In this document: positions 1 through 64,000 of the stretch, piece after piece
How the letters are laid out: each line of letters starts with the position of its first letter
How positions within the stretch are numbered: the stretch's first letter is position 1
Source: Shinella zoogloeoides
GTDB taxonomy: Bacteria; Pseudomonadota; Alphaproteobacteria; Rhizobiales; Rhizobiaceae
Reading direction: 5' to 3'
Assembly: GCF_022682305.1 (NCBI RefSeq)
Contig: NZ_CP093530.1
Span: forward strand, 1-64,000
DNA: 64,000 bases
The notes under the pieces: model-generated
Database searches by the model: none
What the model saw: only the letters and a program-made list of their open reading frames with translations
What the model was told of the DNA's origin: nothing
Made by a program: the position numbers and the translations under genes

Positions 1-124
1 CGTCCTCACGAGCATGCCGGACGACCTCGCTGAAGCGTGCTTTCGCGTCCTCAAGTTTCCACCGCCCGCTCACTGTCGGGTTCACCGGCCGGTTCGTTCC
101 AGAAAGCTGTGTCTGCTTGCCCAT
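1..124 (-). CDS. Phd/YefM-type antitoxin, partial
   Basis: The N-terminal 41 codons of a reverse-strand gene enter from the left edge. After a polar, glycine-rich leader the protein reads WKLEDAKARFSEVVRHAR, which is the DNA-binding N-terminal signature of prevent-host-death (Phd/YefM) antitoxins. Such proteins neutralise a cognate toxin and repress their own operon. The toxin gene would lie beyond the window, so the pairing cannot be checked. The start is the only ATG in this frame near the signature. Confidence 0.75.
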   Translation of the reverse strand, partial: MGKQTQLSGTNRPVNPTVSGRWKLEDAKARFSEVVRHARED

Positions 125-220
125 TCGCTTCACCTAGTCAGATGGTCAGATATATAGCAGCTTCGTCGTTCCGGCGCCAGATCAGGACATGAAAGGAAAA
201 GGTAGAAAGGCGAGTGCCAG

Positions 221-367
221 GCGACCCGTCCGGCTTTGGTCCTGCCGGAACCGGGATTCAGCGCAAGGCCCTTGCCCTCCTCCACTTCGTTCCGGCGCTT
301 CGCGTGCGCCTTCCCCCTATGGTTCCGGCTTGCGGACCGCCGTGACGGGGTCGCGATGGACGCGGCT
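221..367 (+). promoter_or_regulatory. structured leader copy 1
   Basis: This GC-rich stretch lies just upstream of the DUF6878 gene and is about 90% identical to 1231-1378. Its ends are complementary (GCGACCCGTC at 221 and GACGGGGTCGC at 344-354), which would close a multibranched RNA. GGTCGCG at 349-355 can instead pair with the following CGCGGC just upstream of the ribosome-binding site (GGAGAAAAGG). It may be a cis-acting RNA. Function is inferred from sequence only. Confidence 0.5.
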
Positions 368-390
368 TCCGAGGAGAAAAGGAATCTCAA

Positions 391-777
391 ATGAACGGTG
401 AAGACATTCATTCTCGAAACAAGAGTGCCGTTTTCGCAGCTCTGTTGGAACAGGGGCTGACCCATGTCGTCGTGACATTTGACGGATATGGGGACAGTGG
501 CCAGATCACGGAGATGGAGGGGAGAATAGCTGACGAGCCAGTTGAGCTGCCTGATGCAACGGTCGTGCTCGTCGATGCCAACTGCAGGAAGTCCAGCGAG
601 TCCTTGGAAAGCGCGATCGAAACGATGATCTATGATCTCCTCGGCGAGAGTCACGGCGGGTGGCAGGACGGGGAAGGTGCTTACGGGGAGTTCGTGTTCG
701 ATGTCGCGAAGCGAACCATTTTGCTTGATCTTAACGAGCGCTTTATCGAGAGCGCACAGTCTTCTCATGAGTTTTAA
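391..777 (+). CDS. DUF6878 family protein
   Basis: A 128-aa acidic protein of unknown function. The core (VVVTFDGYGDSGQI in the N-terminal third, then HGGW, GAYGEFVFDV and a C-terminal SSHEF) matches the DUF6878 family carried by alphaproteobacterial plasmids. No signal peptide or membrane segment is visible. It is preceded by an AAAAGGA ribosome-binding site and by the structured leader, and followed 11 bp later by the DUF6915 gene, so the two are probably cotranscribed. The family is known mainly from plasmid accessory regions near antirestriction genes. Confidence 0.75.
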   Translation: MNGEDIHSRNKSAVFAALLEQGLTHVVVTFDGYGDSGQITEMEGRIADEPVELPDATVVLVDANCRKSSESLESAIETMIYDLLGESHGGWQDGEGAYGEFVFDVAKRTILLDLNERFIESAQSSHEF

Positions 778-788
778 GGAGTATGGCA

Positions 789-1148
789 ATGGCGCATCCA
801 TATCACCATTCCCTCTCCTCTGTGAAGAAATGGGGCGGTGTAGTTGACGACTACATGCCGATCCACTCCTGGTTCGATGCCAGTAAGGAGATCACCGCCG
901 ATTTTCGTCACCGTGCGCTGCGGCACCACGCAGAAGGCATATTCATGGCTGAGACGATCTTCGGCCCAACGATCAGGCTCTCGACTGGCCGGATCATTCC
1001 GACCCGATGGGTTGGCGAGCAGCATGTCGTCGAGGATCTCGGCCTCATCCCGTCGTTTGCGGACTGGGTGAAGGCCATTCGCCCGGAGCCTTGGATGGGA
1101 CGAACGCGCCGGATCGAGAAAGATCTGGAGGCGGACCTACCCGCATAA
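789..1148 (+). CDS. DUF6915 family protein
   Basis: A 119-aa protein with the conserved pattern MAHPYHH, KKWGGVVDDY, DFRHRALRHHAEGIF and RWVGEQHV that defines DUF6915. It is rich in His and aromatic residues, but no catalytic assignment is known to me. Two in-frame ATGs exist. The one at 789 is chosen because AAGGAG ends 6-7 bases upstream, whereas 783 is too close to it. It forms an operon with the upstream DUF6878 gene, and a strong hairpin follows the stop. Confidence 0.75.
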   Translation: MAHPYHHSLSSVKKWGGVVDDYMPIHSWFDASKEITADFRHRALRHHAEGIFMAETIFGPTIRLSTGRIIPTRWVGEQHVVEDLGLIPSFADWVKAIRPEPWMGRTRRIEKDLEADLPA

Positions 1149-1171
1149 ATCCCGCCGAGTGAGCGGCTTGG

Positions 1172-1198
1172 ATGCCCACCTCGTTGGTGGGCATTTCT
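1172..1198 (+). terminator. rho-independent terminator after DUF6915 gene
   Basis: ATGCCCACC and GGTGGGCAT form a perfect 9-bp stem with a 5-nt loop, followed by a short T-rich tail (TTCTAT). It lies 24 bp after the DUF6915 stop codon. Confidence 0.6.
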
Positions 1199-1230
1199 AT
1201 GTCGCGGCCAAAGCGCGGAGCGCTCGCCGT

Positions 1231-1378
1231 CGCGACCCGTCCGGCTTCGGTCCTGCCGGAACCGGGATTCAGCGCAAGGGCTTCGCCCTCCTCCACTTCG
1301 TTCCGGCGCTTCGCGTGCACCGTCCCCCTATGGTTCCGGCTTCCGGACCGCCGTGACGGGGTCGCGATAGGCGCGACC
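1231..1378 (+). promoter_or_regulatory. structured leader copy 2
   Basis: Second copy of the 221-367 element, here in front of the ArdC-like gene. CGCGACCCGTC at 1231 is complementary to GACGGGGTCGCG at 1355-1366 apart from one bulged G. GGTCGCG (1360-1366) can also form a perfect 7-bp hairpin with CGCGACC (1372-1378) directly before the ribosome-binding site. The two pairings exclude each other, as in attenuators or riboswitches. The ligand or trigger, if any, is unknown. Confidence 0.5.
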
Positions 1379-1399
1379 TCTGGAACGGAGGTAAGGAAA

Positions 1400-2326
1400 A
1401 TGAGGAAAAAGACCGAAGCGCAACGCGTGGACATCTACACGCGCATCACCGACAGGATCGTCGAGGACCTCTCGAACGGTGTCCGCCCATGGGTCCAGCC
1501 GTGGCGCGCGTCCAACATGGAAGGCCGGATCACCCGACCTTTGCGGCACAACGGCCTTCCCTATAGCGGGATGAACGTCCTTCTCCTGTGGTCGGAGACC
1601 ATTGCGCGCGGGTTCTCCTCGCCGATGTGGATGACGTTCAAGCAGGCGTTGGAGCTTGGCGCAGCCGTGCGTAAGGGCGAGTCCGGCGCGACCGTGGTCT
1701 TCGCCAGCCGCTTCAACAAGTCCGAGTCCGACGGACATGGCGGAGAGATCGAGCGCGAGATCCCCTTCCTGAAGGCTTATACCGTCTTCAACGTTGCGCA
1801 GATCGACGGGCTGCCGGACCGCTACTATCAATCCGCAGCGCCTGTTACTGATCCCGTCGAGCGGATCGAGCATGCCGATCGCTTCTTCCGGAACACCGGC
1901 GCGCATATACGCCATGGTGGCGACCGGGCGTTCTTCAGCCCTGCGACCGACCACATACAGATGCCATTCGTCGAGAGCTTCAGGGACGCGGCCTCCTACG
2001 TGGCAACGCTCAGCCATGAGGCCACGCACTGGACGGCGCCAGCGCATCGCGTCGGCCGCGATCTCAGCCGCTACAGCAAGGATCGCAGCGAGCGCGCCCG
2101 CGAAGAACTGATCGCCGAACTCGGCAGTTGCTTCCTCTGCGCCGATCTCGGCATCGCGCCGGAGCTGGAGCCGCGCTCGGATCATGCTTCATACCTTCAG
2201 TCGTGGTTGCAGGTGCTGTGCGACGACAAGCGGGCGATCTTCGCCGCCGCCGCGCACGCGCAGCGCGCCGTCGCCTATCTTCACGGACTGCAGCCGGCCA
2301 CGGCTGAAGAGCGGGAGGCAGCCTAA
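1400..2326 (+). CDS. ArdC-like antirestriction protein
   Basis: A 308-aa protein of the ArdC family (an N-terminal ssDNA-binding domain followed by a zinc metallopeptidase-like domain). The N-terminus has the typical VDIYTRITDRIVEDL...PWVQPWR and NGLPYSGMNVLLLW segments. The C-terminal half has the zinc motif HEATH (about residues 202-206) with a downstream EELIAELGS supplying the third ligand. Plasmid ArdC proteins protect incoming DNA from restriction, which fits a conjugative plasmid. The start at 1400 follows GGAGGTAAGGAAA. An upstream in-frame extension would run through the leader repeat and is rejected. An IS110 gene begins 9 bp after the stop on the other strand. Confidence 0.85.
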   Translation: MRKKTEAQRVDIYTRITDRIVEDLSNGVRPWVQPWRASNMEGRITRPLRHNGLPYSGMNVLLLWSETIARGFSSPMWMTFKQALELGAAVRKGESGATVVFASRFNKSESDGHGGEIEREIPFLKAYTVFNVAQIDGLPDRYYQSAAPVTDPVERIEHADRFFRNTGAHIRHGGDRAFFSPATDHIQMPFVESFRDAASYVATLSHEATHWTAPAHRVGRDLSRYSKDRSERAREELIAELGSCFLCADLGIAPELEPRSDHASYLQSWLQVLCDDKRAIFAAAAHAQRAVAYLHGLQPATAEEREAA

Positions 2327-2329
2327 TGG

Positions 2330-3560
2330 TTTCGTCAAGCTGCATTTTTGAAGTTTTGGCTGAATGGCATTCTGGTCTGGAGGATTGCCCATACGACGTT
2401 TACGCGACGGCGTGCGAGGGCGATGACGGCTTGATTGTGACGCTTTCCCTCGGCACGTTTCCGATCGTAGAAGGCTCGGCTTTCCGGGTCTGCGAGAGCG
2501 TTGAAGGCGGATTGGAAGAAGACACGCTTGAGGGTCTTGTTGCCGCCTGTGGATCGTCGGACGGTTCTGGATTTTCCGGACTGGCGCAGGACCGGAGTGA
2601 GGCCGGCTGCGGCTGCAAGCGCATCGGCCGAACGGAAGCGGCGGGTGGAACCGACGCAGGCGATGAAGTCTGCCGTGAGCACGGCCCCCATCCCTGGCAG
2701 GCTAAGGATGAGGGCCGCGTCAGGGTGGCTTTCAAGAAGCGCTTGGAGATCGCCGTCGATACGGTCGCGCTGGGCGCGGGCTGCCAGCGCCTCGCCGGCA
2801 AGGTCCTGGACCAGCTTGGCCCGGGTTTGCGCGCCTGGCACGTTGATGGTTTGAGCTTTGGCCAGAGCAATGGCGTCCTGAGCCATGGACTGGGCATCCC
2901 GCATGCGGGGATAGACCTTCGTCAGCGCGCGGACGAGATGATGCGGCCTGGCGCCGCGCAGCTCGTGCGGAGCGGCGAAAAGGCTCAGGAAGACGAGGCC
3001 GGCCTTTGTCTTCACGTCGATGCGCCTTTCCAGCGCGGGAAAGAGCGAGGAGAGAAGATCACGCAGGCGCGCAAGGCGTCGGGTTTGATCGACAACGACT
3101 TCGCGGCGCCGACCGACGAGCAAGCGAATGTCGACATCGATCTCGGTCTCGATCTCGACCGGCCGCAGGTCGGTGCGGGTTCGCGCGAGATCGGCGATGG
3201 TTGCCGCATCGCGAGGATCGGACTTGTTCTCTCCGCCGCGCATACCCTGCCGCGCGCGGTTGACCGCCAGGCCAGGTGTATGAACGATCCGCATGCCAGC
3301 TTCGGCCAGCATCGCGCACAACAGCGTGGCACAGCCGCCCAGCAGGTCGAGGGCGACGGTTATACTTTCGGCGTTCAGCACGGACAGTTCGCCGATCAGC
3401 GCCGCGATTCCTTCCGGATCGTTCCTGACGGCATGGCTGAAGACAGGCCTTGCGTCCGCGCCGATCACGCAGGCCCAATGAATGTCCTTGGCGGCATCGA
3501 CGCCAACGTAGAAGTGCATGGCTTCCTCCCTGAAGGGTCCTCCTTAAATTGGCAACCTTC
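2330..3560 (-). mobile_element. IS110-family insertion sequence, approximate limits
   Basis: The element consists of one transposase gene read leftwards. IS110 elements usually lack clear terminal inverted repeats and target duplications, and none could be fixed here, so both limits are approximate. It sits between the ArdC-like gene and the DUF6884-like gene. Confidence 0.55.
2335..3519 (-). CDS. IS110-family transposase
   Basis: A 394-aa transposase. The N-terminal RuvC-like DEDD domain starts MHFYVGVDAAKDIHWA (first Asp at residue 8) and continues with KSDPRDAATIADLA. The C-terminal Transposase_20 (IS116/IS110/IS902) domain has LPGMGAVLTADFIACVG and the serine-containing RQSGKSRTVRRSTGG stretch. 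The length is normal for the family and the frame is open throughout, so it may be active. Its start is preceded by GGAGGAAG. Confidence 0.92.
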   Translation of the reverse strand: MHFYVGVDAAKDIHWACVIGADARPVFSHAVRNDPEGIAALIGELSVLNAESITVALDLLGGCATLLCAMLAEAGMRIVHTPGLAVNRARQGMRGGENKSDPRDAATIADLARTRTDLRPVEIETEIDVDIRLLVGRRREVVVDQTRRLARLRDLLSSLFPALERRIDVKTKAGLVFLSLFAAPHELRGARPHHLVRALTKVYPRMRDAQSMAQDAIALAKAQTINVPGAQTRAKLVQDLAGEALAARAQRDRIDGDLQALLESHPDAALILSLPGMGAVLTADFIACVGSTRRFRSADALAAAAGLTPVLRQSGKSRTVRRSTGGNKTLKRVFFQSAFNALADPESRAFYDRKRAEGKRHNQAVIALARRRVNVVWAILQTRMPFSQNFKNAA

Positions 3561-3767
3561 CCACGCCGTCCTCGCCCTACACAGCGATCAATCGCAGAGC
3601 CTAATCAGCGGTCGGGTCAGGTGTGGAGACCGGGCGGATCTGCCTCCCGAGCCATCAAGGGCGGCCAGCATGATAGCCATACCCAGTCTCCTGCCTTCCA
3701 ACATCCTCGGACATAAAAGCCGTCCGGCAAAGGAAGATGTTGAAACGCTTTTCATTGGTAGGGCAGC

Positions 3768-4319
3768 ATGATGGCTCCTCATCCCGCAAACCGTCTCCTG
3801 ATCCTTGCCTGCTCGGCAACGAAGCGCGACGGCCCGGCCTACATGCCGGCCATCGAACGCTATGACGGCCCCCTGTGGCAGACCCTGCGATCGGTCGACC
3901 CGCGTGGAGAGAAGGCGAAGGTCGCCTTCCTCTCCGCCCGCCTGGGGTTCCGGGCCGCAGCCACGCCGATCGAAATGTATGACGCGCGCATGACGCCGGC
4001 GATCGCGGCCGAGATGAAGGCTGGCGATCTCGGAACGAGATGGCCGAAGCAGAAGACCAGGCGCCGCGGCATGGCCTCAGGCGAGCATCCCGGAATGCAC
4101 ATCGCGACGCTGACGGGCTATGGACGCGTTCCCTTCTCGGATGTCGCCCTCGTCGGTGGCCATCTCTATCTCGATGTCATGCGCCACCTCGTCGACCTGT
4201 TCCGCGAACGCGGTCATATCGTCGGCGACGCGCGGATCACCGAGGTCAATGGTCCCATCGGTATCATGCGTCGCGATCTTCGCCGCTGGCTGGACCGTGA
4301 ATTCGTGGAGGGACATTGA
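3768..4319 (+). CDS. DUF6884-like protein, unknown function
   Basis: A 183-aa soluble protein. The start (RLLILACSATKR), the middle (RYDGPLW, VAFLSARLGFR) and the following PIEMYDARMT resemble the DUF6884/YaaA-like fold, where a conserved Cys/Ser-rich loop follows the first strand. I assign only the family resemblance. The gene ends in TGATG with the PP-loop gene that follows, so the two are translationally coupled and probably act together. The IS110 copy upstream has separated it from the ArdC-like gene and may supply or break its promoter. Confidence 0.55.
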   Translation: MMAPHPANRLLILACSATKRDGPAYMPAIERYDGPLWQTLRSVDPRGEKAKVAFLSARLGFRAAATPIEMYDARMTPAIAAEMKAGDLGTRWPKQKTRRRGMASGEHPGMHIATLTGYGRVPFSDVALVGGHLYLDVMRHLVDLFRERGHIVGDARITEVNGPIGIMRRDLRRWLDREFVEGH

Positions 4320-5263
4320 TGCTCTTCTCTCCGCTTGGTCTCAATCCGGCGGAGGAAGGATCTTCCGCCATTCGCCTTCGCGCGCTCAGCCTCGGTGCGG
4401 GCGTGCAATCCACGACGCTGGCGTTGATGGCCGCTCACGGCGAGATCGGCCCGATGCCTGATTGTGCCATCTTCGCGGACACGGGCTGGGAGCCGCAGGC
4501 TGTTTATGACCATCTCGAATGGCTGATGTCGGGCAATGTGCTGCCGTTCCCGGTTCATATTGTGTCCGCCGGGAACATTCGTGACGACTTGATCGGCGCC
4601 GGCGACGGCAAACGCTGGGCGTCCATCCCGGCCTTCGCCAAGACGGTCACGCCCGCTGGTGTGGTCGTCCCCGTCTACGACGAAGACCATGACGGCGAGC
4701 TGATCGAAATCGGCACGCGCGCGACAGCCCGCGAGACCGTGTCGATCGGCATGATCCGCAGGCAATGCACGACGGACTATAAAATAGTCCCGATCCGGAG
4801 AAAGGTCCGGGCACTCGCCGGCCTCACCCGCAAGCGCTCGCCCGATCATGCTGTCGTGGAGCAATGGATCGGCATCAGCTGCGACGAGATCGTGCGGGCG
4901 AAGCCCAGCTTCGAGCCCTGGCAGGTCAAGCGCTTTCCGCTGATCGAAAAGCGCATGAGCCGGTACGAGTGCCTCTGCTGGCTGCGCCGCCACGGCTATC
5001 CCGATCCGCCAAAGAGCGCTTGCGTGGGTTGCCCGTTTCACGACAATGCACGCTGGCGCTTCATGCGTGACCACGATCTCGCGGCATGGGCCGACGCCAT
5101 CGAGGTCGACCAGGCGCTACGCAATGGCATGAGCGGTATCCGCGGCGAGGTCTTTTTGCATCGTTCGTGCGTGCCGCTGGACGAGGCCGATCTATCGACG
5201 GCCTCTGATCGCGGTCAGCTCGACCTCTGGCCGAACGAGTGCGAGGGCATGTGCGGTGTCTGA
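4319..5263 (+). CDS. PP-loop / PAPS-reductase-like protein
   Basis: A 314-aa member of the adenine-nucleotide alpha-hydrolase (PP-loop) superfamily resembling phage and plasmid PAPS-reductase-like proteins. Visible features are the nucleotide loop SLGAGVQSTTLAL near residue 28, FADTGWEP, CTTDYKIVPIRRKVR in the middle, and a C-terminal cysteine cluster (CLCW, then SACVGCPFHDNARWR) that could bind a metal or Fe-S cluster. Assimilatory sulfate reduction is unlikely given the context. PP-loop enzymes of this type activate substrates for thiolation or other nucleic-acid modification. The ATG at 4319 overlaps the upstream stop. An upstream TTG is less likely. Confidence 0.7.
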   Translation: MLFSPLGLNPAEEGSSAIRLRALSLGAGVQSTTLALMAAHGEIGPMPDCAIFADTGWEPQAVYDHLEWLMSGNVLPFPVHIVSAGNIRDDLIGAGDGKRWASIPAFAKTVTPAGVVVPVYDEDHDGELIEIGTRATARETVSIGMIRRQCTTDYKIVPIRRKVRALAGLTRKRSPDHAVVEQWIGISCDEIVRAKPSFEPWQVKRFPLIEKRMSRYECLCWLRRHGYPDPPKSACVGCPFHDNARWRFMRDHDLAAWADAIEVDQALRNGMSGIRGEVFLHRSCVPLDEADLSTASDRGQLDLWPNECEGMCGV

Positions 5264-5286
5264 CGGCCCCCGGAAGATCGGGGCCG
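5264..5286 (+). terminator. GC hairpin after PP-loop gene
   Basis: CGGCCCC and GGGGCCG form a 7-bp stem immediately after the stop codon. No T-run follows, so termination is uncertain. Confidence 0.35.
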
Positions 5287-5749
5287 CCGCTCCTGGTACG
5301 CCCCCAGACGCGACGACCCCACTCTCTGACCACTCCCGGCCTTGCAACGAACCGGGAGCAGTCGAATTCTTAGCCACTGGCGATGACTGCGACTTTCATG
5401 AAAGTGCCAGAATATCGAAATCCTGCCATGAAATTCCAACGTCTCCGGCATCAGCCGGTGCTTGCGGTAGGGAGCCGTCCTCAACAGAGCACGGAGCGCC
5501 GCCGCGGGGGGCAGTCGATCCCGCCTCCTCTTCGAGGCGCTACGCTGAGGCTCCTGCGGCTGCCCTGCTTCCCGCGCCGGCGCGTCGAGAATTCCCGAAA
5601 TGCCGGCCAGCGGCCGTCGCGATGCTCATTTCTCCGATGCTCTTCATCTCTTCAGATCCCGCCTTGCCCGCTTCGCGGCTCTGCGGCGCGATCGACGCCC
5701 GGCCGCTCCGGACCCACCCATTTCGTCCCTCCCTCTGAAAGGAAAGCCC
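5287..5749 (+). other. noncoding leader region before the 5750 gene
   Basis: There is no convincing gene in these 460 bp. The stretch is GC-rich with many short complementary segments (for example around GAATTC at 5364 and GGCCGTCGCGATG near 5622) and leads into a good GAAAGGAAAG ribosome-binding site. It resembles the other long leaders in this region in position and composition, but I could not define a closing stem. Confidence 0.35.
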
Positions 5750-6142
5750 ATGACTAAGCTGCGTCCGCTCACCCGAGCCGAGCACAATGCCATCAGAGCC
5801 TATGCCATCGAGCATGGGCGGTACTGGAAAGCCAGTCTGCGCGATGACTGGATGAATGCGCGAACCACAGGCGTCATGCAGGCGCTGCGAAATTCCCATG
5901 GCCCGGGCTGGTTGGTGTCATTTTCACTGGTGCGGGATCAATCTTCGGCATCGCCGATCCGCGCTATTTCCGTCACCGCGGGCAATGGCGACCTCTTCGA
6001 GGCGACCATGATGGGAGCCGATGAACCCTGGATGATCGCCTATCCCGAAGGGCAGGATCGATTTTACGGAACGGAACGCGAGGTCCGCGCGCACATCAGG
6101 CAGCTCATCCTGTGCGGCGCGAAGGCAAAGGTCGCGCCGTAG
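5750..6142 (+). CDS. hypothetical plasmid protein
   Basis: A 130-aa soluble protein that I do not recognise. It begins MTKLRPLTRAEHNAIRAYA and contains many aromatic and charged residues (RYWKASLRDDWM, GPGWLVSFSLV). No signal peptide or membrane segment is seen. The ATG follows GAAAGGAAAG at normal spacing, which supports expression. Neighbours on both sides are plasmid accessory genes with long leaders. Confidence 0.6.
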   Translation: MTKLRPLTRAEHNAIRAYAIEHGRYWKASLRDDWMNARTTGVMQALRNSHGPGWLVSFSLVRDQSSASPIRAISVTAGNGDLFEATMMGADEPWMIAYPEGQDRFYGTEREVRAHIRQLILCGAKAKVAP

Positions 6143-6828
6143 GTCGATCCACGGAGCCACGCGGATCGTCGGGACCGGCAGGCTCTCGCCGCATCTTGGT
6201 TCTGGCCATCGCCTGCGGCGACCGCGCTCTATGCCTCCGGCACGCAGCCAGCCTTCGGCCGTCTCCGCCGATGCCGGTGACGATCGACTTGTCCGGGTCG
6301 GCGCTTCGCCGCCCCTAGTGTTGCCCCGGCTGCGCTGTCTTCTCCAGATGGGTGCGAATGATCGCGCTTGCTCATGGTGGATGGCGGGGCACCCGGAAGA
6401 CCGGGAGCGCCCCGCCTTGGCAGGCGGGCTGGGCATCAGTCATCTGTTCGACGGCTCCAGCCCAGGTGAACCCGGCGGCAGGGCGCTGCCATGGCATTAG
6501 ATGCGCGGAGTGCATGGAAGCGGTGCCCCTATGCCTGCGGAAGAGGAGGATTCCGTGCCGTCGAGGGCGTCGTCGTCCTACCGGCATTCGAGGAAAACCC
6601 TCCGGCAGGCAACGCGGAGGGAGCGATATCGGAGGCAGTGGGCTCAATCGTCTGCGGCGGGCACACCGAACCCATAGCTGCAGCCCATTGGAGCCGACGA
6701 GGTTGTCGTCGGCAGCGAAGTGGTGCTGACGATGACGGCCCGCCATTTCCGAGACCCTTCCGGTTTGGTCAACCCTGGCGCGGCCACCACGTCCTCGATG
6801 TGGCATGTCTGATCGGAGACCGGCTGCG
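6143..6828 (+). other. noncoding stretch with a diverged repeat copy
   Basis: No supported gene occurs in about 690 bp. Positions 6211-6282 resemble the 93-bp direct repeats at 8983 and 9851: GGCGACCG near the start, CTAT after it, and GTCTCCGCCGATGCCGGTGACG at the end in the same order. The rest shows short GC hairpins only. ORFs on both strands here lack ribosome-binding sites and recognisable domains. Confidence 0.35.
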
Positions 6829-7007
6829 CCTCGATCGTCTTCCCGCAACGGCCTCCCCCGACTTTCTTCCCCTGTCGGCTGCGCCGCCATTCCTCGCGAA
6901 ACAAGAAAGCCGCCTCCGGCCGCCCTCCACTGCGTTCCGGCCCAAGGGGTGCGGTCCGATCGTCCCCGATCCTTTCGACAGCCATCGAGGTCGCGATGGA
7001 CGCGACC
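6829..7007 (+). promoter_or_regulatory. structured leader copy 3, diverged
   Basis: This leader precedes the DUF736 gene. CCTCGAT at 6829 and ATCGAGG at 6984-6990 can close the element. GGTCGCG at 6989-6995 then forms a perfect 7-bp hairpin with CGCGACC at 7001-7007 just before the ribosome-binding site. The last 20 bp are nearly the same as in copies 1 and 2 although the interior differs, which suggests a conserved arrangement. Confidence 0.45.
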
Positions 7008-7032
7008 CGAGCAACCCGAAAGGATCTCGAAA

Positions 7033-7344
7033 ATGGCTATCATCGGCAACTTCTCCACCAACGGCAATACCATCACCGGTCAGGTCCGCACGCTCACCGT
7101 CCAGATGAAAGCCCGCCTGGTCCCGATCCAGCGCACCTCCCGCGACGCTCCCGACTTCCGCGTGATGGCGGGCATGGCCGAGGTCGGCGCAGGCTGGAAC
7201 GCTACCTCCACCGACGGCGAACCCTACATCTCGGTCAAGCTCGACGACCCGAGCTTCGCCTTCCCGATCAATGCTGCCTTGTGGCCGAGCCAGGCCGACG
7301 GCGACTACGACCTGGTCTGGAACCGCCCGAAGCGCGACGCCTGA
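7033..7344 (+). CDS. DUF736 family protein
   Basis: A 103-aa protein of the DUF736 family, common on rhizobial plasmids and of unknown function. The start MAIIGNFSTNGNTITGQVRTL and the motifs MAEVGAGW, YISVKLDDPSFAFPINA and DYDLVWNRP are all typical. Its length is normal. The ATG at 7033 follows GAAAGGATCTCGAAA. A strong terminator hairpin follows within 11 bp of the stop. Confidence 0.88.
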   Translation: MAIIGNFSTNGNTITGQVRTLTVQMKARLVPIQRTSRDAPDFRVMAGMAEVGAGWNATSTDGEPYISVKLDDPSFAFPINAALWPSQADGDYDLVWNRPKRDA

Positions 7345-7354
7345 CACCGGAACT

Positions 7355-7381
7355 GCCTCGCCGAAAGGCGAGGCTTTCTCT
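7355..7381 (+). terminator. rho-independent terminator after DUF736 gene
   Basis: GCCTCGCC, loop GAAA, GGCGAGGC, then TTTCTCT. The stem is a perfect 8 bp with a stable tetraloop and a T-rich tail. Confidence 0.75.
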
Positions 7382-7401
7382 CCAAGAAACAAGGAGCGGT
7401 T

Positions 7402-7599
7402 ATGACCACACGCATCGAAGAAAGACGCCAGCTGAACCCGAAGGATTTTGCCATATGGCCCGATGGCTCCTGGGCGCAGATCGAAGACATCTGGCGCGGC
7501 GACTACACCTGGAAATCGGACGACTACGAGGTCATCGGCTACGACGATGAGCGGCGTCTTCGCGAGGTCGGCATCGCCGATGATCCCGATTGGCGATAG
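7402..7599 (+). CDS. small hypothetical protein
   Basis: A 65-aa acidic protein, MTTRIEERRQLNPKDFAIWP..., rich in Trp, Asp and Tyr. I do not recognise its family. An AAGGAGCGGTT ribosome-binding site precedes the ATG at ideal spacing, and the gene lies between two terminator-like hairpins, which supports it being a separate expressed unit. Confidence 0.6.
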   Translation: MTTRIEERRQLNPKDFAIWPDGSWAQIEDIWRGDYTWKSDDYEVIGYDDERRLREVGIADDPDWR

Positions 7600-7615
7600 T
7601 CGCCGGCTGAAACCG

Positions 7616-7649
7616 AACCCGCGAGCAGCGTCGAGCCCGCTCGCGGGTT
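7616..7649 (+). terminator. terminator-like hairpin
   Basis: AACCCGCGAGC and GCTCGCGGGTT form a perfect 11-bp stem, 16 bp after the stop of the 65-aa ORF. There is no long T-run. Confidence 0.5.
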
Positions 7650-7705
7650 GGTGGGTGCCATACGGAGAGGAAAAGTCTGCTCAGTCTGTCCGAGGGTGCC
7701 ATGGC

Positions 7706-7836
7706 GGCAGGCAGGCCTCAAGGACGAGCGGTTCCCCCAAATTTCAGTCCCGTCCCTTGCGGGCCGCGCAGAAATTCGGCTCCCCCACTCGCCGGCTCCG
7801 CCGGTCGCGTTCCGCGATCCTTGACCCCTGCCTGCC
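7706..7836 (+). promoter_or_regulatory. leader with long closing stem
   Basis: GGCAGGCAGG at 7706 pairs with CCTGCCTGCC at 7827-7836, and TCAAGGA (7718-7724) pairs with TCCTTGA (7818-7824), giving a roughly 17-bp closing helix with a small internal loop. Inside, AATTTC and GAAATT close a second GC-rich hairpin. The element ends about 47 bp before the 55-aa gene at 7884. Confidence 0.45.
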
Positions 7837-7883
7837 ACCATGACCGCGCGCGTCGTCTTTCACAAAACGTCAAGGAGACGACG

Positions 7884-8051
7884 ATGACCTACGACCTCGA
7901 CCGCACGATCCTGGAACTCGAAGCCGAAGTCCGCAACGCCGATCCCGCGGAGCGCCGCCAGATCGAGGCCGAACTCGGCCTGGCGCGGGCCGAACGAGAA
8001 ACGATCCTGGCCGAACAGGACGGCCGCATCAGCGCCGAGCCGCCCTTCTAG
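7884..8051 (+). CDS. small coiled-coil hypothetical protein
   Basis: A 55-aa protein that is nearly all charged helix (DRTILELEAEVRNADPAERRQIEAELGLARAERETIL), with heptad-like spacing suggesting a short coiled coil. No family is recognised. CAAGGAGACGACG gives a good ribosome-binding site. The stop codon is embedded in a terminator hairpin. Confidence 0.6.
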   Translation: MTYDLDRTILELEAEVRNADPAERRQIEAELGLARAERETILAEQDGRISAEPPF

Positions 8052-8060
8052 GGCGGTTTC
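8040..8060 (+). terminator. terminator overlapping a stop codon
   Basis: CCGCCC, loop TTCTA, GGGCGG, then TTTC. The loop contains the first bases of the stop codon of the 55-aa gene. Confidence 0.5.
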
Positions 8061-8213
8061 TGCCGTGTCGATGGGCCAGCCGCGCCGGATCGACCGGCGC
8101 AACCGGCGCGAAGCTCTGCTCCGCCTTTCCAGGCGGGAGGGAAGCGATCGGAGGAGGGAAAGCCGGTTGCCGCTCCTTCCTTTCGATGCCCTGTCATCAG
8201 CATCGGGGATGTT

Positions 8214-8352
8214 GCAGCCCTCCCGGCGCGCCGCAACCCGCCGCCTCCAGAATTTTCCCCGCCTGCGGCTCCTCGCGCGACAAAATTCAGGCGCCGCCTG
8301 GTCCTCCGCGTCCGCTGCGGCCGTCCCGGTGCAGCGCGCCTCTCCGGGCTGC
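8214..8352 (+). promoter_or_regulatory. leader with closing stem
   Basis: GCAGCCC at 8214-8220 and GGGCTGC at 8346-8352 can close this element. Inside, GAATTTT (8250-8256) and AAAATTC (8282-8288) close a GC-rich hairpin, echoing the AATTTC/GAAATT pair in the 7706 leader. It ends 43 bp before the gene at 8396. Confidence 0.4.
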
Positions 8353-8395
8353 CGCCTTTCCCCGCAATGACAGCTTATCGAAAGGAGTAGAGATC

Positions 8396-8569
8396 ATGCG
8401 CCAACTCGCCAAATTCCTCACCGCCACCGGTCGCCGCCTCCGAGCCCTGGGCAAGGTCGCCGCCCATTTCTTCCGCAAGGGCAAGCTCGGCCTGAAGATC
8501 GCGATCAAGATCCCGTTCTTCGTCGAGATCGAAGTCGCCTTCGAGACCGACTGGAACCGACGCCGATGA
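8396..8569 (+). CDS. small basic hypothetical protein
   Basis: A 57-aa protein with a strongly basic first half (RQLAKFLTATGRRLRALGKVAAHFFRKGK) followed by a hydrophobic segment (IAIKIPFFVEIEVAF). I do not recognise it. It could associate with membrane or nucleic acid. GAAAGGAGTAGAGATC precedes the ATG. Confidence 0.55.
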   Translation: MRQLAKFLTATGRRLRALGKVAAHFFRKGKLGLKIAIKIPFFVEIEVAFETDWNRRR

Positions 8570-8611
8570 GGCGTCCGGCGAGGCCCGCCTGCGCGTGCCT
8601 CTTTGCCGTCT

Positions 8612-8953
8612 TCATGCAGTACGGATCGCTCGGTTTGTCCCCGCCGGTCGGTAGCCGCGTGCCCGCTTCTGGCGCAGGACGTCGAGGAAAAGATGGACGG
8701 CATCTTCTTCCCGCTGGAAATGATGCACCTTTTCCTGGCCCATTTTGCCGATACGTCCCCATCGCCGTGTCAGGCAGGCCGTTCCGAACAGCGTCGGCTC
8801 GATGGTCATGGAGTAATATCGCGCCATGTTCTTCGATGGCTCGGTGCGCTCGACATAAAGCTGGTAGGGCTGGGTGATCATGGCGGAATCGTCGCCGACC
8901 ACGGTATCGGTGTCCAACGACAGTTCTGAATCGGTCGGTCTCCTATGATTCAT
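8612..8953 (-). CDS. WGR domain protein
   Basis: A 113-aa protein whose residues 25-105 form a WGR domain (YQLYVERTEPSKNMARYYSM, then LTRRWGRIGKMGQ). WGR domains occur in PARPs and in many small bacterial proteins and are linked to nucleic-acid binding. The ATG at 8953 gives a 24-residue N-terminal extension. A second ATG at 8881 starts exactly at the domain, and no strong ribosome-binding site decides between them. It is convergent with the small basic gene upstream of it. Confidence 0.75.
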   Translation of the reverse strand: MNHRRPTDSELSLDTDTVVGDDSAMITQPYQLYVERTEPSKNMARYYSMTIEPTLFGTACLTRRWGRIGKMGQEKVHHFQREEDAVHLFLDVLRQKRARGYRPAGTNRAIRTA

Positions 8954-8982
8954 TCCTTTGATGGATGCCTATGGGATGATCC

Positions 8983-9075
8983 GGGCGAGCCGCCTTCGGC
9001 GACCGCGTGCTAGTCTCTGCACTCCCGAAGCCCGTATACGGTCTCCGCCCATGCGGGTGACGCCCACATCTCGCA
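8983..9075 (+). repeat. 93-bp direct repeat, left copy
   Basis: GGGCGAGCCGCCTTCGGCGA starts the repeat and TCTCGCA ends it. It matches 9851-9943 at 82 of 93 positions without gaps. The two copies bracket the vapBC module. A weaker third copy is at 6211-6282. Confidence 0.8.
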
Positions 9076-9089
9076 GCTTGAAGTGACTG

Positions 9090-9131
9090 TATATTCCATA
9101 TAGAATATTCGTATATTCAGTGAGGAATATA
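9090..9131 (+). promoter_or_regulatory. probable VapB operator, two palindromes
   Basis: TATATTC...GAATATT (9090-9109) and TATATTC...GAATATA (9112-9131) are two adjacent inverted repeats with 6-bp spacers, 18 bp before the vapB start. Repeated palindromes here are typical of autorepressed VapBC operons, and the AT-rich sequence probably also holds the promoter. Confidence 0.65.
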
Positions 9132-9148
9132 CGAAGAAGGAAAGTCCG

Positions 9149-9397
9149 ATGTCTTCCCTCTATATCCGAGACAGCGATGTCGACGAGCTGGCGAAGAAGG
9201 TCCAGAAGCTGACCAATGCCCCCAACAAGACCGAGGCCGTCCGCCGCGCTCTCGAAAACGAGCTTGCGCGTGCGAAGGAAACCATACCCCTGGTAGAGCG
9301 CATTCGCAAGATTCAGGACGAGGTCGCGGCGCAGCTCGGCCCTAATCCGAAGCCCTTCGACATGAAGGCTTTCAGCGACGACATGTGGGACGCCTGA
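9149..9397 (+). CDS. vapB: VapB-type antitoxin
   Basis: An 82-aa antitoxin of the Rv0623/PSK type. MSSLYIRDSDVDELAKKVQKL and NKTEAVRRALENEL form the ribbon-helix-helix DNA-binding part. The acidic C-terminus (KPFDMKAFSDDMWDA) is the usual toxin-neutralising tail. It overlaps the toxin gene by one base (TGATG), as expected for a TA operon. GAAGGAAAG precedes the ATG. Confidence 0.88.
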   Translation: MSSLYIRDSDVDELAKKVQKLTNAPNKTEAVRRALENELARAKETIPLVERIRKIQDEVAAQLGPNPKPFDMKAFSDDMWDA

Positions 9398-9834
9398 TGT
9401 ATCTCGACGCCTCGGCAATCATCTCGATCCTCACTAAGGAAGACGAAGCCGGCTATCTTGTCGCCAAGCTCGAACGCGCGACCAAGCCGATCTATTGCTC
9501 GTCGATGACGGTGTTCGAGGCGGTCATAAGCCTCGCGCGGCGGATCGCCAACGAGCAGCACGGCAATCAGGCACCCATTCCGCCCGCGATCATTGACGAG
9601 GCCCAGCGCCATGTCGATGCCCTGCTGGAGGCGCTGCGGGTCAGAGAGTTGACCATCAGCGGCACAACGCATCGCAAGGCCGTGGAAGCGGCGCGCACCT
9701 TCGGCAAATTCGTTGCCCATCCGGCGCGTTTGAACATGGGAGACTGCTTCGTCTATGCCTGCGCCAGGGAATACCGCTTGCCTCTCCTGTTCAAGGGCGA
9801 CGACTTCTCCAGAACCGACATCGAAATCGCCTGA
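9397..9834 (+). CDS. vapC: VapC-type PIN-domain toxin
   Basis: A 145-aa PIN-domain ribonuclease. Catalytic acidic residues are visible in MYLDASAI (Asp4), VFEAVISLARR, LNMGDCFVYACA and LLFKGDDFSRTD. Its length is normal. The start used overlaps the vapB stop. The upstream extension in the same frame is not needed. VapC toxins cleave tRNA or rRNA and are held by VapB. Confidence 0.9.
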   Translation: MYLDASAIISILTKEDEAGYLVAKLERATKPIYCSSMTVFEAVISLARRIANEQHGNQAPIPPAIIDEAQRHVDALLEALRVRELTISGTTHRKAVEAARTFGKFVAHPARLNMGDCFVYACAREYRLPLLFKGDDFSRTDIEIA

Positions 9835-9850
9835 CGCCGATGATTGACAA

Positions 9851-9943
9851 GGGCGAGCCGCCTTCGGCGACCGTGTGCTATTCGCTGCGCTCCCGGAGCC
9901 CGCAAGCGGTCTCCTCCCATCCGGGTGACGCCCATATCTCGCA
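9851..9943 (+). repeat. 93-bp direct repeat, right copy
   Basis: Same orientation and exact length as 8983-9075, with 11 mismatches. It begins 16 bp after the vapC stop. Confidence 0.8.
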
Positions 9944-10202
9944 AGAGGAATCCGGCCGGATCAAGGAGATTCTGCCGTGGAATTGTTCGAAAAGAACCAA
10001 ACGCTGAGGTCTCCTATCGATGGCGCTACCAGCACGTGAAGAAGCGTTGACCTGTAATCGGATGACGAGGGACTTCTCTGCAGTACGACGGCGATGACGA
10101 GAACGCACTGCCGTGATCGACTCTTACTCAGGGACGAGGTGACGGAGCTCCGGAGGTAGCGCCTCCGGAATCTTGAAGGATCATGGGACCGTGAAGGTGC
10201 AG
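9944..10202 (+). other. intergenic, no gene seen
   Basis: Only very short ORFs occur. One begins GTG at 9976 and reads 20 codons, too short to support. A small hairpin, GGAGGTAGCGCCTCC near 10153, is the only structure noted. Confidence 0.4.
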
Positions 10203-10706
10203 CTATTGCCTCAGGAAAGGTAGCTGACCGATGTAGTCCATCTTTCCGATCCGAACGCCTTTGTGCCGAAGGATCGCGTATGCCGTAACCATGTGAAAAT
10301 AAAAATTTGGAACGCCATGCTGGTAGAAATAATCCTTTCCGAGGAAAGCTCCGGCCCAGCCCGGAGGAGCAACTCTTCTTTCTTCCCAACCGGAAAAATC
10401 GCTTTCTTTCATTGAAGAGACATACGCGATCGTCTTCTCGATCAGAGCCTTGAGTTCCGGGATCGTTTTCTCACTGTCGTCGAAAATCGGAATCTGTTTG
10501 CCGGCCAAGACTGAGGTGGCGAGCCTCGCCGTATCACATGCCATCTGAACCTGGCTTGTGAGTGGCAGCATATCTGGTAAAAGACGCGCGTTCAGAAGAA
10601 CTTCCGGCGCAAAATTATGTGCCTCGGCGTGCTTGTCCGCCTTATCAAGAAGACGGGAAAGGGTGTGGAGCATTTTGGTGAATTGCGTGATTTGCGCGTA
10701 CATCAT
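10203..10706 (-). CDS. DUF1993 family protein
   Basis: A protein of about 167 aa matching DUF1993: MYAQITQFTKMLHTLSRLLDKA, PEVLLNARLLPDMLPLTSQVQMACD and HMVTAYAILRHKGVRIGK are characteristic. The fold is related to DinB-like helical bundles and the function is unknown. It is the last gene of a leftward cluster, 12 bp after the LLM oxidoreductase. Either of two tandem ATGs (10706 or 10703) could be the start, and GAAGGA lies upstream of both. Confidence 0.85.
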   Translation of the reverse strand: MMYAQITQFTKMLHTLSRLLDKADKHAEAHNFAPEVLLNARLLPDMLPLTSQVQMACDTARLATSVLAGKQIPIFDDSEKTIPELKALIEKTIAYVSSMKESDFSGWEERRVAPPGWAGAFLGKDYFYQHGVPNFYFHMVTAYAILRHKGVRIGKMDYIGQLPFLRQ

Positions 10707-10718
10707 GAAGGTCCTTCG

Positions 10719-11699
10719 TTAGGTTGCAGCCTGGGCTGTTATGTCGAGCGAGCGCACGCGCTTGCCGAAGTCAAAGATGTCGGAGACGATCATCAACTCA
10801 TCGGCGCCGGTGTCGGCGACAAGCTGCTTGAGCCCCGCGCGGACGGTTTCGGCGCTGCCCACCACGCTGCAGCTCAGCATCTGTTCGGTTTGCGCCTTCT
10901 CCCGCGGCGTCCAGTAGGCTTCGATATCGTCCACGGGTGGCTTGAGCAGGCTTGGCATGCCCCGGAACATATCGGCGAATGTCATTTGCTGGGACGTTGC
11001 GAGAATGCGGGCCTCGTCATCCGTTTCCGCCGCGATCACATTGACCCCGATCATCGCATAGGGCTTCTGCAGTTGCTCCGAGGGCTGGAAATTACCCCGG
11101 TAGAGTTCAAGCGCCTGATGAAGTGAATGAGGGGAAAACTGCGACCCGAAGGCATAAGGAAGACCGAGCACGGCGGCGAGTTGCGCCCCGTAAAGGCTTG
11201 AACCCAATATCCACAACGGCACGTTGGTTCCGGAGCCCGGAACCGCCTCTATCCGCTGCGCTTCGCCCTTGGGGGCGAGAAACGCCTGCAGCTCAAGTAC
11301 GTCCTGGGGAAAGTTTTCCGCGTTGCCGGGGTCCCGCCGCAGCGCACGCAAGGTCGTCTGGTCGGTGCCGGGGGCGCGACCGAGCCCCAGGTCGATACGG
11401 CCCGGATGGAGAGTTTCCAGAGTTCCGAATTGTTCCGCGATGACATAAGGCGCGTGGTTGGGCAGCATGACGCCGCCGGCACCAACGCGGATCGTCGTCG
11501 TACCTGCCGCGATATGAGACACGACAACCGACGTCGCTGCCGTGGTGACCGCCGGTGAGTTGTGATGCTCGGCTACCCAGAAACGCTGGAAACCCAAGCG
11601 CTCGGCATGCTGGGCAAGCGTGCGCGCGTTATCAAGCGCCGTGCGACGATCGGACCCTTGCCGGACGCGTCCGAGTTCGAGGATGGACAGTCGGATCAT
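10719..11699 (-). CDS. LLM-class flavin-dependent oxidoreductase
   Basis: A 326-aa luciferase-like monooxygenase. MIRLSILELGRVRQG, FWVAEHHNSPAVTTAA, RVGAGGVMLPNHAPYVIAEQF and LGLGRAPGTD are typical of the MsnO8/LLM group that uses reduced flavin. The ATG at 11699 is chosen because GAGGAA precedes it and homologues start at this motif. The longer frame upstream is not supported. It sits between the MDR dehydrogenase and DUF1993, probably in one operon controlled by the divergent HxlR regulator. Confidence 0.9.
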   Translation of the reverse strand: MIRLSILELGRVRQGSDRRTALDNARTLAQHAERLGFQRFWVAEHHNSPAVTTAATSVVVSHIAAGTTTIRVGAGGVMLPNHAPYVIAEQFGTLETLHPGRIDLGLGRAPGTDQTTLRALRRDPGNAENFPQDVLELQAFLAPKGEAQRIEAVPGSGTNVPLWILGSSLYGAQLAAVLGLPYAFGSQFSPHSLHQALELYRGNFQPSEQLQKPYAMIGVNVIAAETDDEARILATSQQMTFADMFRGMPSLLKPPVDDIEAYWTPREKAQTEQMLSCSVVGSAETVRAGLKQLVADTGADELMIVSDIFDFGKRVRSLDITAQAAT

Positions 11700-11765
11700 C
11701 GTGTAGGGTTCCTCTCGGAAGCGCGGCCGGCGAGTGCAGCCGCCCCGCCGAGGCATACGATCGCT

Positions 11766-12779
11766 TCAACGCGTGACATCGATCACAACCTTGCCGATGT
11801 GGTTGCCGCTTTTCAGGCGCTGATAGGCGGACTGGTAGTCCGCGAACGCAAAGACCTGATCCAGGACGGGGTGCACCTCGTGCAAGGCCATGGCTCGCAA
11901 GAGTGCCTCGAAGCTCGCCCGCGACCCGATCGATGTGCCGGCGACGTGAAGCGACTTGGCGAGGATGTCGATCGGCGGCAAACCGCCACCGAAGCCGCTG
12001 GTGAACCCGACGAGCGAGATGTCGCCCCCGTTTCGGGTCGCGGCCGCCGACTGCACGATCGTCTTCTCGCCTGCGATGTCGATGGTCTTGTCGACGCCTC
12101 GCCCGTCCGTCAGGGCCAGGATCTCCTTGTCCCATTCCGGATGGGACCGGTAGTTGACGACGGCGGCGGCACCCAGCGTCTTAAGCCGTTCCGCCTTCTC
12201 GTCCGACGAGGTAATCGCGAGAACCTTCGCGCCGAACATCTTCGCGACCTGCAGCGCGAACAGCGCCACGCCGCCGGTGCCCTGAACCAGCACCGTCTCG
12301 CCCGCCTGAAGGGGCGACGACAGGTTAAGCCCCGTCCAGGCTGTGACGGCGGCGCACGGAAGCGACGCCGCCTCCGCATAGGACATGTAGTCCGGCAGGT
12401 GCACGATGGCGTTCTCGTGCAGCAGAATGGTCTCCGCCAGCCATCCGTCCGTCGTCATGCCCAGGCTGTCGGCCTGATACTCCGGACGCGCAGGTCCACC
12501 GATCCAGTGCTGGCAGCAGGATGCCGACACGCGATCGCCGACCTTTGTGCGCTTGACCTCGCGGCCGACCGCGATCACCTCACCGGCCCCGTCTGACAAA
12601 GGCACGCCATTCGGCTTCGTCGGACCGCCATACGCACCGTCGAGGATTGCCTGGTCGCGGAAGTTCAAGGACGCCGCATGAACCTTTACGACAACCTCGT
12701 GCGGGCCGGGGTCTGGCATGGCTTCGTCGTGTAGCAACAGGCCTGGCTTGTCACCAGCCGTCCATCGTATGGCCTTCAT
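11766..12779 (-). CDS. MDR-family zinc-type alcohol dehydrogenase / quinone oxidoreductase-like
   Basis: A 337-aa medium-chain dehydrogenase/reductase. The GroES-like N-terminus contains GPHEVVVKVHAASLNFRD and GVPLSDGAGEVIAVG. The Rossmann part has VLVQGTGGVALFALQVAKMFGAKV. The catalytic zinc Cys of true ADHs is replaced by the LNFRD arrangement, so it is closer to the quinone oxidoreductase branch. The ATG at 12779 follows AAAGGAC. It is transcribed away from the HxlR regulator across an intergenic palindrome. Confidence 0.88.
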   Translation of the reverse strand: MKAIRWTAGDKPGLLLHDEAMPDPGPHEVVVKVHAASLNFRDQAILDGAYGGPTKPNGVPLSDGAGEVIAVGREVKRTKVGDRVSASCCQHWIGGPARPEYQADSLGMTTDGWLAETILLHENAIVHLPDYMSYAEAASLPCAAVTAWTGLNLSSPLQAGETVLVQGTGGVALFALQVAKMFGAKVLAITSSDEKAERLKTLGAAAVVNYRSHPEWDKEILALTDGRGVDKTIDIAGEKTIVQSAAATRNGGDISLVGFTSGFGGGLPPIDILAKSLHVAGTSIGSRASFEALLRAMALHEVHPVLDQVFAFADYQSAYQRLKSGNHIGKVVIDVTR

Positions 12780-12912
12780 CGTCTCAATCGTCCTTTCGAT
12801 CGGCACAGCTATTCCAAACCCGAGACCAACGGATGTGTTGGCCGAGCACGGATTTCACTGGCTATTTACTGGACCCGAAAATAGCGGTAGCCTATCGGGA
12901 TAACAAGAACAC

Positions 12913-12941
12913 ACCTTTTGGTGTGGTACTCACCAAAAGGT
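12913..12941 (+). promoter_or_regulatory. probable HxlR operator
   Basis: ACCTTTTGGTG (12913-12923) and CACCAAAAGGT (12931-12941) form an exact 11-bp inverted repeat with a 7-bp spacer. It lies 5 bp before the hxlR-like start, in the divergent promoter region. Confidence 0.65.
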
Positions 12942-12946
12942 AAGTT

Positions 12947-13321
12947 ATGAAACGAGACTGGCAGTCTGACGATCACGAAAAGCAGCTTCTATGGGCTGCC
13001 GCGACGAGCGAAACCCTGCGGGTGCTGGAAGGAAAGTGGAAGATCGTCATCATCGTCCAGCTCTTCGCAGCCAAGGCACCGGTTCGCTTCTCGGAACTCG
13101 AAAAGCGCGTCGTGGGCGTGAACCAGAAAATGCTGATCCAGCAGCTCAAGGAGCTGGAGAAAGACGGGATCGTTACCCGGACGGTCTATCCGCAGGTGCC
13201 TCCCAAAGTGGAATATGCGCTGACCGAGCTCGGCCTAGCACTCGGTCCATCCATCGAGACATTGATCGATTGGGCATTTCTCAAGTGCGAGATGCGCGGT
13301 GGGGTGCCACAGGAACGTTGA
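12947..13321 (+). CDS. HxlR-family transcriptional regulator
   Basis: A 124-aa winged-helix regulator. LEGKWKIVIIVQLF, VRFSELEKRVVGVNQKMLIQQLKELEKDGIVTR and PPKVEYALTELGLALGP are the standard HxlR signature. Members often sense reactive electrophiles or oxidants through cysteine and control adjacent oxidoreductases. One Cys (WAFLKCEMR) is present near the C-terminus. Divergent orientation and the intergenic palindrome suggest control of both itself and the oxidoreductase cluster. Confidence 0.9.
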   Translation: MKRDWQSDDHEKQLLWAAATSETLRVLEGKWKIVIIVQLFAAKAPVRFSELEKRVVGVNQKMLIQQLKELEKDGIVTRTVYPQVPPKVEYALTELGLALGPSIETLIDWAFLKCEMRGGVPQER

Positions 13322-13979
13322 TGCCGGATCTCACGTGGTCGTCGGACGACGGCTTGTTTGATATCGGGCTCCATTGAATGGACTTCATTTGGTCGGTTGT
13401 ACTCGCGGCGCTGCTTGAGGGGCGACGCGACGGGATTCCGCAGGCGATCGGCCATCGCGTAGGCTTGCATTGACCGGCAAAACCCGATGAGGTCGCCGAT
13501 CTGATAACATTCCTGGCATCCGCGCGCGCTAACCCCTATCCCTCTCCCATGCGCATCACGCGCTGAGCTCAAGGACGGGGAGAGGTGGGGCTGACATGCG
13601 ATCGTCGTCCTTGTATCAGGCCGAGTATTCGGGGCGTAGGCCGCTGACGTCAGGCGGCGGGTCAGCATCGAGCCGATGGGTTTGGCGCACTCGATGCCGC
13701 CGCGGAAGAGGGTGACGGGAACTCTGGGGTCGAGGAGCGAGGGGCTCGTCGATGAGGAAGAACGATCGCGCGAAACCTTGCTCGATCCAGAGGCGACCCA
13801 ATCCCGCTTTCTGGTGATGGCGTCCTGATCCATCCCCGGATCTTCTACGATCAACCCATAAAGGGTCCGCTACGCCAGCGTGCGGCCGCTCCGGCAAGCC
13901 TTCACGGTGATCGCGACCGTGGTCGGACCTTCGAGGAGCCATCAGCGGGAATTGGCCCGCTCCGGATGGAGCCTCAAAA
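13322..13979. other. gene-poor stretch with a degenerate inverted fragment
   Basis: No intact gene. On the reverse strand 13702-13722 is an exact inverted match (21 bp) to 14040-14060 inside the next gene and encodes the same VPVTLFR peptide, with weaker resemblance on both sides. This suggests a decayed second copy of that small gene. AGCGGG/CCCGCT (13944-13961) is a small hairpin just before the next start. Confidence 0.35.
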
Positions 13980-14165
13980 ATGTCGCACGATCTTTCCCTC
14001 GCCCAGAACCACGCCTTCGACCTCTCCCGGACCTTGATGGTTCCCGTCACCCTCTTCCGCGCCGGCGGCGAGTACGGCGTCGTTCCGAGCGACGAGATCG
14101 ACGATGGTGACGATCTCTATATCATCCACGAATACAATCCCCATGATCGGCGTTCGGCCCACTGA
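13980..14165 (+). CDS. small hypothetical plasmid protein
   Basis: A 61-aa acidic protein, MSHDLSLAQNHAFDLSRTLM then VPVTLFRAGGEYGVVPSDEIDDGDDLYIIHEYNP. I do not recognise a named family. GGAGCCTCAAAA precedes the ATG. The C-terminal half (acidic plus YIIHEY) is compact, and no membrane segment is seen. It converges on the nuclease gene across a strong hairpin. Confidence 0.55.
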   Translation: MSHDLSLAQNHAFDLSRTLMVPVTLFRAGGEYGVVPSDEIDDGDDLYIIHEYNPHDRRSAH

Positions 14166-14176
14166 GCCGATCGAGC

Positions 14177-14213
14177 AAGACGTCCAGCTCGGGGCCGCCG
14201 AGCTGGACGTCTT
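14177..14213. terminator. 16-bp perfect hairpin between convergent genes
   Basis: AAGACGTCCAGCTCGG and CCGAGCTGGACGTCTT with a 5-nt loop. It is symmetric, so it could serve both the rightward small gene and the leftward traG-nuclease transcript. No T-run follows on either strand. Confidence 0.55.
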
Positions 14214-14257
14214 CGCGTTGGCGCCGATGCAGGCGTCCTTGCGACGCATCCGCGCAA

Positions 14258-14761
14258 TCAATCGTGCGCGCACCAATTGCGCCGCGGCGCGTTCCAGCGC
14301 GCGGCAAGTCCGTCCACGACGAGTTGCTCGCCGAAGGAGATGTTCGATCGCCACACGGTTCGCAGCATGCGACCGTACCGATCTTTGTCACGGCCGACCG
14401 TGGAGAATGAGAATGCACCGTCATTGAGCATGTCGAGCAGTCGATCGCGGGCAACTTGGCCGACCTGTCGCTCGGCGTTGCAACGCGGTTCGGAAGTTTC
14501 CGGCGCGTCGATATCGGCAATACGGATCTTCTCGCCGCGGAACCAGAACGTATCGCCATCCACCACGCAGTTCACGCGGGCGGAATGTCCGCAAAGCGTG
14601 AACTGCGCATAAAGGTCATCCTGTTCGCTGGCGACGACGGAAGACGACTGAACGGACGATGCCGGACGATCCGATCGACCGAGCCCTTCGCCGGTCATGA
14701 CCCAGCCAACGCCCGCGGCGAGCGCGGCGGCGACTGCAAGCGGCGTTCCAATGTTTCTCAT
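14258..14761 (-). CDS. exported thermonuclease (SNase-like)
   Basis: A 167-aa Staphylococcal-nuclease-fold protein. A hydrophobic N-terminus (IGTPLAVAAALAAGVGWVM) acts as signal or anchor. The nuclease core shows VNCVVDGDTFWFRGEKIRIADIDAPE and VGRDKDRYGRMLRTV, with the calcium-binding Asp residues and catalytic Arg visible. It starts inside the traG stop (ATGA), so it is translationally coupled to the coupling protein. A role in processing DNA or peptidoglycan-associated debris during transfer is only inferred. Confidence 0.85.
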   Translation of the reverse strand: MRNIGTPLAVAAALAAGVGWVMTGEGLGRSDRPASSVQSSSVVASEQDDLYAQFTLCGHSARVNCVVDGDTFWFRGEKIRIADIDAPETSEPRCNAERQVGQVARDRLLDMLNDGAFSFSTVGRDKDRYGRMLRTVWRSNISFGEQLVVDGLAARWNAPRRNWCAHD

Positions 14762-16680
14762 GGTTTCGCAGCTCCATGGAATCGGTTCTGGCCGACGCAG
14801 GTCTTCATGTCGGCGCGTCGGAACCAGATCGCCCTGCCGCATCGCAGCGGCGGATTGCCGGCGGTGAAGACGATCTGCTCGTCGCCGCGCATCCGCAGCA
14901 CTTCATGCGGCTGGATCAAGGCGCGGGCGGCCAGCTGCTTCGAGCGCGTGCGCGACGTTCCCTTCGCCGCCGAGCTGCGGCTCATCTGGTCGATTTCCAC
15001 CGTCGTCGTGCCGCATCGCTTCGAGATGTAGTCGGCCGTCTCGGGGTCGTTGATCGCCGCAAAGGAAATCCAGCTCGCGCTCTCGAACCATTTGCTCGCC
15101 GCGTCGCGGCCGCCATAGGTCTCGCGCATCTGGCCGATCGACTGGTAGATCATCGTGAGCGTGACGCCATACTTGCGACCTGCGTCCCGCGCGGTTTCGA
15201 GGATCCGCATATAGCCGAGACGTGCTACCTCATCGAGGAGGAACAGCGCCCTCCCGCCGACATTCCCATCGCGATTGTAGATCGCGTTGAGGAAGGAGCC
15301 GATAATCACCCGTGCCAGACCGGAATGCGTCTCCAGCGTCTTCAGGTCGATGTTGATGAAGACGTCGACCGTGCCGGCGGCCAGATCGTCCGTCGTGAAG
15401 CTGGAGCCGGACACCAACGCCGCATAGTTCGGATAGGAAAGCCAGTGCGTTTCCTTCACCGCATTCGCATAGACGCCCGAAAAGGTCTCCGGCGTCATGT
15501 TGACGAACGCGGCGACGTTCTCCTTCACGAAGTCGGATTTCGAGTTTTCGTGGATCGTCTGGAGGCGTTCGCGAAGCCGTGGCTCCGGCTCGGCGAGGTT
15601 CTTGCGAACCTGGCGCAAGGTCTGGTCCTTCTCTTCGGTATGACCGGACAGGCAGACGTCGGCAATCAGCGCGGTCAGCAGTTGCAGGCCCGACGCCCGG
15701 AAGAAGTCGTCGCGCACGCCGCTTGCCCGGCCGCTATCGCTCATGATCCATGACGCGACAGAGGCTATGTCCTCCTCCTTCGTCCCGCCGTGCCGGCCGA
15801 TCCAGTCGAGGACATTGACGCCGATCTCCGGGCGTTTCGGATCGAGAATGTGGACATCGCGCCCGGACCTGGCGCGATGGTCGAGGACCATCGGCGCGAC
15901 CTCGTTCGACGGGTCGAGCACGATGAGCGTGCTCCCCCACTTGAGCGCGGTCGGGATCGTGACGGACGTCGTCTTGTAGCCGCCCGAACCGGCGAAGACG
16001 ATGCCGTGGCTGGAGCCGAAAGAACCGTCGAAGCAGAGCAGCGGTGACTTGCCGCCCGAGCCCCAGGTTTCCTGCCGATCCGCGCGGAACGCTTGCGCGG
16101 CGACGGTGTCCGTATCGACACGATAGCGTTCGCCGATGACGATGCCACCGACATCGGGAAAGAGCTTTTGTGCGTCCGGCATCTTCATCCATTCGGCTTC
16201 GCCATGAAGGGCGCGTTTCCCGCGAATGCGGCGCGGCATGGCTCGGGCAAACGCGGCATTGCCCTTCAGCATGACGCGCAATCCGAACCCCGCCGCGATC
16301 GTCGCCGCGCCCGCGCCGAGCATGGTGGCGGGATCGAGATAGGAAAGCACCGATTTGCCTTGCGTTACGTCGGCCGAGATCGCCGCAAGGCGGATCGCCT
16401 CGCGCACAAACGCGATCATGATCGTCACCACGTTCCCGGCGGTGACGCCGCCGCCGGCAAACTTGATGTCGGCCGATCCTGCGGCGGCAAACAGAAAGAG
16501 GATGCCTATGGCCGCAGCCGCGACGTAGGGGAAGGTGATGCCGGCGCGCCCCAGCGTGAGGCGCGCGGCATCTGTTTTCCCGAAGGCGGATAACCAATGC
16601 TCGATCCCAACCATGGAGATGGTGACGAGGATCATCAGCGCGATCGGCGCGACGACGAGCGCCACCCTATTCGCCTTCAT
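14758..16680 (-). CDS. traG: conjugal transfer coupling protein TraG (VirD4-like)
   Basis: A 640-aa type IV coupling protein that delivers the TraA-bound strand to the Trb channel. The N-terminal membrane segments ([20 protein letters not shown] and [19 protein letters not shown]) precede the cytosolic ATPase. The Walker A motif is GSGGYKTTS near residue 230 and Walker B is [11 protein letters not shown] near 475. The ATG at 16680 overlaps the traD end by 14 bp. The upstream extension in frame is rejected. Gene order traC-traD-traG matches Ti plasmids. Confidence 0.95.
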
Positions 16681-16882
16681 TGCCGAAGCCCTCCGCGCCA
16701 AGGGCGGTGAGCCGCGGCCGCTCGCCGGCGTCACGCTCGAGCCGCTGGCGCAGCTCGATCAGTGCGCCGAGCAGCAGAGCCCGCTTTTCATACCGCAAGC
16801 CGGCCTTGACGATCAGGCCGCCCAGCTCGATCTTCTCGCGCGTATCCTTCTTGCGCGCGTCGGATGTCGTCGTCCGGTTCAT
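16667..16882 (-). CDS. traD: conjugal transfer protein TraD
   Basis: A 71-aa protein, the usual TraD length in Ti-like plasmids. [19 protein letters not shown] and [13 protein letters not shown] are the family core. It is a small accessory factor encoded with the coupling protein. The start at 16882 lies just 4 bp after the traC stop with GCGAGG upstream. A longer frame would overlap traC. Confidence 0.88.
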
Positions 16883-16886
16883 CCGC

Positions 16887-17183
16887 TCAAGCCTCGCCAG
16901 CGCAGCCCGCAGCCGCGCCAGGTGTGTCCGGCGCGGTCGTTGCCGCACCGCTGCCTCCCTCACCGACTTTCTTCCCTCCGCTTGCAGCAGCCTTACCTCC
17001 GCGAAACCGCTTCGTCAGTTCTTCGAATGCCGCCTGAAGCTCCATCTCGTCGATCTCGATCTCGCCAAGACCGGCCTTGAGCGCAATGCGGCCGATACGT
17101 TCGGCCTCGCGTGTCTCGGCGTGCTTCAACTGCTCCTGGAGCTTGGCGATCTCTTCGCGGATTTTGGAGGAAGGCTTTTTCAT
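16887..17183 (-). CDS. traC: conjugal transfer protein TraC
   Basis: A 98-aa protein. [38 protein letters not shown] and [11 protein letters not shown] match TraC of the Ti tra operon, an accessory relaxosome component acting at oriT. It is the first gene of the traCDG operon, transcribed away from traA across oriT and a predicted TraR box. Confidence 0.9.
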
Positions 17184-17255
17184 CTCCGACTGGTCCTTTC
17201 ATGCCGTTCAAGGTCTTTGACGGCATGACCATTTCCGAGATCGGCGTGCCGATCT

Positions 17256-17273
17256 ACTCGCAGAAATGCGAGT
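17256..17273. promoter_or_regulatory. probable TraR binding site (tra box)
   Basis: ACTCGCAGAAATGCGAGT is an 18-bp palindrome with perfect 7-bp arms, the size used by TraR-type LuxR proteins. It lies between divergent traC and traA. Related sites stand before traI (44648 and 44727). The sequence differs from the classic Ti tra box. Confidence 0.65.
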
Positions 17274-17324
17274 TGGCGTAGCCAACGCCTTTGAGCATCA
17301 TCCCGGCCGTTCCGAAGGAGCGGC

Positions 17325-17365
17325 TTCCAAGGGCGCAATTATACGTCGCTGACGCGACGCCTTGC
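17325..17365. other. oriT: origin of transfer (oriT) with nic region
   Basis: AAGGGCGCAATTATACGTCG followed by the inverted repeat CGTCGC/GCGACG. The reverse strand reads TAATTGCGCCCTT, close to the RSF1010/pTi-type nic sequence recognised by MobA/TraA-family relaxases. Position between traC and traA is that of Ti oriT. Confidence 0.85.
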
Positions 17366-17438
17366 TTTTCTGCCCTTGCGGGCCTGCCGTTCCCGACGAA
17401 CCCGTTGATTTCGTTTGCAATCGGGAGAGCATTCCGCC

Positions 17439-20400
17439 GTGGCCGTCCCTCATTTCTCCGTCAGCGTCGTCGCCCGCGGCTCCGGCCGCAGCGCCGTGCT
17501 GTCGGCGGCCTACCGGCACTGCGTGAAAATGGAGTTCGAGCGCGAGGCGCGGACCATCGACTACACCCGTAAGCAGGGCCTCCTTCATGAGGAATTCGTT
17601 ATTCCGGAGGACGCTCCGGACTGGCTGCGGTCGATGATCGCCGATCGCTCGGTCGCGGCCGCGTCGGAGGCTTTCTGGAACGCTGTCGAGGGTTTCGAGA
17701 AGCGCTCGGATGCGCAGCTCGCCAAGGATGTCACCATGGCCCTGCCGATCGAGCTGTCGGCGGATCAGAACATTGCTCTCGTTCGCGAGTTCGTGGCGAG
17801 CCATATCACCGCCAAGGGAATGGTCGCAGACTGGGTCTATCACGATGCGCCGGGCAACCCGCATGTGCATCTCATGACTACCTTGCGTCCGCTGACCGAC
17901 GACGGTTTCGGCGCGAAGAAGGTCGCGGTGCTCGGTGCAGACGGCAAGTCGCTGCGCAACGATTCCGGCAAGATCGTCTATGAGCTATGGGCGGGAGGCG
18001 TCGGGGATTTCAACGCCTTCCGCGACGGCTGGTTCGTCTGTCAGAACCGGCATCTGGCACTCGCCGGTCTCGACATCCGCGTCGATGGCCGCTCCTATGA
18101 GAAGCAGGGCATCGCCCTTGAGCCGACCATCCATCTCGGCGTCGGCGCGAACGCCATCAAGCAGAAGTCGGCCGAGGCGTCCGAGCCGATCACGCTGGAA
18201 CGCATCGAGCTGCAGGAGGAACGGCGAGCCGAGAACGCGCGCCGCATCGAGGACCGCCCCGCCGTCGTCATCGATATGATCGCGCGGGAGAAGAGCGTCT
18301 TCGACGAGCGCGACGTCGCGAAGATCTTGCATCGCTATGTCGATGACGCTGGTCTCTTCCAGTCGTTGATGGCGCGTGTTTTGCAAAGCCCTGACGTTGT
18401 TCGGCTGGAGCGTGAGCATGTGGACTTCGCCAGTGGCGCGCGGGTGCCGGCGAAACTGACTACCCGCGACCTGATCCGCACCGAGGCGGAGATGGCCAGC
18501 AGGGCGGTCTTCCTTGCCGGCCGTTCCTCACACCGCGTCGAAAACGCAATCCTGCAGGAGACGTTCGCGCGGTATTCCCGCCTGTCGAAGGAGCAGAAGA
18601 CGGCGATCGCCCATGTCGCCGGCAGCCATCGGATCGCTGCGGTCGTCGGTCGCGCCGGCGCCGGCAAGACCACGATGATGAAGGCGGCGCGCGAAGCCTG
18701 GGAGGCGGCCGGCTATCGTGTCGTCGGCGGTGCGTTGGCGGGCAAGGCGGCCGAGGGCTTGGAGACCGAAGCCGGGATCGTCTCGCGCACGCTTTCGTCG
18801 TGGGAGCTTCGCTGGAACGACGGGCGGAGCCAGCTTGACGACAAGACGGTCTTCGTCTTGGACGAGGCAGGCATGGTGTCTTCTCGCCAGCTTGCACTCT
18901 TCGTCGAGGCCGTCACGAAGGCGGGCGCGAAACTCGTGCTTGTCGGCGATCCGGATCAGCTCCAGCCGATCGAGGCGGGTGCCGCGTTTCGCGCTATTGC
19001 CGATCGCATCGGATACGCCGAACTGGAGACCATCTACCGCCAGCGTGAGCAATGGATGCGCGATGCGTCGCTGGATCTTGCGCGCGGCAACGTGGCGGCC
19101 GCGCTGAGCGCCTATGACGCGGCTGACCTGGTGCAAACCGGCTGGACGCGGCAGGACGCGATCGAGGGACTGATCGACAACTGGAACTACGATTTCGATC
19201 CGACGAAGACCACGCTCATCCTCGCCCACCGCCGCCGCGATGTCCGCGAACTGAACGAGCTGGCCCGCGCCAAGCTTGTCGAGCGCGGTATTGTCGGCGA
19301 GGGCTCTGTGTTCCGGACCGAGGACGGTGCTCGTCGTTTCGCCGCCGGCGACCAGATCGTCTTCCTGAAGAACGAGGGCAGCCTTGGCGTCAAGAACGGG
19401 ATGCTGGCCAAGGTCGTTGAAGCTGCGCCAGGCCGTATCGTCGCAGAGATTGGCGAGGGAGACAGCCGCAGGCAGGTCACCGTCGAACAGCGCTTCTACA
19501 GTAACGTCGATCACGGCTATGCCACCACGATCCACAAGTCCCAGGGCGCCACTGTCGATCGCGTCAAAGTTCTCGCCTCCAACACGCTTGATCGTCATCT
19601 GACCTATGTCGCGATGACGCGCCACCGCGAGGCGGCCGAACTCTACGTCGGCATGGAAGAGTTCACCAACCGGCGTGGTGGTGTTCTCGTCGATCACGGT
19701 GAGGCGCCCTACGAACACAAGCCCGGAAACCGCGACAGCTACTTCGTCACGCTCACCTATGGTGACGGACAGGAGCGCACGATCTGGGGCGTCGATCTCG
19801 CCCGCGCGATTGATGAAGCGGATGCACATGTCGGCGACCGGATCGGTCTTCGCCACGAGGGCTCGGAGTCGGTGAGACTGCCCGATGGCACGATGGCCAA
19901 GCGCAACACGTGGAAGATCGTGCCGGTCAAGGAACTGGCGATGGAGCGGCTGAAGGAACGCCTTTCCCGCGATGCGTCCAAGGAAACGACACTCGACTAT
20001 GAGGGTGCATCCTCCTATCGCGCCGCCCTCCGTTTCGCCGAAGCGCGCGGCATGCACCTCATGAATGTCGCTCGGACCATTTCCCGCGACCGGCTCGCCT
20101 GGACCGTTCGGCAAAAGCAGAAGCTCGTCGATCTCGCCGCAAGGCTGAAAGCTGTCGGCGCGGCACTCGGCCTTGCCCGCGGCAGCGACAAACAATCCGT
20201 TCCGACCATCGTCAAGGAGGCAAGACCCATGGTTGCCGGCATTACCACATTCGCCAAATCGCTCGAGCAGAGCGTCGAGGACAAACTCTCCAACGATCCG
20301 GCGCTGAAGCAGCAGTGGAAAGATGTCTCCACGCGTTTCCAAATGGTCTATGCGCAGCCGGAGGCGGCATTCGCGGCGATCAATGTTGATGCGATGATAA

Positions 20401-21020
20401 AGGATCAGGCGCGCGCCACCGCGACGATAGCGAAGATCTCGGCCGAGCCGGAGACCTTCGGCACGCTCAAGGGCAAGACGGGCATGTTCGCCAGCCGCGC
20501 CGACAAGCAGGAGCGCGATACCGCCCTCGTCAACGCGCCTGCGCTCGCCCGCAATCTGGAACGATATCTGCGCGGTCGGGCCGAGGCCGAGCGCAAGCAT
20601 GAGACCGAGGAGCGCGCTGCGCGCATCAAGGTCTCGGTCGATATCCCGGCGCTGTCGCCCAATGCGAAGCAGACGCTCGAGCGGATACGCGACGCCATCG
20701 ACCGGAACGATCTTCCGGCCGGTCTCGAATATGCGCTTGCCGACAAGATGGTGAAGGCGGAATTGGAAGGTTTCGCCAAGGCGGTGACAGAGCGGTTCGG
20801 CGAGCGAACCTTTCTCGGCGTGTCGGCGAAGGAGGCCGGCGGCGAGGCGTTCAAAACGGTCACGCGCGGCATGACCGATCCGCAGAAGGCGGAGGTGCAA
20901 ACGGCGTGGAATTCAATGCGGGCGGTGCAGCAGCTCGCTGCGCATGAACGCGTGGTCGTCGGCATCAAGCAGGCAGAGGCGTTGCGCCAGACCCAGGCGA
21001 AAGGCCTGTCGCTCAAATGA
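17439..21020 (+). CDS. traA: TraA relaxase-helicase
   Basis: A 1193-aa MobA/MobL-type relaxase fused to a TraI-like helicase. The N-terminus VAVPHFSVSVVARGSGRSAV and the metal-binding histidines in GNPHVHLMTT (about 138) form the nicking domain. Helicase motifs are GRAGAGKTT (about 404), VFVLDEAGMV (about 470) and SQGATVDRV. It nicks oriT, stays on the strand and unwinds it. The GTG at 17439 is preferred because GGGAGAG precedes it and homologues start here. It overlaps traF by 4 bp. Confidence 0.95.
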   Translation: MAVPHFSVSVVARGSGRSAVLSAAYRHCVKMEFEREARTIDYTRKQGLLHEEFVIPEDAPDWLRSMIADRSVAAASEAFWNAVEGFEKRSDAQLAKDVTMALPIELSADQNIALVREFVASHITAKGMVADWVYHDAPGNPHVHLMTTLRPLTDDGFGAKKVAVLGADGKSLRNDSGKIVYELWAGGVGDFNAFRDGWFVCQNRHLALAGLDIRVDGRSYEKQGIALEPTIHLGVGANAIKQKSAEASEPITLERIELQEERRAENARRIEDRPAVVIDMIAREKSVFDERDVAKILHRYVDDAGLFQSLMARVLQSPDVVRLEREHVDFASGARVPAKLTTRDLIRTEAEMASRAVFLAGRSSHRVENAILQETFARYSRLSKEQKTAIAHVAGSHRIAAVVGRAGAGKTTMMKAAREAWEAAGYRVVGGALAGKAAEGLETEAGIVSRTLSSWELRWNDGRSQLDDKTVFVLDEAGMVSSRQLALFVEAVTKAGAKLVLVGDPDQLQPIEAGAAFRAIADRIGYAELETIYRQREQWMRDASLDLARGNVAAALSAYDAADLVQTGWTRQDAIEGLIDNWNYDFDPTKTTLILAHRRRDVRELNELARAKLVERGIVGEGSVFRTEDGARRFAAGDQIVFLKNEGSLGVKNGMLAKVVEAAPGRIVAEIGEGDSRRQVTVEQRFYSNVDHGYATTIHKSQGATVDRVKVLASNTLDRHLTYVAMTRHREAAELYVGMEEFTNRRGGVLVDHGEAPYEHKPGNRDSYFVTLTYGDGQERTIWGVDLARAIDEADAHVGDRIGLRHEGSESVRLPDGTMAKRNTWKIVPVKELAMERLKERLSRDASKETTLDYEGASSYRAALRFAEARGMHLMNVARTISRDRLAWTVRQKQKLVDLAARLKAVGAALGLARGSDKQSVPTIVKEARPMVAGITTFAKSLEQSVEDKLSNDPALKQQWKDVSTRFQMVYAQPEAAFAAINVDAMIKDQARATATIAKISAEPETFGTLKGKTGMFASRADKQERDTALVNAPALARNLERYLRGRAEAERKHETEERAARIKVSVDIPALSPNAKQTLERIRDAIDRNDLPAGLEYALADKMVKAELEGFAKAVTERFGERTFLGVSAKEAGGEAFKTVTRGMTDPQKAEVQTAWNSMRAVQQLAAHERVVVGIKQAEALRQTQAKGLSLK

Positions 21021-21583
21021 CCGATGCCCGATCTCGCACCGCGTACCGAGCGCGCCAGCAATGGATGGTGGTGATCGTCATCGCCACCGGCCTGGTCGTT
21101 GCCATTACCGTGCTCGTCGCCGGTGCGGCGGCCGGCTATCGGCTCAACATGACGGCGAGCGAGCCGCTTGGGATCTGGCGCATTCGTCCGCTCAAGCGTC
21201 CTCCAGCGGTCGGTGATCTTATCTTCATCTGCCCGCCGGAGACCGTGGCGTTTTCCGAGGCGCGGGTGCGCGGCTATCTGCGCAGCGGTGTCTGTCCGAC
21301 GGGCGACGCGCCGCTGATCAAGATGGTCATCGCCAGCGAAGGGCAGCGCATCGAGATCGGAGCCGATGTTCGGATCGACGGGTTGCACATTCCGCAAACA
21401 ACCATCGTGCCGGCGGACGGGAGAGGGCGTCCGCTCCATGGCGATGCCGGGGGAATCGTACCGGCGGGCCAGGTGTTTCTTTATTCCCCGTTCAAGGCTT
21501 CATGGGATTCGCGCTACTTCGGTTCGATCCCCGCCGCCGGCATTCTCGGCCTCGCTGAGGAGGTGCTGACCTATGCGCCCTGA
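21017..21583 (+). CDS. traF: TraF, S26-type transfer peptidase
   Basis: A 188-aa inner-membrane serine peptidase. One N-terminal membrane segment (MVVIVIATGLVVAITVLVAG) is followed by the S26 catalytic Ser in MTASEPLGIWR and the Lys in APLIKMVIASEGQ. TraF/TrbF-type peptidases mature and often cyclise the pilin (here TrbC). It overlaps traA (ATGA) and traB by 11 bp, so translation is coupled. Confidence 0.92.
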   Translation: MTDARSRTAYRARQQWMVVIVIATGLVVAITVLVAGAAAGYRLNMTASEPLGIWRIRPLKRPPAVGDLIFICPPETVAFSEARVRGYLRSGVCPTGDAPLIKMVIASEGQRIEIGADVRIDGLHIPQTTIVPADGRGRPLHGDAGGIVPAGQVFLYSPFKASWDSRYFGSIPAAGILGLAEEVLTYAP

Positions 21584-22736
21584 TGCTGCTCGCGCCGGAA
21601 TCCTCATTCTCGCTGGTGTGGCCACCGGCTGGATCGCATGGAGCGGGCATGTGCTCCTGTTGCCGGTGGCGCTTGCCTTTCCAATGCTCTGGTCGATGGC
21701 GCCAAACCGCACGACGGCGGTGCTGGTCTCCCTTGGATATTTCCTGGCGGCGTCCAGAGGTCTGCCGCTTGGGGTCGCCACATTCTATGCGTCGGATATC
21801 TGGCCGGGCGTCGCGCTCTGGTTCGTGCCGGCGGCCGGCTTCGCGGCCGTCCATGCCGCGCTATGGTCGCGGTCCGGAACCTGGCGCCCGATCCGCTATG
21901 TCCTCGCTGCGATCCTGATGGCGATCCCGCCTTTCGGCATCACCGGCTGGGCGCATCCGATCACCGCCGCGGGTGTCCTCTTTCCGGGATGGGGATGGCT
22001 TGGGCTCGTCGCAGCTTCAGCCGGTCTCCTGGGCCTCGCTTCCCGAAGGGGGCCGGCTGTCGCTGTCGTCTTGTCAGCCTCTTGGCTTTGGTCCGCCGTT
22101 TTCTGGACCGATCCGAAAGTACCTGAATCGTGGCGCGGCGTCGATCTCGCCATGGGTGCATCATTGGGGCGGGATACCGGACTTTCCCGTCAGCGTGACC
22201 TGATTGCCACGACGCGGGCAGTGGCCAAGGCCGGCGCGCGGGTGATCGTGTTGCCGGAGAGCGCGCTCGGTTTCTGGACGCCGACGGTCGCCCGACTTTG
22301 GGAACGCGCCGTGAGAGCCGGTGACGCCACGATCGTCGCCGGCGCGGCCGTGGTCGACGCCGGCGGCTACGATAACGTTCTCGTTGCAATCGACGGCGAC
22401 GGCGGCCGTGTCCTCTATCGCGAGCGTATGCCTGTCCCCGGTTCGATGTGGCAGCCATGGCGGCCCTGGTTCGGCATGAATGGTGGCGCGCGCGCCCATC
22501 TCTTCGCCAATCCCGTCGTCGTGGTCGGACCGACGAGGGTCGCGCCGCTCATCTGCTACGAGCAGCTCATCGTCTGGCCCATTCTGCAGTCGATGGCCCA
22601 CGCGCCCGATGTCGCCGTCGCCGTCGGCAACGGCTGGTGGACCGAGGGCAGTTCCATCGTCGGGATCCAGCGCGCCAGCGCTACGGCCTGGGCGGCTCTC
22701 TTCGCCACGCCTCTCGTGCTCTCCTTCAATATCTGA
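21573..22736 (+). CDS. traB: conjugal transfer protein TraB (nitrilase-fold)
   Basis: A 387-aa membrane protein with several hydrophobic segments in the first half and a carbon-nitrogen hydrolase-like domain in the second. Nitrilase-type landmarks are VIVLPESALG (Glu), the YRERMPVPG region where the family usually has Lys, and PLICYEQL (Cys). The Lys position looks like Arg here. It is encoded in the traAFBH operon as in Ti plasmids, where TraB boosts transfer efficiency. Confidence 0.9.
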   Translation: MRPDAARAGILILAGVATGWIAWSGHVLLLPVALAFPMLWSMAPNRTTAVLVSLGYFLAASRGLPLGVATFYASDIWPGVALWFVPAAGFAAVHAALWSRSGTWRPIRYVLAAILMAIPPFGITGWAHPITAAGVLFPGWGWLGLVAASAGLLGLASRRGPAVAVVLSASWLWSAVFWTDPKVPESWRGVDLAMGASLGRDTGLSRQRDLIATTRAVAKAGARVIVLPESALGFWTPTVARLWERAVRAGDATIVAGAAVVDAGGYDNVLVAIDGDGGRVLYRERMPVPGSMWQPWRPWFGMNGGARAHLFANPVVVVGPTRVAPLICYEQLIVWPILQSMAHAPDVAVAVGNGWWTEGSSIVGIQRASATAWAALFATPLVLSFNI

Positions 22737-22750
22737 CCCTGGAGCCCTCC

Positions 22751-23389
22751 ATGCTGGATGCTGCCCTGATCGAAAAATGCGCCGATCCTTCCCTGACACC
22801 TGCGATCGTCCGGCAATTCGTCGAGACCGCCGGAGCGCCCGATCCGCTCGCCATCACCGTGAAGTCGGGCGGGAGGCTCATTCTCGTGCCGAAGCCGACG
22901 ACGCCGGACGAAGCCATGGCGATCGTCCGCGAGCATGTCGGCCGGGCTGTCGTTCGTGTGGGGCTGACGCAGTTCCCTGCAGGTGTCGGCGTGAAGGATG
23001 CCGCCGAGCTGAAGCCAGATGTCGTTGACGCCTGCGAAAACCTGCGCATGGGCACGAAGATGTTCGCCAAGATCCTGCGGATTGTTGCGAAATGGTATGG
23101 AAACCCGACCAGCAAGGACGTGCTCCCCCAGATATTCGAGGATGCCGTCTTCTCTTGGAAGACCGGGGAATTCGAGGGAGTGAGCGTGTTTCAGGCGGAG
23201 GAGCCAGGGACGAGCTGGAATATGCCGGCCGAGAGTAAGCAGGACGAGGAACATCAGACAAGTGGACCTCAACAGGACGGCGATGAGGATGACTCGCTTG
23301 AGGGCGCAACGCCGAGCGCGCCAGCGGACGAGGCGGATACCGGGAACGCTGGAATTCGGGTAGATCTGTCGCGGATCAACGGCGGCTGA
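22751..23389 (+). CDS. traH: conjugal transfer protein TraH
   Basis: A 212-aa protein matching TraH of the Ti traAFBH operon: MLDAALIEKCADPSLTPAIVRQFV, then a conserved middle (KMFAKILRIVAKWYGNP) and a low-complexity acidic tail ending RVDLSRINGG. The exact role is unknown. The ATG at 22751 lies 14 bp after the traB stop. The longer frame inside traB is a shadow. Confidence 0.88.
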   Translation: MLDAALIEKCADPSLTPAIVRQFVETAGAPDPLAITVKSGGRLILVPKPTTPDEAMAIVREHVGRAVVRVGLTQFPAGVGVKDAAELKPDVVDACENLRMGTKMFAKILRIVAKWYGNPTSKDVLPQIFEDAVFSWKTGEFEGVSVFQAEEPGTSWNMPAESKQDEEHQTSGPQQDGDEDDSLEGATPSAPADEADTGNAGIRVDLSRINGG

Positions 23390-23477
23390 TTTCGACACCT
23401 GTGGGGACATTTACCAGCCGTCGCCGCGGCTCCAAAAGCTGCCGCTGCCAACGGCTATGGCTTTCTGTAAAAGCGGG

Positions 23478-24758
23478 TCAGCCGCTGACGACCTCAATAA
23501 CCAATGCGGAGAGCAACGAAGTCGCGTCATTGGCCATCTCGTCGCCGGTACGCATCCGCATGGTCGTGCCGCTCCGCGTCATTTCGTTTAACGTCCGCCT
23601 ATCGGTCTCAGGCAGCGCCTCCCACCAACTCGGCCGAAGAAAAAGATTGTCCGTGTGGATGAACAAGAGCCGAACCAATGCATCGGCCTTCCGAGTATCG
23701 TCGAGCGCAACAAACGACTCGGCAAGTGCCTTGGCCGGACCGTCCTCGGAACCGATCCAGCCGAACACTAGGATCGTCTGCGCCTCGAACGTGGTCACCG
23801 TCAGCGTGATATGGTCGAAGTCTACGCCGTCCCGGCCGAGCTGTTGGAGTGGTTTGCCCTGGAAGTCAAATTCCGGATGAAGGGCGCCACACGCGACGAC
23901 AGGTAGAACCTGGTCGAAACGAACGGCAACGAAGTGGAAGTCATCGCGCGCGCCGGACAGCAGGCGTGCGTCGAACTGATCTTTCCAAAGGTCCATATCA
24001 CGCATGCCAATCCTGATCCCGGCGATGACAGTCGCCAGGTGCATTTGAATCGCGGCCTGTTTCCAGAATGGATGGCCGCGGTCAGCCTCGCGCTGGATGT
24101 CAGTGCTTCGGAGCTGCGCTTCCTTCGCAAAGCGCTCATAGGCTATGGCGCGGTAAGAAAAGAGGAAGGCGGTGTCCTTAGTTAGGGCCAGCGACTTGCC
24201 CTCGATCGGCTTAAAGAGCGTCGTGTCGTGCCGGCTGCAGAAGCCGGGAAAGACCGATGCGTTGTTGACGCCGATTTTGCGCGGCTGTGGGTTGCCTTCG
24301 GTTTCGATCATCTCCTTCATCGTAGGCTTCACGGTGAGGACGTGGCCTACTTCGGCGATCGCGGCGAGGCCGCCTTTCTTCTGCACGGTATGGGCCTTGG
24401 TCATCGTCGCGCTGCAAGGATCAGCCACGGGATCTGGATGAGAGCAGTAGCCGTCGCGGAACTCGGCGATCATTCCTGCTTCGATTTCAAAGATGTTGAT
24501 CGGCTTCTGCTGTTCGCGCCGAAAATGGCACCACTTGTATTTCTTTCCCGAGCGGCACCAGCATAAATCGTAAGGGCCCATCGTCTCGACGGGCCGAATG
24601 AGATCGGGCCTTATCTTCGGTGCGCTGAGTGACGGATGCGGAACCATTCCCCAGATATAGCTGTCGGTATCGATAGCGTCGAGAGGCCGCCTTGTTATAG
24701 AGCGTAACTTGAGGAAGTCGATGAATGAGTATCTGTGGTTTGGGCCGAGGCCGGACAC
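23478..24758 (-). CDS. SEC-C zinc-motif protein, unknown function
   Basis: A protein of up to 426 aa. A SEC-C-type zinc motif, CWCRSGKKYKWCH (residues 66-78), opens the conserved part. It is followed by a Cys/His-rich block (YCSHPD, TKAHTVQKKGGLAAIAEVGHV, FPGFCSRHDTTLFKPIEG) reminiscent of HNH-type zinc folds, and then a long helical region. Similar proteins occur singly in bacterial accessory regions. The start is uncertain (24758 or the ATG at 24647, with the core beginning later). It converges on traH and diverges from the next gene. Confidence 0.6.
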   Translation of the reverse strand: MSGLGPNHRYSFIDFLKLRSITRRPLDAIDTDSYIWGMVPHPSLSAPKIRPDLIRPVETMGPYDLCWCRSGKKYKWCHFRREQQKPINIFEIEAGMIAEFRDGYCSHPDPVADPCSATMTKAHTVQKKGGLAAIAEVGHVLTVKPTMKEMIETEGNPQPRKIGVNNASVFPGFCSRHDTTLFKPIEGKSLALTKDTAFLFSYRAIAYERFAKEAQLRSTDIQREADRGHPFWKQAAIQMHLATVIAGIRIGMRDMDLWKDQFDARLLSGARDDFHFVAVRFDQVLPVVACGALHPEFDFQGKPLQQLGRDGVDFDHITLTVTTFEAQTILVFGWIGSEDGPAKALAESFVALDDTRKADALVRLLFIHTDNLFLRPSWWEALPETDRRTLNEMTRSGTTMRMRTGDEMANDATSLLSALVIEVVSG

Positions 24759-24831
24759 GTGAGTCGGTTGCGAATGGCATGCGTGCCGAACGTCGGCGCA
24801 GTGGGCTAGGCTCTATCGAAAAGGAGCAGCT

Positions 24832-25608
24832 ATGAGCGACTGGAAATTCGGCAGCGACTGGATGGCGAAGATGGGAAACATTGGCGAGAAGACGCTGGGT
24901 CCCGTGACCATCTATGGCGGCATGGTCATGGAGCAGTGCGAGAAAAACCGCAAGAAGTTCAAGGCCGAGAAGCTCTTCCCCGATATAAGTCAGGCGCACG
25001 CTTCGGCGATCAGTGCGTTGGTGAACTTCCTGTCCCGCATTGCTGGTAAGTCCATCCCTGAGGACAGGGTAGACATCCACGGCCAAATGACATTGATCGC
25101 CCATTTCGTGCAGGGCATCCAATTCGTTGAGACCGCCATCGTCGAGGGTCTCTATCCGCAGGCAGCGACGTTGCTGCGTCAGGAGCATGAAATCGTTGCC
25201 GCCGTGGAGGAGTATTCTGCTGGGCGCCGCAAGGACGCTAAAACACCATTCGCGACGATCGGCGTCCTCAAGAACATGGGGCAGGTCTACGGCGACCTGA
25301 GCGGCGCGGCCCACGTATCACAGGCGCAGCTCCTAAAGGACATCGTGATTATGGAGATGGGCGAAAAACGAGGACCATCTCTACTGCCCATCTACCACAA
25401 GGACCTTTCGCAGAATCTCTACGCGCTGCACGTAAGCTACATCACCATGATCGCCCAACTGGCCGACGAGGTTCACCGTGGCCTCACAGGCGAGGAGTTT
25501 CATGAGGACGAGTTGAAGCTGTTAGTGATCGCGAAGAAGATCCTGATCGACAGCGGGCTGATGAAATTGGAGACGCCCGAAAACGCCGAAAAGGAGGCGA
25601 ATGATTGA
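24832..25608 (+). CDS. hypothetical protein, helical, possibly HEPN/DUF5677-like
   Basis: A 258-aa soluble helical protein. The segment FVETAIVEGLYPQAATLLRQEHEIVAAVEEY resembles the LLR-E helix of DUF5677/HEPN-like proteins. This is weak evidence and I do not claim a function. AAAAGGAGCAGCT is an excellent ribosome-binding site. It is divergent from the SEC-C gene with 73 bp between them, so both could share a promoter region and be one cargo unit inserted after traH. Confidence 0.55.
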   Translation: MSDWKFGSDWMAKMGNIGEKTLGPVTIYGGMVMEQCEKNRKKFKAEKLFPDISQAHASAISALVNFLSRIAGKSIPEDRVDIHGQMTLIAHFVQGIQFVETAIVEGLYPQAATLLRQEHEIVAAVEEYSAGRRKDAKTPFATIGVLKNMGQVYGDLSGAAHVSQAQLLKDIVIMEMGEKRGPSLLPIYHKDLSQNLYALHVSYITMIAQLADEVHRGLTGEEFHEDELKLLVIAKKILIDSGLMKLETPENAEKEAND

Positions 25609-25961
25609 CCTGACCGGATTTCGATAGCTCGCAGCCTACAGTTAGCCGCCCACTCCTGACCCATCATGCCAGATCAATAGTCCGCTTTCGCAAAAAGCCG
25701 CCCGAAAGCAGACGGTCGGTTACCCGCCTCGAAGTGGCCGGGCAGCGTGCGACCTTCATTGTCGCCGTTCGATGTGCGCATGTCACCACTCGAAACCTCA
25801 CGTCGGGTTGGGTTGGAACTGGACAGGCAGGCTTCGGGTGTCAATGCGGGAAAAGCTGACTTCAGATTTGCGTCGCCCGATCCTGCTCCAGTCTACCTCT
25901 TTAAAAGCAGGTATTGATTTGTGCGTGCCGCCCCCCCCCCTGTCTGTTTGAGATGTGGCAT
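25609..25961. other. intergenic, no gene seen
   Basis: No supported ORF. A run of about ten C residues near 25930 lies just outside the predicted left end of the following IS110-like element. Confidence 0.4.
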
Positions 25962-27035
25962 TGTGTTTGAGCGGAGGGGAACCCGTCCCCCCCATGGGTC
26001 CCATCCCGTCTGAGAGCAAGGGTCCCCTTCGCTTGGTCGTCAACCTGAACAGTTGCTTGGGCCTGCCACGAGCCCGCACGACATGGACAGGAGCTTTACC
26101 ATGCCACAGATCATCGTCGGCTGCGATCTTTCCCGCGCCTTCATCGACGTCTGCATCAATGCCGGGCGCAGGACGTCGAGGATCGAGAACACCAAGTCCG
26201 GCATCACGCAATGGATCGTAACGCTTGAGACCTCCGCTCTTGTCGTCTTCGAGGCCACCAGCGGATGCGATGCTGTCCTCATGCAAGTCCTTGCGGAGCA
26301 CGGCGTCACCTATGCCCGCGTCAACCCACGGCAGGCACGCGAGTTCGCCCGCGCGCTCGGCGTGCTTGCCAAGACCGACAAGGTCGATGCCAGGGTGCTG
26401 GCCCAGATGGGGCAGCGCCTTCCCCTGACCATCACCAAGCCGCAGGAGCCACAAAGGAAACGGCTCGCCGATTTCCTCAGGCGACGCAAGCAGTTGGTCG
26501 AAGCCCGAAAGGCCGAGAAGCTGCGCCGGCATAGCGCCGGGCAACCGGAATTGCTTCACGACATCGACAGCATGATCGCCATCTTCGACCGCAGGATCGA
26601 GAAACTGGACAAGCAGATCGCGGCCATCATCGGCGAAAGCCGTGACCTTGCGGCGCAGGCCCATCTCCTGTCTGCTGTGCCCGGTATCGGCCCCACCGTG
26701 CTGGCAACCCTGCTTGGAGAATTGCCCGAACTCGGCACTCTCGATCGAAGACGTATCGCCTCTCTTGCAGGACTCGCGCCGCATGCGCGTGAAAGCGGAA
26801 CATGGAAGGGCACAAGGCGCATCTGGGGTGGGCGGAGAAAGGTTCGCGAGGCTCTGTACATTGCAGCCCTAACCGCAACCCGGCGCGTCCCTACCCTCAT
26901 TGCCATGCGGGATCGAATGCGTGCCGCCGGCAAGGCCCCCAAAACCATCCTCATCGCTGCTGGACGACAACTCCTCGTCATCCTCAACGCCATGATCCGG
27001 AGCAACCGGCCGATCAGGCTATAAGTTCAAACACA
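25962..27035 (+). mobile_element. IS110-like element with short inverted ends
   Basis: TGTGTTTGA at 25962-25970 and TCAAACACA at 27027-27035 are inverted copies that bracket a single IS110-family transposase gene. Subterminal inverted repeats are known in the IS1111 subgroup. No target duplication was recognised. Confidence 0.6.
26101..27024 (+). CDS. IS110-family transposase
   Basis: A 307-aa transposase. The DEDD N-terminus is MPQIIVGCDLSRAFIDV with FEATSGCDAVLMQ and TDKVDARVLAQMGQRLP. The C-terminal part has VPGIGPTVLATLLGELPELG, ASLAGLAPHARESG and GRRKVREALYIAAL. Length and motifs are complete. GACAGGAG precedes the ATG at 26101. An in-frame ATG at 26083 is possible. Confidence 0.9.
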   Translation: MPQIIVGCDLSRAFIDVCINAGRRTSRIENTKSGITQWIVTLETSALVVFEATSGCDAVLMQVLAEHGVTYARVNPRQAREFARALGVLAKTDKVDARVLAQMGQRLPLTITKPQEPQRKRLADFLRRRKQLVEARKAEKLRRHSAGQPELLHDIDSMIAIFDRRIEKLDKQIAAIIGESRDLAAQAHLLSAVPGIGPTVLATLLGELPELGTLDRRRIASLAGLAPHARESGTWKGTRRIWGGRRKVREALYIAALTATRRVPTLIAMRDRMRAAGKAPKTILIAAGRQLLVILNAMIRSNRPIRL

Positions 27036-27108
27036 GTTGCCCTTGAAGCGGCATCGTAATCCTGATGGTATTGCACCCTAGAGCGAAAGGCTTTCTGAGG
27101 ATAATGGC

Positions 27109-27543
27109 ATGGAGAAGATGCTGTATGGTTCGCAGTCTTGGAGCAAGGTGGAGAGGCAGTTTTGGATGCTTTCGATCGCCGGCTCTGTTGTCTGGATTCT
27201 CTATGTACTGATTTTCGAGATCGTCTTGTTTTCTCCAAAGCAGTATGAAGACTATGAACCGAATTTTACCGTTCAGCAGTACGACAATTTCGATGATTTC
27301 ATGAGCAATTCCGGCGGTATGCCGGCCGGAACAATCGCGGAACTGCAGGCACGACAATCGCGCAATGTCGAGCGGAACGCCCGAAACATTGATGTTGAGG
27401 ACTATAATCGAAGTTTTGTTTGGCGAGGACTCAGCCGAGCACTGGGCTACCCGGTAGCTTGGCTCGGGGCACTCCTGACGTTTATCACTATTTACGAACG
27501 CCTTCAGCAGAAGGCTGGATTCGGCAATGGGGATAGACACTAA
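27109..27543 (+). CDS. hypothetical two-helix membrane protein
   Basis: A 144-aa protein with hydrophobic segments at about residues 20-40 (FWMLSIAGSVVWILYVLIF) and 112-130 (LGYPVAWLGALLTFITIY), with a soluble acidic loop between them. No family is recognised. TGAGGATAATGGC precedes the ATG. Base composition is lower in GC than the neighbouring tra genes, consistent with separate origin. Confidence 0.55.
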   Translation: MEKMLYGSQSWSKVERQFWMLSIAGSVVWILYVLIFEIVLFSPKQYEDYEPNFTVQQYDNFDDFMSNSGGMPAGTIAELQARQSRNVERNARNIDVEDYNRSFVWRGLSRALGYPVAWLGALLTFITIYERLQQKAGFGNGDRH

Positions 27544-27734
27544 TTGCCATGCGATTGGCTGTCCTAAAGTTGACACGCGGCATTGGTTTCACCGCCGAAG
27601 CTCGTTGGCCCGGTAAAAGACAGCCTCCGTGGCATAGACGCCCGAAACATGTCAGTCCGCATCCCAACCGAAATTCAGAGTATCTATACGCCAAGCAAAT
27701 CCCGCTCGAACCACTTGATTCAGCAGTTTGCTTT

Positions 27735-28133
27735 TTATCGAACGGCGACGGTTACATCCGTATGGATGAAGTCTTCCCCTTTGAACAGCAGAGGCGCTGA
27801 CAGGCTTTTTGCAAGCGTATAGGCGGCGCAGTCAGCTAGATTCAGCCTGGCCCTCGGATCAATACCCTTTCCGTATCTTCCGAACGCCTCGGATGCTCCA
27901 CGGGCCTGGATCTCATCGAATGACGAGATACTAACGTCGTTGTCAGCCAAGAACGTCCATGCGATCTGCTCCCCTTCGGGACCGCGCCGGCCGCGGAGAA
28001 CCACGGCGCATTCGTGCGCATTGACCGCTGACATCGTAAGATTGTCGGCCTGTTGGATCGCTCGGGCAAAAACGATTGCATCATCCTCGTTTTCGAGAAT
28101 GGCGATCACTGCAGAAGAATCGACGACGATCAT
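27735..28133 (-). CDS. vapC: VapC-type PIN-domain toxin, second module
   Basis: A 132-aa PIN-domain protein. MIVVDSSAVIAILENEDD, NAHECAVVL, LNLADCAAYTLAKSL and LLFKGEDFIHTDV carry the four acidic active-site positions. It overlaps the upstream antitoxin by 4 bp. It is distinct in sequence from the first VapC at 9397. Confidence 0.9.
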   Translation of the reverse strand: MIVVDSSAVIAILENEDDAIVFARAIQQADNLTMSAVNAHECAVVLRGRRGPEGEQIAWTFLADNDVSISSFDEIQARGASEAFGRYGKGIDPRARLNLADCAAYTLAKSLSAPLLFKGEDFIHTDVTVAVR

Positions 28134-28381
28134 TGCTCGTTCAGATCATCCAGAATTTCTTTCGGAGAGCGCGGATCAAGCAGTGGCAGCGAAGATACCT
28201 TTTTTCCCACAGCCATCATCTGTTCAACGGTCATCCGGCGCCGTGCTGGTTGGTCAGTGTACACGCCGAGTTCTCTCGCTTCGCGCTCGAGCGCAGCGCG
28301 AATGAGGTCTTCAGGCCTGCGGCCAGCGCGAGCCGCAACCTTGCGGGCAAGCTGTTCGGTGTCGTGTGTGAGGTGCAGCAT
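28130..28381 (-). CDS. vapB: VapB-type antitoxin, second module
   Basis: An 83-aa antitoxin when started at 28381 (MLHLTHDTEQLARKVAARAG, then RPEDLIRAALEREARELG), an Rv0623-type DNA-binding part with an acidic tail ending LLDPRSPKEILDDLNEQ. A GAGAGAG precedes this ATG. The frame is open further upstream, but that extension does not look conserved. It is coupled to vapC by ATGA. Confidence 0.85.
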   Translation of the reverse strand: MLHLTHDTEQLARKVAARAGRRPEDLIRAALEREARELGVYTDQPARRRMTVEQMMAVGKKVSSLPLLDPRSPKEILDDLNEQ

Positions 28382-28537
28382 CGTCTCTCTCAAATGGATC
28401 AGCCACATATAGTTCATTTTTCGACGAAAATACAGATGCGGCAACCCATCGACGAGCGAGGTCCCGGCCGATCGGTTGGAAACCATGTTACCAGACAGTC
28501 CCGAAACGGGACTGGCGCTGGGCGAGCAGATTTTCTA

Positions 28538-28545
28538 TACAAACT
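28538..28545. repeat. IS66 target duplication, left
   Basis: TACAAACT directly before the left inverted repeat, identical to 31371-31378. Confidence 0.88.
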
Positions 28546-28602
28546 GTATCCATCCGAGGAGGGCCGCGGGATTTTGGGCGCCGCGCGTGGTAACGTCGGT
28601 TC

Positions 28603-28836
28603 ATGGAGATCGATGAGGACAAGATCGACGATGCCGTCTTGGCGCTGTTATGGCTGACGCTGCATAACGAGCGTTGTGCCTGGAAGGGCTTCGACTGGGC
28701 AACGACGGATCGGCTTCACAAGAAGGGCTTGATCGGCGACCCTGTCAACAAGTCGAAGTCATTGATCCTGACCGATGAAGGCTTGGAGCGTTCGGAAGCG
28801 TTGTTCCGGGAGCTGTTTACGCGGCCGCCGCAATAG
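28603..28836 (+). CDS. DUF6429 family protein, IS66 passenger
   Basis: A 77-aa protein, MEIDEDKIDDAVLALLWLTL then WKGFDWATTDRLHKKGLIGDPVNKSKSLILTDEGLERSEALF, a clear DUF6429 member (winged-helix-like small protein, function unknown). It lies inside the IS66 boundaries, opposite in strand to tnpC, and its end overlaps the tnpC end by 20 bp. This shows that it moves with the element. Confidence 0.85.
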   Translation: MEIDEDKIDDAVLALLWLTLHNERCAWKGFDWATTDRLHKKGLIGDPVNKSKSLILTDEGLERSEALFRELFTRPPQ

Positions 28837-30517
28837 CCGTCCCTTTGTGTGTCTTCCATTGCCAAGGCAGCAGTTCGTGCAGGCGGGAGACGGGAAGATC
28901 GGCGATGCGAGCGAACACATCGGCGAGCCACGCTTTTGGGTCGACGTCGTTGAGACGGCAAGTCGTGATCACGGAGAGCATGATGGCGGCTCGATCGGCC
29001 CCACGCTGGGAACCGGCGAAGGTCCAGTTGCGGCGCCCGAGCGCAATTCCTCTCAGCGCGCGCTCGGCGGCATTGTTCGTGAGACAAATCCGGCCATCTT
29101 CCAGGAAACGGGCAAACCCATCCCAGCGCTTCAGCATGTAATCGATCGGCTCGATCACCTCGGACGATTTGCTGAGCGTGGCGCGCTCCCGTTTCAGCCA
29201 CTCGTGCATGTCATCGAACAGCGGCTTGCTCTTTTCCTGCCGCGCGGCCAGTCGTTCTTCGGCGCTCAATCCATTGATCTGGCGCTCGATCTCGAACAGC
29301 GCGTCGTAGCGTTGGACGGCCTCCAATGCGATCGGCGAGATCGGCTTTCCTTTGCGTTTGCGGTTACGGGCACTTTTCTGGATGTCGGCCAGTTCAAAGA
29401 ATTTGCGCCGCGCGTGCGCATGACAAAAGGCGAAGGTGATCGGTACCGCTTTCTTTTCGGCGACACTGAGCGGCTCGAAGCCATTGTAACAATCACTCTG
29501 CAGAATACCGCCATACTCGGCCAGGTGCTTCTGCGGGTGCTCGCCGCGGCGGTCGCTCGACGCATAGTATATGGCCGCCGGCGCTGCCGCGCCGCCGTAG
29601 GGTCGATCATCGCACACGTACGTCCATATTCGCCCGGTCGTGCATTTGTCTTTGGCCTGGATGGGAATGGTGGTGTCGTCGCCAAAAAGGCGCTCGGCCG
29701 CGAAGACATGCGCCTCGATCAGATCAAAGATCGGCAGGAGCGCGGCTGTGCCATACCCGACCTGGTCGGCCAGCGTCGAGGTCGAAAGCTCGATGCCCTC
29801 ACATTTGAACCGGGTGCTCTGGCGGTTGAGGGGGCTATGCATACCAAACTTGTCAAAGAGGATCGTCGCCAGCAGATGAGGACCGATGAAGCCGCGTGGC
29901 GTGGCATGGAACGGCGCCGGCGGCTGGCTGATCGCCTCGCAGTCTCGGCAGGTAAATTTCTCCCGCACCGTCTCGATCACTTTGAACCGGCGCGGAACCT
30001 CCTCGAGCGTCTCAGTGACGTCCTCGCCCAGTTTCGACAGGCGCGACCCGCCGCAGCATGCACAGGTGACTGGGGGATCGATCACCACGCGCTCACGCTC
30101 GATATCCTCCGGCCACGGCTTTCGGACCGGCCGTTTGCGCGTGAACGACCGCACGCTCGAGGTCTTGGCGGCAGCCGCCTGCGCTGCGGCTTCATCTTCC
30201 GTCGCCGCCATCACCAGTTCTTCGAGCTGCAATTCCATCTGGTCGATCAGGCGCGCCGTGCGCTCGGATCGCCGGCCGCGCAGTTCCCGCTTCAGCTTTT
30301 CGATCGCCAGTTCCAGACTGGCAATCAAGGCCTCACTGTCCGACAGCATGGCCTGCGCATTGGCGGCTTGCGCCACTGCCATGTCCCGCTCGGCGACGAC
30401 GGTATCGCGCTCGGCGACAACGACGTCGCGTTCAGCCTGTAACATCTCGCGCTCGGAAAGCAGCGCCAGATAGGCGTTCGCAAGGTCCGCAGGAAGATCC
30501 ACAGGCTTCGAAGTCAT
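28817..30517 (-). CDS. tnpC: IS66-family transposase (TnpC)
   Basis: A 566-aa transposase. An N-terminal coiled coil (alternating ERDTVVAERD repeats, residues 30-60) is followed by a zinc ribbon (PVTCACCGGSRLSKLGEDVTE) and the DDE domain, where GDDTTIPIQAK and LQSDCYNGF supply acidic residues and TNNAAERALRGIALGRRNW the last. Full length for IS66. Confidence 0.95.
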   Translation of the reverse strand: MTSKPVDLPADLANAYLALLSEREMLQAERDVVVAERDTVVAERDMAVAQAANAQAMLSDSEALIASLELAIEKLKRELRGRRSERTARLIDQMELQLEELVMAATEDEAAAQAAAAKTSSVRSFTRKRPVRKPWPEDIERERVVIDPPVTCACCGGSRLSKLGEDVTETLEEVPRRFKVIETVREKFTCRDCEAISQPPAPFHATPRGFIGPHLLATILFDKFGMHSPLNRQSTRFKCEGIELSTSTLADQVGYGTAALLPIFDLIEAHVFAAERLFGDDTTIPIQAKDKCTTGRIWTYVCDDRPYGGAAAPAAIYYASSDRRGEHPQKHLAEYGGILQSDCYNGFEPLSVAEKKAVPITFAFCHAHARRKFFELADIQKSARNRKRKGKPISPIALEAVQRYDALFEIERQINGLSAEERLAARQEKSKPLFDDMHEWLKRERATLSKSSEVIEPIDYMLKRWDGFARFLEDGRICLTNNAAERALRGIALGRRNWTFAGSQRGADRAAIMLSVITTCRLNDVDPKAWLADVFARIADLPVSRLHELLPWQWKTHKGTAIAAAA

Positions 30518-30562
30518 GAAGCCATTCGATCAGATTCACTCAATATTTTCAATGCAATAATG

Positions 30563-30916
30563 CTATCCGACCCGTGTCGGACGCCAGGTTTCCTGCGGAT
30601 TGCGCCAGTCGATCCCGGACAACAAATAAGATAATTGCGCCGGTGAGATCGCTACCGCGCCGCCCTCCATATTCGGCCAGATAAACCGGCCCTTCTCCAG
30701 GCGCCGCGTAAAAAGGCAGGCGCCCAGACCATCATGCCAGATGATCTTCAATATATCCGATCTGCGCCCCCTGAAGACGAAGAGATGCCCTGACAACGGA
30801 TCATGCTTCAGCACCTCCTGCACCCGAAGCGCCAGGGAGGGAAAGCCACAGCGCATGTCCGTATACCCCGTCGAAAGCCAGACCTTGACCCCTGTTCCCA
30901 TCGGAAACGGATTCAC
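30563..30916 (-). CDS. tnpB: IS66 accessory protein TnpB
   Basis: A 117-aa IS66 Orf2 protein. VWLSTGYTDMRCGFPSLALRVQE, GHLFVFRGRRSDILKIIWHDGLG and LEKGRFIWPN are diagnostic. It is required for transposition of this IS group. It overlaps tnpA by 4 bp, and 45 bp separate it from tnpC. Confidence 0.95.
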   Translation of the reverse strand: MNPFPMGTGVKVWLSTGYTDMRCGFPSLALRVQEVLKHDPLSGHLFVFRGRRSDILKIIWHDGLGACLFTRRLEKGRFIWPNMEGGAVAISPAQLSYLLSGIDWRNPQETWRPTRVG

Positions 30917-31284
30917 CGCAGCGCCTCCAGTCCGCGCAGGATCCGGAGCAGCGCTTCAACGTCGACATCGCGGTCCACAATCACACGGCGACCATTCGCG
31001 CTGACAACCTCCATCCGGCTGGCGTTCGGCAATGACCCTGCTGCTGGCTCTACCTCTGGCACAAGTAGCGCCGGGACAAAGCCACCGACAGGAGACCCAA
31101 CATCCAGTTGCCACACTCGTGCGAGCCGGCGCCATTCATATAACTGAGAACGCGATATTCCATGTCGCCGCGCCGTCGTCGCACACAAGCCAGGTTCCGA
31201 ATAGCTCTCGGCGACAATCTGGAGCTTCATCTCTTTGCTAAATCGACGACGCCGACCCGTGTCGACAATCTCAACTCGATCCAT
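30913..31284 (-). CDS. tnpA: IS66 accessory protein TnpA
   Basis: A 123-aa protein starting MDRVEIVDTGRRRRFSKEMK with a helix-turn-helix (CATTARRHGISRSQLYEWRR). The ATG at 31284 is chosen because homologues start here. The frame continues 18 codons upstream. It is the first gene of the IS66 tnpABC operon. Confidence 0.9.
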   Translation of the reverse strand: MDRVEIVDTGRRRRFSKEMKLQIVAESYSEPGLCATTARRHGISRSQLYEWRRLARVWQLDVGSPVGGFVPALLVPEVEPAAGSLPNASRMEVVSANGRRVIVDRDVDVEALLRILRGLEALR

Positions 31285-31370
31285 AGCCGCACTGTCCTTT
31301 TTGACGTCAATAAGGACAGTCAGTGCCAGATCCGGCAATTCCTACAAGGCGGCCCACCTCGGATGCGTAC

Positions 31371-31378
31371 TACAAACT
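31371..31378. repeat. IS66 target duplication, right
   Basis: TACAAACT, identical to 28538-28545. Confidence 0.88.
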
Positions 31379-31719
31379 CCAAGGCGGCACCGTACCGCCT
31401 CGAGGCTTAGAAACCTCGAACACAGCGGCGGATATCGGCCGAAACGATATCGGATCCTCTGGCTATTTGGCCGGTCTCTAGCCGCGCGGGTGTCAATCTA
31501 TTCCATCAGTTCTGCTACATCGCTGATTTTGCGGGTATTTCCTTTCGCACGCTGCTTGTCGAAGGACGCACGTGACCATTGCCGGATCTCTCCGCCATGG
31601 CAAAAATCAGGTCTGTTGTCCTGCTCGCAAGATCATCAGTCTCTCCGTAGTCACGCTGCTTTCTTCCGATTGCGGCGGCTACATTATGATGTTCAATGAG
31701 AACAAACAGGTGGGACCAA
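31379..31719. other. intergenic between IS66 and IS110, no gene seen
   Basis: Several overlapping short frames exist, one reading KIISLSVVTLLSSDCGGYIM like a lipoprotein signal around 31640-31700. No frame has a convincing start and stop with a homologue I recognise. A pair of GATATCGGCC/ATATCGGAT-like repeats near 31433-31453 is the only structure noted. Confidence 0.3.
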
Positions 31720-33080
31720 TAGGGGCCACGGCTTCAGCGTTGTCCGGAAAGATCCCGGCCAACCAGCCACCCGACCAAACGTCGCTCACCCGTCTGCCGT
31801 CTTGCTGCAAGACCCCCGGCTTCAGAACTCACCGGGGTTTCGGTCAAACAGGCGCCGAAGCAACCCGTCCGGATTTCGAGGCGACGACGATAAGCTCCTG
31901 CTTCAGCTTGATACGCTCCTGAGCGCTCAAATTCTTTGGTCGGAAACGATCGTTGTTCACCCATATCTTGTGCATGATCATCGCCAGCTTTCGAGCTACT
32001 GCGATGCGAGCTTTCGAGAAGCCGATGCGCTTTGCCAACCGCACGCCCCAGGCCTTCAGACTGTTCCATTCCAGGGTGCCGGAAAGCAGGACGGTTGCGG
32101 CGATCACCAGAACACGACGGGTTGCCGGATCGCCGCGACGGGAGATCGCACCCATGAAGTTTGTTTCGCCTGATTGGAATTGACGTGGCGTCAACCCAAA
32201 GTACGCAGCCACGTCCGAGGATTTCTGGAAGCGCTGGGGATTATCAACTGCCGCATAGAAGGAAAGAGCTGTGACCGGCCCAATTCCAGGAATGTCCATG
32301 AACCGTTTGACCATCTCGATGCTATGGGCAATCGCGTGGATTTTCTCGGTCAACGGAGCGATGGCTTCGACGGCTTCCATGTAGAGGTTGAGTGATGGCA
32401 GCACATATGATCTCACATGGACGCCGTTCTTCTCGGCCTCGGCTAGGCCTTCGAGGGTCCGCTTGTAGAAAGTGTCGGCCGTAACGTTCCCACGCTCGAT
32501 GAGCACGCCGAACGGCTTGAGAACACCGGCAATATGGTTTTCCAGGCCAACTTTCTGGCTGACCAGGTGGTCGCGCATCGCCAGCAAAACTCGTGTCTCT
32601 TGCGAAGCCTGGGAGCGGATGCTGACAACCTTCAGGAAATCCTCCCCTCCCATACGAACGAGCTGCGCCAGACCGCGGGCATCGTTTTTGTCGGTCTTGT
32701 TGCGATAAGTGGCCAGGAACCGGTGAGCCTGAAATGTTTCCATGCAGATGACATCAAAGCCGAATTTCACGAGGCCACTGTAGAGCCAACTGCTCATATT
32801 GCCGGCCTCGAGGCCAATCTTCAGCGTCTTATCCTCCGCGACGCGGTTGACCAACCAGCCTCGGATATCCTCCGGCCGGGAATTACATTTGCCCTCGCAG
32901 AACTTCTTGCCATCGGCATCGATGACGCAGACTGATGTCGTCCTCTGCGACACATCGAGCCCAACGAAATAATCGTATGATCTATTCATGTTCTCTCTTC
33001 CGTTTGATGAGCCTACGTGAGAGATGATAAAGCCTTCTCGGCCGGGTGAGGCGGTTAGCGCGGCTACACCATAGGGGCCT
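31720..33080 (-). mobile_element. IS110-family insertion sequence, approximate limits
   Basis: One transposase gene. ATAGGGGCC occurs directly repeated near 31721 and 33071, on either side of the gene, and may mark the junctions. The right limit falls shortly before traM. Confidence 0.5.
31844..32989 (-). CDS. IS110-family transposase
   Basis: A 381-aa transposase. The DEDD domain is YDYFVGLDVSQRTTSVCVID, LEAGNMSSWLYSGL and NKTDKNDARGLAQLVRMG. The C-terminal domain has IPGIGPVTALSFYAAVDNP, VAAYFGLTPRQFQSGE and SRRGDPATRRVLVIAA. It appears complete. It is a third, clearly different IS110 lineage within the window and lies next to the traM regulatory gene. Confidence 0.92.
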   Translation of the reverse strand: MNRSYDYFVGLDVSQRTTSVCVIDADGKKFCEGKCNSRPEDIRGWLVNRVAEDKTLKIGLEAGNMSSWLYSGLVKFGFDVICMETFQAHRFLATYRNKTDKNDARGLAQLVRMGGEDFLKVVSIRSQASQETRVLLAMRDHLVSQKVGLENHIAGVLKPFGVLIERGNVTADTFYKRTLEGLAEAEKNGVHVRSYVLPSLNLYMEAVEAIAPLTEKIHAIAHSIEMVKRFMDIPGIGPVTALSFYAAVDNPQRFQKSSDVAAYFGLTPRQFQSGETNFMGAISRRGDPATRRVLVIAATVLLSGTLEWNSLKAWGVRLAKRIGFSKARIAVARKLAMIMHKIWVNNDRFRPKNLSAQERIKLKQELIVVASKSGRVASAPV

Positions 33081-33202
33081 GTGACGCATGTCCAGGCGCT
33101 CGTCGCTAAAGGTCTCAGGGGCCGACTGTGTTCGGTTTTCTAACCCCCGGTCTGGGGTCAAGGGATAGTTGGCGGGGACGCACCGCGGACGCCATTTTGT
33201 GG

Positions 33203-33526
33203 GTGAATGTGGTGGATGTGTCTGACGATGATACCGTGTCGGGAAACAAGTTAGTGCTGCGGCCGCTGATCGGCCTCATGAATGGCTTGGAGCCACAGGA
33301 GATCGAGCAGTTCGTCATTGAGGAACTGGAAAAGCACCGCCGTCTGCGCGACGAGGCGATACGACTCGAGACGATCCTGGAATCGCAACCGTCGGGCGCG
33401 GGCGTCGACACCAACCGTGCCTTTATCTCGGCGATGATCGCCGTCCATGCGCAACAGACGGTCGTTTCGACGCTTCTTGACATTCTTGGATACATACCCG
33501 AGACGCTGACGAAAAAGCCTCACTGA
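33203..33526 (+). CDS. traM: TraM, antiactivator of TraR
   Basis: About 107 aa. NKLVLRPLIGLMNGLEPQEIEQFVIEELEKHRRL and the C-terminal MIAVHAQQTVVSTLLDILGYIPE match TraM, which binds TraR and blocks DNA binding until enough autoinducer is present. It is convergent with traR, with 3 bp between stops, as in Ti plasmids. The start is uncertain: GTG at 33203 is used, several nearby GTGs are possible, and the frame is open back to 33128. An IS110 copy lies just upstream and may have displaced the native promoter. Confidence 0.85.
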   Translation: MNVVDVSDDDTVSGNKLVLRPLIGLMNGLEPQEIEQFVIEELEKHRRLRDEAIRLETILESQPSGAGVDTNRAFISAMIAVHAQQTVVSTLLDILGYIPETLTKKPH

Positions 33527-33529
33527 AGG

Positions 33530-34231
33530 TTAGATCAGGCCGAGTTCCTTGGCTAAAGCCGTCGCTTGGGCCAACGACGTTACGCCGAGCGCGTTTTTCG
33601 CATTGCGAATGAAGAAGCGGACGTTGCCATAGGTCGTGTTCTCAATGTCGGCGATGTCCCTCGCCGTCTTACCCTCCGAGCACCAGCGAAGGCAGGTCAA
33701 CTCGTTCGCTTTCATCCGAATGCGGGTGACACGCGTCGGGCGCACGCGCATGACTTCCATTCGCGAATGCACCTGGCCAAATGAAGCGGCGGCCATGACC
33801 GGGCTGAAGTCGAGCCCCTCCCCTGCATTCGGTTCATCCGATGCCAAAGTCAGCATCGCCATGCGACCGAAGCCCGTGTTGATCGGAACGGAGATACCGG
33901 AGCGGATACCGAACTCCGACGCCTCGCCGTAGAACGCGCGGCGCTCCTTGGTCATTCCCGGCGTCACCGTATTCGACCAGGCAAATGCTTCAGGGCGGGA
34001 TTTCGCGTTGAGCACCACCGGATCAATGTGTGCAAACTTCTTCTCGAAGTACCGTACCTGCCATTCTTTGGGATAGGTCGAGATCGCGGTCTGGGTCTCC
34101 GCCTGCAGGTTGAGATAGGCGAAGTAGCTGAAACCCGCATCGCTGGTCATCTTCTGGAGGACATCCGCCACCGCGGCATCATCATGCGCAAGCGACATCT
34201 GCTCGGTGAGCCGCACGAACCACTGATTCAA
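33530..34231 (-). CDS. traR: TraR, LuxR-type quorum-sensing activator
   Basis: A 233-aa activator, the same length as Ti TraR when started at TTG 34231, which has GGAGG 7 bases upstream. The N-terminal autoinducer domain shows YFAYLNLQAETQ, EWQVRYFEKKFAHIDPVV and FAWSN with FYGEASEFGIRSGISVP. The C-terminal HTH has LTCLRWCSEGKTARDIADIENTTYGNVRFFIRNA. With acyl-homoserine lactone it would activate tra, trb and possibly rep promoters through the 18-bp palindromes seen here. Confidence 0.93.
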   Translation of the reverse strand: MNQWFVRLTEQMSLAHDDAAVADVLQKMTSDAGFSYFAYLNLQAETQTAISTYPKEWQVRYFEKKFAHIDPVVLNAKSRPEAFAWSNTVTPGMTKERRAFYGEASEFGIRSGISVPINTGFGRMAMLTLASDEPNAGEGLDFSPVMAAASFGQVHSRMEVMRVRPTRVTRIRMKANELTCLRWCSEGKTARDIADIENTTYGNVRFFIRNAKNALGVTSLAQATALAKELGLI

Positions 34232-34434
34232 TCGATACCTCCATCGCTCGAAACGCCGCAACAAAGCTGGTGCGGCTAGTACGCGCGTGTCGCGATTAGC
34301 GGATGCTACAACAACTTGCGGGCGTTAGAAATCGATAGGCGAAAAAAGAAGACATTTCCATGACGCTTTCGTTGCGGCAGGGTTGAAGGTTACGCAAACC
34401 TCACGAACTGTATGGAATGTGTGCAGTTTCCGTA

Positions 34435-35739
34435 CTATCGCGATGCGTAAGCGGCGGGAAAGATAATGTCCTGATCGACGAGGACGTTGAACTTATAGCC
34501 GGGACGGATGCGGATGGTCGGCTGCACGTTGAGGTTCTTCGAAATCGTCTGCTCCGCCACGCGGCCGAAGGATTCCGCGAAGTTGCGCCTTGCTGCATCT
34601 GACGCGGTGTCCTGCGTCGCGAGCGTCGAACTCTCGGGCAAGGACATATCGATCCCGGTCCCGATGATCGCGACGAGCGCGGCCGAGCCGAATGTCCGCC
34701 AGAGGTGGCGATCCACCTTGTCCTTGAACCCGCCATAGCCTTCCGCGTCCGTGCCGGCCATACCGCCGATTTGCAGCGTTGAGCCGTTCGGGAAGATCAG
34801 GTCGGTCCACACGACGAGAACGCGGCTTTGGCCAAAGGACACCTTCGAGTCGTAGCGCCCGAACAGCTTGGCGCCCTGCGGAACGAGAAGCCGGTAGCCC
34901 GTGGCGCTGTCATAGACATTCTGGCTGACCTGCGCGGTGATGCGTCCGGGTAGGTCCGAGTTCAGGCCGGTGATAAGCGTCGCGGGTATGACCGAGCCGC
35001 GTTTCAGCTCGTAGGGCGAGAATTGTGGAACGACGCGGTTGGGCAAATAGCCAAGATCCTTGATGTCCTGATTGAAGAATTCTTCCTTCGAAGTCTGGCC
35101 GTTCTGGTCGACGTTCTGCCCAAGCAGCCCGGACTTCATCGCCGCCGCGTAGAGGTCGGATGTGCCGCTCGGCGCAGTGGCCAGCCGCTGCCCATTTGTT
35201 GTGGCCGTATCGGTGCTGGTGCGTCCGAGATCGGAGATGTCGACCTTCACCGGCGAGTCCAGCGCACCGGCGCGGGCCTGCAAGCGTGCCATACTCTGGC
35301 GATACTTCTCACGGATATATTGCTCTTCCTGCTCGCGCTCCAGGCGCGCCAGCCACTCCTCCCGCGATTCCAGCTTCGGCCGACGCTCTTCCCGTTCGGT
35401 CCGACGAGGCAACTCCGCAGGAACGCTTTTCTCCTCCGCCTGCCGTTCGGCCGCAGGCGTCGGCTGGAAAACCTCGCGCTGTTCCGGCTCGCCGATAATC
35501 CCGTCGGATACGCCTTGCTTGAGCTTGTCGCCATAGGTCGAGGCCGATGTGTTCGAGGCGCTGTCGAGATCGTTGTTGCGCCCGAAAGGCAGGCCGCGCC
35601 AGGAGAGGCCGATCACCACCACGCCAATGAACAGCACGATGAAGATGATCGCCGCGACGATCGGCAACCGATTGAGACGACGCATGCCCTTTTGGTCGTC
35701 GTCCTGAGTGGCCGTTCCGAGCTGAAGCGACTGAACCAT
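34435..35739 (-). CDS. trbI: TrbI, mating-channel protein (VirB10-like)
   Basis: A 434-aa protein. One N-terminal membrane anchor (LPIVAAIIFIVLFIGVVVIG) is followed by a Glu/Arg-rich linker and the VirB10/TrbI domain (GSVIPATLITGLNSDLPGRITAQV and GYRLLVPQGAKLFGRYDSKV). It spans both membranes and links ATPases to the outer-membrane pore. The ATG at 35739 follows AGGAGAAG. It is the last gene of the trb operon. Confidence 0.95.
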   Translation of the reverse strand: MVQSLQLGTATQDDDQKGMRRLNRLPIVAAIIFIVLFIGVVVIGLSWRGLPFGRNNDLDSASNTSASTYGDKLKQGVSDGIIGEPEQREVFQPTPAAERQAEEKSVPAELPRRTEREERRPKLESREEWLARLEREQEEQYIREKYRQSMARLQARAGALDSPVKVDISDLGRTSTDTATTNGQRLATAPSGTSDLYAAAMKSGLLGQNVDQNGQTSKEEFFNQDIKDLGYLPNRVVPQFSPYELKRGSVIPATLITGLNSDLPGRITAQVSQNVYDSATGYRLLVPQGAKLFGRYDSKVSFGQSRVLVVWTDLIFPNGSTLQIGGMAGTDAEGYGGFKDKVDRHLWRTFGSAALVAIIGTGIDMSLPESSTLATQDTASDAARRNFAESFGRVAEQTISKNLNVQPTIRIRPGYKFNVLVDQDIIFPAAYASR

Positions 35740-35749
35740 GATCTTCTCC

Positions 35750-36187
35750 TCAGTTCCGCTGCATGATCGAAAGCGGGCTCGCCGGCGTGGCGCCGCCCGG
35801 AGTCGCCGCATAGGCGCGGCCGAGCGCGACTGTCGGCGTGGACAGGCGGGCGAGCACCTGTCCGTCCATGCTGTCGATCCCGTATTCGAGTTTGATGGGT
35901 CTTGTGCCCTTCTCGACCTGGCTGTCGGTGACGACGGTGAAACCCCAGCCTTTCAACGCCGCCTCGAGCGCGACGGCGAATTCGGACGTGCCCTTGTCCA
36001 TCTTGAGCGTCGTGCTTCCGGCCGGCCCGATCTGCTCGGCAAGGCGGCTCGCCATATCGCCGGCGATGGCGCTGGCGGCAGGACCTGAGATGACGGCCGG
36101 CGCCGAGTTGGTTGAGAGGCCGTCGTCGGCCGTCTGGCAGGCGGAGAGCAGGCCGGCGGCGAGAATGAGGGGAAGCAATCGCTTCAT
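35750..36187 (-). CDS. trbH: TrbH lipoprotein
   Basis: A 145-aa lipoprotein with lipobox [14 protein letters not shown] at its N-terminus. The mature domain contains [10 protein letters not shown] and [16 protein letters not shown]. Position between trbG and trbI and length fit TrbH of the Ti trb operon, thought to be a VirB7-like partner of the channel. Confidence 0.9.
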
Positions 36188-36189
36188 CG

Positions 36190-37002
36190 TTATCCTCCCC
36201 GCCGGATGGTGATCTTCTGCTGTCGCCAGCCGACCCCGGAAACGAGGATCGCCTTGTCGACCGCATAGTCGACGATCATCATGTCATTCTTCATTCTGTA
36301 GTTGACGATCCGGTTCTGGCCGCCGCTGACGACGAACAGCACCGGCGCGTCTTGCCCACCGATCGAACGGGGGAACTGGATGTAGGTCTTCGTGCCGTCC
36401 GAATAGACCCGCTTCGGCTTCCATGCCGCGCTGCCGCTGACAGAGTAGGAGAAGTTCAGCTTGTCGGGCGCGGTGCCAGGGATGCCGCCCGTCTCCAGCC
36501 GGGCATTGATGTCCGCAAGCTTCGTGGAGACGTCCTCCGGATACTCAAAACCGACACGGGCCATGTACTGGCTCGGATGGGACTTGAGCTGCATGTGATA
36601 GGTCCGCCGCGACGTCGTGATGACCATCGACGTGACAAGCCCGGCTTCCGAAGGTTTCACGATCAGGTGGATCGCCTGTCCCCCAGCTGCGCCCGAGGTG
36701 GCTGGCTCGACCTTCCACCGCACAGTGTCGCCCACAAGGACGTCGCGCACGATCTCGCCACCTTGCAATTCGATGTCGCAGACCTGAAGCGGGGAGCAGA
36801 CGACCGACGGCTGGGTTTCCCCGTAGAGGAAGATGACCTTGCCATCCGCGCCCTTGGCGACGAGACCGGGCGTTCCACGCCATTTGCCCGAAATGTTGGT
36901 TCCCCTCACCTCGTTCGTCGTCATGTTTTGCGCGAGTGCGCCGGAGGCGAACACGAGTGCGGCCATGCAGCCGGCGGCCGCGATCGATCCTGATCTGTGC
37001 AT
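36190..37002 (-). CDS. trbG: TrbG, outer-membrane channel protein (VirB9-like)
   Basis: A 270-aa exported protein. The signal peptide ([19 protein letters not shown]) is followed by VirB9/TrbG hallmarks: [42 protein letters not shown] and [18 protein letters not shown]. It forms the outer ring of the type IV channel. It is spaced 2 bp from trbH. Confidence 0.95.
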
Positions 37003-37018
37003 TTGATGTTCCCTGCCC

Positions 37019-37681
37019 TTAAAGCTGTGCTGTCCAGTCGAAGTCTTGGACGTAGAGACCGATGGGGTTGAGCCGGATGGTCGACTCGTCCTGGGGCGCC
37101 GTTAGCGAGACCGTGGCAATGCCGCGGAAACGCCGTGTTCCGGTTTCCTTGCCCTTCCGGTCGCGCTCATATTCCGTCCAGTCGACCTGATAGGTCTGGT
37201 TGGAGAGCGCCACGATGTTGTTGACCTCGATCGCGACCGTCGAGGTCTTCGCTTTCTCGAACGGCGAGTTTCCCCGAAACCAGGAATTGATCTTCTGGGT
37301 CGAGGGGTCGGATGTCCGAAGCAGCGCATAGGTCCGGTCGATATATTGCTTCTGCACGACGGCATCCGGCGTGATGGATCGGAAGCTGGTCACGAAGTTG
37401 CCGAGCGTCGCGCGCACGACGCGGGCATCGGCGTATTCGATCTGCTCGGGAAAGCCGACCGTGACGGAGGTGCCGAGTTTGTCGACCTCGACGATATAGG
37501 GCACCAACTTGACCTGAGTGCTCAGATACATGGCATAGCTGAAGCCGATCACGGCCATGGTCAGGCCGAGAATGCCGACGATGCGCCAGGCCCGCGCCGA
37601 CTGGACGTAGGAGCCGTATCGCTCGGACCATTCCTGACGCGCGGCGAGATAAGGGTTTTCAGGGGCGCGATCTGCTGCCAT
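37019..37681 (-). CDS. trbF: TrbF (VirB8-like)
   Basis: A 220-aa inner-membrane protein with one membrane segment ([19 protein letters not shown]) and a VirB8-type periplasmic domain ([52 protein letters not shown]). It nucleates channel assembly. Between trbL and trbG as in Ti plasmids. Confidence 0.94.
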
Positions 37682-37698
37682 CGATCAATCTCTTCTTC

Positions 37699-38880
37699 TT
37701 ATGGTTTGTCGTTGCGTTCGGGGAACGGTTTTGTGCCGCTGCTGCCGCCACGTTTCTCGTCGAGCTTGGCGTTCGCAAGGCCGAGGATCGAGCCGGCATA
37801 GGCGCCAGGCGAACCAATCGCCTTTTCCTTGGCGGCCGAGCCGGCAGCTTTCGCGCCCGAACCGATACCAGCGCCGACGCCACGAGCTGCTGCGCCGGCG
37901 ATGGACGAGCCTGCGGCGCGGGCGGCCTGGGCCGCCGCAAAGCCTGCGCCAGCCGCACCGGCTGCGAGGAATCCTGCACCGGCGGCGAAGGACGCGGCCT
38001 GCCCTCCGTGGCGGATGGTTTCCATTCCTCCCGTCACCGAGGCGCCCTGCACGACGCCCTGCATGATGTTCGGCACGTACATTGCGATGATGAACACCAC
38101 GACCGAAATGCCCGCGATCGCGAGCGTCGTGATGAACTGATCGCTCTCGGCGGTTGGCGCCTGCGCCAATCCGATGAGAACCTCCGAGCCGATCCGCGAG
38201 ATCATCACGAGCGCCATCAGCTTCATCCCGACCCCGAAGGCGTAGACGAGATAGCGAATGGCGAAGTCCTTCGTGAACGATGACCCGCCAAGACCCAGCA
38301 TGATCATGCCGGCGAGCAGGCCGACATACATTTCCACCATGACGCTGACGAAGATCGCCGCCACCAGCGAGAAGCAGATGACGACGATGCCCATGGCAAG
38401 CACAGCGGCGATCGCGAGCGCATTGTCTTCGAAGACACCGAATTGGGCCTGCTGCGACATCTGCGATGCAACCCGGATGCCGGCGTCGAACACTTCCGCC
38501 GGCGAGGCCGAGCCACCGCCGGAGCCAATCTGGAAAAGGCTGTCCACAACAGCGCGCGCGAACGTCGGTCCCTGATCGAGAACGAACGCGAAGAAGCCAA
38601 TGAACATGATGCGGCGGACCAGTTCGGCAAACCAGCTGTCGAGCGACGCCGCCTGGATCGCGAGCCACACCGCGGCGATGCCAATCTCGATTCCGGCCAA
38701 GATCCAGAACAGGGATCGCGCCGCATCCATGATCGTGGTCTCCCACCCCTTTGCAGCCGATGAGACCTGGTTTTCCAGCTCGGTCAGCACCTGGCCCTGT
38801 TGTGCAAAGGCCGGCGCGGCAAGCGCGAAGCACAACAGGGCCGTGATGACGGCGGTGCGCTCAAGATCGGCTTTCACCAT
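37699..38880 (-). CDS. trbL: TrbL (VirB6-like)
   Basis: A 393-aa polytopic inner-membrane protein with a signal-like start (VITALLCFALAAPAFAQ), at least six hydrophobic segments in residues 50-270 and an Ala/Gly-rich C-terminal tail. The VirB6-type core includes WETTIMDAARSLFWILAGIE. The ATG at 38880 is used, with GGCAGGAG upstream. The long upstream frame overlaps trbK and trbJ and is rejected. It overlaps trbK by 7 bp. Confidence 0.93.
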   Translation of the reverse strand: MVKADLERTAVITALLCFALAAPAFAQQGQVLTELENQVSSAAKGWETTIMDAARSLFWILAGIEIGIAAVWLAIQAASLDSWFAELVRRIMFIGFFAFVLDQGPTFARAVVDSLFQIGSGGGSASPAEVFDAGIRVASQMSQQAQFGVFEDNALAIAAVLAMGIVVICFSLVAAIFVSVMVEMYVGLLAGMIMLGLGGSSFTKDFAIRYLVYAFGVGMKLMALVMISRIGSEVLIGLAQAPTAESDQFITTLAIAGISVVVFIIAMYVPNIMQGVVQGASVTGGMETIRHGGQAASFAAGAGFLAAGAAGAGFAAAQAARAAGSSIAGAAARGVGAGIGSGAKAAGSAAKEKAIGSPGAYAGSILGLANAKLDEKRGGSSGTKPFPERNDKP

Positions 38881-39080
38881 CGCGGACGCATCTCCTGCCC
38901 TTTTTCGATCGGCGGCAATTCCTTGCCGGAACCGAAGAATTTTTCGCGTGCGGCCCGCTGCTCCTCCGACATCGCTGGCTTGCTCGTGTCGCCGGTCTTG
39001 AGGATGAGAACCGTAGCTGCGACCGATAGAGCTGCGGCCGCCGCCACAGAGCCGATGAATATGACGAGGGACCGGTTCAC
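38874..39080 (-). CDS. trbK: TrbK, entry-exclusion protein
   Basis: A 68-aa protein with an N-terminal membrane segment (LVIFIGSVAAAAALSVAATVLI) and a short charged domain (SEEQRAAREKFFG). TrbK in Ti plasmids gives entry exclusion against related plasmids. Unlike RP4 TrbK it has no lipobox Cys. Its C-terminal tail KGQEMRPRW closely resembles the tail of TrbJ (EGQKMEPRW), encoded directly upstream. Confidence 0.9.
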   Translation of the reverse strand: MNRSLVIFIGSVAAAAALSVAATVLILKTGDTSKPAMSEEQRAAREKFFGSGKELPPIEKGQEMRPRW

Positions 39081-39880
39081 CAGCGCGGCTCCATCTTCTG
39101 ACCTTCTGGAATGGACTTGACCTCGGCGTTGAAGAACCGGTCACGTCGTACCTGCGCGAGATCCTTGTCGGACTGCTCGGTCTGAAGCCAGGTGCCCATC
39201 ATCGTCATCTGCTGGGAAACGAGGCCACGCAGCTTCTGCATCTGATCGACCTGCTGCGCCGCGATCTGATGGCCGACCTGCAGGGCCTTCATCTGGCCGT
39301 CGGCGCTCTCGGACATGCCGCGCAGCTCCTTCATCGTGCTTTCCTCGCTGTCGAACTGGTCGGCGGTCAGGCTGGCAGCACTGAGCGTGCCGGCGATGGT
39401 GCCGCGGTTCGTGTCGGACCAGTTCTGGTAGGCCGTGGCGAAGCTTTCCTTGTTCGGGAGATTGTCCTTCAGGTCGGCATAGCTCTTGAAACGCTGCTGG
39501 AGGACGTCGTCGGCATTGCCCATCGAGAAGGCGATGCCCTCCCCCTGCCTGACGACATCGCGGAGCTGTCCTAGATCCTGCTCCACCTGTCCCCAGATGT
39601 GGTCCGGAAGCTGCGCGGTGTTCTGCAGCATGTTGTCGTACATCTTCAACTGGTTCTGGATCTGCTCGGCGAGCTGGCTGATCTGCGTCAGCTGGTTCTC
39701 GACCTGCACGCCCGAGCTTTCCAGCAGCTTGATCAGTTCCGCGTTGTTGGCGAGCTGGGTCAACTCCGTCGCCTCGCCGGTGGCCGCGCCGGAAAGCGCC
39801 GGTGTGGCTGTGCCGAAGGTGATTGCGGCGGCGACGAGCGCGCGGGCGAGCTTACGTTTTGCTGGGGACGTCGATGGCAT
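39077..39880 (-). CDS. trbJ: TrbJ (VirB5-like)
   Basis: A 267-aa exported protein. The signal peptide (ARALVAAAITFGTATPALSG) is followed by a long helical coiled-coil-rich domain (LTQISQLAEQIQNQLKMYDN, DHIWGQVEQDLGQLRDVV). It resembles VirB5/TrbJ, a minor pilus component. The ATG at 39880 has GAGGAG upstream and overlaps trbE by 29 bp. It overlaps trbK by 4 bp. Confidence 0.93.
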   Translation of the reverse strand: MPSTSPAKRKLARALVAAAITFGTATPALSGAATGEATELTQLANNAELIKLLESSGVQVENQLTQISQLAEQIQNQLKMYDNMLQNTAQLPDHIWGQVEQDLGQLRDVVRQGEGIAFSMGNADDVLQQRFKSYADLKDNLPNKESFATAYQNWSDTNRGTIAGTLSAASLTADQFDSEESTMKELRGMSESADGQMKALQVGHQIAAQQVDQMQKLRGLVSQQMTMMGTWLQTEQSDKDLAQVRRDRFFNAEVKSIPEGQKMEPRW

Positions 39881-42305
39881 CGGAAACTCCTCTCGATTGA
39901 AGCCAATGGGCCGGCCATTCCTGGCCATGCTCGGATTTCAGGGCGCGGATACGCTTCAGGTCATCCTTGCCGGAGGCGCCGACGAAACTCAGCGCGACAG
40001 GTCCGAGCGACATATCGAACAGCCTGCGGCCGTCCGGGGTGGCGACGTAGTATTCGCGCTTCGGGATGGCGGTGGAGACGATTTCGATCTGCCGCTCGTT
40101 GAAGCCGATCCGCTCGTAGAATTCCCGCGTGCCCGGCTCGCGCGCCGCGCCGTTCGGCAAGCAGATCTTGGTTGGGCAGGATTCCTTCAGCACATCGATG
40201 ATGCCGGAACGCTCCGCGTCCGAGATCGACTGCGTGGCCAGGACCACGGCGCAGTTGGCCTTGCGCAGCACCTTGAGCCATTCGCGGATCTTTGACCGGA
40301 AGACCGGATGGCCGAGCATCAGCCATGCTTCGTCCAGAACAATAAGGCTCGGCGCACCATCGAGACGCTTCTCGATGCGGCGGAAGAGATAAGTCAGCAC
40401 CGGGACCAGGCTGCGTTCGCCCATATTCATGAGCTGCTCGATCTCGAAGCACTGGAACCCACCGAGCGTAAGCCCGTCCCGCTCGGCATCGAGGAGTTGC
40501 CCCATCGGTCCGTCCACCGTGTAGTGGTGCAGAGCATCCTTGATCTCCCGCATCTGAACGCCCGACACGAAGTCGGAGAGTGAGCGGCCGGGAGCATTGG
40601 CCATCAGCCCGATCTGTCGCGAAATCGCATTGCGGTGGTCCGGTGTGATCGTCACGCCTTGCAGGGCGACGAGCGTTTCGATCCACTCGCTTGCCCAGGC
40701 CCGGTCTCCGTCCGTCGCGAGGTCCGAGAGCGGGCAGAACGCGAGCGCCCTCCCCTCCTCAGCGTCGCCCCCGATCTCGTAATGATCGCCCCCGGCGGCA
40801 AGCGTCAGCGGATAGAGTGAATTGCCCTTGTCGAACGCGAAGATTTGCGCGCGCTCGTAGCGGCGGAACTGCGCCGCGATCAGCGCGAGCAAGGTTGACT
40901 TGCCGGAGCCGGTCGGGCCGAAGATCAGCGTGTGCCCGACGTCGTCGACATGGAGATTGAGGCGGAACGGTGTGGAACCGCTGGCAACCTGCATCAACGG
41001 CGGCGAGCCTTCCTGATAGAACGGGCAAGGCGCCACCGGGCTTCCGGACCAGACCGAGTTGAGCGGGACGAGGTCCGCGAGATTGCTGGTATTGATCAGC
41101 GGCTCGCGGACATTGCAGAACCAGTTGCCCGGCAGGCTGCCGAGATAGGCGTCGGTGGCGTTAAGGCCCTCGATGCGGGCGCCGAAGCCCTCGGCCTGCA
41201 CGAGACGGCGGATCGCTTCGGCCTTCTCCTGAAGCGCTTCGCGGTCATGATCGAAGAGGATCACGACCGGCGTATAGTAGCCATAGGCGACCAGCTGGGA
41301 CGATGCCTGTGCGATCGCGTCCTCGGTCTCGGCCACCATGGTCAGCGCATCCTGGTCGACTGACCGGCTTTGCGTCTGAAATAGCTGGTCGAAGAACGGA
41401 CGGACCTTCTGCTGCCACTTCTTCCTGGTCCGCTCGAGCTTTTGGCGCGCCTCCTCTGCATCGAGGAAAATGAAACGCGACGACCAGCGATAGGTCAGCG
41501 GCATCAGGTCAAGGCTGTTGAGGATGCCCGGCCAGCTCTCGGCCGGCAGGCCGTCGATCGCGACGACGCCGAGGAATGTGTTTTCGACTTTCGGGGTCAG
41601 GCCGTGTTGAAGTTCGGCCGTTGCGATCCAGTCGAGATACATCGGCACATCCGGTAGACGGATCGGATGGTTCTCGCCGGTGATGCAGAAGCGCACGAAC
41701 TGGAGCAACTCGTCATATCGCGCGACGCGCTCCCCTCCCCGCTCGACGGTCTCGCGCGTCTCCATGCGCCGGATCGAAAGAGTGTTGCCGAGATATTGCT
41801 CGATCTCCCGAATCGCGTTCTTGAAGATGAAGAGGACCGTGTCCGCATAGGATTTCTTGCGGCTCTCTTCATCCGAATAGACGTATTTGCTAAGCGCGCT
41901 CTTCTTCGATTCGAGCGGACGATAAGTCAGCACGAGTGCATGGCGGCTCTCGAAATGCCCTTGCTCCCGCTCGAAATGCGCGCGGCGTTCTGCATCGATG
42001 GCGCGGGTGACTGGGTCCGGGAAGAAGCAGCGGGTCTGTGACGGGTAGTCGACGGTCGGGATGCGAACGGCCTCGACCTGGATCATCCAACCCGTGCCGA
42101 GCCGCGACAGGATGGCGTTGATCTGGCGCGACAGCTCGTTGCGTTCGAGATCCGTCGCGCTTTCGGCGTCCGGACCTGCAAAGTACCAGCCGGCCATGAG
42201 GCTGCCATCCTTCAGGAGGAGCACCCCATTGTCGACTAGGCCGGCGTAGGGAACGAGATCCGCGAAGGATGGGCCGGTGGCGCGGAAGCGGCGGAGAGCA
42301 ACCAT
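39852..42305 (-). CDS. trbE: TrbE, transfer ATPase (VirB4-like)
   Basis: An 817-aa CagE/VirB4-family ATPase. The N-terminal conserved domain begins VALRRFRATGPSFADLVPYAG. The Walker A motif is FGPTGSGKSTLL around residue 455, and Walker B is PSLIVLDEAWLMLG. It energises pilus assembly and substrate passage. The second of two tandem ATGs (42305) has the better spacing from GGGAGGAG. Confidence 0.95.
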   Translation of the reverse strand: MVALRRFRATGPSFADLVPYAGLVDNGVLLLKDGSLMAGWYFAGPDAESATDLERNELSRQINAILSRLGTGWMIQVEAVRIPTVDYPSQTRCFFPDPVTRAIDAERRAHFEREQGHFESRHALVLTYRPLESKKSALSKYVYSDEESRKKSYADTVLFIFKNAIREIEQYLGNTLSIRRMETRETVERGGERVARYDELLQFVRFCITGENHPIRLPDVPMYLDWIATAELQHGLTPKVENTFLGVVAIDGLPAESWPGILNSLDLMPLTYRWSSRFIFLDAEEARQKLERTRKKWQQKVRPFFDQLFQTQSRSVDQDALTMVAETEDAIAQASSQLVAYGYYTPVVILFDHDREALQEKAEAIRRLVQAEGFGARIEGLNATDAYLGSLPGNWFCNVREPLINTSNLADLVPLNSVWSGSPVAPCPFYQEGSPPLMQVASGSTPFRLNLHVDDVGHTLIFGPTGSGKSTLLALIAAQFRRYERAQIFAFDKGNSLYPLTLAAGGDHYEIGGDAEEGRALAFCPLSDLATDGDRAWASEWIETLVALQGVTITPDHRNAISRQIGLMANAPGRSLSDFVSGVQMREIKDALHHYTVDGPMGQLLDAERDGLTLGGFQCFEIEQLMNMGERSLVPVLTYLFRRIEKRLDGAPSLIVLDEAWLMLGHPVFRSKIREWLKVLRKANCAVVLATQSISDAERSGIIDVLKESCPTKICLPNGAAREPGTREFYERIGFNERQIEIVSTAIPKREYYVATPDGRRLFDMSLGPVALSFVGASGKDDLKRIRALKSEHGQEWPAHWLQSRGVSDAIDVPSKT

Positions 42306-42315
42306 CATCTCCTCC

Positions 42316-42615
42316 CTAGTACCGGCGCCAGGGCGAGGTCGTCGCCTTGTAGGTGTGCCTGTAGGAGACATGGCGGATATAGACCTTCCGCATCATCGGG
42401 TCAGCCTTGGCCATCATGCGCAGGATTCCGACGATGACGACCCAGACGGCGATGCCGAACAGCGCCGAATAGACCGTCAGGACGACGAAAATCAGGATGA
42501 CGGCCGCGAGCCCGGTGATCAGCACCAGCTCCCGGTCCGCACCCATCAGAAGGTTCGGCCGGGACAGGGCGCGATGAATGCGATTGCGCTGCAGGCCGGA
42601 AAAGGACTCAGCCAT
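42316..42615 (-). CDS. trbD: TrbD (VirB3-like)
   Basis: A 99-aa inner-membrane protein with a double hydrophobic segment ([20 protein letters not shown] then [15 protein letters not shown]). Motifs [17 protein letters not shown] and [14 protein letters not shown] match TrbD. It overlaps trbC by 8 bp and precedes trbE by 10 bp. Confidence 0.93.
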
Positions 42616-42994
42616 GAGCCCCCTCCCCTCCTCCGGAAACCGGGCTCACGTCCAAACAAGCCTCGATTGGTCCGATCGAGGCGCCGGTCGCTCCGAACAG
42701 GCCGACGATCTGTGTCGCCCCGAGAAGAAGGCCGGCAACGAGGACGACGTACACCAGCCGCCGCGCGAAATCGTTCAACTCGCCGCCGAAGATCAGCATA
42801 CCTCCGGCGATGGCGACCGCGGCGAGAGCGATATAGCCGGCGACAGGTCCAGTGATCGATTCCTGAATCTGTTCGAGCGGTCCCTCCCAGGGCAGGCCAC
42901 CGCCGCCGGAGCCGGCAAGTGCCGGCGTAGCGAGCACCATCGCGCCGATTGCGATGAAGCAGCCAAGGGTAAAGGGGTTCCGGTTACGCTGCAT
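42608..42994 (-). CDS. trbC: TrbC, pilin (VirB2-like)
   Basis: A 128-aa prepilin with a long signal sequence ([19 protein letters not shown]) and two hydrophobic helices ([39 protein letters not shown]). TrbC is processed, probably by TraF, into the conjugative pilin. The start at 42994 is preceded by GAGGAAG and overlaps trbB by 11 bp. Upstream starts are less likely. Confidence 0.92.
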
Positions 42995-43955
42995 CGCGCT
43001 CTTCCTCTGCATATGGTTCGGTGTGGTATTGGCCGCCGGCGAAGCGGCTGACATGAAGGATTTCCGTCACGCGCCTGCCTTTCGGGACGCGCTCGATGAA
43101 GATGATGAGGTCGACCGCATCGCCGATGACGGCTTGCATCGGCTGCTGGCTGGCTTCGGCCGTGAGCTGCTCCAGGCGTTGCAGCGCCGAACGCGCCGAA
43201 TTAGCGTGTATCGTGGCGATGCCGCCCGGATGTCCGGTGTTCCACGCCTTCAGCAATGTCAGCGCCGCGCCGTCACGCACCTCGCCGACGATGATGCGAT
43301 CCGGTCGGAGGCGCATTGTGCTCTTCAGCAAACGCGACATATCGACGGTATCGCTGGTGTGCAGGCACACGGCGTTCACCGCCGCGCATTGAATCTCGGC
43401 CGTGTCTTCGAGAATGACGAGCCGATCTTCGGGCGCATGCTCGACGATCTCCGCAAGGATCGCGTTCGTCAGCGTCGTCTTGCCCGAGCCGGTTCCGCCC
43501 GCCACCACGATGTTGAGCTTCGACTCGACGGCATTCCGGATCACCGACGCCTGCATCGGCGTCATGGTCTTCGACCGGATGTAGTCATCCAGTGGGATGA
43601 GCTGCGATGCGCGCCGGCGGATGGTGAAGGATGGTCCCACCACCACCGGCGGCAATAGCCCCTCGAAACGGTGCCCACCGATGGGAAGCTCGCCCGAGAC
43701 AATAGGGTTGTCCTCGTCCACTTCCGATTTCAGGACATGCGCAACACTCCCGATGACCGTCTCGGCGGCAGCGCGCGTCATCTCGCCGGCGGCGGCGATG
43801 CCGTGGCCGAGGCGCTCGATGAAGAGCTTTCCATCCGGGTTGAGCATGATTTCGACGACACTCGGATCATCGAGAGCGATGCAGAGATGGTCGCCGAGCG
43901 CGTTTTCCAGCTTGGAGATCAGGCGGGGAAGCGAGTGGTGGTGATGGGACGTCAT
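42984..43955 (-). CDS. trbB: TrbB, secretion ATPase (VirB11-like)
   Basis: A 323-aa hexameric traffic ATPase. Walker A GGTGSGKT at residues 153-160, Asp box [11 protein letters not shown], Walker [11 protein letters not shown] and His box [10 protein letters not shown] are all present. First structural gene of the trb operon, 3 bp after the traI stop. Confidence 0.96.
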
Positions 43956-43958
43956 CGC

Positions 43959-44585
43959 TCAAGCCGCCTTCTTACCGAGGGTGGGGATCGCCGAGTGATA
44001 ACCGGCAGGGCGCAAACGCTTGAAGCTCGCGGCATCGGCGGGGAGGATCCCGGCGACGCTGCGCGTCTCGTTGATCATGCTCGGATCGCCGAGACGCTGC
44101 ATCGGCCAGCCAGCACGTTTCAGGATGCGCTCGAAGCGCACGTCCGTCGCGGTCGCGATCTCGTTGTAGCCATTCGTCAGGCACCACTCGACGATGCCGG
44201 CGAACATGGTGAGCGTCGCGCCATGCAGAGAACCGTCGGCCCTCCCCTCCTCGCATGCGGTGTCGACGCAGAACCGGGAACTTTCGATCATCCGGGGATG
44301 AGCGGGGAGCTGGCCGCGCCTGAGAAGCTGCGGAAAGACGGCACCAAGCATCGTCGTTCCGACCGCGGGCAGGAGACGCGCGCAGCCTATGACCGCATCG
44401 CGGTTGGAGAGCGCGATGATGTAGGTCGGCGCCAGATCATCGAACTCGTCATACTCGCGGCCGTCGGTGCAGCGGACATTCCAGGACAGGCGACCCTGGA
44501 AAATGCGCGCCCTGAGACGGTGCATGTCGTCGAGGATCTTCATTTCTGAGGCGGTTCGGGCCTTCGCAATAGCAGTGACTCGCAT
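43959..44585 (-). CDS. traI: TraI, acyl-homoserine-lactone synthase (LuxI-like)
   Basis: A 208-aa LuxI homologue. HRLRARIFQGRLSWNV, GREYDEFDDLAPTYIIALS, GCARLLPAVGTTMLG and ESSRFCVDT contain the conserved Arg, Trp, Asp and Glu residues of AHL synthases. Its product would be the TraR ligand. It leads the trb operon, preceded by two predicted tra boxes, so it should be part of a positive feedback loop. Confidence 0.95.
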   Translation of the reverse strand: MRVTAIAKARTASEMKILDDMHRLRARIFQGRLSWNVRCTDGREYDEFDDLAPTYIIALSNRDAVIGCARLLPAVGTTMLGAVFPQLLRRGQLPAHPRMIESSRFCVDTACEEGRADGSLHGATLTMFAGIVEWCLTNGYNEIATATDVRFERILKRAGWPMQRLGDPSMINETRSVAGILPADAASFKRLRPAGYHSAIPTLGKKAA

Positions 44586-44647
44586 CGAACAAATCTCCCT
44601 GGCGTTTGAGACGCAGGGTGGTTTGCTGCCAATCGGCGCGGAGATCT

Positions 44648-44665
44648 ACTCGCAGAAGTGTTAGT
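44648..44665. promoter_or_regulatory. probable TraR binding site, proximal to traI
   Basis: ACTCGCAGAAGTGTTAGT. Its left arm equals that of the oriT-region box and its right arm equals that of the 44727 box, so it is a hybrid of the two palindromes. It lies 63 bp upstream of the traI start. Confidence 0.6.
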
Positions 44666-44726
44666 GGTGATTCTGGTGCCGAGATGGGCATCGGCAGGTG
44701 CTGGGTCACCTTTTTCAGCTATTTTT

Positions 44727-44744
44727 ACTAACAAAAGTGTTAGT
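44727..44744. promoter_or_regulatory. probable TraR binding site, distal
   Basis: ACTAACAAAAGTGTTAGT, perfect 7-bp arms with a 4-bp centre. It lies between divergent traI and repA and could serve either promoter. Confidence 0.6.
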
Positions 44745-44830
44745 AGCGCGTCGGCGTGCCGTCGCGTGGTTGTCCCTTAAGTGACTATATTCGCTTGTGA
44801 AATTTATTTAGCCGACAATTTCTGGCATTT

Positions 44831-44860
44831 GGCGTTAACCTTTCGTTAACCAAAAACGCC
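44831..44860. promoter_or_regulatory. inverted repeat upstream of repA
   Basis: GGCGTT and AACGCC enclose two GTTAAC palindromes (44833 and 44845). It lies about 80 bp before repA and could be the RepA operator or a partition site. It does not fit the usual 16-bp repABC parS spacing. Confidence 0.4.
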
Positions 44861-44937
44861 TTGCGGCCACTGGAGAATCGCCCATACTAATCACGCTTTC
44901 TCGGCATTCGTGGTGAGAAAAGCGTTATTCTCAAAAA

Positions 44938-46161
44938 GTGGTGGCACGAGTGGAAACTGAGCGTACCTTGGCAGCGGACTTGGACTTGGATTTTGATGAG
45001 GAGATTCTCGAACAAGGGGAACTCATCTCAGACAAGCTCAACATGCTGCGCCTCGAACAGTATCCACCGAATGCCGAGAAGGGGCTCCGCCTTTTCTCTT
45101 TGTCCGAGGTCGCCGAGTTCCTTGGTGTGACCCAGAACCATATCAAGAAGTTGCACCTTGACGGAAAGGGGCCGCAGCCTCAAGTCTCTTCATCGGGCCG
45201 GCGTTCATACACAGCTGAGCAGATGCTCGAGCTTCGGCAGTTTCTGGATAAGTATGGTCGCAGCGACTTCAAGAAGTACGTTCCCCATCGACGCAAGGGT
45301 GAGGGTCTCCAGGTCATCTCTGTTGTGAATTTCAAGGGGGGTAGTGGGAAGACAACGACGACTGCCCATCTGGCCCAATACCTTGCTTTGACGGGGCATC
45401 GTGTCCTTGCAATTGATCTCGACCCCCAGGCTTCCCTCACGGCTCTGCATGGTATTCAGCCCGAGTTGGACAAGAACCCGTCCTTGTTCGAGGCGCTCCG
45501 CTACGACAAGCAGCGCCGCTCGATCACAGAGATTATCCAAAGCACGAATTTTCCGGGTCTGGACATTGTCCCGGCCAATCTTGAGCTGCAGGAATACGAG
45601 TACGAAACACCGTTAGCCGCATCGAACAAGAATTCTCCTGAAGGCAGGATGTTCTTCACGCGCATTAGTCAGGCGCTGAAAGAAGTAGACGACAAGTACG
45701 ACGTCGTGGTGATCGATTGCCCTCCGCAACTCGGCTATCTCACGCTGACGGCGCTTACTGCGTCGACGTCGGTTCTGATCACAGTGCATCCGCAGATGTT
45801 GGACATCATGTCGATGAGCCAGTTCTTGCTGATGCTTGGGGGGATACTCCAGTCCATCAAGAGCGCTGGGGCAAAGGTGCGCCTTAAATGGTTCAGATAT
45901 CTCGTCACACGGTATGAGCCGACTGATGGGCCTCAAGCCCAGATGGTTGGCTTCATGCAAGCGATGTTCAATCGACGAATGCTCAGCAATCAAATGCTCA
46001 AGTCTACGGCGGTTTCCGATGCCGGGATCACGAAACAGACGCTCTACGAGGTGGACCGGAACCAGTTCATTCGTTCGACCTATGACCGCGCCATAGAGTC
46101 GTTGAACGCGGTGAATAGCGAGATCACTTCTTTGGTACATCAGGCGTGGGGGCGGAAGTAG
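44938..46161 (+). CDS. repA: RepA, plasmid partition ATPase (ParA)
   Basis: A 407-aa ParA-type ATPase. An N-terminal HTH segment (FSLSEVAEFLGVTQNHIKKL) is followed by the Walker A motif FKGGSGKTTTTAHLAQ at about residue 132, and by LAIDLDPQASLTALHG and VVIDCPPQLGYLTL. It segregates the plasmid with RepB and represses the operon. The GTG at 44938 is used. GTGs at 44941 and 44950 are alternatives. Confidence 0.95.
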   Translation: MVARVETERTLAADLDLDFDEEILEQGELISDKLNMLRLEQYPPNAEKGLRLFSLSEVAEFLGVTQNHIKKLHLDGKGPQPQVSSSGRRSYTAEQMLELRQFLDKYGRSDFKKYVPHRRKGEGLQVISVVNFKGGSGKTTTTAHLAQYLALTGHRVLAIDLDPQASLTALHGIQPELDKNPSLFEALRYDKQRRSITEIIQSTNFPGLDIVPANLELQEYEYETPLAASNKNSPEGRMFFTRISQALKEVDDKYDVVVIDCPPQLGYLTLTALTASTSVLITVHPQMLDIMSMSQFLLMLGGILQSIKSAGAKVRLKWFRYLVTRYEPTDGPQAQMVGFMQAMFNRRMLSNQMLKSTAVSDAGITKQTLYEVDRNQFIRSTYDRAIESLNAVNSEITSLVHQAWGRK

Positions 46162-46239
46162 GCTTGGATTTGACAGCCGTGCAGAATGCAAAAAAAGACA
46201 TAAAAAACAGCAAGATGATGAGAGATTTGAGGAAAAGCG

Positions 46240-47226
46240 ATGGCTAGAAAGCATCTCCTCTCCAATATTGGCGGCATGCGCCCTGAAGAGGCATCGGTCG
46301 CTGCACCATCTGAAGCGCGAGCAGAATATGCGCGGCGCGGTGCATCGCGGTCTATGATGCAGTCACTCGACGAGATGGCTGAGAACTCGATCCGCTTCCT
46401 CGAGGGAGAATCCATCGTCCAGCTCGATCCGGACTCGCTTGATCCGTCACCGTTTCGCGATCGTATTGGCGAAGATGATGAGCAGTATCAGGCGCTCCGG
46501 AACGCGATCAAAAGGGCTGGCCAGTCGTCCCCAATTCTCGTTAGGCCAAACCCCGAAGTCGAAGGTCGACACATCATCGTCTTTGGACACCGTCGAACGA
46601 AGGTTGCGAAGGAACTTGGGACGACCGTAAGGGCGATAATTAAGCCGTTGGAGGAGATCAACTACGTTATCTCCCAAGGGCAAGAGAACACGGCACGCGC
46701 CGGGCTGACGTTCATCGAGAAGTCTCTTTTCGCGAAGACGCTTCAGACCGCAGGCATTTCAAAAGAAGACATCAAAACAGCCCTGACGGTCGACGACACC
46801 CTTCTGTCGCGCATGCTCGCTGTAGCAGAACAAATTCCTGGGGAAGTTCTTGAGGCAATCGGCGCCGCACGAGGTATTGGCCGAGATCGCTGGGAACACC
46901 TCAAGAAGATCGTTCTTCATCCTACCAAGGCGGCCGAAGCTGTTTCCTTGATTGGAGAAGGGCTGCTCGACGATGTGCCGATCGAAGAGCGATTCTCCGC
47001 AGTCGTGGACGCACTGTCGAAAAAAAAGCAGAAGAAGCCGGCATCCAGCCGGCCGACAGAGCGGACCTGGGCATTGGCGGAAAACGCGGTGAAGGTCGCT
47101 ACGAAAGATGCTGGTCGGTCGTTTACGATCGCCGTGAAATCAAAGGATGCTTCCGGATTTGGAGCATACCTTTCGGACAATCTGGAGCGTCTTTACAGGG
47201 AGTTCCAGGAGCGTAGCGAAACGTAG
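46240..47226 (+). CDS. repB: RepB, partition protein (ParB)
   Basis: A 328-aa ParB/RepB protein. MARKHLLSNIGG, SIVQLDPDSLDPSPFRDRI, GQSSPILVRP and VFGHRRTKVAKELG form the ParB nuclease-fold domain, with a central HTH (AGISKEDIKTALTVDDTLLSRML). It binds parS and works with RepA. It follows repA by 78 bp. Confidence 0.95.
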   Translation: MARKHLLSNIGGMRPEEASVAAPSEARAEYARRGASRSMMQSLDEMAENSIRFLEGESIVQLDPDSLDPSPFRDRIGEDDEQYQALRNAIKRAGQSSPILVRPNPEVEGRHIIVFGHRRTKVAKELGTTVRAIIKPLEEINYVISQGQENTARAGLTFIEKSLFAKTLQTAGISKEDIKTALTVDDTLLSRMLAVAEQIPGEVLEAIGAARGIGRDRWEHLKKIVLHPTKAAEAVSLIGEGLLDDVPIEERFSAVVDALSKKKQKKPASSRPTERTWALAENAVKVATKDAGRSFTIAVKSKDASGFGAYLSDNLERLYREFQERSET

Positions 47227-47247
47227 GAGAGATTCGAAACCGCAAAA

Positions 47248-47310
47248 GAAAAAGGCCCCCGAAACATTCCGGAAGCCCTTCTCGAGTTAGCACCCAGAGA
47301 ATCGCATTTC
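47248..47310 (-). ncRNA. repABC counter-transcribed RNA (ctRNA)
   Basis: The repB-repC spacer carries, on the reverse strand, a hairpin (GGGCTTCCGG...CGGGGGCC, 47254-47278) followed by TTTTTCTTTT, a clear terminator. This is the position and layout of the small antisense RNA that limits RepC translation in repABC plasmids. The 5' end is approximate. Confidence 0.75.
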
Positions 47311-47397
47311 CGAGAATCCCCGTCAAGAGTCTGGTGAGGACATTTTGGCACCGTTTTGGTGAGCGGACGTCTTTTGCCTTTTGAAAGGTGAAGGAAA

Positions 47398-48615
47398 ATG
47401 CAAGTCGGAAATGTAACCGCGCCCTTTGGGCCGCGGCGGATGTCGATTGCGCTCGTGAATCGGCAGGTTCAAGCGGCTGATATCAAGGCAGGCAAGTCCA
47501 TCGACAAGTGGAAGGTGTTCCGCGACGTGAGCGAGGCACGCGGACTACTCGGCCTTCAGGATCGCGCGATCACCGTTCTGGACGCGCTTTTGAGCTTCTA
47601 CCCCAAAAGCGACCTTTCGGAGGAGCACGGCCTGGTGGTCTTCCCCTCTAACGAGCAGCTCTCCCATCGAGCCCACGGCATTGCCGGCACCACGTTGCGC
47701 CGTCATCTGGCAGTTCTTGTCGACGCAGGGATCATCTTCCGGCGCGATAGTCCGAACGGTAAGCGGTACGCTCACCGCGCGAAGGGCGGAGAGATCGAGC
47801 AAGCGTATGGCTTCAGCCTCGCGCCACTCCTGGCTCGTGTCGAGGAATTCGCGATTCTTGCCCAGCAGGTCGTAGAGGAACGCCGGTTGCTCAAGCGGGC
47901 GAAGGAAGCCCTTACGATTTGCCGCAGGGATGTTCGCAAGCTGATTACGGCCGCGGTCGAGGAGGGCGCGGATGGGGATTGGGAAACGATTGAGGCTATG
48001 TTTGTCGCACTTGTCGGACGGATTCCGCGCTCTCCAAGCCGTACTGAAGTCGATGCGATCCTCGTAGAAATGGGCCTTCTGCGCGATGAAGTGCTCAACA
48101 TCCTGAATATGCAACAAAAAGCAGAAAAAATGGATAGCAATGCTGTCCAAATCGGATGCCACATACAGAATTCAAATCCCGAATCCCTTAGTGAACTTGA
48201 ACCTCGCTCTCGAAAAGAGCAGGGGGCGCCGTTGGAGAAAGAACCGAAACGGATTGTCAAGCCGATGGGATCGCTCCCGTTGACTATGATCCTGCGTGCT
48301 TGCCCGGAAATCACCGCCTATGTGCCGCAAGGAGGAGCGATTTCCGGCTGGCGGGATCTAATGAGCGCCGCCGTTGTCGTGAGAACGATGCTCGGCATCA
48401 GCCCATCGGCCTATCAGGATGCGTGCGACACGATGGGGGCGGAAAACGCCGCGACAGCGGTTGCCTGCATCCTTGAAAGGGAAGGACACATCAATTCACC
48501 CGGTGGCTATCTACGGGATCTCACCAGACGAGCCGAACGGGGCGAATTCTCGCTCGGGCCGATGATCATGGCCCTAATGCGAAGCGGCGCCGGCGACGAG
48601 CGACGGTCTGCATAG
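47398..48615 (+). CDS. repC: RepC, replication initiator
   Basis: A 405-aa initiator. VTAPFGPRRMSIALVNRQVQA, DRAITVLDALLSFYPK, VVFPSNEQLSHRAHGIAGTTLRRHL and the C-terminal GGYLRDLTRRAERGEFSLGPMI are standard RepC. In this family the origin lies inside repC, and the more AT-rich part near 48090-48200 is the likely place. AAAGGTGAAGGAAA precedes the ATG. Confidence 0.95.
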   Translation: MQVGNVTAPFGPRRMSIALVNRQVQAADIKAGKSIDKWKVFRDVSEARGLLGLQDRAITVLDALLSFYPKSDLSEEHGLVVFPSNEQLSHRAHGIAGTTLRRHLAVLVDAGIIFRRDSPNGKRYAHRAKGGEIEQAYGFSLAPLLARVEEFAILAQQVVEERRLLKRAKEALTICRRDVRKLITAAVEEGADGDWETIEAMFVALVGRIPRSPSRTEVDAILVEMGLLRDEVLNILNMQQKAEKMDSNAVQIGCHIQNSNPESLSELEPRSRKEQGAPLEKEPKRIVKPMGSLPLTMILRACPEITAYVPQGGAISGWRDLMSAAVVVRTMLGISPSAYQDACDTMGAENAATAVACILEREGHINSPGGYLRDLTRRAERGEFSLGPMIMALMRSGAGDERRSA

Positions 48616-48819
48616 CGGGTGGGAAGGTACGGTCTGTGGCCCAGTGTATCCCGGCCTTTCTCTTCTGAGGAATGTGCGATCGAAGAGAGCGATGGACGCA
48701 TTCAAGCGACTATGTTCCGGCCGACAGTGGGGCACTTCGATTGACGTACGCGGCCTGCAACGCTGTCATGCAGCCATCCGGGCTTCTCGGCGAAGCCGGA
48801 CGGGACCATATTGTCTGCA

Positions 48820-48966
48820 TGACGTTCGTACCTCCTCCCACGAACTTCATATAGCGAGTGATCTTCTCCTCCCTTGATCGCTCGCACCGGATCGGCGGCG
48901 CTCCTCCTCCCAGTTGCCGATCACAGTTTGGAAAGCCTGCCGCACCTCCTCCCGCGGCAGGCTTTT
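48820..48966 (+). ncRNA. tandem-hairpin small RNA with CCTCCTCCC loops (cuckoo/CcsR-like)
   Basis: Four consecutive hairpins each show TCCTCCC in the loop: GTTCGT/ACGAAC (48824-48845), GCGAGTGATC/GATCGCTCGC (48854-48885), GATCGGC/GCCGATC (48890-48922) and GCCTGCCGC/GCGGCAGGC (48935-48962), the last followed by TTTT and acting as terminator. Anti-Shine-Dalgarno loops in tandem are the hallmark of the alphaproteobacterial cuckoo/CcsR RNAs. The rest of the repC-serA gap holds no supported gene apart from a fragment at 49066. Confidence 0.8.
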
Positions 48967-49065
48967 CTGTTCTCAGCATACTGGCTGGTGTGCGTTTCAC
49001 CCTGCGGTCACGGCCCTGTAGCGTTTCGAACAGACCATTTTTCCGCGCTACCGAGCAGGTTCCTG

Positions 49066-49185
49066 ACGGAGGAGAGCGACTATTTTGTCTCGCCGAGCGG
49101 CGTCCGCTGCGGAGGCGCTCTGCCGTTCAATCGCTTTCAGTATGTGGGCGATGACGGAGATCTGTTCGCGGTATCCAAGTGTTGA
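49066..49185 (+). other. possible gene fragment before serA
   Basis: One frame reads EESDYFVSPSGVRCGGALPF then NRFQYVGDDGDLFAVSKC and stops, which looks like the C-terminus of a real small protein. No start codon with a ribosome-binding site lies upstream in frame. It could be the remnant of a gene lost by rearrangement. Confidence 0.25.
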
Positions 49186-49262
49186 TATTAGGCTGCCAGG
49201 GCGCTTAAACAATTCATAAGCGTCGATGCCACATCGGTCTTTCGGAAATCGGAGCAACATTT

Positions 49263-50501
49263 ATGACCCGCGAACTTTCACTTCCACGCGACCGAATTTC
49301 CGTGCTTCTGCTGGAAGGCATTAGCCAGACCGCCGTGGACTACTTTTCTTCCTCCGGCTACACCAATCTCATTCACTTGCCGAAGGCGCTCGACGACAAG
49401 GATCTTAAGAGCCACATCGCCGACGCCCACATCATCGGCATTCGCTCCCGCACTCAGCTGACGGACGAGATCCTCGAATCCGCGAAGAAGTTGATCGCGA
49501 TTGGCTGTTTTTCCGTCGGTACGAACCAGGTCGATCTGGATGCAGCGCGGCGGCGCGGCATCCCGGTGTTCAATGCACCGTATTCGAACACGCGATCGGT
49601 GGCCGAGCTTGTGATCGGCGAGATTATTATGCTGACCCGGCAGATTTTTCCGCGCTCGGCTTCCGCGCATCAAGGAGGGTGGGAGAAGTCCGCTGTCGGC
49701 AGCCGGGAGGTCCGCGGCAAAACGCTCGGCATTGTCGGTTACGGCAATATCGGATCGCAGCTCAGCGCGCTTGCCGAAAGCATGGGCATGGTCGTGCGCT
49801 ACTTCGATCTATCCGATCGGCTTCGTCGCGGCAACTCGGAGTCGATGGCTTCGCTGGGCGACCTTCTCGAAATCTCTGACTATGTGACGATGCACGTTCC
49901 CGAAACGCCCTCGACGCATAATATGATCACTGAAACGGAACTGCGCCGTATGAAGAAGGGCGCCATCTTCATCAACAATTCTCGCGGCACGGTGGTTGAC
50001 CTCGATGCGCTTACGAAAGTCCTGAAAGACGGCCATCTCGCGGGTGCCGCCGTGGACGTGTTCCCTAAGGAGCCGGCATCGAACAACGAGCGTTTCGAGA
50101 CGCCGTTGCAAGGCTTGAGCAATGTCATTCTGACGCCGCATATCGGCGGCTCCACTGAGGAAGCCCAAGAGCGTATTGGCGGGGAGGTTTCGAGGAAGCT
50201 GGTCGAATACTCCGACATCGGCTCAACGATGGGCGCCGTCAACTTTCCGCAGGTACAACTGCCCGAGCGCCCGAACGGCACGCGTTTCATTCACGTGCAT
50301 GAAAACCGCCCCGGCATGCTCATCCAGCTCAACGAAATCTTCTCGTCACGGGGGCTGAACATCGTCGCTGAGTTCCTTCAGACCCATGGCGACACGGGCT
50401 ACGTGGTGATCGAGGCGGAAGGAATTTGTGCAAAGGCCGACGACATCCTACAGGCCTTACGCGAAATTCCCGGAACGATACGAGCGCGATTGGTCTACTG
50501 A
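49263..50501 (+). CDS. serA: D-3-phosphoglycerate dehydrogenase
   Basis: A 412-aa SerA of the short type with a C-terminal ACT domain. NAD-binding loop GIVGYGNIGSQ (about residue 155), catalytic Arg in NNSRGTVVD (about 240) and His in TPHIGGSTEEAQE (about 293) are all present. The ACT part (FIHVHENRPGMLIQLNEIFS) would give serine feedback. It oxidises 3-phosphoglycerate in serine biosynthesis, or 2-hydroxyglutarate. A plasmid copy beside repC is unusual, and whether it is the only copy in the cell is unknown. Confidence 0.93.
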   Translation: MTRELSLPRDRISVLLLEGISQTAVDYFSSSGYTNLIHLPKALDDKDLKSHIADAHIIGIRSRTQLTDEILESAKKLIAIGCFSVGTNQVDLDAARRRGIPVFNAPYSNTRSVAELVIGEIIMLTRQIFPRSASAHQGGWEKSAVGSREVRGKTLGIVGYGNIGSQLSALAESMGMVVRYFDLSDRLRRGNSESMASLGDLLEISDYVTMHVPETPSTHNMITETELRRMKKGAIFINNSRGTVVDLDALTKVLKDGHLAGAAVDVFPKEPASNNERFETPLQGLSNVILTPHIGGSTEEAQERIGGEVSRKLVEYSDIGSTMGAVNFPQVQLPERPNGTRFIHVHENRPGMLIQLNEIFSSRGLNIVAEFLQTHGDTGYVVIEAEGICAKADDILQALREIPGTIRARLVY

Positions 50502-50610
50502 CAGCTGACCGATTGTGGTTTTTGCGTCCCGATTTCAATTGAGCCGCTAAGTGAAAAAACGACGACAAAACTTGACCTAACAGTTTCACGCCGAGGAGGG
50601 AAAGGGCTTG

Positions 50611-51705
50611 TCAGAGCCCCGCGGCCTTGGTGAGGTTGACGCGGAACCGGTCGCGCCGGCGCTGGTAGCGGCGGGTCATTTCTGCCGAGGCATGGCCGAG
50701 CTGTTTTTGCACGTGGCGCTCGTCGACCTCCGCCGAGGAGGCGAGGCCGGCGCGCAGCGAATGGCCGGCAAACATCTGGCCGCGCTCAGCCTCGGAGAGA
50801 TCGCCGCGCACGCCAGCAGCCAGCGCGGTTTTCTTGACGAGGCGTGCCACCTCCTGGTCGTTCAGACGGTCCGGCCCGACATCCTTGCCTTTCCCGGTTA
50901 CGCGGCGGAAGAGGGGGCCTTTCGCGAGCCTCGCGAATTTTACCCAGGCCTCTAAAGCGGCGACGGGGCAGGTCGCGTCGGAAGAGCCGCGGCCGATCTC
51001 GACTTCGCGCCAGCCTGTCTTGCCACGCAACGTCAGCAGCGCGCCTTTGTCGAAGATTTCGACCCAACCGCGCCCGTCGTCCGTCTGGTCGCGCCCAAGG
51101 TCGAGTCCGGTGATTTCCGAACGGCGCAGGCCGCCGGCAAAGCCGAGGAGCAGCATCGCCCGATCGCGCATGCCACGCAGGGTTCTCCTCTCGAGTGTCT
51201 CGAGCATGGCGATCAGGTCTTCCGGCAGGATCGCTTCTTTCTGGCGCGGCGGGGTGGCGTGTTTGTTGCGAATGCCGGCCATGACGGTGGCGATAGCGCG
51301 ATCCTTGCGATCGAGTTTTTGCGCGCCGCGCTGGGCATAGTTCCAGCCGATGGCGGCAAGGCGCCGCTCAATAGTCGAGACTGTGTTCGCTTTCATCCCA
51401 CGCTCAGCCGTCCCGGAAGCACAGGCCGTGATGTAGAGCCCGACGACCTGCGATTCCGGGGGGAGAGGCGACAGGCTCTGCCGCCGGCACCAGGCGGTAA
51501 AATGCTTCCAGTCGGACGCATAGGCTTTGCGCGTGTTGGCGGAGCTGGCGGCCTCGACGTAGCCGCGGGCGCGGTCGGTGAGATCCTGCAGCTGGGCCGG
51601 CAGGCCGGCGCTCGCCGGAAGAGGGGAGGTGGGTGTTGCGGCGACGGCGGTGGAAATGCCGTCGGCCGCCGGCGTGCTGTGCGGCGGAGCAGAGCTTTCC
51701 GGATG
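50611..51705 (-). pseudogene. tyrosine recombinase/integrase, 5' end lost
   Basis: The open frame covers 364 codons and ends with a complete catalytic domain: GGLRRSEITGL (first Arg), GHSLRAGLASS (His-x-x-Arg), LGHASAEMTRRYQRR (Tyr). The N-terminal core-binding domain is also readable (SSANTRKAYASDWKHFTAWC). No ATG, GTG or TTG lies between that domain and a stop at 51706-51708, exactly where the TGTCAG end of the tni element begins. An internal ATG at 51396 would give a 261-aa product lacking that domain. Insertion has probably removed the start. Confidence 0.8.
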
Positions 51706-51790
51706 TCAGTTGACCGGTTTTGATGGAACAGCACATTCAATGTTTTCAATAGCATAAACGATTCAGTTTTGCGAGACGGATTCACTTTTC

Positions 51791-51836
51791 GTGGGACTAC
51801 GTTACAATCCTGATTCGGAAATAGTGGGACTACGTT
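51791..51836 (+). repeat. TniA-binding-type repeats, left end
   Basis: GTGGGACTACGTT occurs at 51791-51803 and 51824-51836, before tniA. Matching repeats are near the right end. Confidence 0.6.
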
Positions 51837-51859
51837 CGCAACCTTCTCGTAGTATAGCT

Positions 51860-53458
51860 ATGGATCGCAACGAGGCCAATGAGCGGGAATGGCAGACGGC
51901 GCTTGCACGAGCCGCTGTGCTACGCCGCTTGCCGCAACGACCGAGCCGAGACGAAATCGCCGACGCGATGGCTGAGTTGGGAGTCGGCCGGACGACGCTA
52001 TTTCGCTGGTTGAAGAGTTTCCGGGAAGACGAGCGGATCGCGGTCCTGATCGAACGCAAGCCGGGTCGGCGACCGGGGATCGATGCTTTCGAACCGGAAC
52101 TGAAGGTGCTGGTCGATGAAGCCATCCGGACGTTCTATGCCACGCCGGAACGGCCGAGCCTGACGCGGCTGTGGAAGCGCATCGTCGCCGAGTGTCGGCA
52201 TAGCGGTTTGACGCCGCCAGCGATCAGACGGTTGAAGGCCTATCTTAAGACCTACGATGCGGAAGCGCTGATGCGTCGGCGTGAAGGAAAGGCGCGGACA
52301 GAGGCGCAATTCCTGGCCCTGCCTGGCGAGTTTTCCGCGCAGCATCCACTGCAGATCGTCCAGATCGACCATACCAAGGTCGATGTGACGGTGGTCGATC
52401 CGATTGAACGACAGCCGATCGGCCGACCTATTCTGACGATTGCCATCGATGTCTGCACGCGCATGGTGCTGGGGTTCTACCTCTCCCTGGAGGCACCTTC
52501 GGTGACCTCGGTGGCGCTATGCCTGACGCATGCGATCATTGATAAGACACGCTGGCTTCAGGATCGTGGAATTCCGCTCAAATGGCCAGCGAGCGGCTTG
52601 CCCGAGTGTATCCATGTCGACAACGGCGCCGAATTCCACGCCCGTGCGTTCAAGCGGGGCTGCGACGACCACAACATCGTCGTCTCTTATCGGCCGCCAG
52701 GAACGCCCCGATTTGGCGGCCATGTCGAACGCCTGATTGGCACGATGATGGGGGCGGTGCATCTGCTGCCCGGCACGCACTTCTCCAACGTGCTGGAGCG
52801 GGGCGACTACGATCCCGAGGTGCGGGCCGTGATGACGATGCGTGAGCTCGAGGCCTGGCTGGCGCTGGAGATCATCGCCTACCATACCGACCTGCATCGC
52901 GGCATCGGCCGCCCGCCGGTGGCGGCCTGGAACGAAGCCGTATCGGCGCGGCCTGTGCGGCAGGTGCGTGATCCGCTTGCCTTTCTGATCGATTTTCTGC
53001 CGTTCGAGCCGCGAGTGCTGCGGCGGACCGGCATCCACATCCACAACATCTGCTATTGGTCGGATGGTTTCGCGCCCTGGATCGGCCGGTGCGACGACAA
53101 GGTTCTGGTCAAATATGACCCGAGGGATCTGCACCAGGTGTTCGTCAAGTTGGATGGAAACTATCTGATGGCGCCGACGCGCAATCCCGGACGTCCCGCC
53201 ATCACGCTGTGGGAACAGAAGGCGGCGTTGCGCGTGCAGCGAGCCCGCGGCCGCAGCGAAATCGACGAGGAGACGATCTTCCAGACGATCGCCGCGCAAC
53301 GTGCCTTGGTCGACCATGCGACGCGGGAGACTTTGCAAACGCGCCGACTGCGCGCGCGGCGGGCGCATCTGTTGGCAAAGCCGGCGCTGCCGGCCAGCGC
53401 GCCGGCGGACGAACCGGTGATCGCCTTGCCACATTTTCCAGTGGAGGTATGGGAATGA
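51860..53458 (+). CDS. tniA: TniA transposase, element 1
   Basis: A 532-aa DDE transposase of the Tn5053/Tn7 TnsB-like group. An N-terminal HTH (IADAMAELGVGRTTLFRWLK) precedes the integrase core with QIDHTKVDVTVVD (Asp), HVDNGAEFHARAF (Asp) and GGHVERLIGTMMG (Glu). A Mu-type beta-barrel domain follows. The ATG at 51860 starts the conserved part. The frame extends upstream through the terminal repeats, which is unlikely. It overlaps tniB (ATGA). Confidence 0.92.
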   Translation: MDRNEANEREWQTALARAAVLRRLPQRPSRDEIADAMAELGVGRTTLFRWLKSFREDERIAVLIERKPGRRPGIDAFEPELKVLVDEAIRTFYATPERPSLTRLWKRIVAECRHSGLTPPAIRRLKAYLKTYDAEALMRRREGKARTEAQFLALPGEFSAQHPLQIVQIDHTKVDVTVVDPIERQPIGRPILTIAIDVCTRMVLGFYLSLEAPSVTSVALCLTHAIIDKTRWLQDRGIPLKWPASGLPECIHVDNGAEFHARAFKRGCDDHNIVVSYRPPGTPRFGGHVERLIGTMMGAVHLLPGTHFSNVLERGDYDPEVRAVMTMRELEAWLALEIIAYHTDLHRGIGRPPVAAWNEAVSARPVRQVRDPLAFLIDFLPFEPRVLRRTGIHIHNICYWSDGFAPWIGRCDDKVLVKYDPRDLHQVFVKLDGNYLMAPTRNPGRPAITLWEQKAALRVQRARGRSEIDEETIFQTIAAQRALVDHATRETLQTRRLRARRAHLLAKPALPASAPADEPVIALPHFPVEVWE

Positions 53459-54333
53459 CGGCCTATGCGCACCTCGATCCCGCCGTTCGGGCCCATGTCG
53501 ACCTGCCCGAGCGCGAGCGTATCGAGCATATCCGGGTGGATCGGTGGGTTAATTATCCGCGTGCCCGACAGGCGCTCGACAAGCTCGAGGAACTGCTCTT
53601 GTTTCCCAAACGCGCGCGCATGCCCAATCTGCTGATCTTCGGCGCGTCGGGCATGGGCAAGACAATGATCATCGAGAAGTTCGTACGGGCTCATCCGCCG
53701 CGCTTCGACGAGACCATCGGCATCCATCACCGGCCTGTCATCGCCGTGCAGATGGTCGCCTCACCGGACGAGGGACGTTTTTATCACCGCCTGCTTTCGG
53801 TAATCGGCGCGCCGCCGCCGACGCGCGCTACGCTTGGGCAGCTCGAAACGCAGGCACTGCGACTGCTGCAGGAAATCGCGCCGCGCATGCTGGTTATCGA
53901 CGAGGTCCAGAATCTGATCGCCGGCACCTACCGCGAGCAGCGCCGGATGCTCAATCTGCTGCGCTTCCTCGGCAACGAGTTGCGGATCCCACTGATCTGC
54001 CTCGGCTCGCACGAGGCGCGCGATGCGATCCGGGGCGACGCCCACCTCAACAGCCGCTTCGAGCCCTACGGTCTGCCACCGTGGCGGCACGACGACGACT
54101 TTCACGGGCTGATTGGCGGGCTGCTATGCTCGTTGCCGCTGCGTTTCCCGTCCGAGCTGACGGATAGCGCACTCAAACGGCTCGTGGAGATCAATGGCGG
54201 CATCACGGCCTCGATCTTCCGGATGGTGATTGATCTCGCCACGGACGCCATTCTCACCGGAACCGAACGGATCACGCCGACCGCGATCCTCGATCACCGC
54301 GTTGCCGCGCCGACGACCTTCGCTGCGGCCTGA
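53455..54333 (+). CDS. tniB: TniB ATPase, element 1
   Basis: A 292-aa AAA+ transposition regulator. Walker A FGASGMGKTMII (about residue 60), Walker B RMLVIDEVQNL and FEPYGLPPWRHDDDF are typical TniB/TnsC-like features. It assists target choice with TniA. GGAGGTATGGGA precedes the start inside the tniA stop. Confidence 0.93.
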   Translation: MTAYAHLDPAVRAHVDLPERERIEHIRVDRWVNYPRARQALDKLEELLLFPKRARMPNLLIFGASGMGKTMIIEKFVRAHPPRFDETIGIHHRPVIAVQMVASPDEGRFYHRLLSVIGAPPPTRATLGQLETQALRLLQEIAPRMLVIDEVQNLIAGTYREQRRMLNLLRFLGNELRIPLICLGSHEARDAIRGDAHLNSRFEPYGLPPWRHDDDFHGLIGGLLCSLPLRFPSELTDSALKRLVEINGGITASIFRMVIDLATDAILTGTERITPTAILDHRVAAPTTFAAA

Positions 54334-54339
54334 GCCGTG

Positions 54340-55347
54340 ATGGGGGAGGGGAGGGCGCCGCTGCCGATCGTGCCGCCGCCCTTTCCGGACGAACGGCTGA
54401 GTTCCTGGCTCGAGCGGATCGCCGATGTCTATCTGGTTTCCCGGGAAGGGCTGCAAAGGCATGTCGGCTGGGTTCGGCCCGCGCTGCAGCTCGAGAGGGA
54501 ACCCGTGCAGAACGACCTCAAGCGCATCGCCGCCGCAACGAGCAGTTCGGTCCAACGCCTGCTCGCCATGACCTTCCATGACGCGCCGGCGCGCTATCGC
54601 GACCTCCTTCTCTTGGATTCCCAGGCATTTTGCCCGGGCTGCTCGCGCGGCATGCAACGACCGCAACGTCTCAGATCCTGGGCGTTCGCTTTTTCCTTCT
54701 GGTGCGAGCGACATCGTCAACCGCTTGTCAGCTGCAACACACGCGGCGCCAGTGCTCTGGGCGACTATTGGATCGCCCGTCAGGGTGCGCAAATCCTCCA
54801 TCGCTGGGCAATGGGAGGGGATTCCGACACACTGTCCGTCAGCGCGATTTTATCGTTGCTGCTGTCGCCGGTGCGCGAAGCGTCGCCTGCGGCGCCGTGG
54901 GAACTGGCCGGCTTGCCATTCTCGTGTCAGCACGAGCCATCCATCCGATCGCAGCGCTTCCGACGCCCTGCCTTGACGGTCGTGGTGCCGGAATTCCGGG
55001 TCGCTGTGCCGATCTATGAGCAGCAACTGCCTTCAGCCATCAGCGATTTGCCGGACACGTCAGGGGCGGAGCGGTACGGGCTTGCGATCGGCGTTGCCCG
55101 CGTCCTGCAGGATCCGGCCGACGCCATCGTTCGCATCTTGGAAGCTTCCGACGAGTTCGGCCGAAAGAAAGTCACGGCGCTGATCGACCGGTGGCCGACT
55201 GCAATCCGCAGCGCTGTCGATCGCCGCGCGCCTTGCACCCGCAGGCGAGGGGAGGGCGCAAGAGCAGCGACCAGTCCCCGCGTCAACCGTTCGCGGGTTC
55301 GTGCACCTTCAGCCCGAGATCCCGGGCGCGATCAAGCAGATGCTTGA
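54340..55347 (+). CDS. tniQ: TniQ, element 1
   Basis: A protein of about 335 aa with the TniQ N-terminus (PPFPDERLSSWLERIADVY) and zinc cysteines (FCPGCSRGM and FSFWCERHRQPLVSC). TniQ is needed for transposition targeting. The last 20-odd codons (Arg/Ala-rich) run antisense to a recombinase remnant and may not be native, so the C-terminus could be altered. GTG at 54337 is an alternative start. Confidence 0.85.
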   Translation: MGEGRAPLPIVPPPFPDERLSSWLERIADVYLVSREGLQRHVGWVRPALQLEREPVQNDLKRIAAATSSSVQRLLAMTFHDAPARYRDLLLLDSQAFCPGCSRGMQRPQRLRSWAFAFSFWCERHRQPLVSCNTRGASALGDYWIARQGAQILHRWAMGGDSDTLSVSAILSLLLSPVREASPAAPWELAGLPFSCQHEPSIRSQRFRRPALTVVVPEFRVAVPIYEQQLPSAISDLPDTSGAERYGLAIGVARVLQDPADAIVRILEASDEFGRKKVTALIDRWPTAIRSAVDRRAPCTRRRGEGARAATSPRVNRSRVRAPSARDPGRDQADA

Positions 55348-55614
55348 CCGACGAAGCCGCCCATTTCCAGCCGCCACGCGGGGCCCGTTCGCGCATCGCC
55401 TCGAGTTGCGCCGCGATCGCCCGCAGGCTGAGATGCGGGTCGGCGGTCGCAATACCGGCAACGAGCCTCACCAATCGATCTCGGGCGGCCGCCGCGGGGC
55501 GCGCTGAACAAGCTCGGGCTCGGCGAGGCCCTCGTGCACCAGGCGGCGCACCGATCGGCGCAGGCGCTCGACGGTCCATTTCTGGCCGCGGCTGTGAGTT
55601 TTATCGACCTTCAC
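55283..55614 (-). pseudogene. C-terminal remnant of a serine recombinase
   Basis: Two short overlapping frames read VKVDKTHSRGQKWTVERLRR ... ending at 55468, and then, shifted, LVRLVAGIATADPHLSLRAI ... RERAPRGGWKWAASSVKHLLDRA to 55283. Together they resemble the C-terminal DNA-binding end of large serine recombinases. The catalytic N-terminal domain is missing. The frames join in GTGA, so a frameshift or a coupled pair are both possible. Confidence 0.5.
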
Positions 55615-55807
55615 AGAAGGCCGTGGAGTGGATTTCCGGGGCTGCGATGATCCAGCGGTCGGAAAACGCGGGAAAACGCGTCCTTGGCCTTCTGTGGCCG
55701 AAACACTGCAAAACAGGCTGTTTTGGTCCGGAGAGCACGATGGACAGCGCCAAGCGTGGTGAATGCTGGATTTAATCGCCTTCCGACCACCGGTTGGAGC
55801 GGAAATC

Positions 55808-55943
55808 ATGAGACTACGTGAATTCGGACCGGAAATCGTGGGACTACGTGACAAACCAACGTTACATCCGGTCGACGTAACGGCCACAATAAATACAATA
55901 GCTTAGTGGAAACAGGCCCAGGAACTCTGCGCGTAGTCCCGTG
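55808..55943 (+). repeat. TniA-binding-type repeats, right end
   Basis: ATGAGACTACGTG (55808), GTGGGACTACGTG (55838) and, inverted, GCGTAGTCCCGTG (55931). They match the left-end repeats of element 1. Confidence 0.6.
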
Positions 55944-56017
55944 AAAACCGACTCGAAAAGGCGGCGAATCCCACGATTTCCGGTCTGCTGACAACCGGCG
56001 ATAAAACACGAGCGACA

Positions 56018-56022
56018 TGCCG
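56018..56022. repeat. target duplication of transposon 2, left
   Basis: TGCCG, identical to 60205-60209. Directly to its left, 56010-56017 (CGAGCGACA-type end) copies the right terminal sequence of transposon 2. Confidence 0.75.
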
Positions 56023-56157
56023 TGTCCTCCGCATTTAATCAACGGACAGTAACTGACTGATATGTCCGAATCAGGCCCGAGGTTTATGGACGGATTCTAG
56101 CCGAATCAGCGGAATTTTCGTAGTATTCAGCCGGACGAACTTTGCAGCGAGGTAGCT

Positions 56158-57813
56158 GTGGTTCATGTGCCTGACAGGAATATTGTCGATGACGCTGTCT
56201 GGAGCGAGGCAGTTGCAAGAGAGACTGTGATCCGAAGGCTGGTGTCTCTCGCGCACCCCAGCCGTTCTGATTTCCTCCGCGCATGCCGTGAGCTCGGACT
56301 TCGGCGCACCCGGCTGTATGAACTGCTCAGGGCGTATCGCGAGGATCCGGTTACGAGTTCACTGCTGCCGCAGCCGGCAGGAACGCGACGCGGCAGTCGG
56401 CGGCTTCCGGACGAGACCGAAGCCGTGATTGCCGAGGCGGTACGGGATTTCTACGAGACGCGTCAGAAGCCGAGCATCAACCAGTTGCTCAAGGAGATTC
56501 GCAGGCTTTGCCGCGTGCGTGGCGTGCGGGCGCCGTCCTGGCACGCCGTGAAGGCGCGCGTTGCTGCCCTGGAGCCAGCCGAACTTACCGGGGCGAGGCA
56601 TGGCCCGAAAGCAGCCCGTGACCGCTTCCGGCCTGTTCCCGGGCAATACGAGGCCGAGTGCGTTTTCGGCGTTGTCCAGATCGACCATACGCTGGCTGAT
56701 ATCATCGTCGTCGATCGTCAATATAGAAAGCCGCTCCAGAGGCCGTGGCTGACGCTCGCCATCGACGTCGCAAGCCGCATGATCGCGGGTTTCTACCTGA
56801 CGCTCGAGGCACCGTCGACGATTTCCGTCGCGCTCGCGATCCAGCATTGCGTGCAGCCAAAAGAGGCATGGCTTGCCGGGCTGGGCATCAGCGCCGAGTG
56901 GCCGGTCTCCGGGTTTCCCGATGCGATCCATCTCGACAACGCCAAGGAATTCCGTTCCCGCACGCTGAAGCGCGGCGCCCAAGAGTATGGCATAGAGCTC
57001 ATCCACCGCCCGGCCGCCACACCGCACTATGGCGGCCATATCGAACGGCTGATCGGCACCATGATGGGCGCCATTCATCTTCTGCCGGGCACGACCTTCA
57101 GCGACATCGACGAGCGGGGCGACTACGATTCAGCCGCGAGGGCGGCGATGACGCTGGATGAACTGGAGCGCTGGTTAGCACTCGAGATTACCCGTTATCA
57201 CGCCGATCGGCATGGGGCCTTGGGGATTCCGCCGCTTTCGGCGTGGTGTGAAGCTGTGGCGAGGCGTGTCCGGCCTGTCCGGCAGCCCCAGGATCTTGCT
57301 GGCTTCATGATCGATTTCCTGCCGAGCGTCGACCGGCTGGTGCGACGAGACGGCATTCACCTGTTCGGTTTCCGTTATTGGGATGACGTGCTGAGCATCT
57401 GGGCTGGCCGGCTTGATCGGTCGCTGCGTGTTTCCTACGATCCGCGAGACCTCTCGACGATTTTCGTGCGGGGTCCCAACGGTGCGCAATGGCCGATCCG
57501 CTTTGCCGATTTGCGGCGCCCGCCGATCACGCTCGGCGAGCACCGGCGTGCCCGGGCAGCTTTGCGTGAGCGCGGCCTGGCGCTTGTCGACGAGCAACTG
57601 ATCTTCGAGACGATCGAGGCGCAGCGCGCGTTGGTTGATGACGCGGTCCGGCGCACTAAAGCAGCGCGTCAGCTGGCGGAGAAACGCAGCCGCGCGCTTG
57701 ATGCTGCCACGCCAAACAGATCGCCTGCTGCCGCCGAGCCGCTGCAAGCTGATGACGACCGGCCGATCGATTGGAGTAAGGTGCCGATCTTTCCCGTCGA
57801 GGAGTGGTCGTGA
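56158..57813 (+). CDS. tniA: TniA transposase, element 2
   Basis: A 551-aa DDE transposase. VVQIDHTLADIIVVD (Asp), HLDNAKEFRSRTL (Asp) and YGGHIERLIGTMMGAIHLLPGT (Glu) form the catalytic core. It is recognisably related to the element 1 TniA but diverged throughout, so the two elements are not recent duplicates. GTG start with GCGAGGTAGCT upstream. It overlaps tniB (GTGA). Confidence 0.92.
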   Translation: MVHVPDRNIVDDAVWSEAVARETVIRRLVSLAHPSRSDFLRACRELGLRRTRLYELLRAYREDPVTSSLLPQPAGTRRGSRRLPDETEAVIAEAVRDFYETRQKPSINQLLKEIRRLCRVRGVRAPSWHAVKARVAALEPAELTGARHGPKAARDRFRPVPGQYEAECVFGVVQIDHTLADIIVVDRQYRKPLQRPWLTLAIDVASRMIAGFYLTLEAPSTISVALAIQHCVQPKEAWLAGLGISAEWPVSGFPDAIHLDNAKEFRSRTLKRGAQEYGIELIHRPAATPHYGGHIERLIGTMMGAIHLLPGTTFSDIDERGDYDSAARAAMTLDELERWLALEITRYHADRHGALGIPPLSAWCEAVARRVRPVRQPQDLAGFMIDFLPSVDRLVRRDGIHLFGFRYWDDVLSIWAGRLDRSLRVSYDPRDLSTIFVRGPNGAQWPIRFADLRRPPITLGEHRRARAALRERGLALVDEQLIFETIEAQRALVDDAVRRTKAARQLAEKRSRALDAATPNRSPAAAEPLQADDDRPIDWSKVPIFPVEEWS

Positions 57814-58742
57814 GAGAGGAGGGGACCTACGAACATCTTGACGACCGCTACCGCCGCTACGCCGCGCTGTCCGACGATGAGCGCATTGCCTGGATCAAGG
57901 CAGACCGCTGGATCGGCTTCGATCAGGCTGAAGCCGCAATTGCCCGTCTGAACGCGTTGCTCGCCTATCCGCCGCGGGACCGCATGCCTTGCCTTCTGGT
58001 CTATGGCGACACTGGCATGGGCAAGACCAAGATCATTCGCAAATTCCAGCGTTCGCATCCGGCCACGTTCTGCCAGGCAACCGGCGTAACCAAGAGGCCT
58101 GTCGTCGTAGCGCAGGTGCCCTCGGAGCCGGTCGAGCGGGATCTTTATCGGGAATTACTGGCAAGCCTTGAGGCTCCCGCGCTCATTGGCGGCACCCTTG
58201 CGCGCGAGAAAGATATCTGCCGCTCGTTGCTGCGCACCGTCGGCGCCAGGATGATTGTGCTCGATGAGGTCAACGGCATGCTGGCTGGCACCTATCGGCA
58301 GCAGCGGATTTTTCTGAACGCACTGCGGTTTCTCGCCAACGACCTAAAGGTGCCGCTTGTCTGCGCCGGGACCGATCTGGCGCGGCAGGCATTGCTGACC
58401 GACGCACAGCTTGCCGAGCGCTTCGAAGCGTTTCATCTCAAGCCATGGAAGAACGATCACGTCTTTGCGGCTCTGTTGAAGAGCCTGACTCGCATCCTGC
58501 CATTGCGCGCTTCCTCCGATCTCGAAAGCGACGCGGTACGCGAGCGAATCCATGTGCTTACCAGTGGTGTCACCGCGCGGATTCTCCGGCTGATCGAAAC
58601 GGCAGCCGAGGAAGCTATCCGTTCGGGGAAGGAGCGGCTCGACCTGACGAGCTTCGGCGACAATCTGGTTCTGCCCCTCGTTTCGATGACGCAGTCCGTC
58701 GAACGACGCGCGTCTCGCAGGCCGCAACAGGTGGGTGCATGA
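57810..58742 (+). CDS. tniB: TniB ATPase, element 2
   Basis: A 310-aa AAA+ protein with Walker A YGDTGMGKTKII (about residue 65), Walker B RMIVLDEVNGML and FEAFHLKPWKNDHVF. GTG start coupled to tniA, and ATGA overlap with tniQ. Confidence 0.92.
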   Translation: MREEGTYEHLDDRYRRYAALSDDERIAWIKADRWIGFDQAEAAIARLNALLAYPPRDRMPCLLVYGDTGMGKTKIIRKFQRSHPATFCQATGVTKRPVVVAQVPSEPVERDLYRELLASLEAPALIGGTLAREKDICRSLLRTVGARMIVLDEVNGMLAGTYRQQRIFLNALRFLANDLKVPLVCAGTDLARQALLTDAQLAERFEAFHLKPWKNDHVFAALLKSLTRILPLRASSDLESDAVRERIHVLTSGVTARILRLIETAAEEAIRSGKERLDLTSFGDNLVLPLVSMTQSVERRASRRPQQVGA

Positions 58743-59863
58743 CGGCCCGCCGTCTACCCGTGGCACCGCGACCCTATCGTGGCGAACTGCTATCGTCGTG
58801 GCTTGCACGAGTAGCCTGTCGCTACGGTCTTACGCATCAAGCACTCGCCGGCTGGATGACCGATGGTGGGGAGAGTCTTTCGCCAATTCAGTCCGTCGAT
58901 GATCGGCTGCCGGCCTCCGAACAAGTTCGACAATGGGCCCGGAGCTGCGGTGTCGACCCAGGGCGGCTGCTCCGATTATCCTTGAGCCGGCGGCATCCGC
59001 AACGCCCAAATTCCTGGTACGTGAGCAGAGGGCCGGAATGGGCGCCTTCAGCAACGATCGGGTCCCCAGCCGTCTGCCTTGCCTGTTTAGCGGCCGATTA
59101 CACAGCCGATCGCGATTCGTGGCTACGGGCTGACTGGGTGCTCGCCGAGCACTGCATCTGCCCCAAGCATGGCCATCTTCTTCGCGATCGCTGCCTCGGA
59201 TGTGGTCACCGTCTCTCCGTTGCGTTCCGCCTGCGAGAAGGGCATGCACGCGCGGTCTGCAGCCGGTGCGAAGCGCTTCTTATCGATAGGGGAGGGGAGG
59301 GTGGCCCGCCGCGGGATGTGGCTCTGATCGAAACGGCGCTATCGATCCAGCAGCTGGTTGCACAAAGCGTGGACGGCGACAGTCGCGGGCGTGAACGGCT
59401 CGGGCAGGCGCTGGCGACGCTCTGGGCACCACTCGATCAGCCGGCGGCGGCGCGGCCGGCTTTGGCGCTCTGGTTAAACGAAGCAGGCTGGCGATGCCCC
59501 TACGAGGTTCGCCATGCCGTCGGCGCGGCGGCGCCGCTCGGCCAGTTGCCGGTAGGCTGGCGCTTCGTTACTCTGCTTGCTCTGAATGATGTATTCGGTG
59601 CCAACCCGGATGGGGTCGCTACAAACTCGCAAGTCGCCATTCGTCTGACGCGTCGCGCAGCATCGCGGCGGATGCGCGCCACGCCACCGCCGCCCCATGG
59701 AATGGCCACCGGTCCATTGCCGCGCAGTTCGGCTGAATATGAGCGTTTAGCCAATCAGATCCTGGCGGACCCAAGGTGGACCGCCGCACAACGCCTACCG
59801 CAGCGCAAACGCGACGGGACTCGTGCAAGGCTAATCGATGCAGCGCTTTCCAGGAAGGGGTGA
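58739..59863 (+). CDS. tniQ: TniQ, element 2
   Basis: A 374-aa TniQ. N-terminal PRPYRGELLSSWLARVACRYG is the TniQ domain. Zinc ligands lie in VCLACLAADY, HCICPKHGHLLRDRCLGCGH and AVCSRCEALL, more complete than in element 1. The C-terminal basic tail is native-looking. It is the last gene of the element. Confidence 0.92.
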   Translation: MTARRLPVAPRPYRGELLSSWLARVACRYGLTHQALAGWMTDGGESLSPIQSVDDRLPASEQVRQWARSCGVDPGRLLRLSLSRRHPQRPNSWYVSRGPEWAPSATIGSPAVCLACLAADYTADRDSWLRADWVLAEHCICPKHGHLLRDRCLGCGHRLSVAFRLREGHARAVCSRCEALLIDRGGEGGPPRDVALIETALSIQQLVAQSVDGDSRGRERLGQALATLWAPLDQPAAARPALALWLNEAGWRCPYEVRHAVGAAAPLGQLPVGWRFVTLLALNDVFGANPDGVATNSQVAIRLTRRAASRRMRATPPPPHGMATGPLPRSSAEYERLANQILADPRWTAAQRLPQRKRDGTRARLIDAALSRKG

Positions 59864-60204
59864 CCTGCGGTCGCCGCCAGAGACGGACAGAAAGCACGAA
59901 AAATTCAGGTCACACAGAGGGCCATGGAGCGCGTTTCGATGACCAGTATGAGTTGTTGATCGTCCGACGCAAAAAGCCGCTGCACGGGCTTCTCTGGCCG
60001 AAATCGGCGATTTTTCGGAAGAGGGCGCCTGCGAGCGCCCGGTCAGTTGCGGCGACCGCCGTCGATGCCGGTCGGGATAGCGTGCGAGGTACCGGATCGC
60101 TGCTGTCCACTGATCAAGCGCACAACCAATCCGCCCAATGAACGCGAATTTCGACGCCGAGGGACGCCAAAAACGGGCCGTCCGGCGGTCAAATGCGAGC
60201 GACA
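59864..60204 (+). other. right end of transposon 2, no gene seen
   Basis: No supported ORF on either strand. A short stretch near 59988 (CTTCTCTGGCCGAAA) resembles 55686 (CTTCTGTGGCCGAAA) at the matching place in element 1. Confidence 0.4.
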
Positions 60205-60209
60205 TGCCG
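60205..60209. repeat. target duplication of transposon 2, right
   Basis: TGCCG, identical to 56018-56022. Confidence 0.75.
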
Positions 60210-60337
60210 CCTTTCCCTATAAATGAGAAAAACAAACGATAAGGCAACGTTATCCATCATTTTGTGCGCAAGACAAGCCGTGCGGTTAATGCGCAAAAGT
60301 CTGGTATAATCCGCACAATTGGCCTAGGATGCCGGTC

Positions 60338-61299
60338 ATGGATTCGCCCGTTTCCGCCCCGACGTTCACGGCTGCCTTGCCTAGCTGGACCCTGCCGCGC
60401 GGCCGCGAGCCGGACGAACTTGCCGCCGCTTTCTCCGCCGGCATCGCCTTGAAATCGCTGGATGATCTCATTCGCTCCGAACCCGTCTGGGCCGGCTGCT
60501 GGCGCGCGCGCCAGGCCCTCAAATGTGCTGCCGTCGCGGTCCGGCTGATGGGGCGCAGCGAGGACGAGTCCGCCTTGCGCGACGCCGTTTGTTGACGACC
60601 GCCGGCGACGATCCCGGCCCGGCCGGAAAGGTGTTTTTGGCCACCAAAAGGCTTTCCACCCGAAAACCCGCCTTTTCCTCGAAAGCGGTGGCCGAGCTTG
60701 CCGATCTATTGGGGCTTGCCTGGGACGATCGGCTCACCGCGGTGGTCGACCATGCCGACGATGCGCTGCAATCGGGCCGCCCGGCGCCTCTTGCCGCGGC
60801 GGACTCGGTCACGGCCCTACATGCCGTGCGGCCGGATGCCGAACCGCTCGGCTGGATGCTGGCCGATCTGCTGATCGCGGCGCAGCTGAAATGGGATTGT
60901 GCCATGCCGCTGCTGATGGCCGAGCGCTATGGGCCGGCCTTCAAGACGCTTGGGGGCAGGGGGCGTGTCCGTCCGGGGGAAGCTGCCTTTGCCCGGGCCG
61001 TCTGCCTTGCCCTCGTTGAAGGGATAGGATCGGCCCTGCGCACCGCCGGCGAGATTGCTCGGCGGGCCGGGACGCTGCGCACCGCGGCGTCAAAGGTTCG
61101 CACGAGGGGCGCCGGCGCCGTCATCCAAGCGCTTCTCGATCAGGACGCCGTCGCCGCCTCGGCGCCTGGCAGCAATCTCTCGCGCTGGGCGGCGACCCCG
61201 GCTGTTCGACCGGCTGGGCCGCGGACCACGTCCTGGCGCAAACTAGGCGACCACCTTGCGACGGACGTATCGCGTTTCAATGTGGCACATGGCCGATGA
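60338..61299 (+). pseudogene. DUF1403 family gene, frameshifted
   Basis: The first part (PSWTLPRGREPDELAAAFSAG, WRARQALKCAAVAVRLMGRSEDESALRDAV) and the second (LLTTAGDDPGPAGKVFLATK, PDAEPLGWMLADLLIAAQLKW, VRPGEAAFARAVCLAL, KVRTRGAGAVIQALLDQDAV) are consecutive pieces of one DUF1403 protein in different frames. A single base loss near 60590 (GTTTGTTG for an expected GTTCTGTTG) explains the break. A second shift is likely near 61190, where LSRWAAT continues as RLFDRL in another frame. A TATAAT box at 60305 lies upstream. Confidence 0.75.
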
Positions 61300-61689
61300 G
61301 GTATTGAAAATTCGGGGTCCATCGTTGGCTGTGGAGCCTCACGTTCACAGCGACCATCAAATCTGCCGAGCGTGAGGTATCCACCTATGCGCTGACGGGT
61401 TGCCTTCCTTTGGAGCAAGGGCTCTGTCTTCTGGGAAATAGCGATGTTGTCCGATTTGGAAAAAGCTTTTTAAATTCAGTTATATAAATGTCAGCTGGCT
61501 TCGTCTAGCACATCGAGAATTTTCCTAAAATTTGAATCAAAAGTAATTCAAATACTGATTAAATTTGATTGATGTTTTATTTTCATTTAGTGCATGTTCT
61601 ACCTTGATTTAAACTAAATTATTCTTCTAATTTTTGCGCAAGATCAAAGTATCAATGTCATTGTCCCATTATTGAACGAGGACAGAACA
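61300..61689. other. AT-rich intergenic region
   Basis: No gene. From 61440 to 61670 the sequence is strikingly AT-rich compared with the rest of the window, with several runs of A and T. It probably holds the promoter of the following peptidase gene and may mark the border of the recombination region. Confidence 0.5.
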
Positions 61690-62286
61690 ATGACAAAAAC
61701 AATCAAGGTCAGTGCACTCGCATTTCTTTTCTCCATGGTCGCCGCACAGGCCATGGCCCTTCCCGCGGCGATGGAACTCGCTGGCAAGACTAGCCAGCCG
61801 ATCGGCCACTATACATTCTGCAAGAAATATACCGAAGAATGCCAGCCCAACGGCGAGGACAAGGGCCCGATGGCTCTAACACAGGAAAACTGGAAGACTA
61901 TCGTCAACGTGAACTATAACGCGAACGTGGATTATCTGCCACTGACGGACATGGAAATCTACGGCGTTGAAGAACTCTGGACCTACCCGCAAAGTGCCGC
62001 CGACTGCGAGGATTACGTTCTGATTAAGCGTAAGAAGCTTATCGAGGCCGGGATCTCGCCTTCCAACTTGCTGATCACCGTCGTTGTTCAGCCGAGCGGA
62101 CAGGGCCACGCGGTGCTGACCCTTCGTACCGATCGCGGCGATTTCGTGCTCGACAATATGCGCAACAAGATCCTGCTCTGGTCGGACACCGAGTACCGAT
62201 ATCTGAAGCGTCAGTCCTCAGCCGATGCCGGCAAGTGGATCAAACTGCAGGACGGTCGTGCCGACGCCGTCGGTAGCGTCAAGTAG
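61690..62286 (+). CDS. transglutaminase-like cysteine peptidase (BTLCP family)
   Basis: A 198-aa exported protein. The signal peptide (KTIKVSALAFLFSMVAAQAMA) precedes the domain. The catalytic triad is visible: Cys in AADCEDYVLIKRKKL, His in GQGHAVLTLRTDRGDFVLDN and Asp in the last part. The family (DUF920, bacterial transglutaminase-like cysteine proteinases, related to LapG) acts in the periplasm. The ATG at 61690 follows GAGGACAG. Confidence 0.88.
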   Translation: MTKTIKVSALAFLFSMVAAQAMALPAAMELAGKTSQPIGHYTFCKKYTEECQPNGEDKGPMALTQENWKTIVNVNYNANVDYLPLTDMEIYGVEELWTYPQSAADCEDYVLIKRKKLIEAGISPSNLLITVVVQPSGQGHAVLTLRTDRGDFVLDNMRNKILLWSDTEYRYLKRQSSADAGKWIKLQDGRADAVGSVK

Positions 62287-62553
62287 CGCCGCCGACTTCC
62301 CGAACTCACCGCTTTGAGGACGTGTCCGGACCCACTGTTACGATTGTCTATGGCGCTGACAACACCCGCTCTCGATCGTGTTCATGCCGCGTGAGAATCG
62401 AACGGTCAATCGCGATCCAAGGTAGAGCAATGGTTTCCGGATCCCGGCAACATGTTTCGGACAAATTGGCGCACGCGAGATATCCTGCTTTTTTTGAGTT
62501 GGCTTCTTTGATAAATCCTCGCCTTGTTTTATCACTATGAGCAGACATGCAAC

Positions 62554-62877
62554 ATGATGTCGGTCGGCCGGAAGATCGTGATTTTTCTGTTGATGATCTC
62601 TTTCCAGGTCGTCTCAGGCAATGCTTTTGCGAAGCCGCATATCGATGGTTCCTCTCTTCAGATCGTGGTTGCGCTGAACGCCAACGAAACCAGGCTCTTT
62701 CCCGAGAGTAAGGTTTTGGCCGTTTCCGATGCCGACCAACATGTTCGGAACTGGCAGCCGTCTGCTTATGTCGACTTGAACGAGCATAAGGCATGCGAGA
62801 AGCTTGCCTTCATCCTCCCCGCGCAACCGCGGTTCGAGAACCAGTACTATCTGATCCCACACCCTCCAAAGTCGTAA
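62554..62877 (+). CDS. small secreted hypothetical protein
   Basis: A 107-aa protein with a signal peptide (KIVIFLLMISFQVVSGNAFA) and a short mature part (SSLQIVVALNANETRLFPES, then CEKLAFILPAQPRFENQYYL). I do not recognise it. Start is one of two tandem ATGs (62554 or 62557). It is tandem with the cysteine peptidase but 267 bp apart, so probably separate. Confidence 0.5.
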   Translation: MMSVGRKIVIFLLMISFQVVSGNAFAKPHIDGSSLQIVVALNANETRLFPESKVLAVSDADQHVRNWQPSAYVDLNEHKACEKLAFILPAQPRFENQYYLIPHPPKS

Positions 62878-63067
62878 AAAAAGCGAATAACCCGGCAGCC
62901 CGTCAAGCCTTGCGCTTGTAGCCGGCTTCGCCGCATTGCGCCCATTGTTCCGGAATCTGTCATCCGGCAGCTCCGTGCCTCGGGTGTACCATTGCGGACA
63001 GACGCCACCGGGGCAACCGGGAACCTCTTTCATTCAAAGACCCGAGGTTAATTCCAGGGAGTCAGAA

Positions 63068-64000
63068 GTGCTTCTCTCCAAGAAGTTCGTTCGCCTTGCC
63101 GTTGTCGTCCCGCTGTTGCTCCTGCTGGGCGGTTGCAAAATGGTCGTCATGTCGCCTTCAGGCGATATCGCAAGGCAACAAGCGGATCTTATCGTTGTCT
63201 CGACGCTATTGATGCTGCTCATCATCGTACCGGTGATGTTTCTCACCCTCTTTTTCGCTTGGCACTATCGCCAGTCTAACAAAAGGGCGAAATACGACCC
63301 CAAATGGCACCATTCGACTGCTCTCGAGGTAGTGATCTGGTCGGCGCCATTGGCCATCATCATCGTGCTTGGTGCGATCACCTGGATCAGCACTCACAAA
63401 CTCGATCCCTATCGTCCGCTCGACCGGATCGATGCGCAACGGCTGGTCACGGAAGATACAAAGACCATGACCGTGGAAGTCGTGGCGCTCGACTGGAAGT
63501 GGCTGTTCTTCTACCCGGAATATGGCATCGCTACAGTCAACGAACTCGCAGCGCCGGTGGACGTTCCGATCAGCTTCAAGATTACGTCATCATCGGTCAT
63601 GAACGCTTTTTATGTTCCGGCGCTCTCGGGCATGATCTATGCCATGCCGGGCATGCAGACACGTCTCCATGCGGTCATGAACGTTCCTGGTGACTACGAG
63701 GGGCTTTCGGCCAATTACAGCGGCGGCGGCTTTTCGCAGATGCGCTTCAAGTTCCGCGGCTTGACCCAGGCTGACTTCGACACCTGGGTGACGCAAGTGA
63801 AGCGGGTAGGCACCACGCTTAATCGCGACAGCTATATGAAGCTGGAAAAGCCGAGCATCAAGGAGCCAGTGCGTTACTACGCCAGCGTCGACAGCGGACT
63901 CTACGATTCGATCCTGAATCTCTGCGCCACCCCCGGCACGATGTGCATGAACCAGATGATGCATATCGACAAGATGGGCGGTGGCGGTCTCGAAAGCGAG
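63068..64000 (+). CDS. cyoA: cytochrome o ubiquinol oxidase subunit II, 3' end beyond window
   Basis: The first 311 codons of CyoA. A lipoprotein signal (VVPLLLLLGGCK) is followed by two membrane segments (LIVVSTLLMLLIIVPVMFLTLFFAWHY split by polar residues, and TALEVVIWSAPLAIIIVLGA). The periplasmic cupredoxin domain has LDWKWLFFYPEYGIATVNEL and FYVPALSGMIYAMPGM. CuA ligands are absent, as expected for a quinol oxidase. GTG start with GGGAG upstream. cyoBCD would follow. Confidence 0.93.
   Translation, partial: MLLSKKFVRLAVVVPLLLLLGGCKMVVMSPSGDIARQQADLIVVSTLLMLLIIVPVMFLTLFFAWHYRQSNKRAKYDPKWHHSTALEVVIWSAPLAIIIVLGAITWISTHKLDPYRPLDRIDAQRLVTEDTKTMTVEVVALDWKWLFFYPEYGIATVNELAAPVDVPISFKITSSSVMNAFYVPALSGMIYAMPGMQTRLHAVMNVPGDYEGLSANYSGGGFSQMRFKFRGLTQADFDTWVTQVKRVGTTLNRDSYMKLEKPSIKEPVRYYASVDSGLYDSILNLCATPGTMCMNQMMHIDKMGGGGLESE

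Follow-up and report, generated by a model that had tools for sequence, protein, structure and literature searches.

Structured elements before leading-region genes of rhizobial plasmids as probable single-stranded-DNA regulatory elements with a possible partial kinship to Frpo

The leading-region genes of a Shinella zoogloeoides contig are preceded by conserved structured elements which probably, at a rough estimate of 70%, are single-stranded-DNA regulatory elements that work like the Frpo promoters of the F plasmid. The window, i.e. the whole stretch of DNA that was analysed, comprises the first 64,000 nucleotides of this contig. The reading is built on the position of the elements, their orientation, a conserved structure that carries a signal of the transferred strand (T-strand) when four leader families are pooled, and an apparent partial kinship to Frpo. 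Such elements are known from the F plasmid of E. coli; for plant-associated bacteria, no description of them on Ti or symbiosis plasmids was found. The titles and abstract openings of the top-ranked open-licence PMC matches describe no such elements in Alphaproteobacteria, and none of the terms Agrobacterium, Alphaproteobacteria, Rhizobi*, ArdC, DUF736 and MOBQ occurs in the main text of the principal paper on anti-defence.

Element A (217-371, minus strand, which is the transferred one) consists of a long branched rod and a terminal hairpin and lies before two plus-strand genes, DUF6878 (CDS 391-777; Pfam PF21798, E 1e-42) and, second behind the element, DUF6915 (783-1148; PF21866, E 8e-48). 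The 5' arm of its closing stem (221-230) pairs with 344-354, a closing stem that is also seen in homologues, and in the sequence this stem has a competitor in the terminal hairpin GTCGCG-ATGGA-CGCGGC (350-366, plus strand). Element B (1228-1382, minus strand) lies before an ardC-like gene (CDS 1400-2326, plus strand), which encodes an ArdC N-terminal domain (PF08401, E 7e-41) and a zincin-like peptidase (PF18818, E 3e-48). Its terminal hairpin, GGTCGCG-ATAGG-CGCGACC, can be read from the plus strand at 1360-1378, and a further plus-strand hairpin, CCTC...GAGG (1377-1391), extends over the ardC ribosome-binding site and is present in the consensus fold of 78 leaders. The interval between DUF6915 and element B contains a terminator-like hairpin (1174-1192, plus strand), recognised from the sequence, with a weak T-run and missed by the scan. 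Element C (6829-7011, minus strand) precedes the DUF736 gene (CDS 7033-7344, plus strand; PF05284, E 1.4e-32), and its terminal hairpin reads GGTCGCG-ATGGA-CGCGACC (6989-7007, plus strand).

The earlier note on this DNA had described A and B as copies of about 90% identity before unrelated genes and C as a diverged copy before DUF736, and both descriptions hold. BLAST within the same genome aligned A (221-367) and B (1231-1378) with 94% identity over 144 bp, and the genes behind them, DUF6878 and ArdC-like, belong to different Pfam families. All other matches to A or B in the genome were far weaker, with C among them; C (6829-7007) was aligned by BLAST at just 70% over 81 bp (E 0.23). The ardC-type covariance model R1 was built from 45 leaders, including A (130 bits) and B (146 bits) and excluding C, and it found C on the minus strand (6866-7011) with E 4.4e-5. 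It also found DUF736 leaders of other loci, none of them in the training set, with E values from 4e-6 to 0.04. Compensatory changes were observed at 14 of the 27 pairs of the model, so that the covariation proposed as a check in the earlier note is present. On either strand, A, B and C had a lower fold energy than 100 shuffled sequences had on average (z -1.6 to -4.4, RNA and DNA parameters); some leaders elsewhere barely go beyond shuffles, such as the pTi ardC leader (z -1.3 to -2.0) and the T-strand of the ParB-N leader of locus L009 (-0.7, DNA parameters).

A further, more diverged element D is probably located at about 8265-8333 (minus strand), ahead of a leading-region gene for 57 amino acids (8396-8569, plus strand) without a Pfam match. 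It is considered probable on account of a partial R1 match (E 0.36), a looser form of the hairpin motif described below at 8320, and the tighter form of this motif before homologues of the 57-aa gene in six other loci. Element A, in turn, probably arose when the ardC element B was copied recently, and now serves the newly acquired gene pair DUF6878/DUF6915. This is suggested by the 94% identity of A and B, by the identity of only 60-80% at which A was matched by 265 of the 276 plasmid records having a relative, and by the presence of DUF6878 in two of 100 loci, namely the window and its close relative pShin-10.

The 276 records, found by BLAST in a plasmid collection, include pTiC58; 196 of them are typed as conjugative, and their hosts are mostly Rhizobium and Agrobacterium (118 each). 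Among 19 plasmid places that were inspected, ArdC or a "zincin-like metallopeptidase" is annotated directly behind the element in 15, and three more show ardC there by tblastn; the remaining one is the sister-plasmid copy of A. Genome loci were taken from one scan with the ArdC alignment (the best 80 of 567 relatives) and, together with plasmid regions and the window, made up 100 loci. These contain, whole or in part, the gene block ParB_N - hypA - hypB - H196 - ArdC - DUF736, whose members are present in 75, 56, 64, 93, 100 and 85 loci, respectively, and are co-oriented with ardC at the best match in every case but one of the 85 DUF736 genes. Besides ardC and DUF736, the H196 gene (about 196 aa) and the ParB_N gene each have a long conserved leader of their own. 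The collected leaders (100 ArdC, 90 DUF736, 89 H196, 61 ParB-N) were reduced to 78, 57, 61 and 50 at 93% identity, and the removal of two DUF736 and two H196 outliers gave final alignments of 78, 55, 59 and 50 sequences; one of the 78 ardC leaders is the sister-plasmid copy of B. Consensus folds of the four families contain 56-86 pairs with RNA parameters, shrinking to 8-39 with DNA parameters. The R1 model is present in at least 8 of 299 Pseudomonadota genomes, a lower bound, about nine candidates having been scored per genome. A known RNA family was dropped as an explanation, as Rfam gave no match at the elements at the gathering score (window and five loci), nor up to E 1 in window positions 1-7500.

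The orientation of the elements relative to transfer can be read from the window itself. An oriT core (17327-17359), identical in 33 of 33 bases to that of pTi_GV3101, lies just before traA, whose MobA/MobL relaxase domain (PF03389, E 8.7e-75) is encoded at 17487-18167 on the plus strand. The nick is presumably of the RSF1010 type, with the minus strand cut at TTGCG/CCCTT, which we place at 17330-17338. With this nick the minus strand is the T-strand, whose 5' end leads as transfer proceeds toward coordinate 1; the window from 1 to 17.3 kb is therefore the leading region, and the plus-strand genes in it are templated by the T-strand. The elements lie directly before ardC, DUF736 and other genes that point toward oriT and use the T-strand as template; both the oriT core and plus-strand TraA are downstream of the elements. 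The same layout (DUF736, traG-traD-traC, oriT, traA) is found in pTiC58. Of the 99 ardC loci outside the window, 26 had a recognisable oriT, always in the same orientation and 4.8-10.4 kb downstream of ardC (26/26), and 35 a recognisable TraA, always in the same orientation downstream of ardC (35/35); in the other loci neither was recognised within the available stretch. The arrangement expected of Frpo or ssi elements, i.e. a leading region with genes directed toward oriT and the T-strand as template, is thus found in all 26 oriT loci, all 35 TraA loci and the window. The leading region of F contains ParB-like, antirestriction, methylase, SSB and PsiB genes, all in one orientation, a gene content of which the rhizobial ArdC and ParB_N genes are reminiscent.

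The strand on which the fold is kept was determined from wobble pairs. A G-C pair that drifts to G.T on the sense strand suits a sense RNA, and one that drifts to A.C corresponds to a G.T wobble on the opposite strand; the stems were taken from Watson-Crick-only consensus folds, present on both strands, so neither strand was favoured. In the rods of the four families pooled, 87 pairs had more A.C than G.T and 32 more G.T than A.C (sign test, p 5e-7). By family, G.T-rich and A.C-rich pairs numbered 11:17 for ArdC, which alone is not significant (p 0.35), 8:22 for DUF736, 9:30 for H196 and 4:18 for ParB-N, and the bias persisted after thinning to 80% identity (31:78) and to 70% (29:54). Control RNAs behaved in the opposite way, with 17:3 for cobalamin riboswitches (n=30, same family) and 32:7 for RNase P (n=30, same order), each set being 30 loci from the matches in the best-scoring genomes, all turned to gene orientation. 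Eight Frpo copies gave 4 G.T to 8 A.C in the same test. Moreover, the minus strand was the more stable one in 59 of 78 ardC, 52 of 55 DUF736, 59 of 59 H196 and 44 of 50 ParB-N leaders with RNA parameters, and in 66, 53, 58 and 44 of these, respectively, with DNA parameters; the corresponding values were 2/30 for RNase P, 13/30 for cobalamin riboswitches and 8/8 for Frpo.

At the level of single helices, T-strand wobbles are carried by most of those in the rods of DUF736, H196 and ParB-N, and the ArdC rods are about even, with a counter-example in the outer ParB-N rod helix (74 G.T : 41 A.C). GNA triloops, as in d(GCGAAGC), form very stable DNA hairpins. They are favoured on the T-strand in ardC (64:5) and DUF736 (27:0) leaders, and are undecided between the strands in H196 (21:18) and ParB-N (19:11). 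The strand evidence for ArdC rests on such fixed features, namely these triloops and a T-strand G.T pair that is invariant in 45 of 45 ardC-type leaders. A mutational bias on an exposed strand could mimic a wobble signal of the T-strand. As regards G-C transitions, the bias of H196 is reversed in unpaired columns (0.70 vs 2.33 in pairs), and ardC (0.87) and DUF736 (1.02) have rates without strand bias. In ParB-N the bias of unpaired columns (2.56) exceeds that of paired ones (1.90), and therefore its strand signal may be mutational. Taken over the four pooled families, the long folded rod seems to be maintained on the T-strand and not in mRNA; the long imperfect T-strand stem-loop before a gene that is typical of Frpo and ssi is seen in this pooled set, the value for ardC alone being p 0.35.

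The rods share a T-strand hairpin motif, GCCGNAACN3-4GTGNAG, which occurs on the minus strand of the window in A (280-296), B (1291-1307) and C (6925-6941), three times with 0.02 expected. In 1.67 Mb of rhizobial loci the T-strand has 104 copies of it and the sense strand none, with about two occurrences expected from shuffles, and 98 of the 104 sites lie 30-240 nt before the start of a leading gene. An equally frequent occurrence in antisense orientation or away from gene starts, named in the earlier note as speaking against its proposal, was not the pattern found. When the alternative form CCGNAACN3-4GTGNAGG is added, 102 of 109 sites lie ahead of leading genes, and six of the remaining seven precede homologues of the 57-aa gene that is also present in the window. 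An ordinary repeat or mobile element was also considered and was dropped because the family covaries and the motif is placed before leading-gene starts.

Single-stranded promoters of the Frpo and ssi kind, carried by F and IncI plasmids, were reportedly described by Masai and Arai in 1997. The rhizobial elements resemble them in lying in the leading region, directly before the starts of genes that read toward oriT, and in forming a long irregular hairpin on the T-strand; the same lean of wobble pairs and a weak similarity of sequence profiles are further points in common. For comparison, five enterobacterial plasmid segments (112 kb) with ten BLAST-detected Frpo copies were used, and for the strand tests one partial copy was omitted and the other nine were reduced to eight at 97% identity. 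The top seven matches of a profile HMM of the ardC leaders, built from rhizobial sequences only, were all in Frpo copies and in gene-sense orientation; five of them (7.9-9.6 bits) lay above the highest score from 40 shuffled sets (6.4 bits), two (4.9 bits) fell inside the shuffle range, and three of the ten copies were absent from the seven matches. On F alone the HMM gave 8.1 and 7.9 bits, compared with 6.0 as the best of 50 shuffles. No gene-sense match to Frpo was obtained in F with the HMMs built from DUF736, H196 and ParB-N leaders, the covariance model detected no Frpo, and the pTi ardC leader had no BLAST match in an E. coli genome collection. A shortened core HMM was dropped as a link, its best real match being outside Frpo and shuffles reaching 9.1 bits. 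The motif GCCGNAACN3-4GTGNAG had five matches in the enterobacterial segments, all on the T-strand of Frpo copies (5 of 10) and none in segments L154 or L157; it was generalised after F had been seen, so these matches are not independent evidence. The rhizobial-only form CCGNAACN3-4GTGNAGG had no match in the enterobacterial segments, and a looser form has three of its eight sites outside Frpo and is also present, with 16 occurrences, on the sense strand of the rhizobial loci.

Frpo also occurs in near-identical copies on one plasmid: Frpo1 and Frpo2 share 92% identity according to a published report (PMC9849209) and about 89% in our comparison, and A and B share 94%. According to the same report, Frpo is active as a promoter in vivo on entering single-stranded DNA, and its stem reconstitutes -35 and -10 boxes (PMC9849209); a role of single-strand promoters in anti-defence islands in general has been proposed (PMC11541004). 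Unlike Frpo, which is about 400 nt long, the rhizobial elements have about 150-250 nt, belong to another host class and lack detectable -35 and -10 boxes. The scans covered E. coli-type hexamers, and those of the four leader families also CTATAT as an alternative -10. In window positions 1-8000 no -35/-10-like pair was found (at least 9 of 12 positions; shuffles give just 1.1), and boxes inside the elements were almost absent (0/98 ArdC, 0/83 DUF736, 2/89 H196, 0/60 ParB-N), so that boxes within the stem, as in Frpo, were not found as a feature of this part of the window or of the four leader families. In view of these missing boxes, the rhizobial elements should not be filed as Frpo, their apparent kinship being partial, and there is room for a priming site or another mode of recognition.

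A more far-reaching reading is put forward tentatively and we regard it as rather doubtful: the elements could represent single-stranded-DNA promoters that lack canonical boxes and form a broad class in Alphaproteobacteria. Their recognition element would be the conserved T-strand hairpin GCCGNAAC-N3/4-GTGNAG, in whose internal loop one GNA faces another and which is shared with some Frpo copies, and the transcription start would be marked by the point between rod and terminal part at which the wobbles change strand. The virion RNA polymerase of phage N4 uses hairpin promoters, which are small, have a GNA loop and form on one strand of the DNA. The rhizobial elements are similar to these in carrying small GNA-loop hairpins on one DNA strand near the presumed start of transcription; the N4 hairpins differ in being much smaller and in serving a phage polymerase.

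The terminal part of the elements seems to behave differently from the rod. Of the 78 non-redundant ardC leaders, 54 have 5 or more of the 6 Watson-Crick pairs of the closing stem, 75 have 6 or more of the 7 pairs of the terminal hairpin (GGTCGCG with CGCGACC in B), and 68 have 3 or more of the 4 pairs in the extension of the closing stem that competes with this hairpin. Both mutually exclusive alternatives can be formed in 68 of 78 leaders, which bears out the exclusive pairing near the start that the earlier note had reported. Short hairpins close to the ribosome site have sense-strand wobbles in DUF736, where the terminal hairpin helix gives G.T 25 : A.C 8, and in ParB-N (28:1 and 32:6); a helix of Frpo near the gene, found in the sense fold only, gives 24:1. 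The terminal hairpin of H196 (21:61) and the ParB-N helix beside the start (10:45) are exceptions. Pooled terminal pairs (G.T 23 : A.C 15) differ from the rods (32:87; Fisher p 3e-4, with a boundary between rod and terminal part chosen post hoc) and are compatible with a structure of the sense strand, i.e. of an mRNA leader. We infer two zones, a DNA part formed by the rod and then an RNA part, with the start of transcription lying between them. For the short terminal hairpin, as for the one at the ribosome site, a translational role is possible.

These features raise the question of whether the whole element is a cis-regulatory mRNA leader, with folding of the sense RNA and with each gene under the control of a translational switch located at its ribosome site. 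Like riboswitches and other structured 5' leader RNAs, the elements have a conserved structure with either/or pairing just before start codons; the exclusive pairing kept in 68 of 78 leaders, the sense-strand wobbles of some terminal hairpins (DUF736 25:8, ParB-N 28:1) and the ribosome-site hairpin in the ardC consensus fold all suit this explanation. It is nevertheless unlikely, as the pooled rods lack the preference of a sense RNA for G.U over A.C (32 vs 87), with wobbles mostly on the other strand, opposite to the riboswitch and RNase P controls, and as the elements of the window and of five searched loci had no match in Rfam. Furthermore, riboswitches differ from the ArdC and DUF736 elements, ahead of which no promoter-like site was found in a scan for E. 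coli-type hexamers plus CTATAT: at -330 to -200 from the start codon an E. coli-type promoter was found in 0/98 ArdC and 0/83 DUF736 leaders, as in 0/89 of H196 (shuffles 4.4, 2.0 and 1.6), and ParB-N had 4/60, no excess over shuffles (4.4); in H196 and ParB-N this stretch overlaps the element itself. Terminator-like hairpins, recognised by eye, lie between H196 and the ardC element in homologues and also argue against this explanation. The proposal of the earlier note, a cis-regulatory RNA class for plasmid establishment genes, consequently stands as far as a structured family at such genes is concerned, and is not upheld for the whole element as RNA, given the T-strand wobbles of the rod and a leading-region orientation as for single-stranded promoters.

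A second explanation, which we judge to be quite improbable, is that the elements are single-strand initiation sites at which the folded T-strand primes second-strand synthesis by a primase or primosome, gene expression being secondary. T-strand structure and leading-region position fit it equally well, canonical promoter boxes were not found, and the founding Frpo paper reportedly named both transcription and primer synthesis in its title. However, several copies per plasmid lie just before gene or operon starts, and for priming one or two sites located anywhere would be enough. Antisense RNAs, in which the rod would belong to a minus-strand RNA that runs across the ribosome site and represses the gene, predict the same wobble strand as T-strand DNA but are very unlikely, since they leave the leading-region position and the similarity to Frpo unexplained and promoter-like sites on the opposite strand at gene starts do not exceed shuffles (ArdC 3/98 vs 9.0, H196 4/89 vs 4.8, ParB-N 0/60 vs 3.6) except for a slight enrichment in DUF736 (7/83 vs 4.2).

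If the elements are single-stranded-DNA regulatory elements, the course of events would be as follows. The T-strand, here the minus strand, would enter the recipient 5' end first, from oriT at about 17.33 kb toward lower coordinates, and on it each element can fold into a long branched rod. RNA polymerase, or primase, of the recipient would recognise the folded rod, and transcription would start near its base. The products of DUF6878/DUF6915, ardC, DUF736 and the small genes could then be made at once, before the second strand is synthesised, and conversion to double-stranded DNA would switch the elements off. The terminal and ribosome-site hairpins would lie within the resulting mRNA and may tune its translation.

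Crown gall and nitrogen fixation spread through the conjugation of Ti, Ri and symbiosis plasmids. To our knowledge, how these plasmids survive their entry into a new host has been little studied. If the proposed reading is true, it would provide a mechanism of early expression for the anti-defence genes of these plasmids and would extend single-stranded promoters to another bacterial class and another relaxase type; the wobble-strand test would also offer a means, based on sequence only, of separating single-stranded-DNA elements from structured RNAs. Should the broad class be real as well, the expression of anti-defence genes from single strands would have an older origin and a wider distribution than the enterobacterial plasmids where it was discovered, and would be active on Ti and symbiosis plasmids.

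The leading genes of the window are flanked by toxin-antitoxin-like genes, which were recognized by comparing their positions and lengths with the annotated genes of the closely related plasmid pShin-10. The start of a Phd/YefM antitoxin gene lies at the left edge (1-130, minus strand), and a VapB/VapC-like pair is located at 9149-9834 on the plus strand. Directly behind ardC, a minus-strand frame of 394 aa (2335-3519) was found, which, by its appearance, presumably resembles an IS110-type transposase. An IS110 transposase is annotated on pShin-10, at another place in the corresponding region. A second ArdC match is present in each of three other rhizobial loci (L058, L064, and L071).

Two small genes of the leading region, both on the plus strand, encode products of 55 aa (7884-8051) and 57 aa (8396-8569) and gave no match in Pfam. 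The hairpin motif of the family precedes homologues of the 57-aa gene in six other loci. The covariance model yielded two candidate weak matches on the minus strand, shared with the elements, at 7981-8129 (E 0.11) and 35131-35282 (E 0.29), which may be real or may have arisen by chance.

Rfam families were matched in the window on the plus strand, namely an ar14 sRNA at 48848-48969 (E 4e-17) and an S-element at 47333-47400 (E 4e-7). On the sister plasmid, an Rfam ar15 sRNA (L009:97-209) precedes the ParB_N gene, some distance away.

In L010 and other loci, the intergenic stretches between H196, the leading-region gene of about 196 aa, and the ardC element were inspected by eye in 34 of 76 cases, and many of these 34 contain one or two terminator-like hairpins. 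Because these hairpins precede the ardC element, transcriptional read-through from the upstream gene may be blocked.
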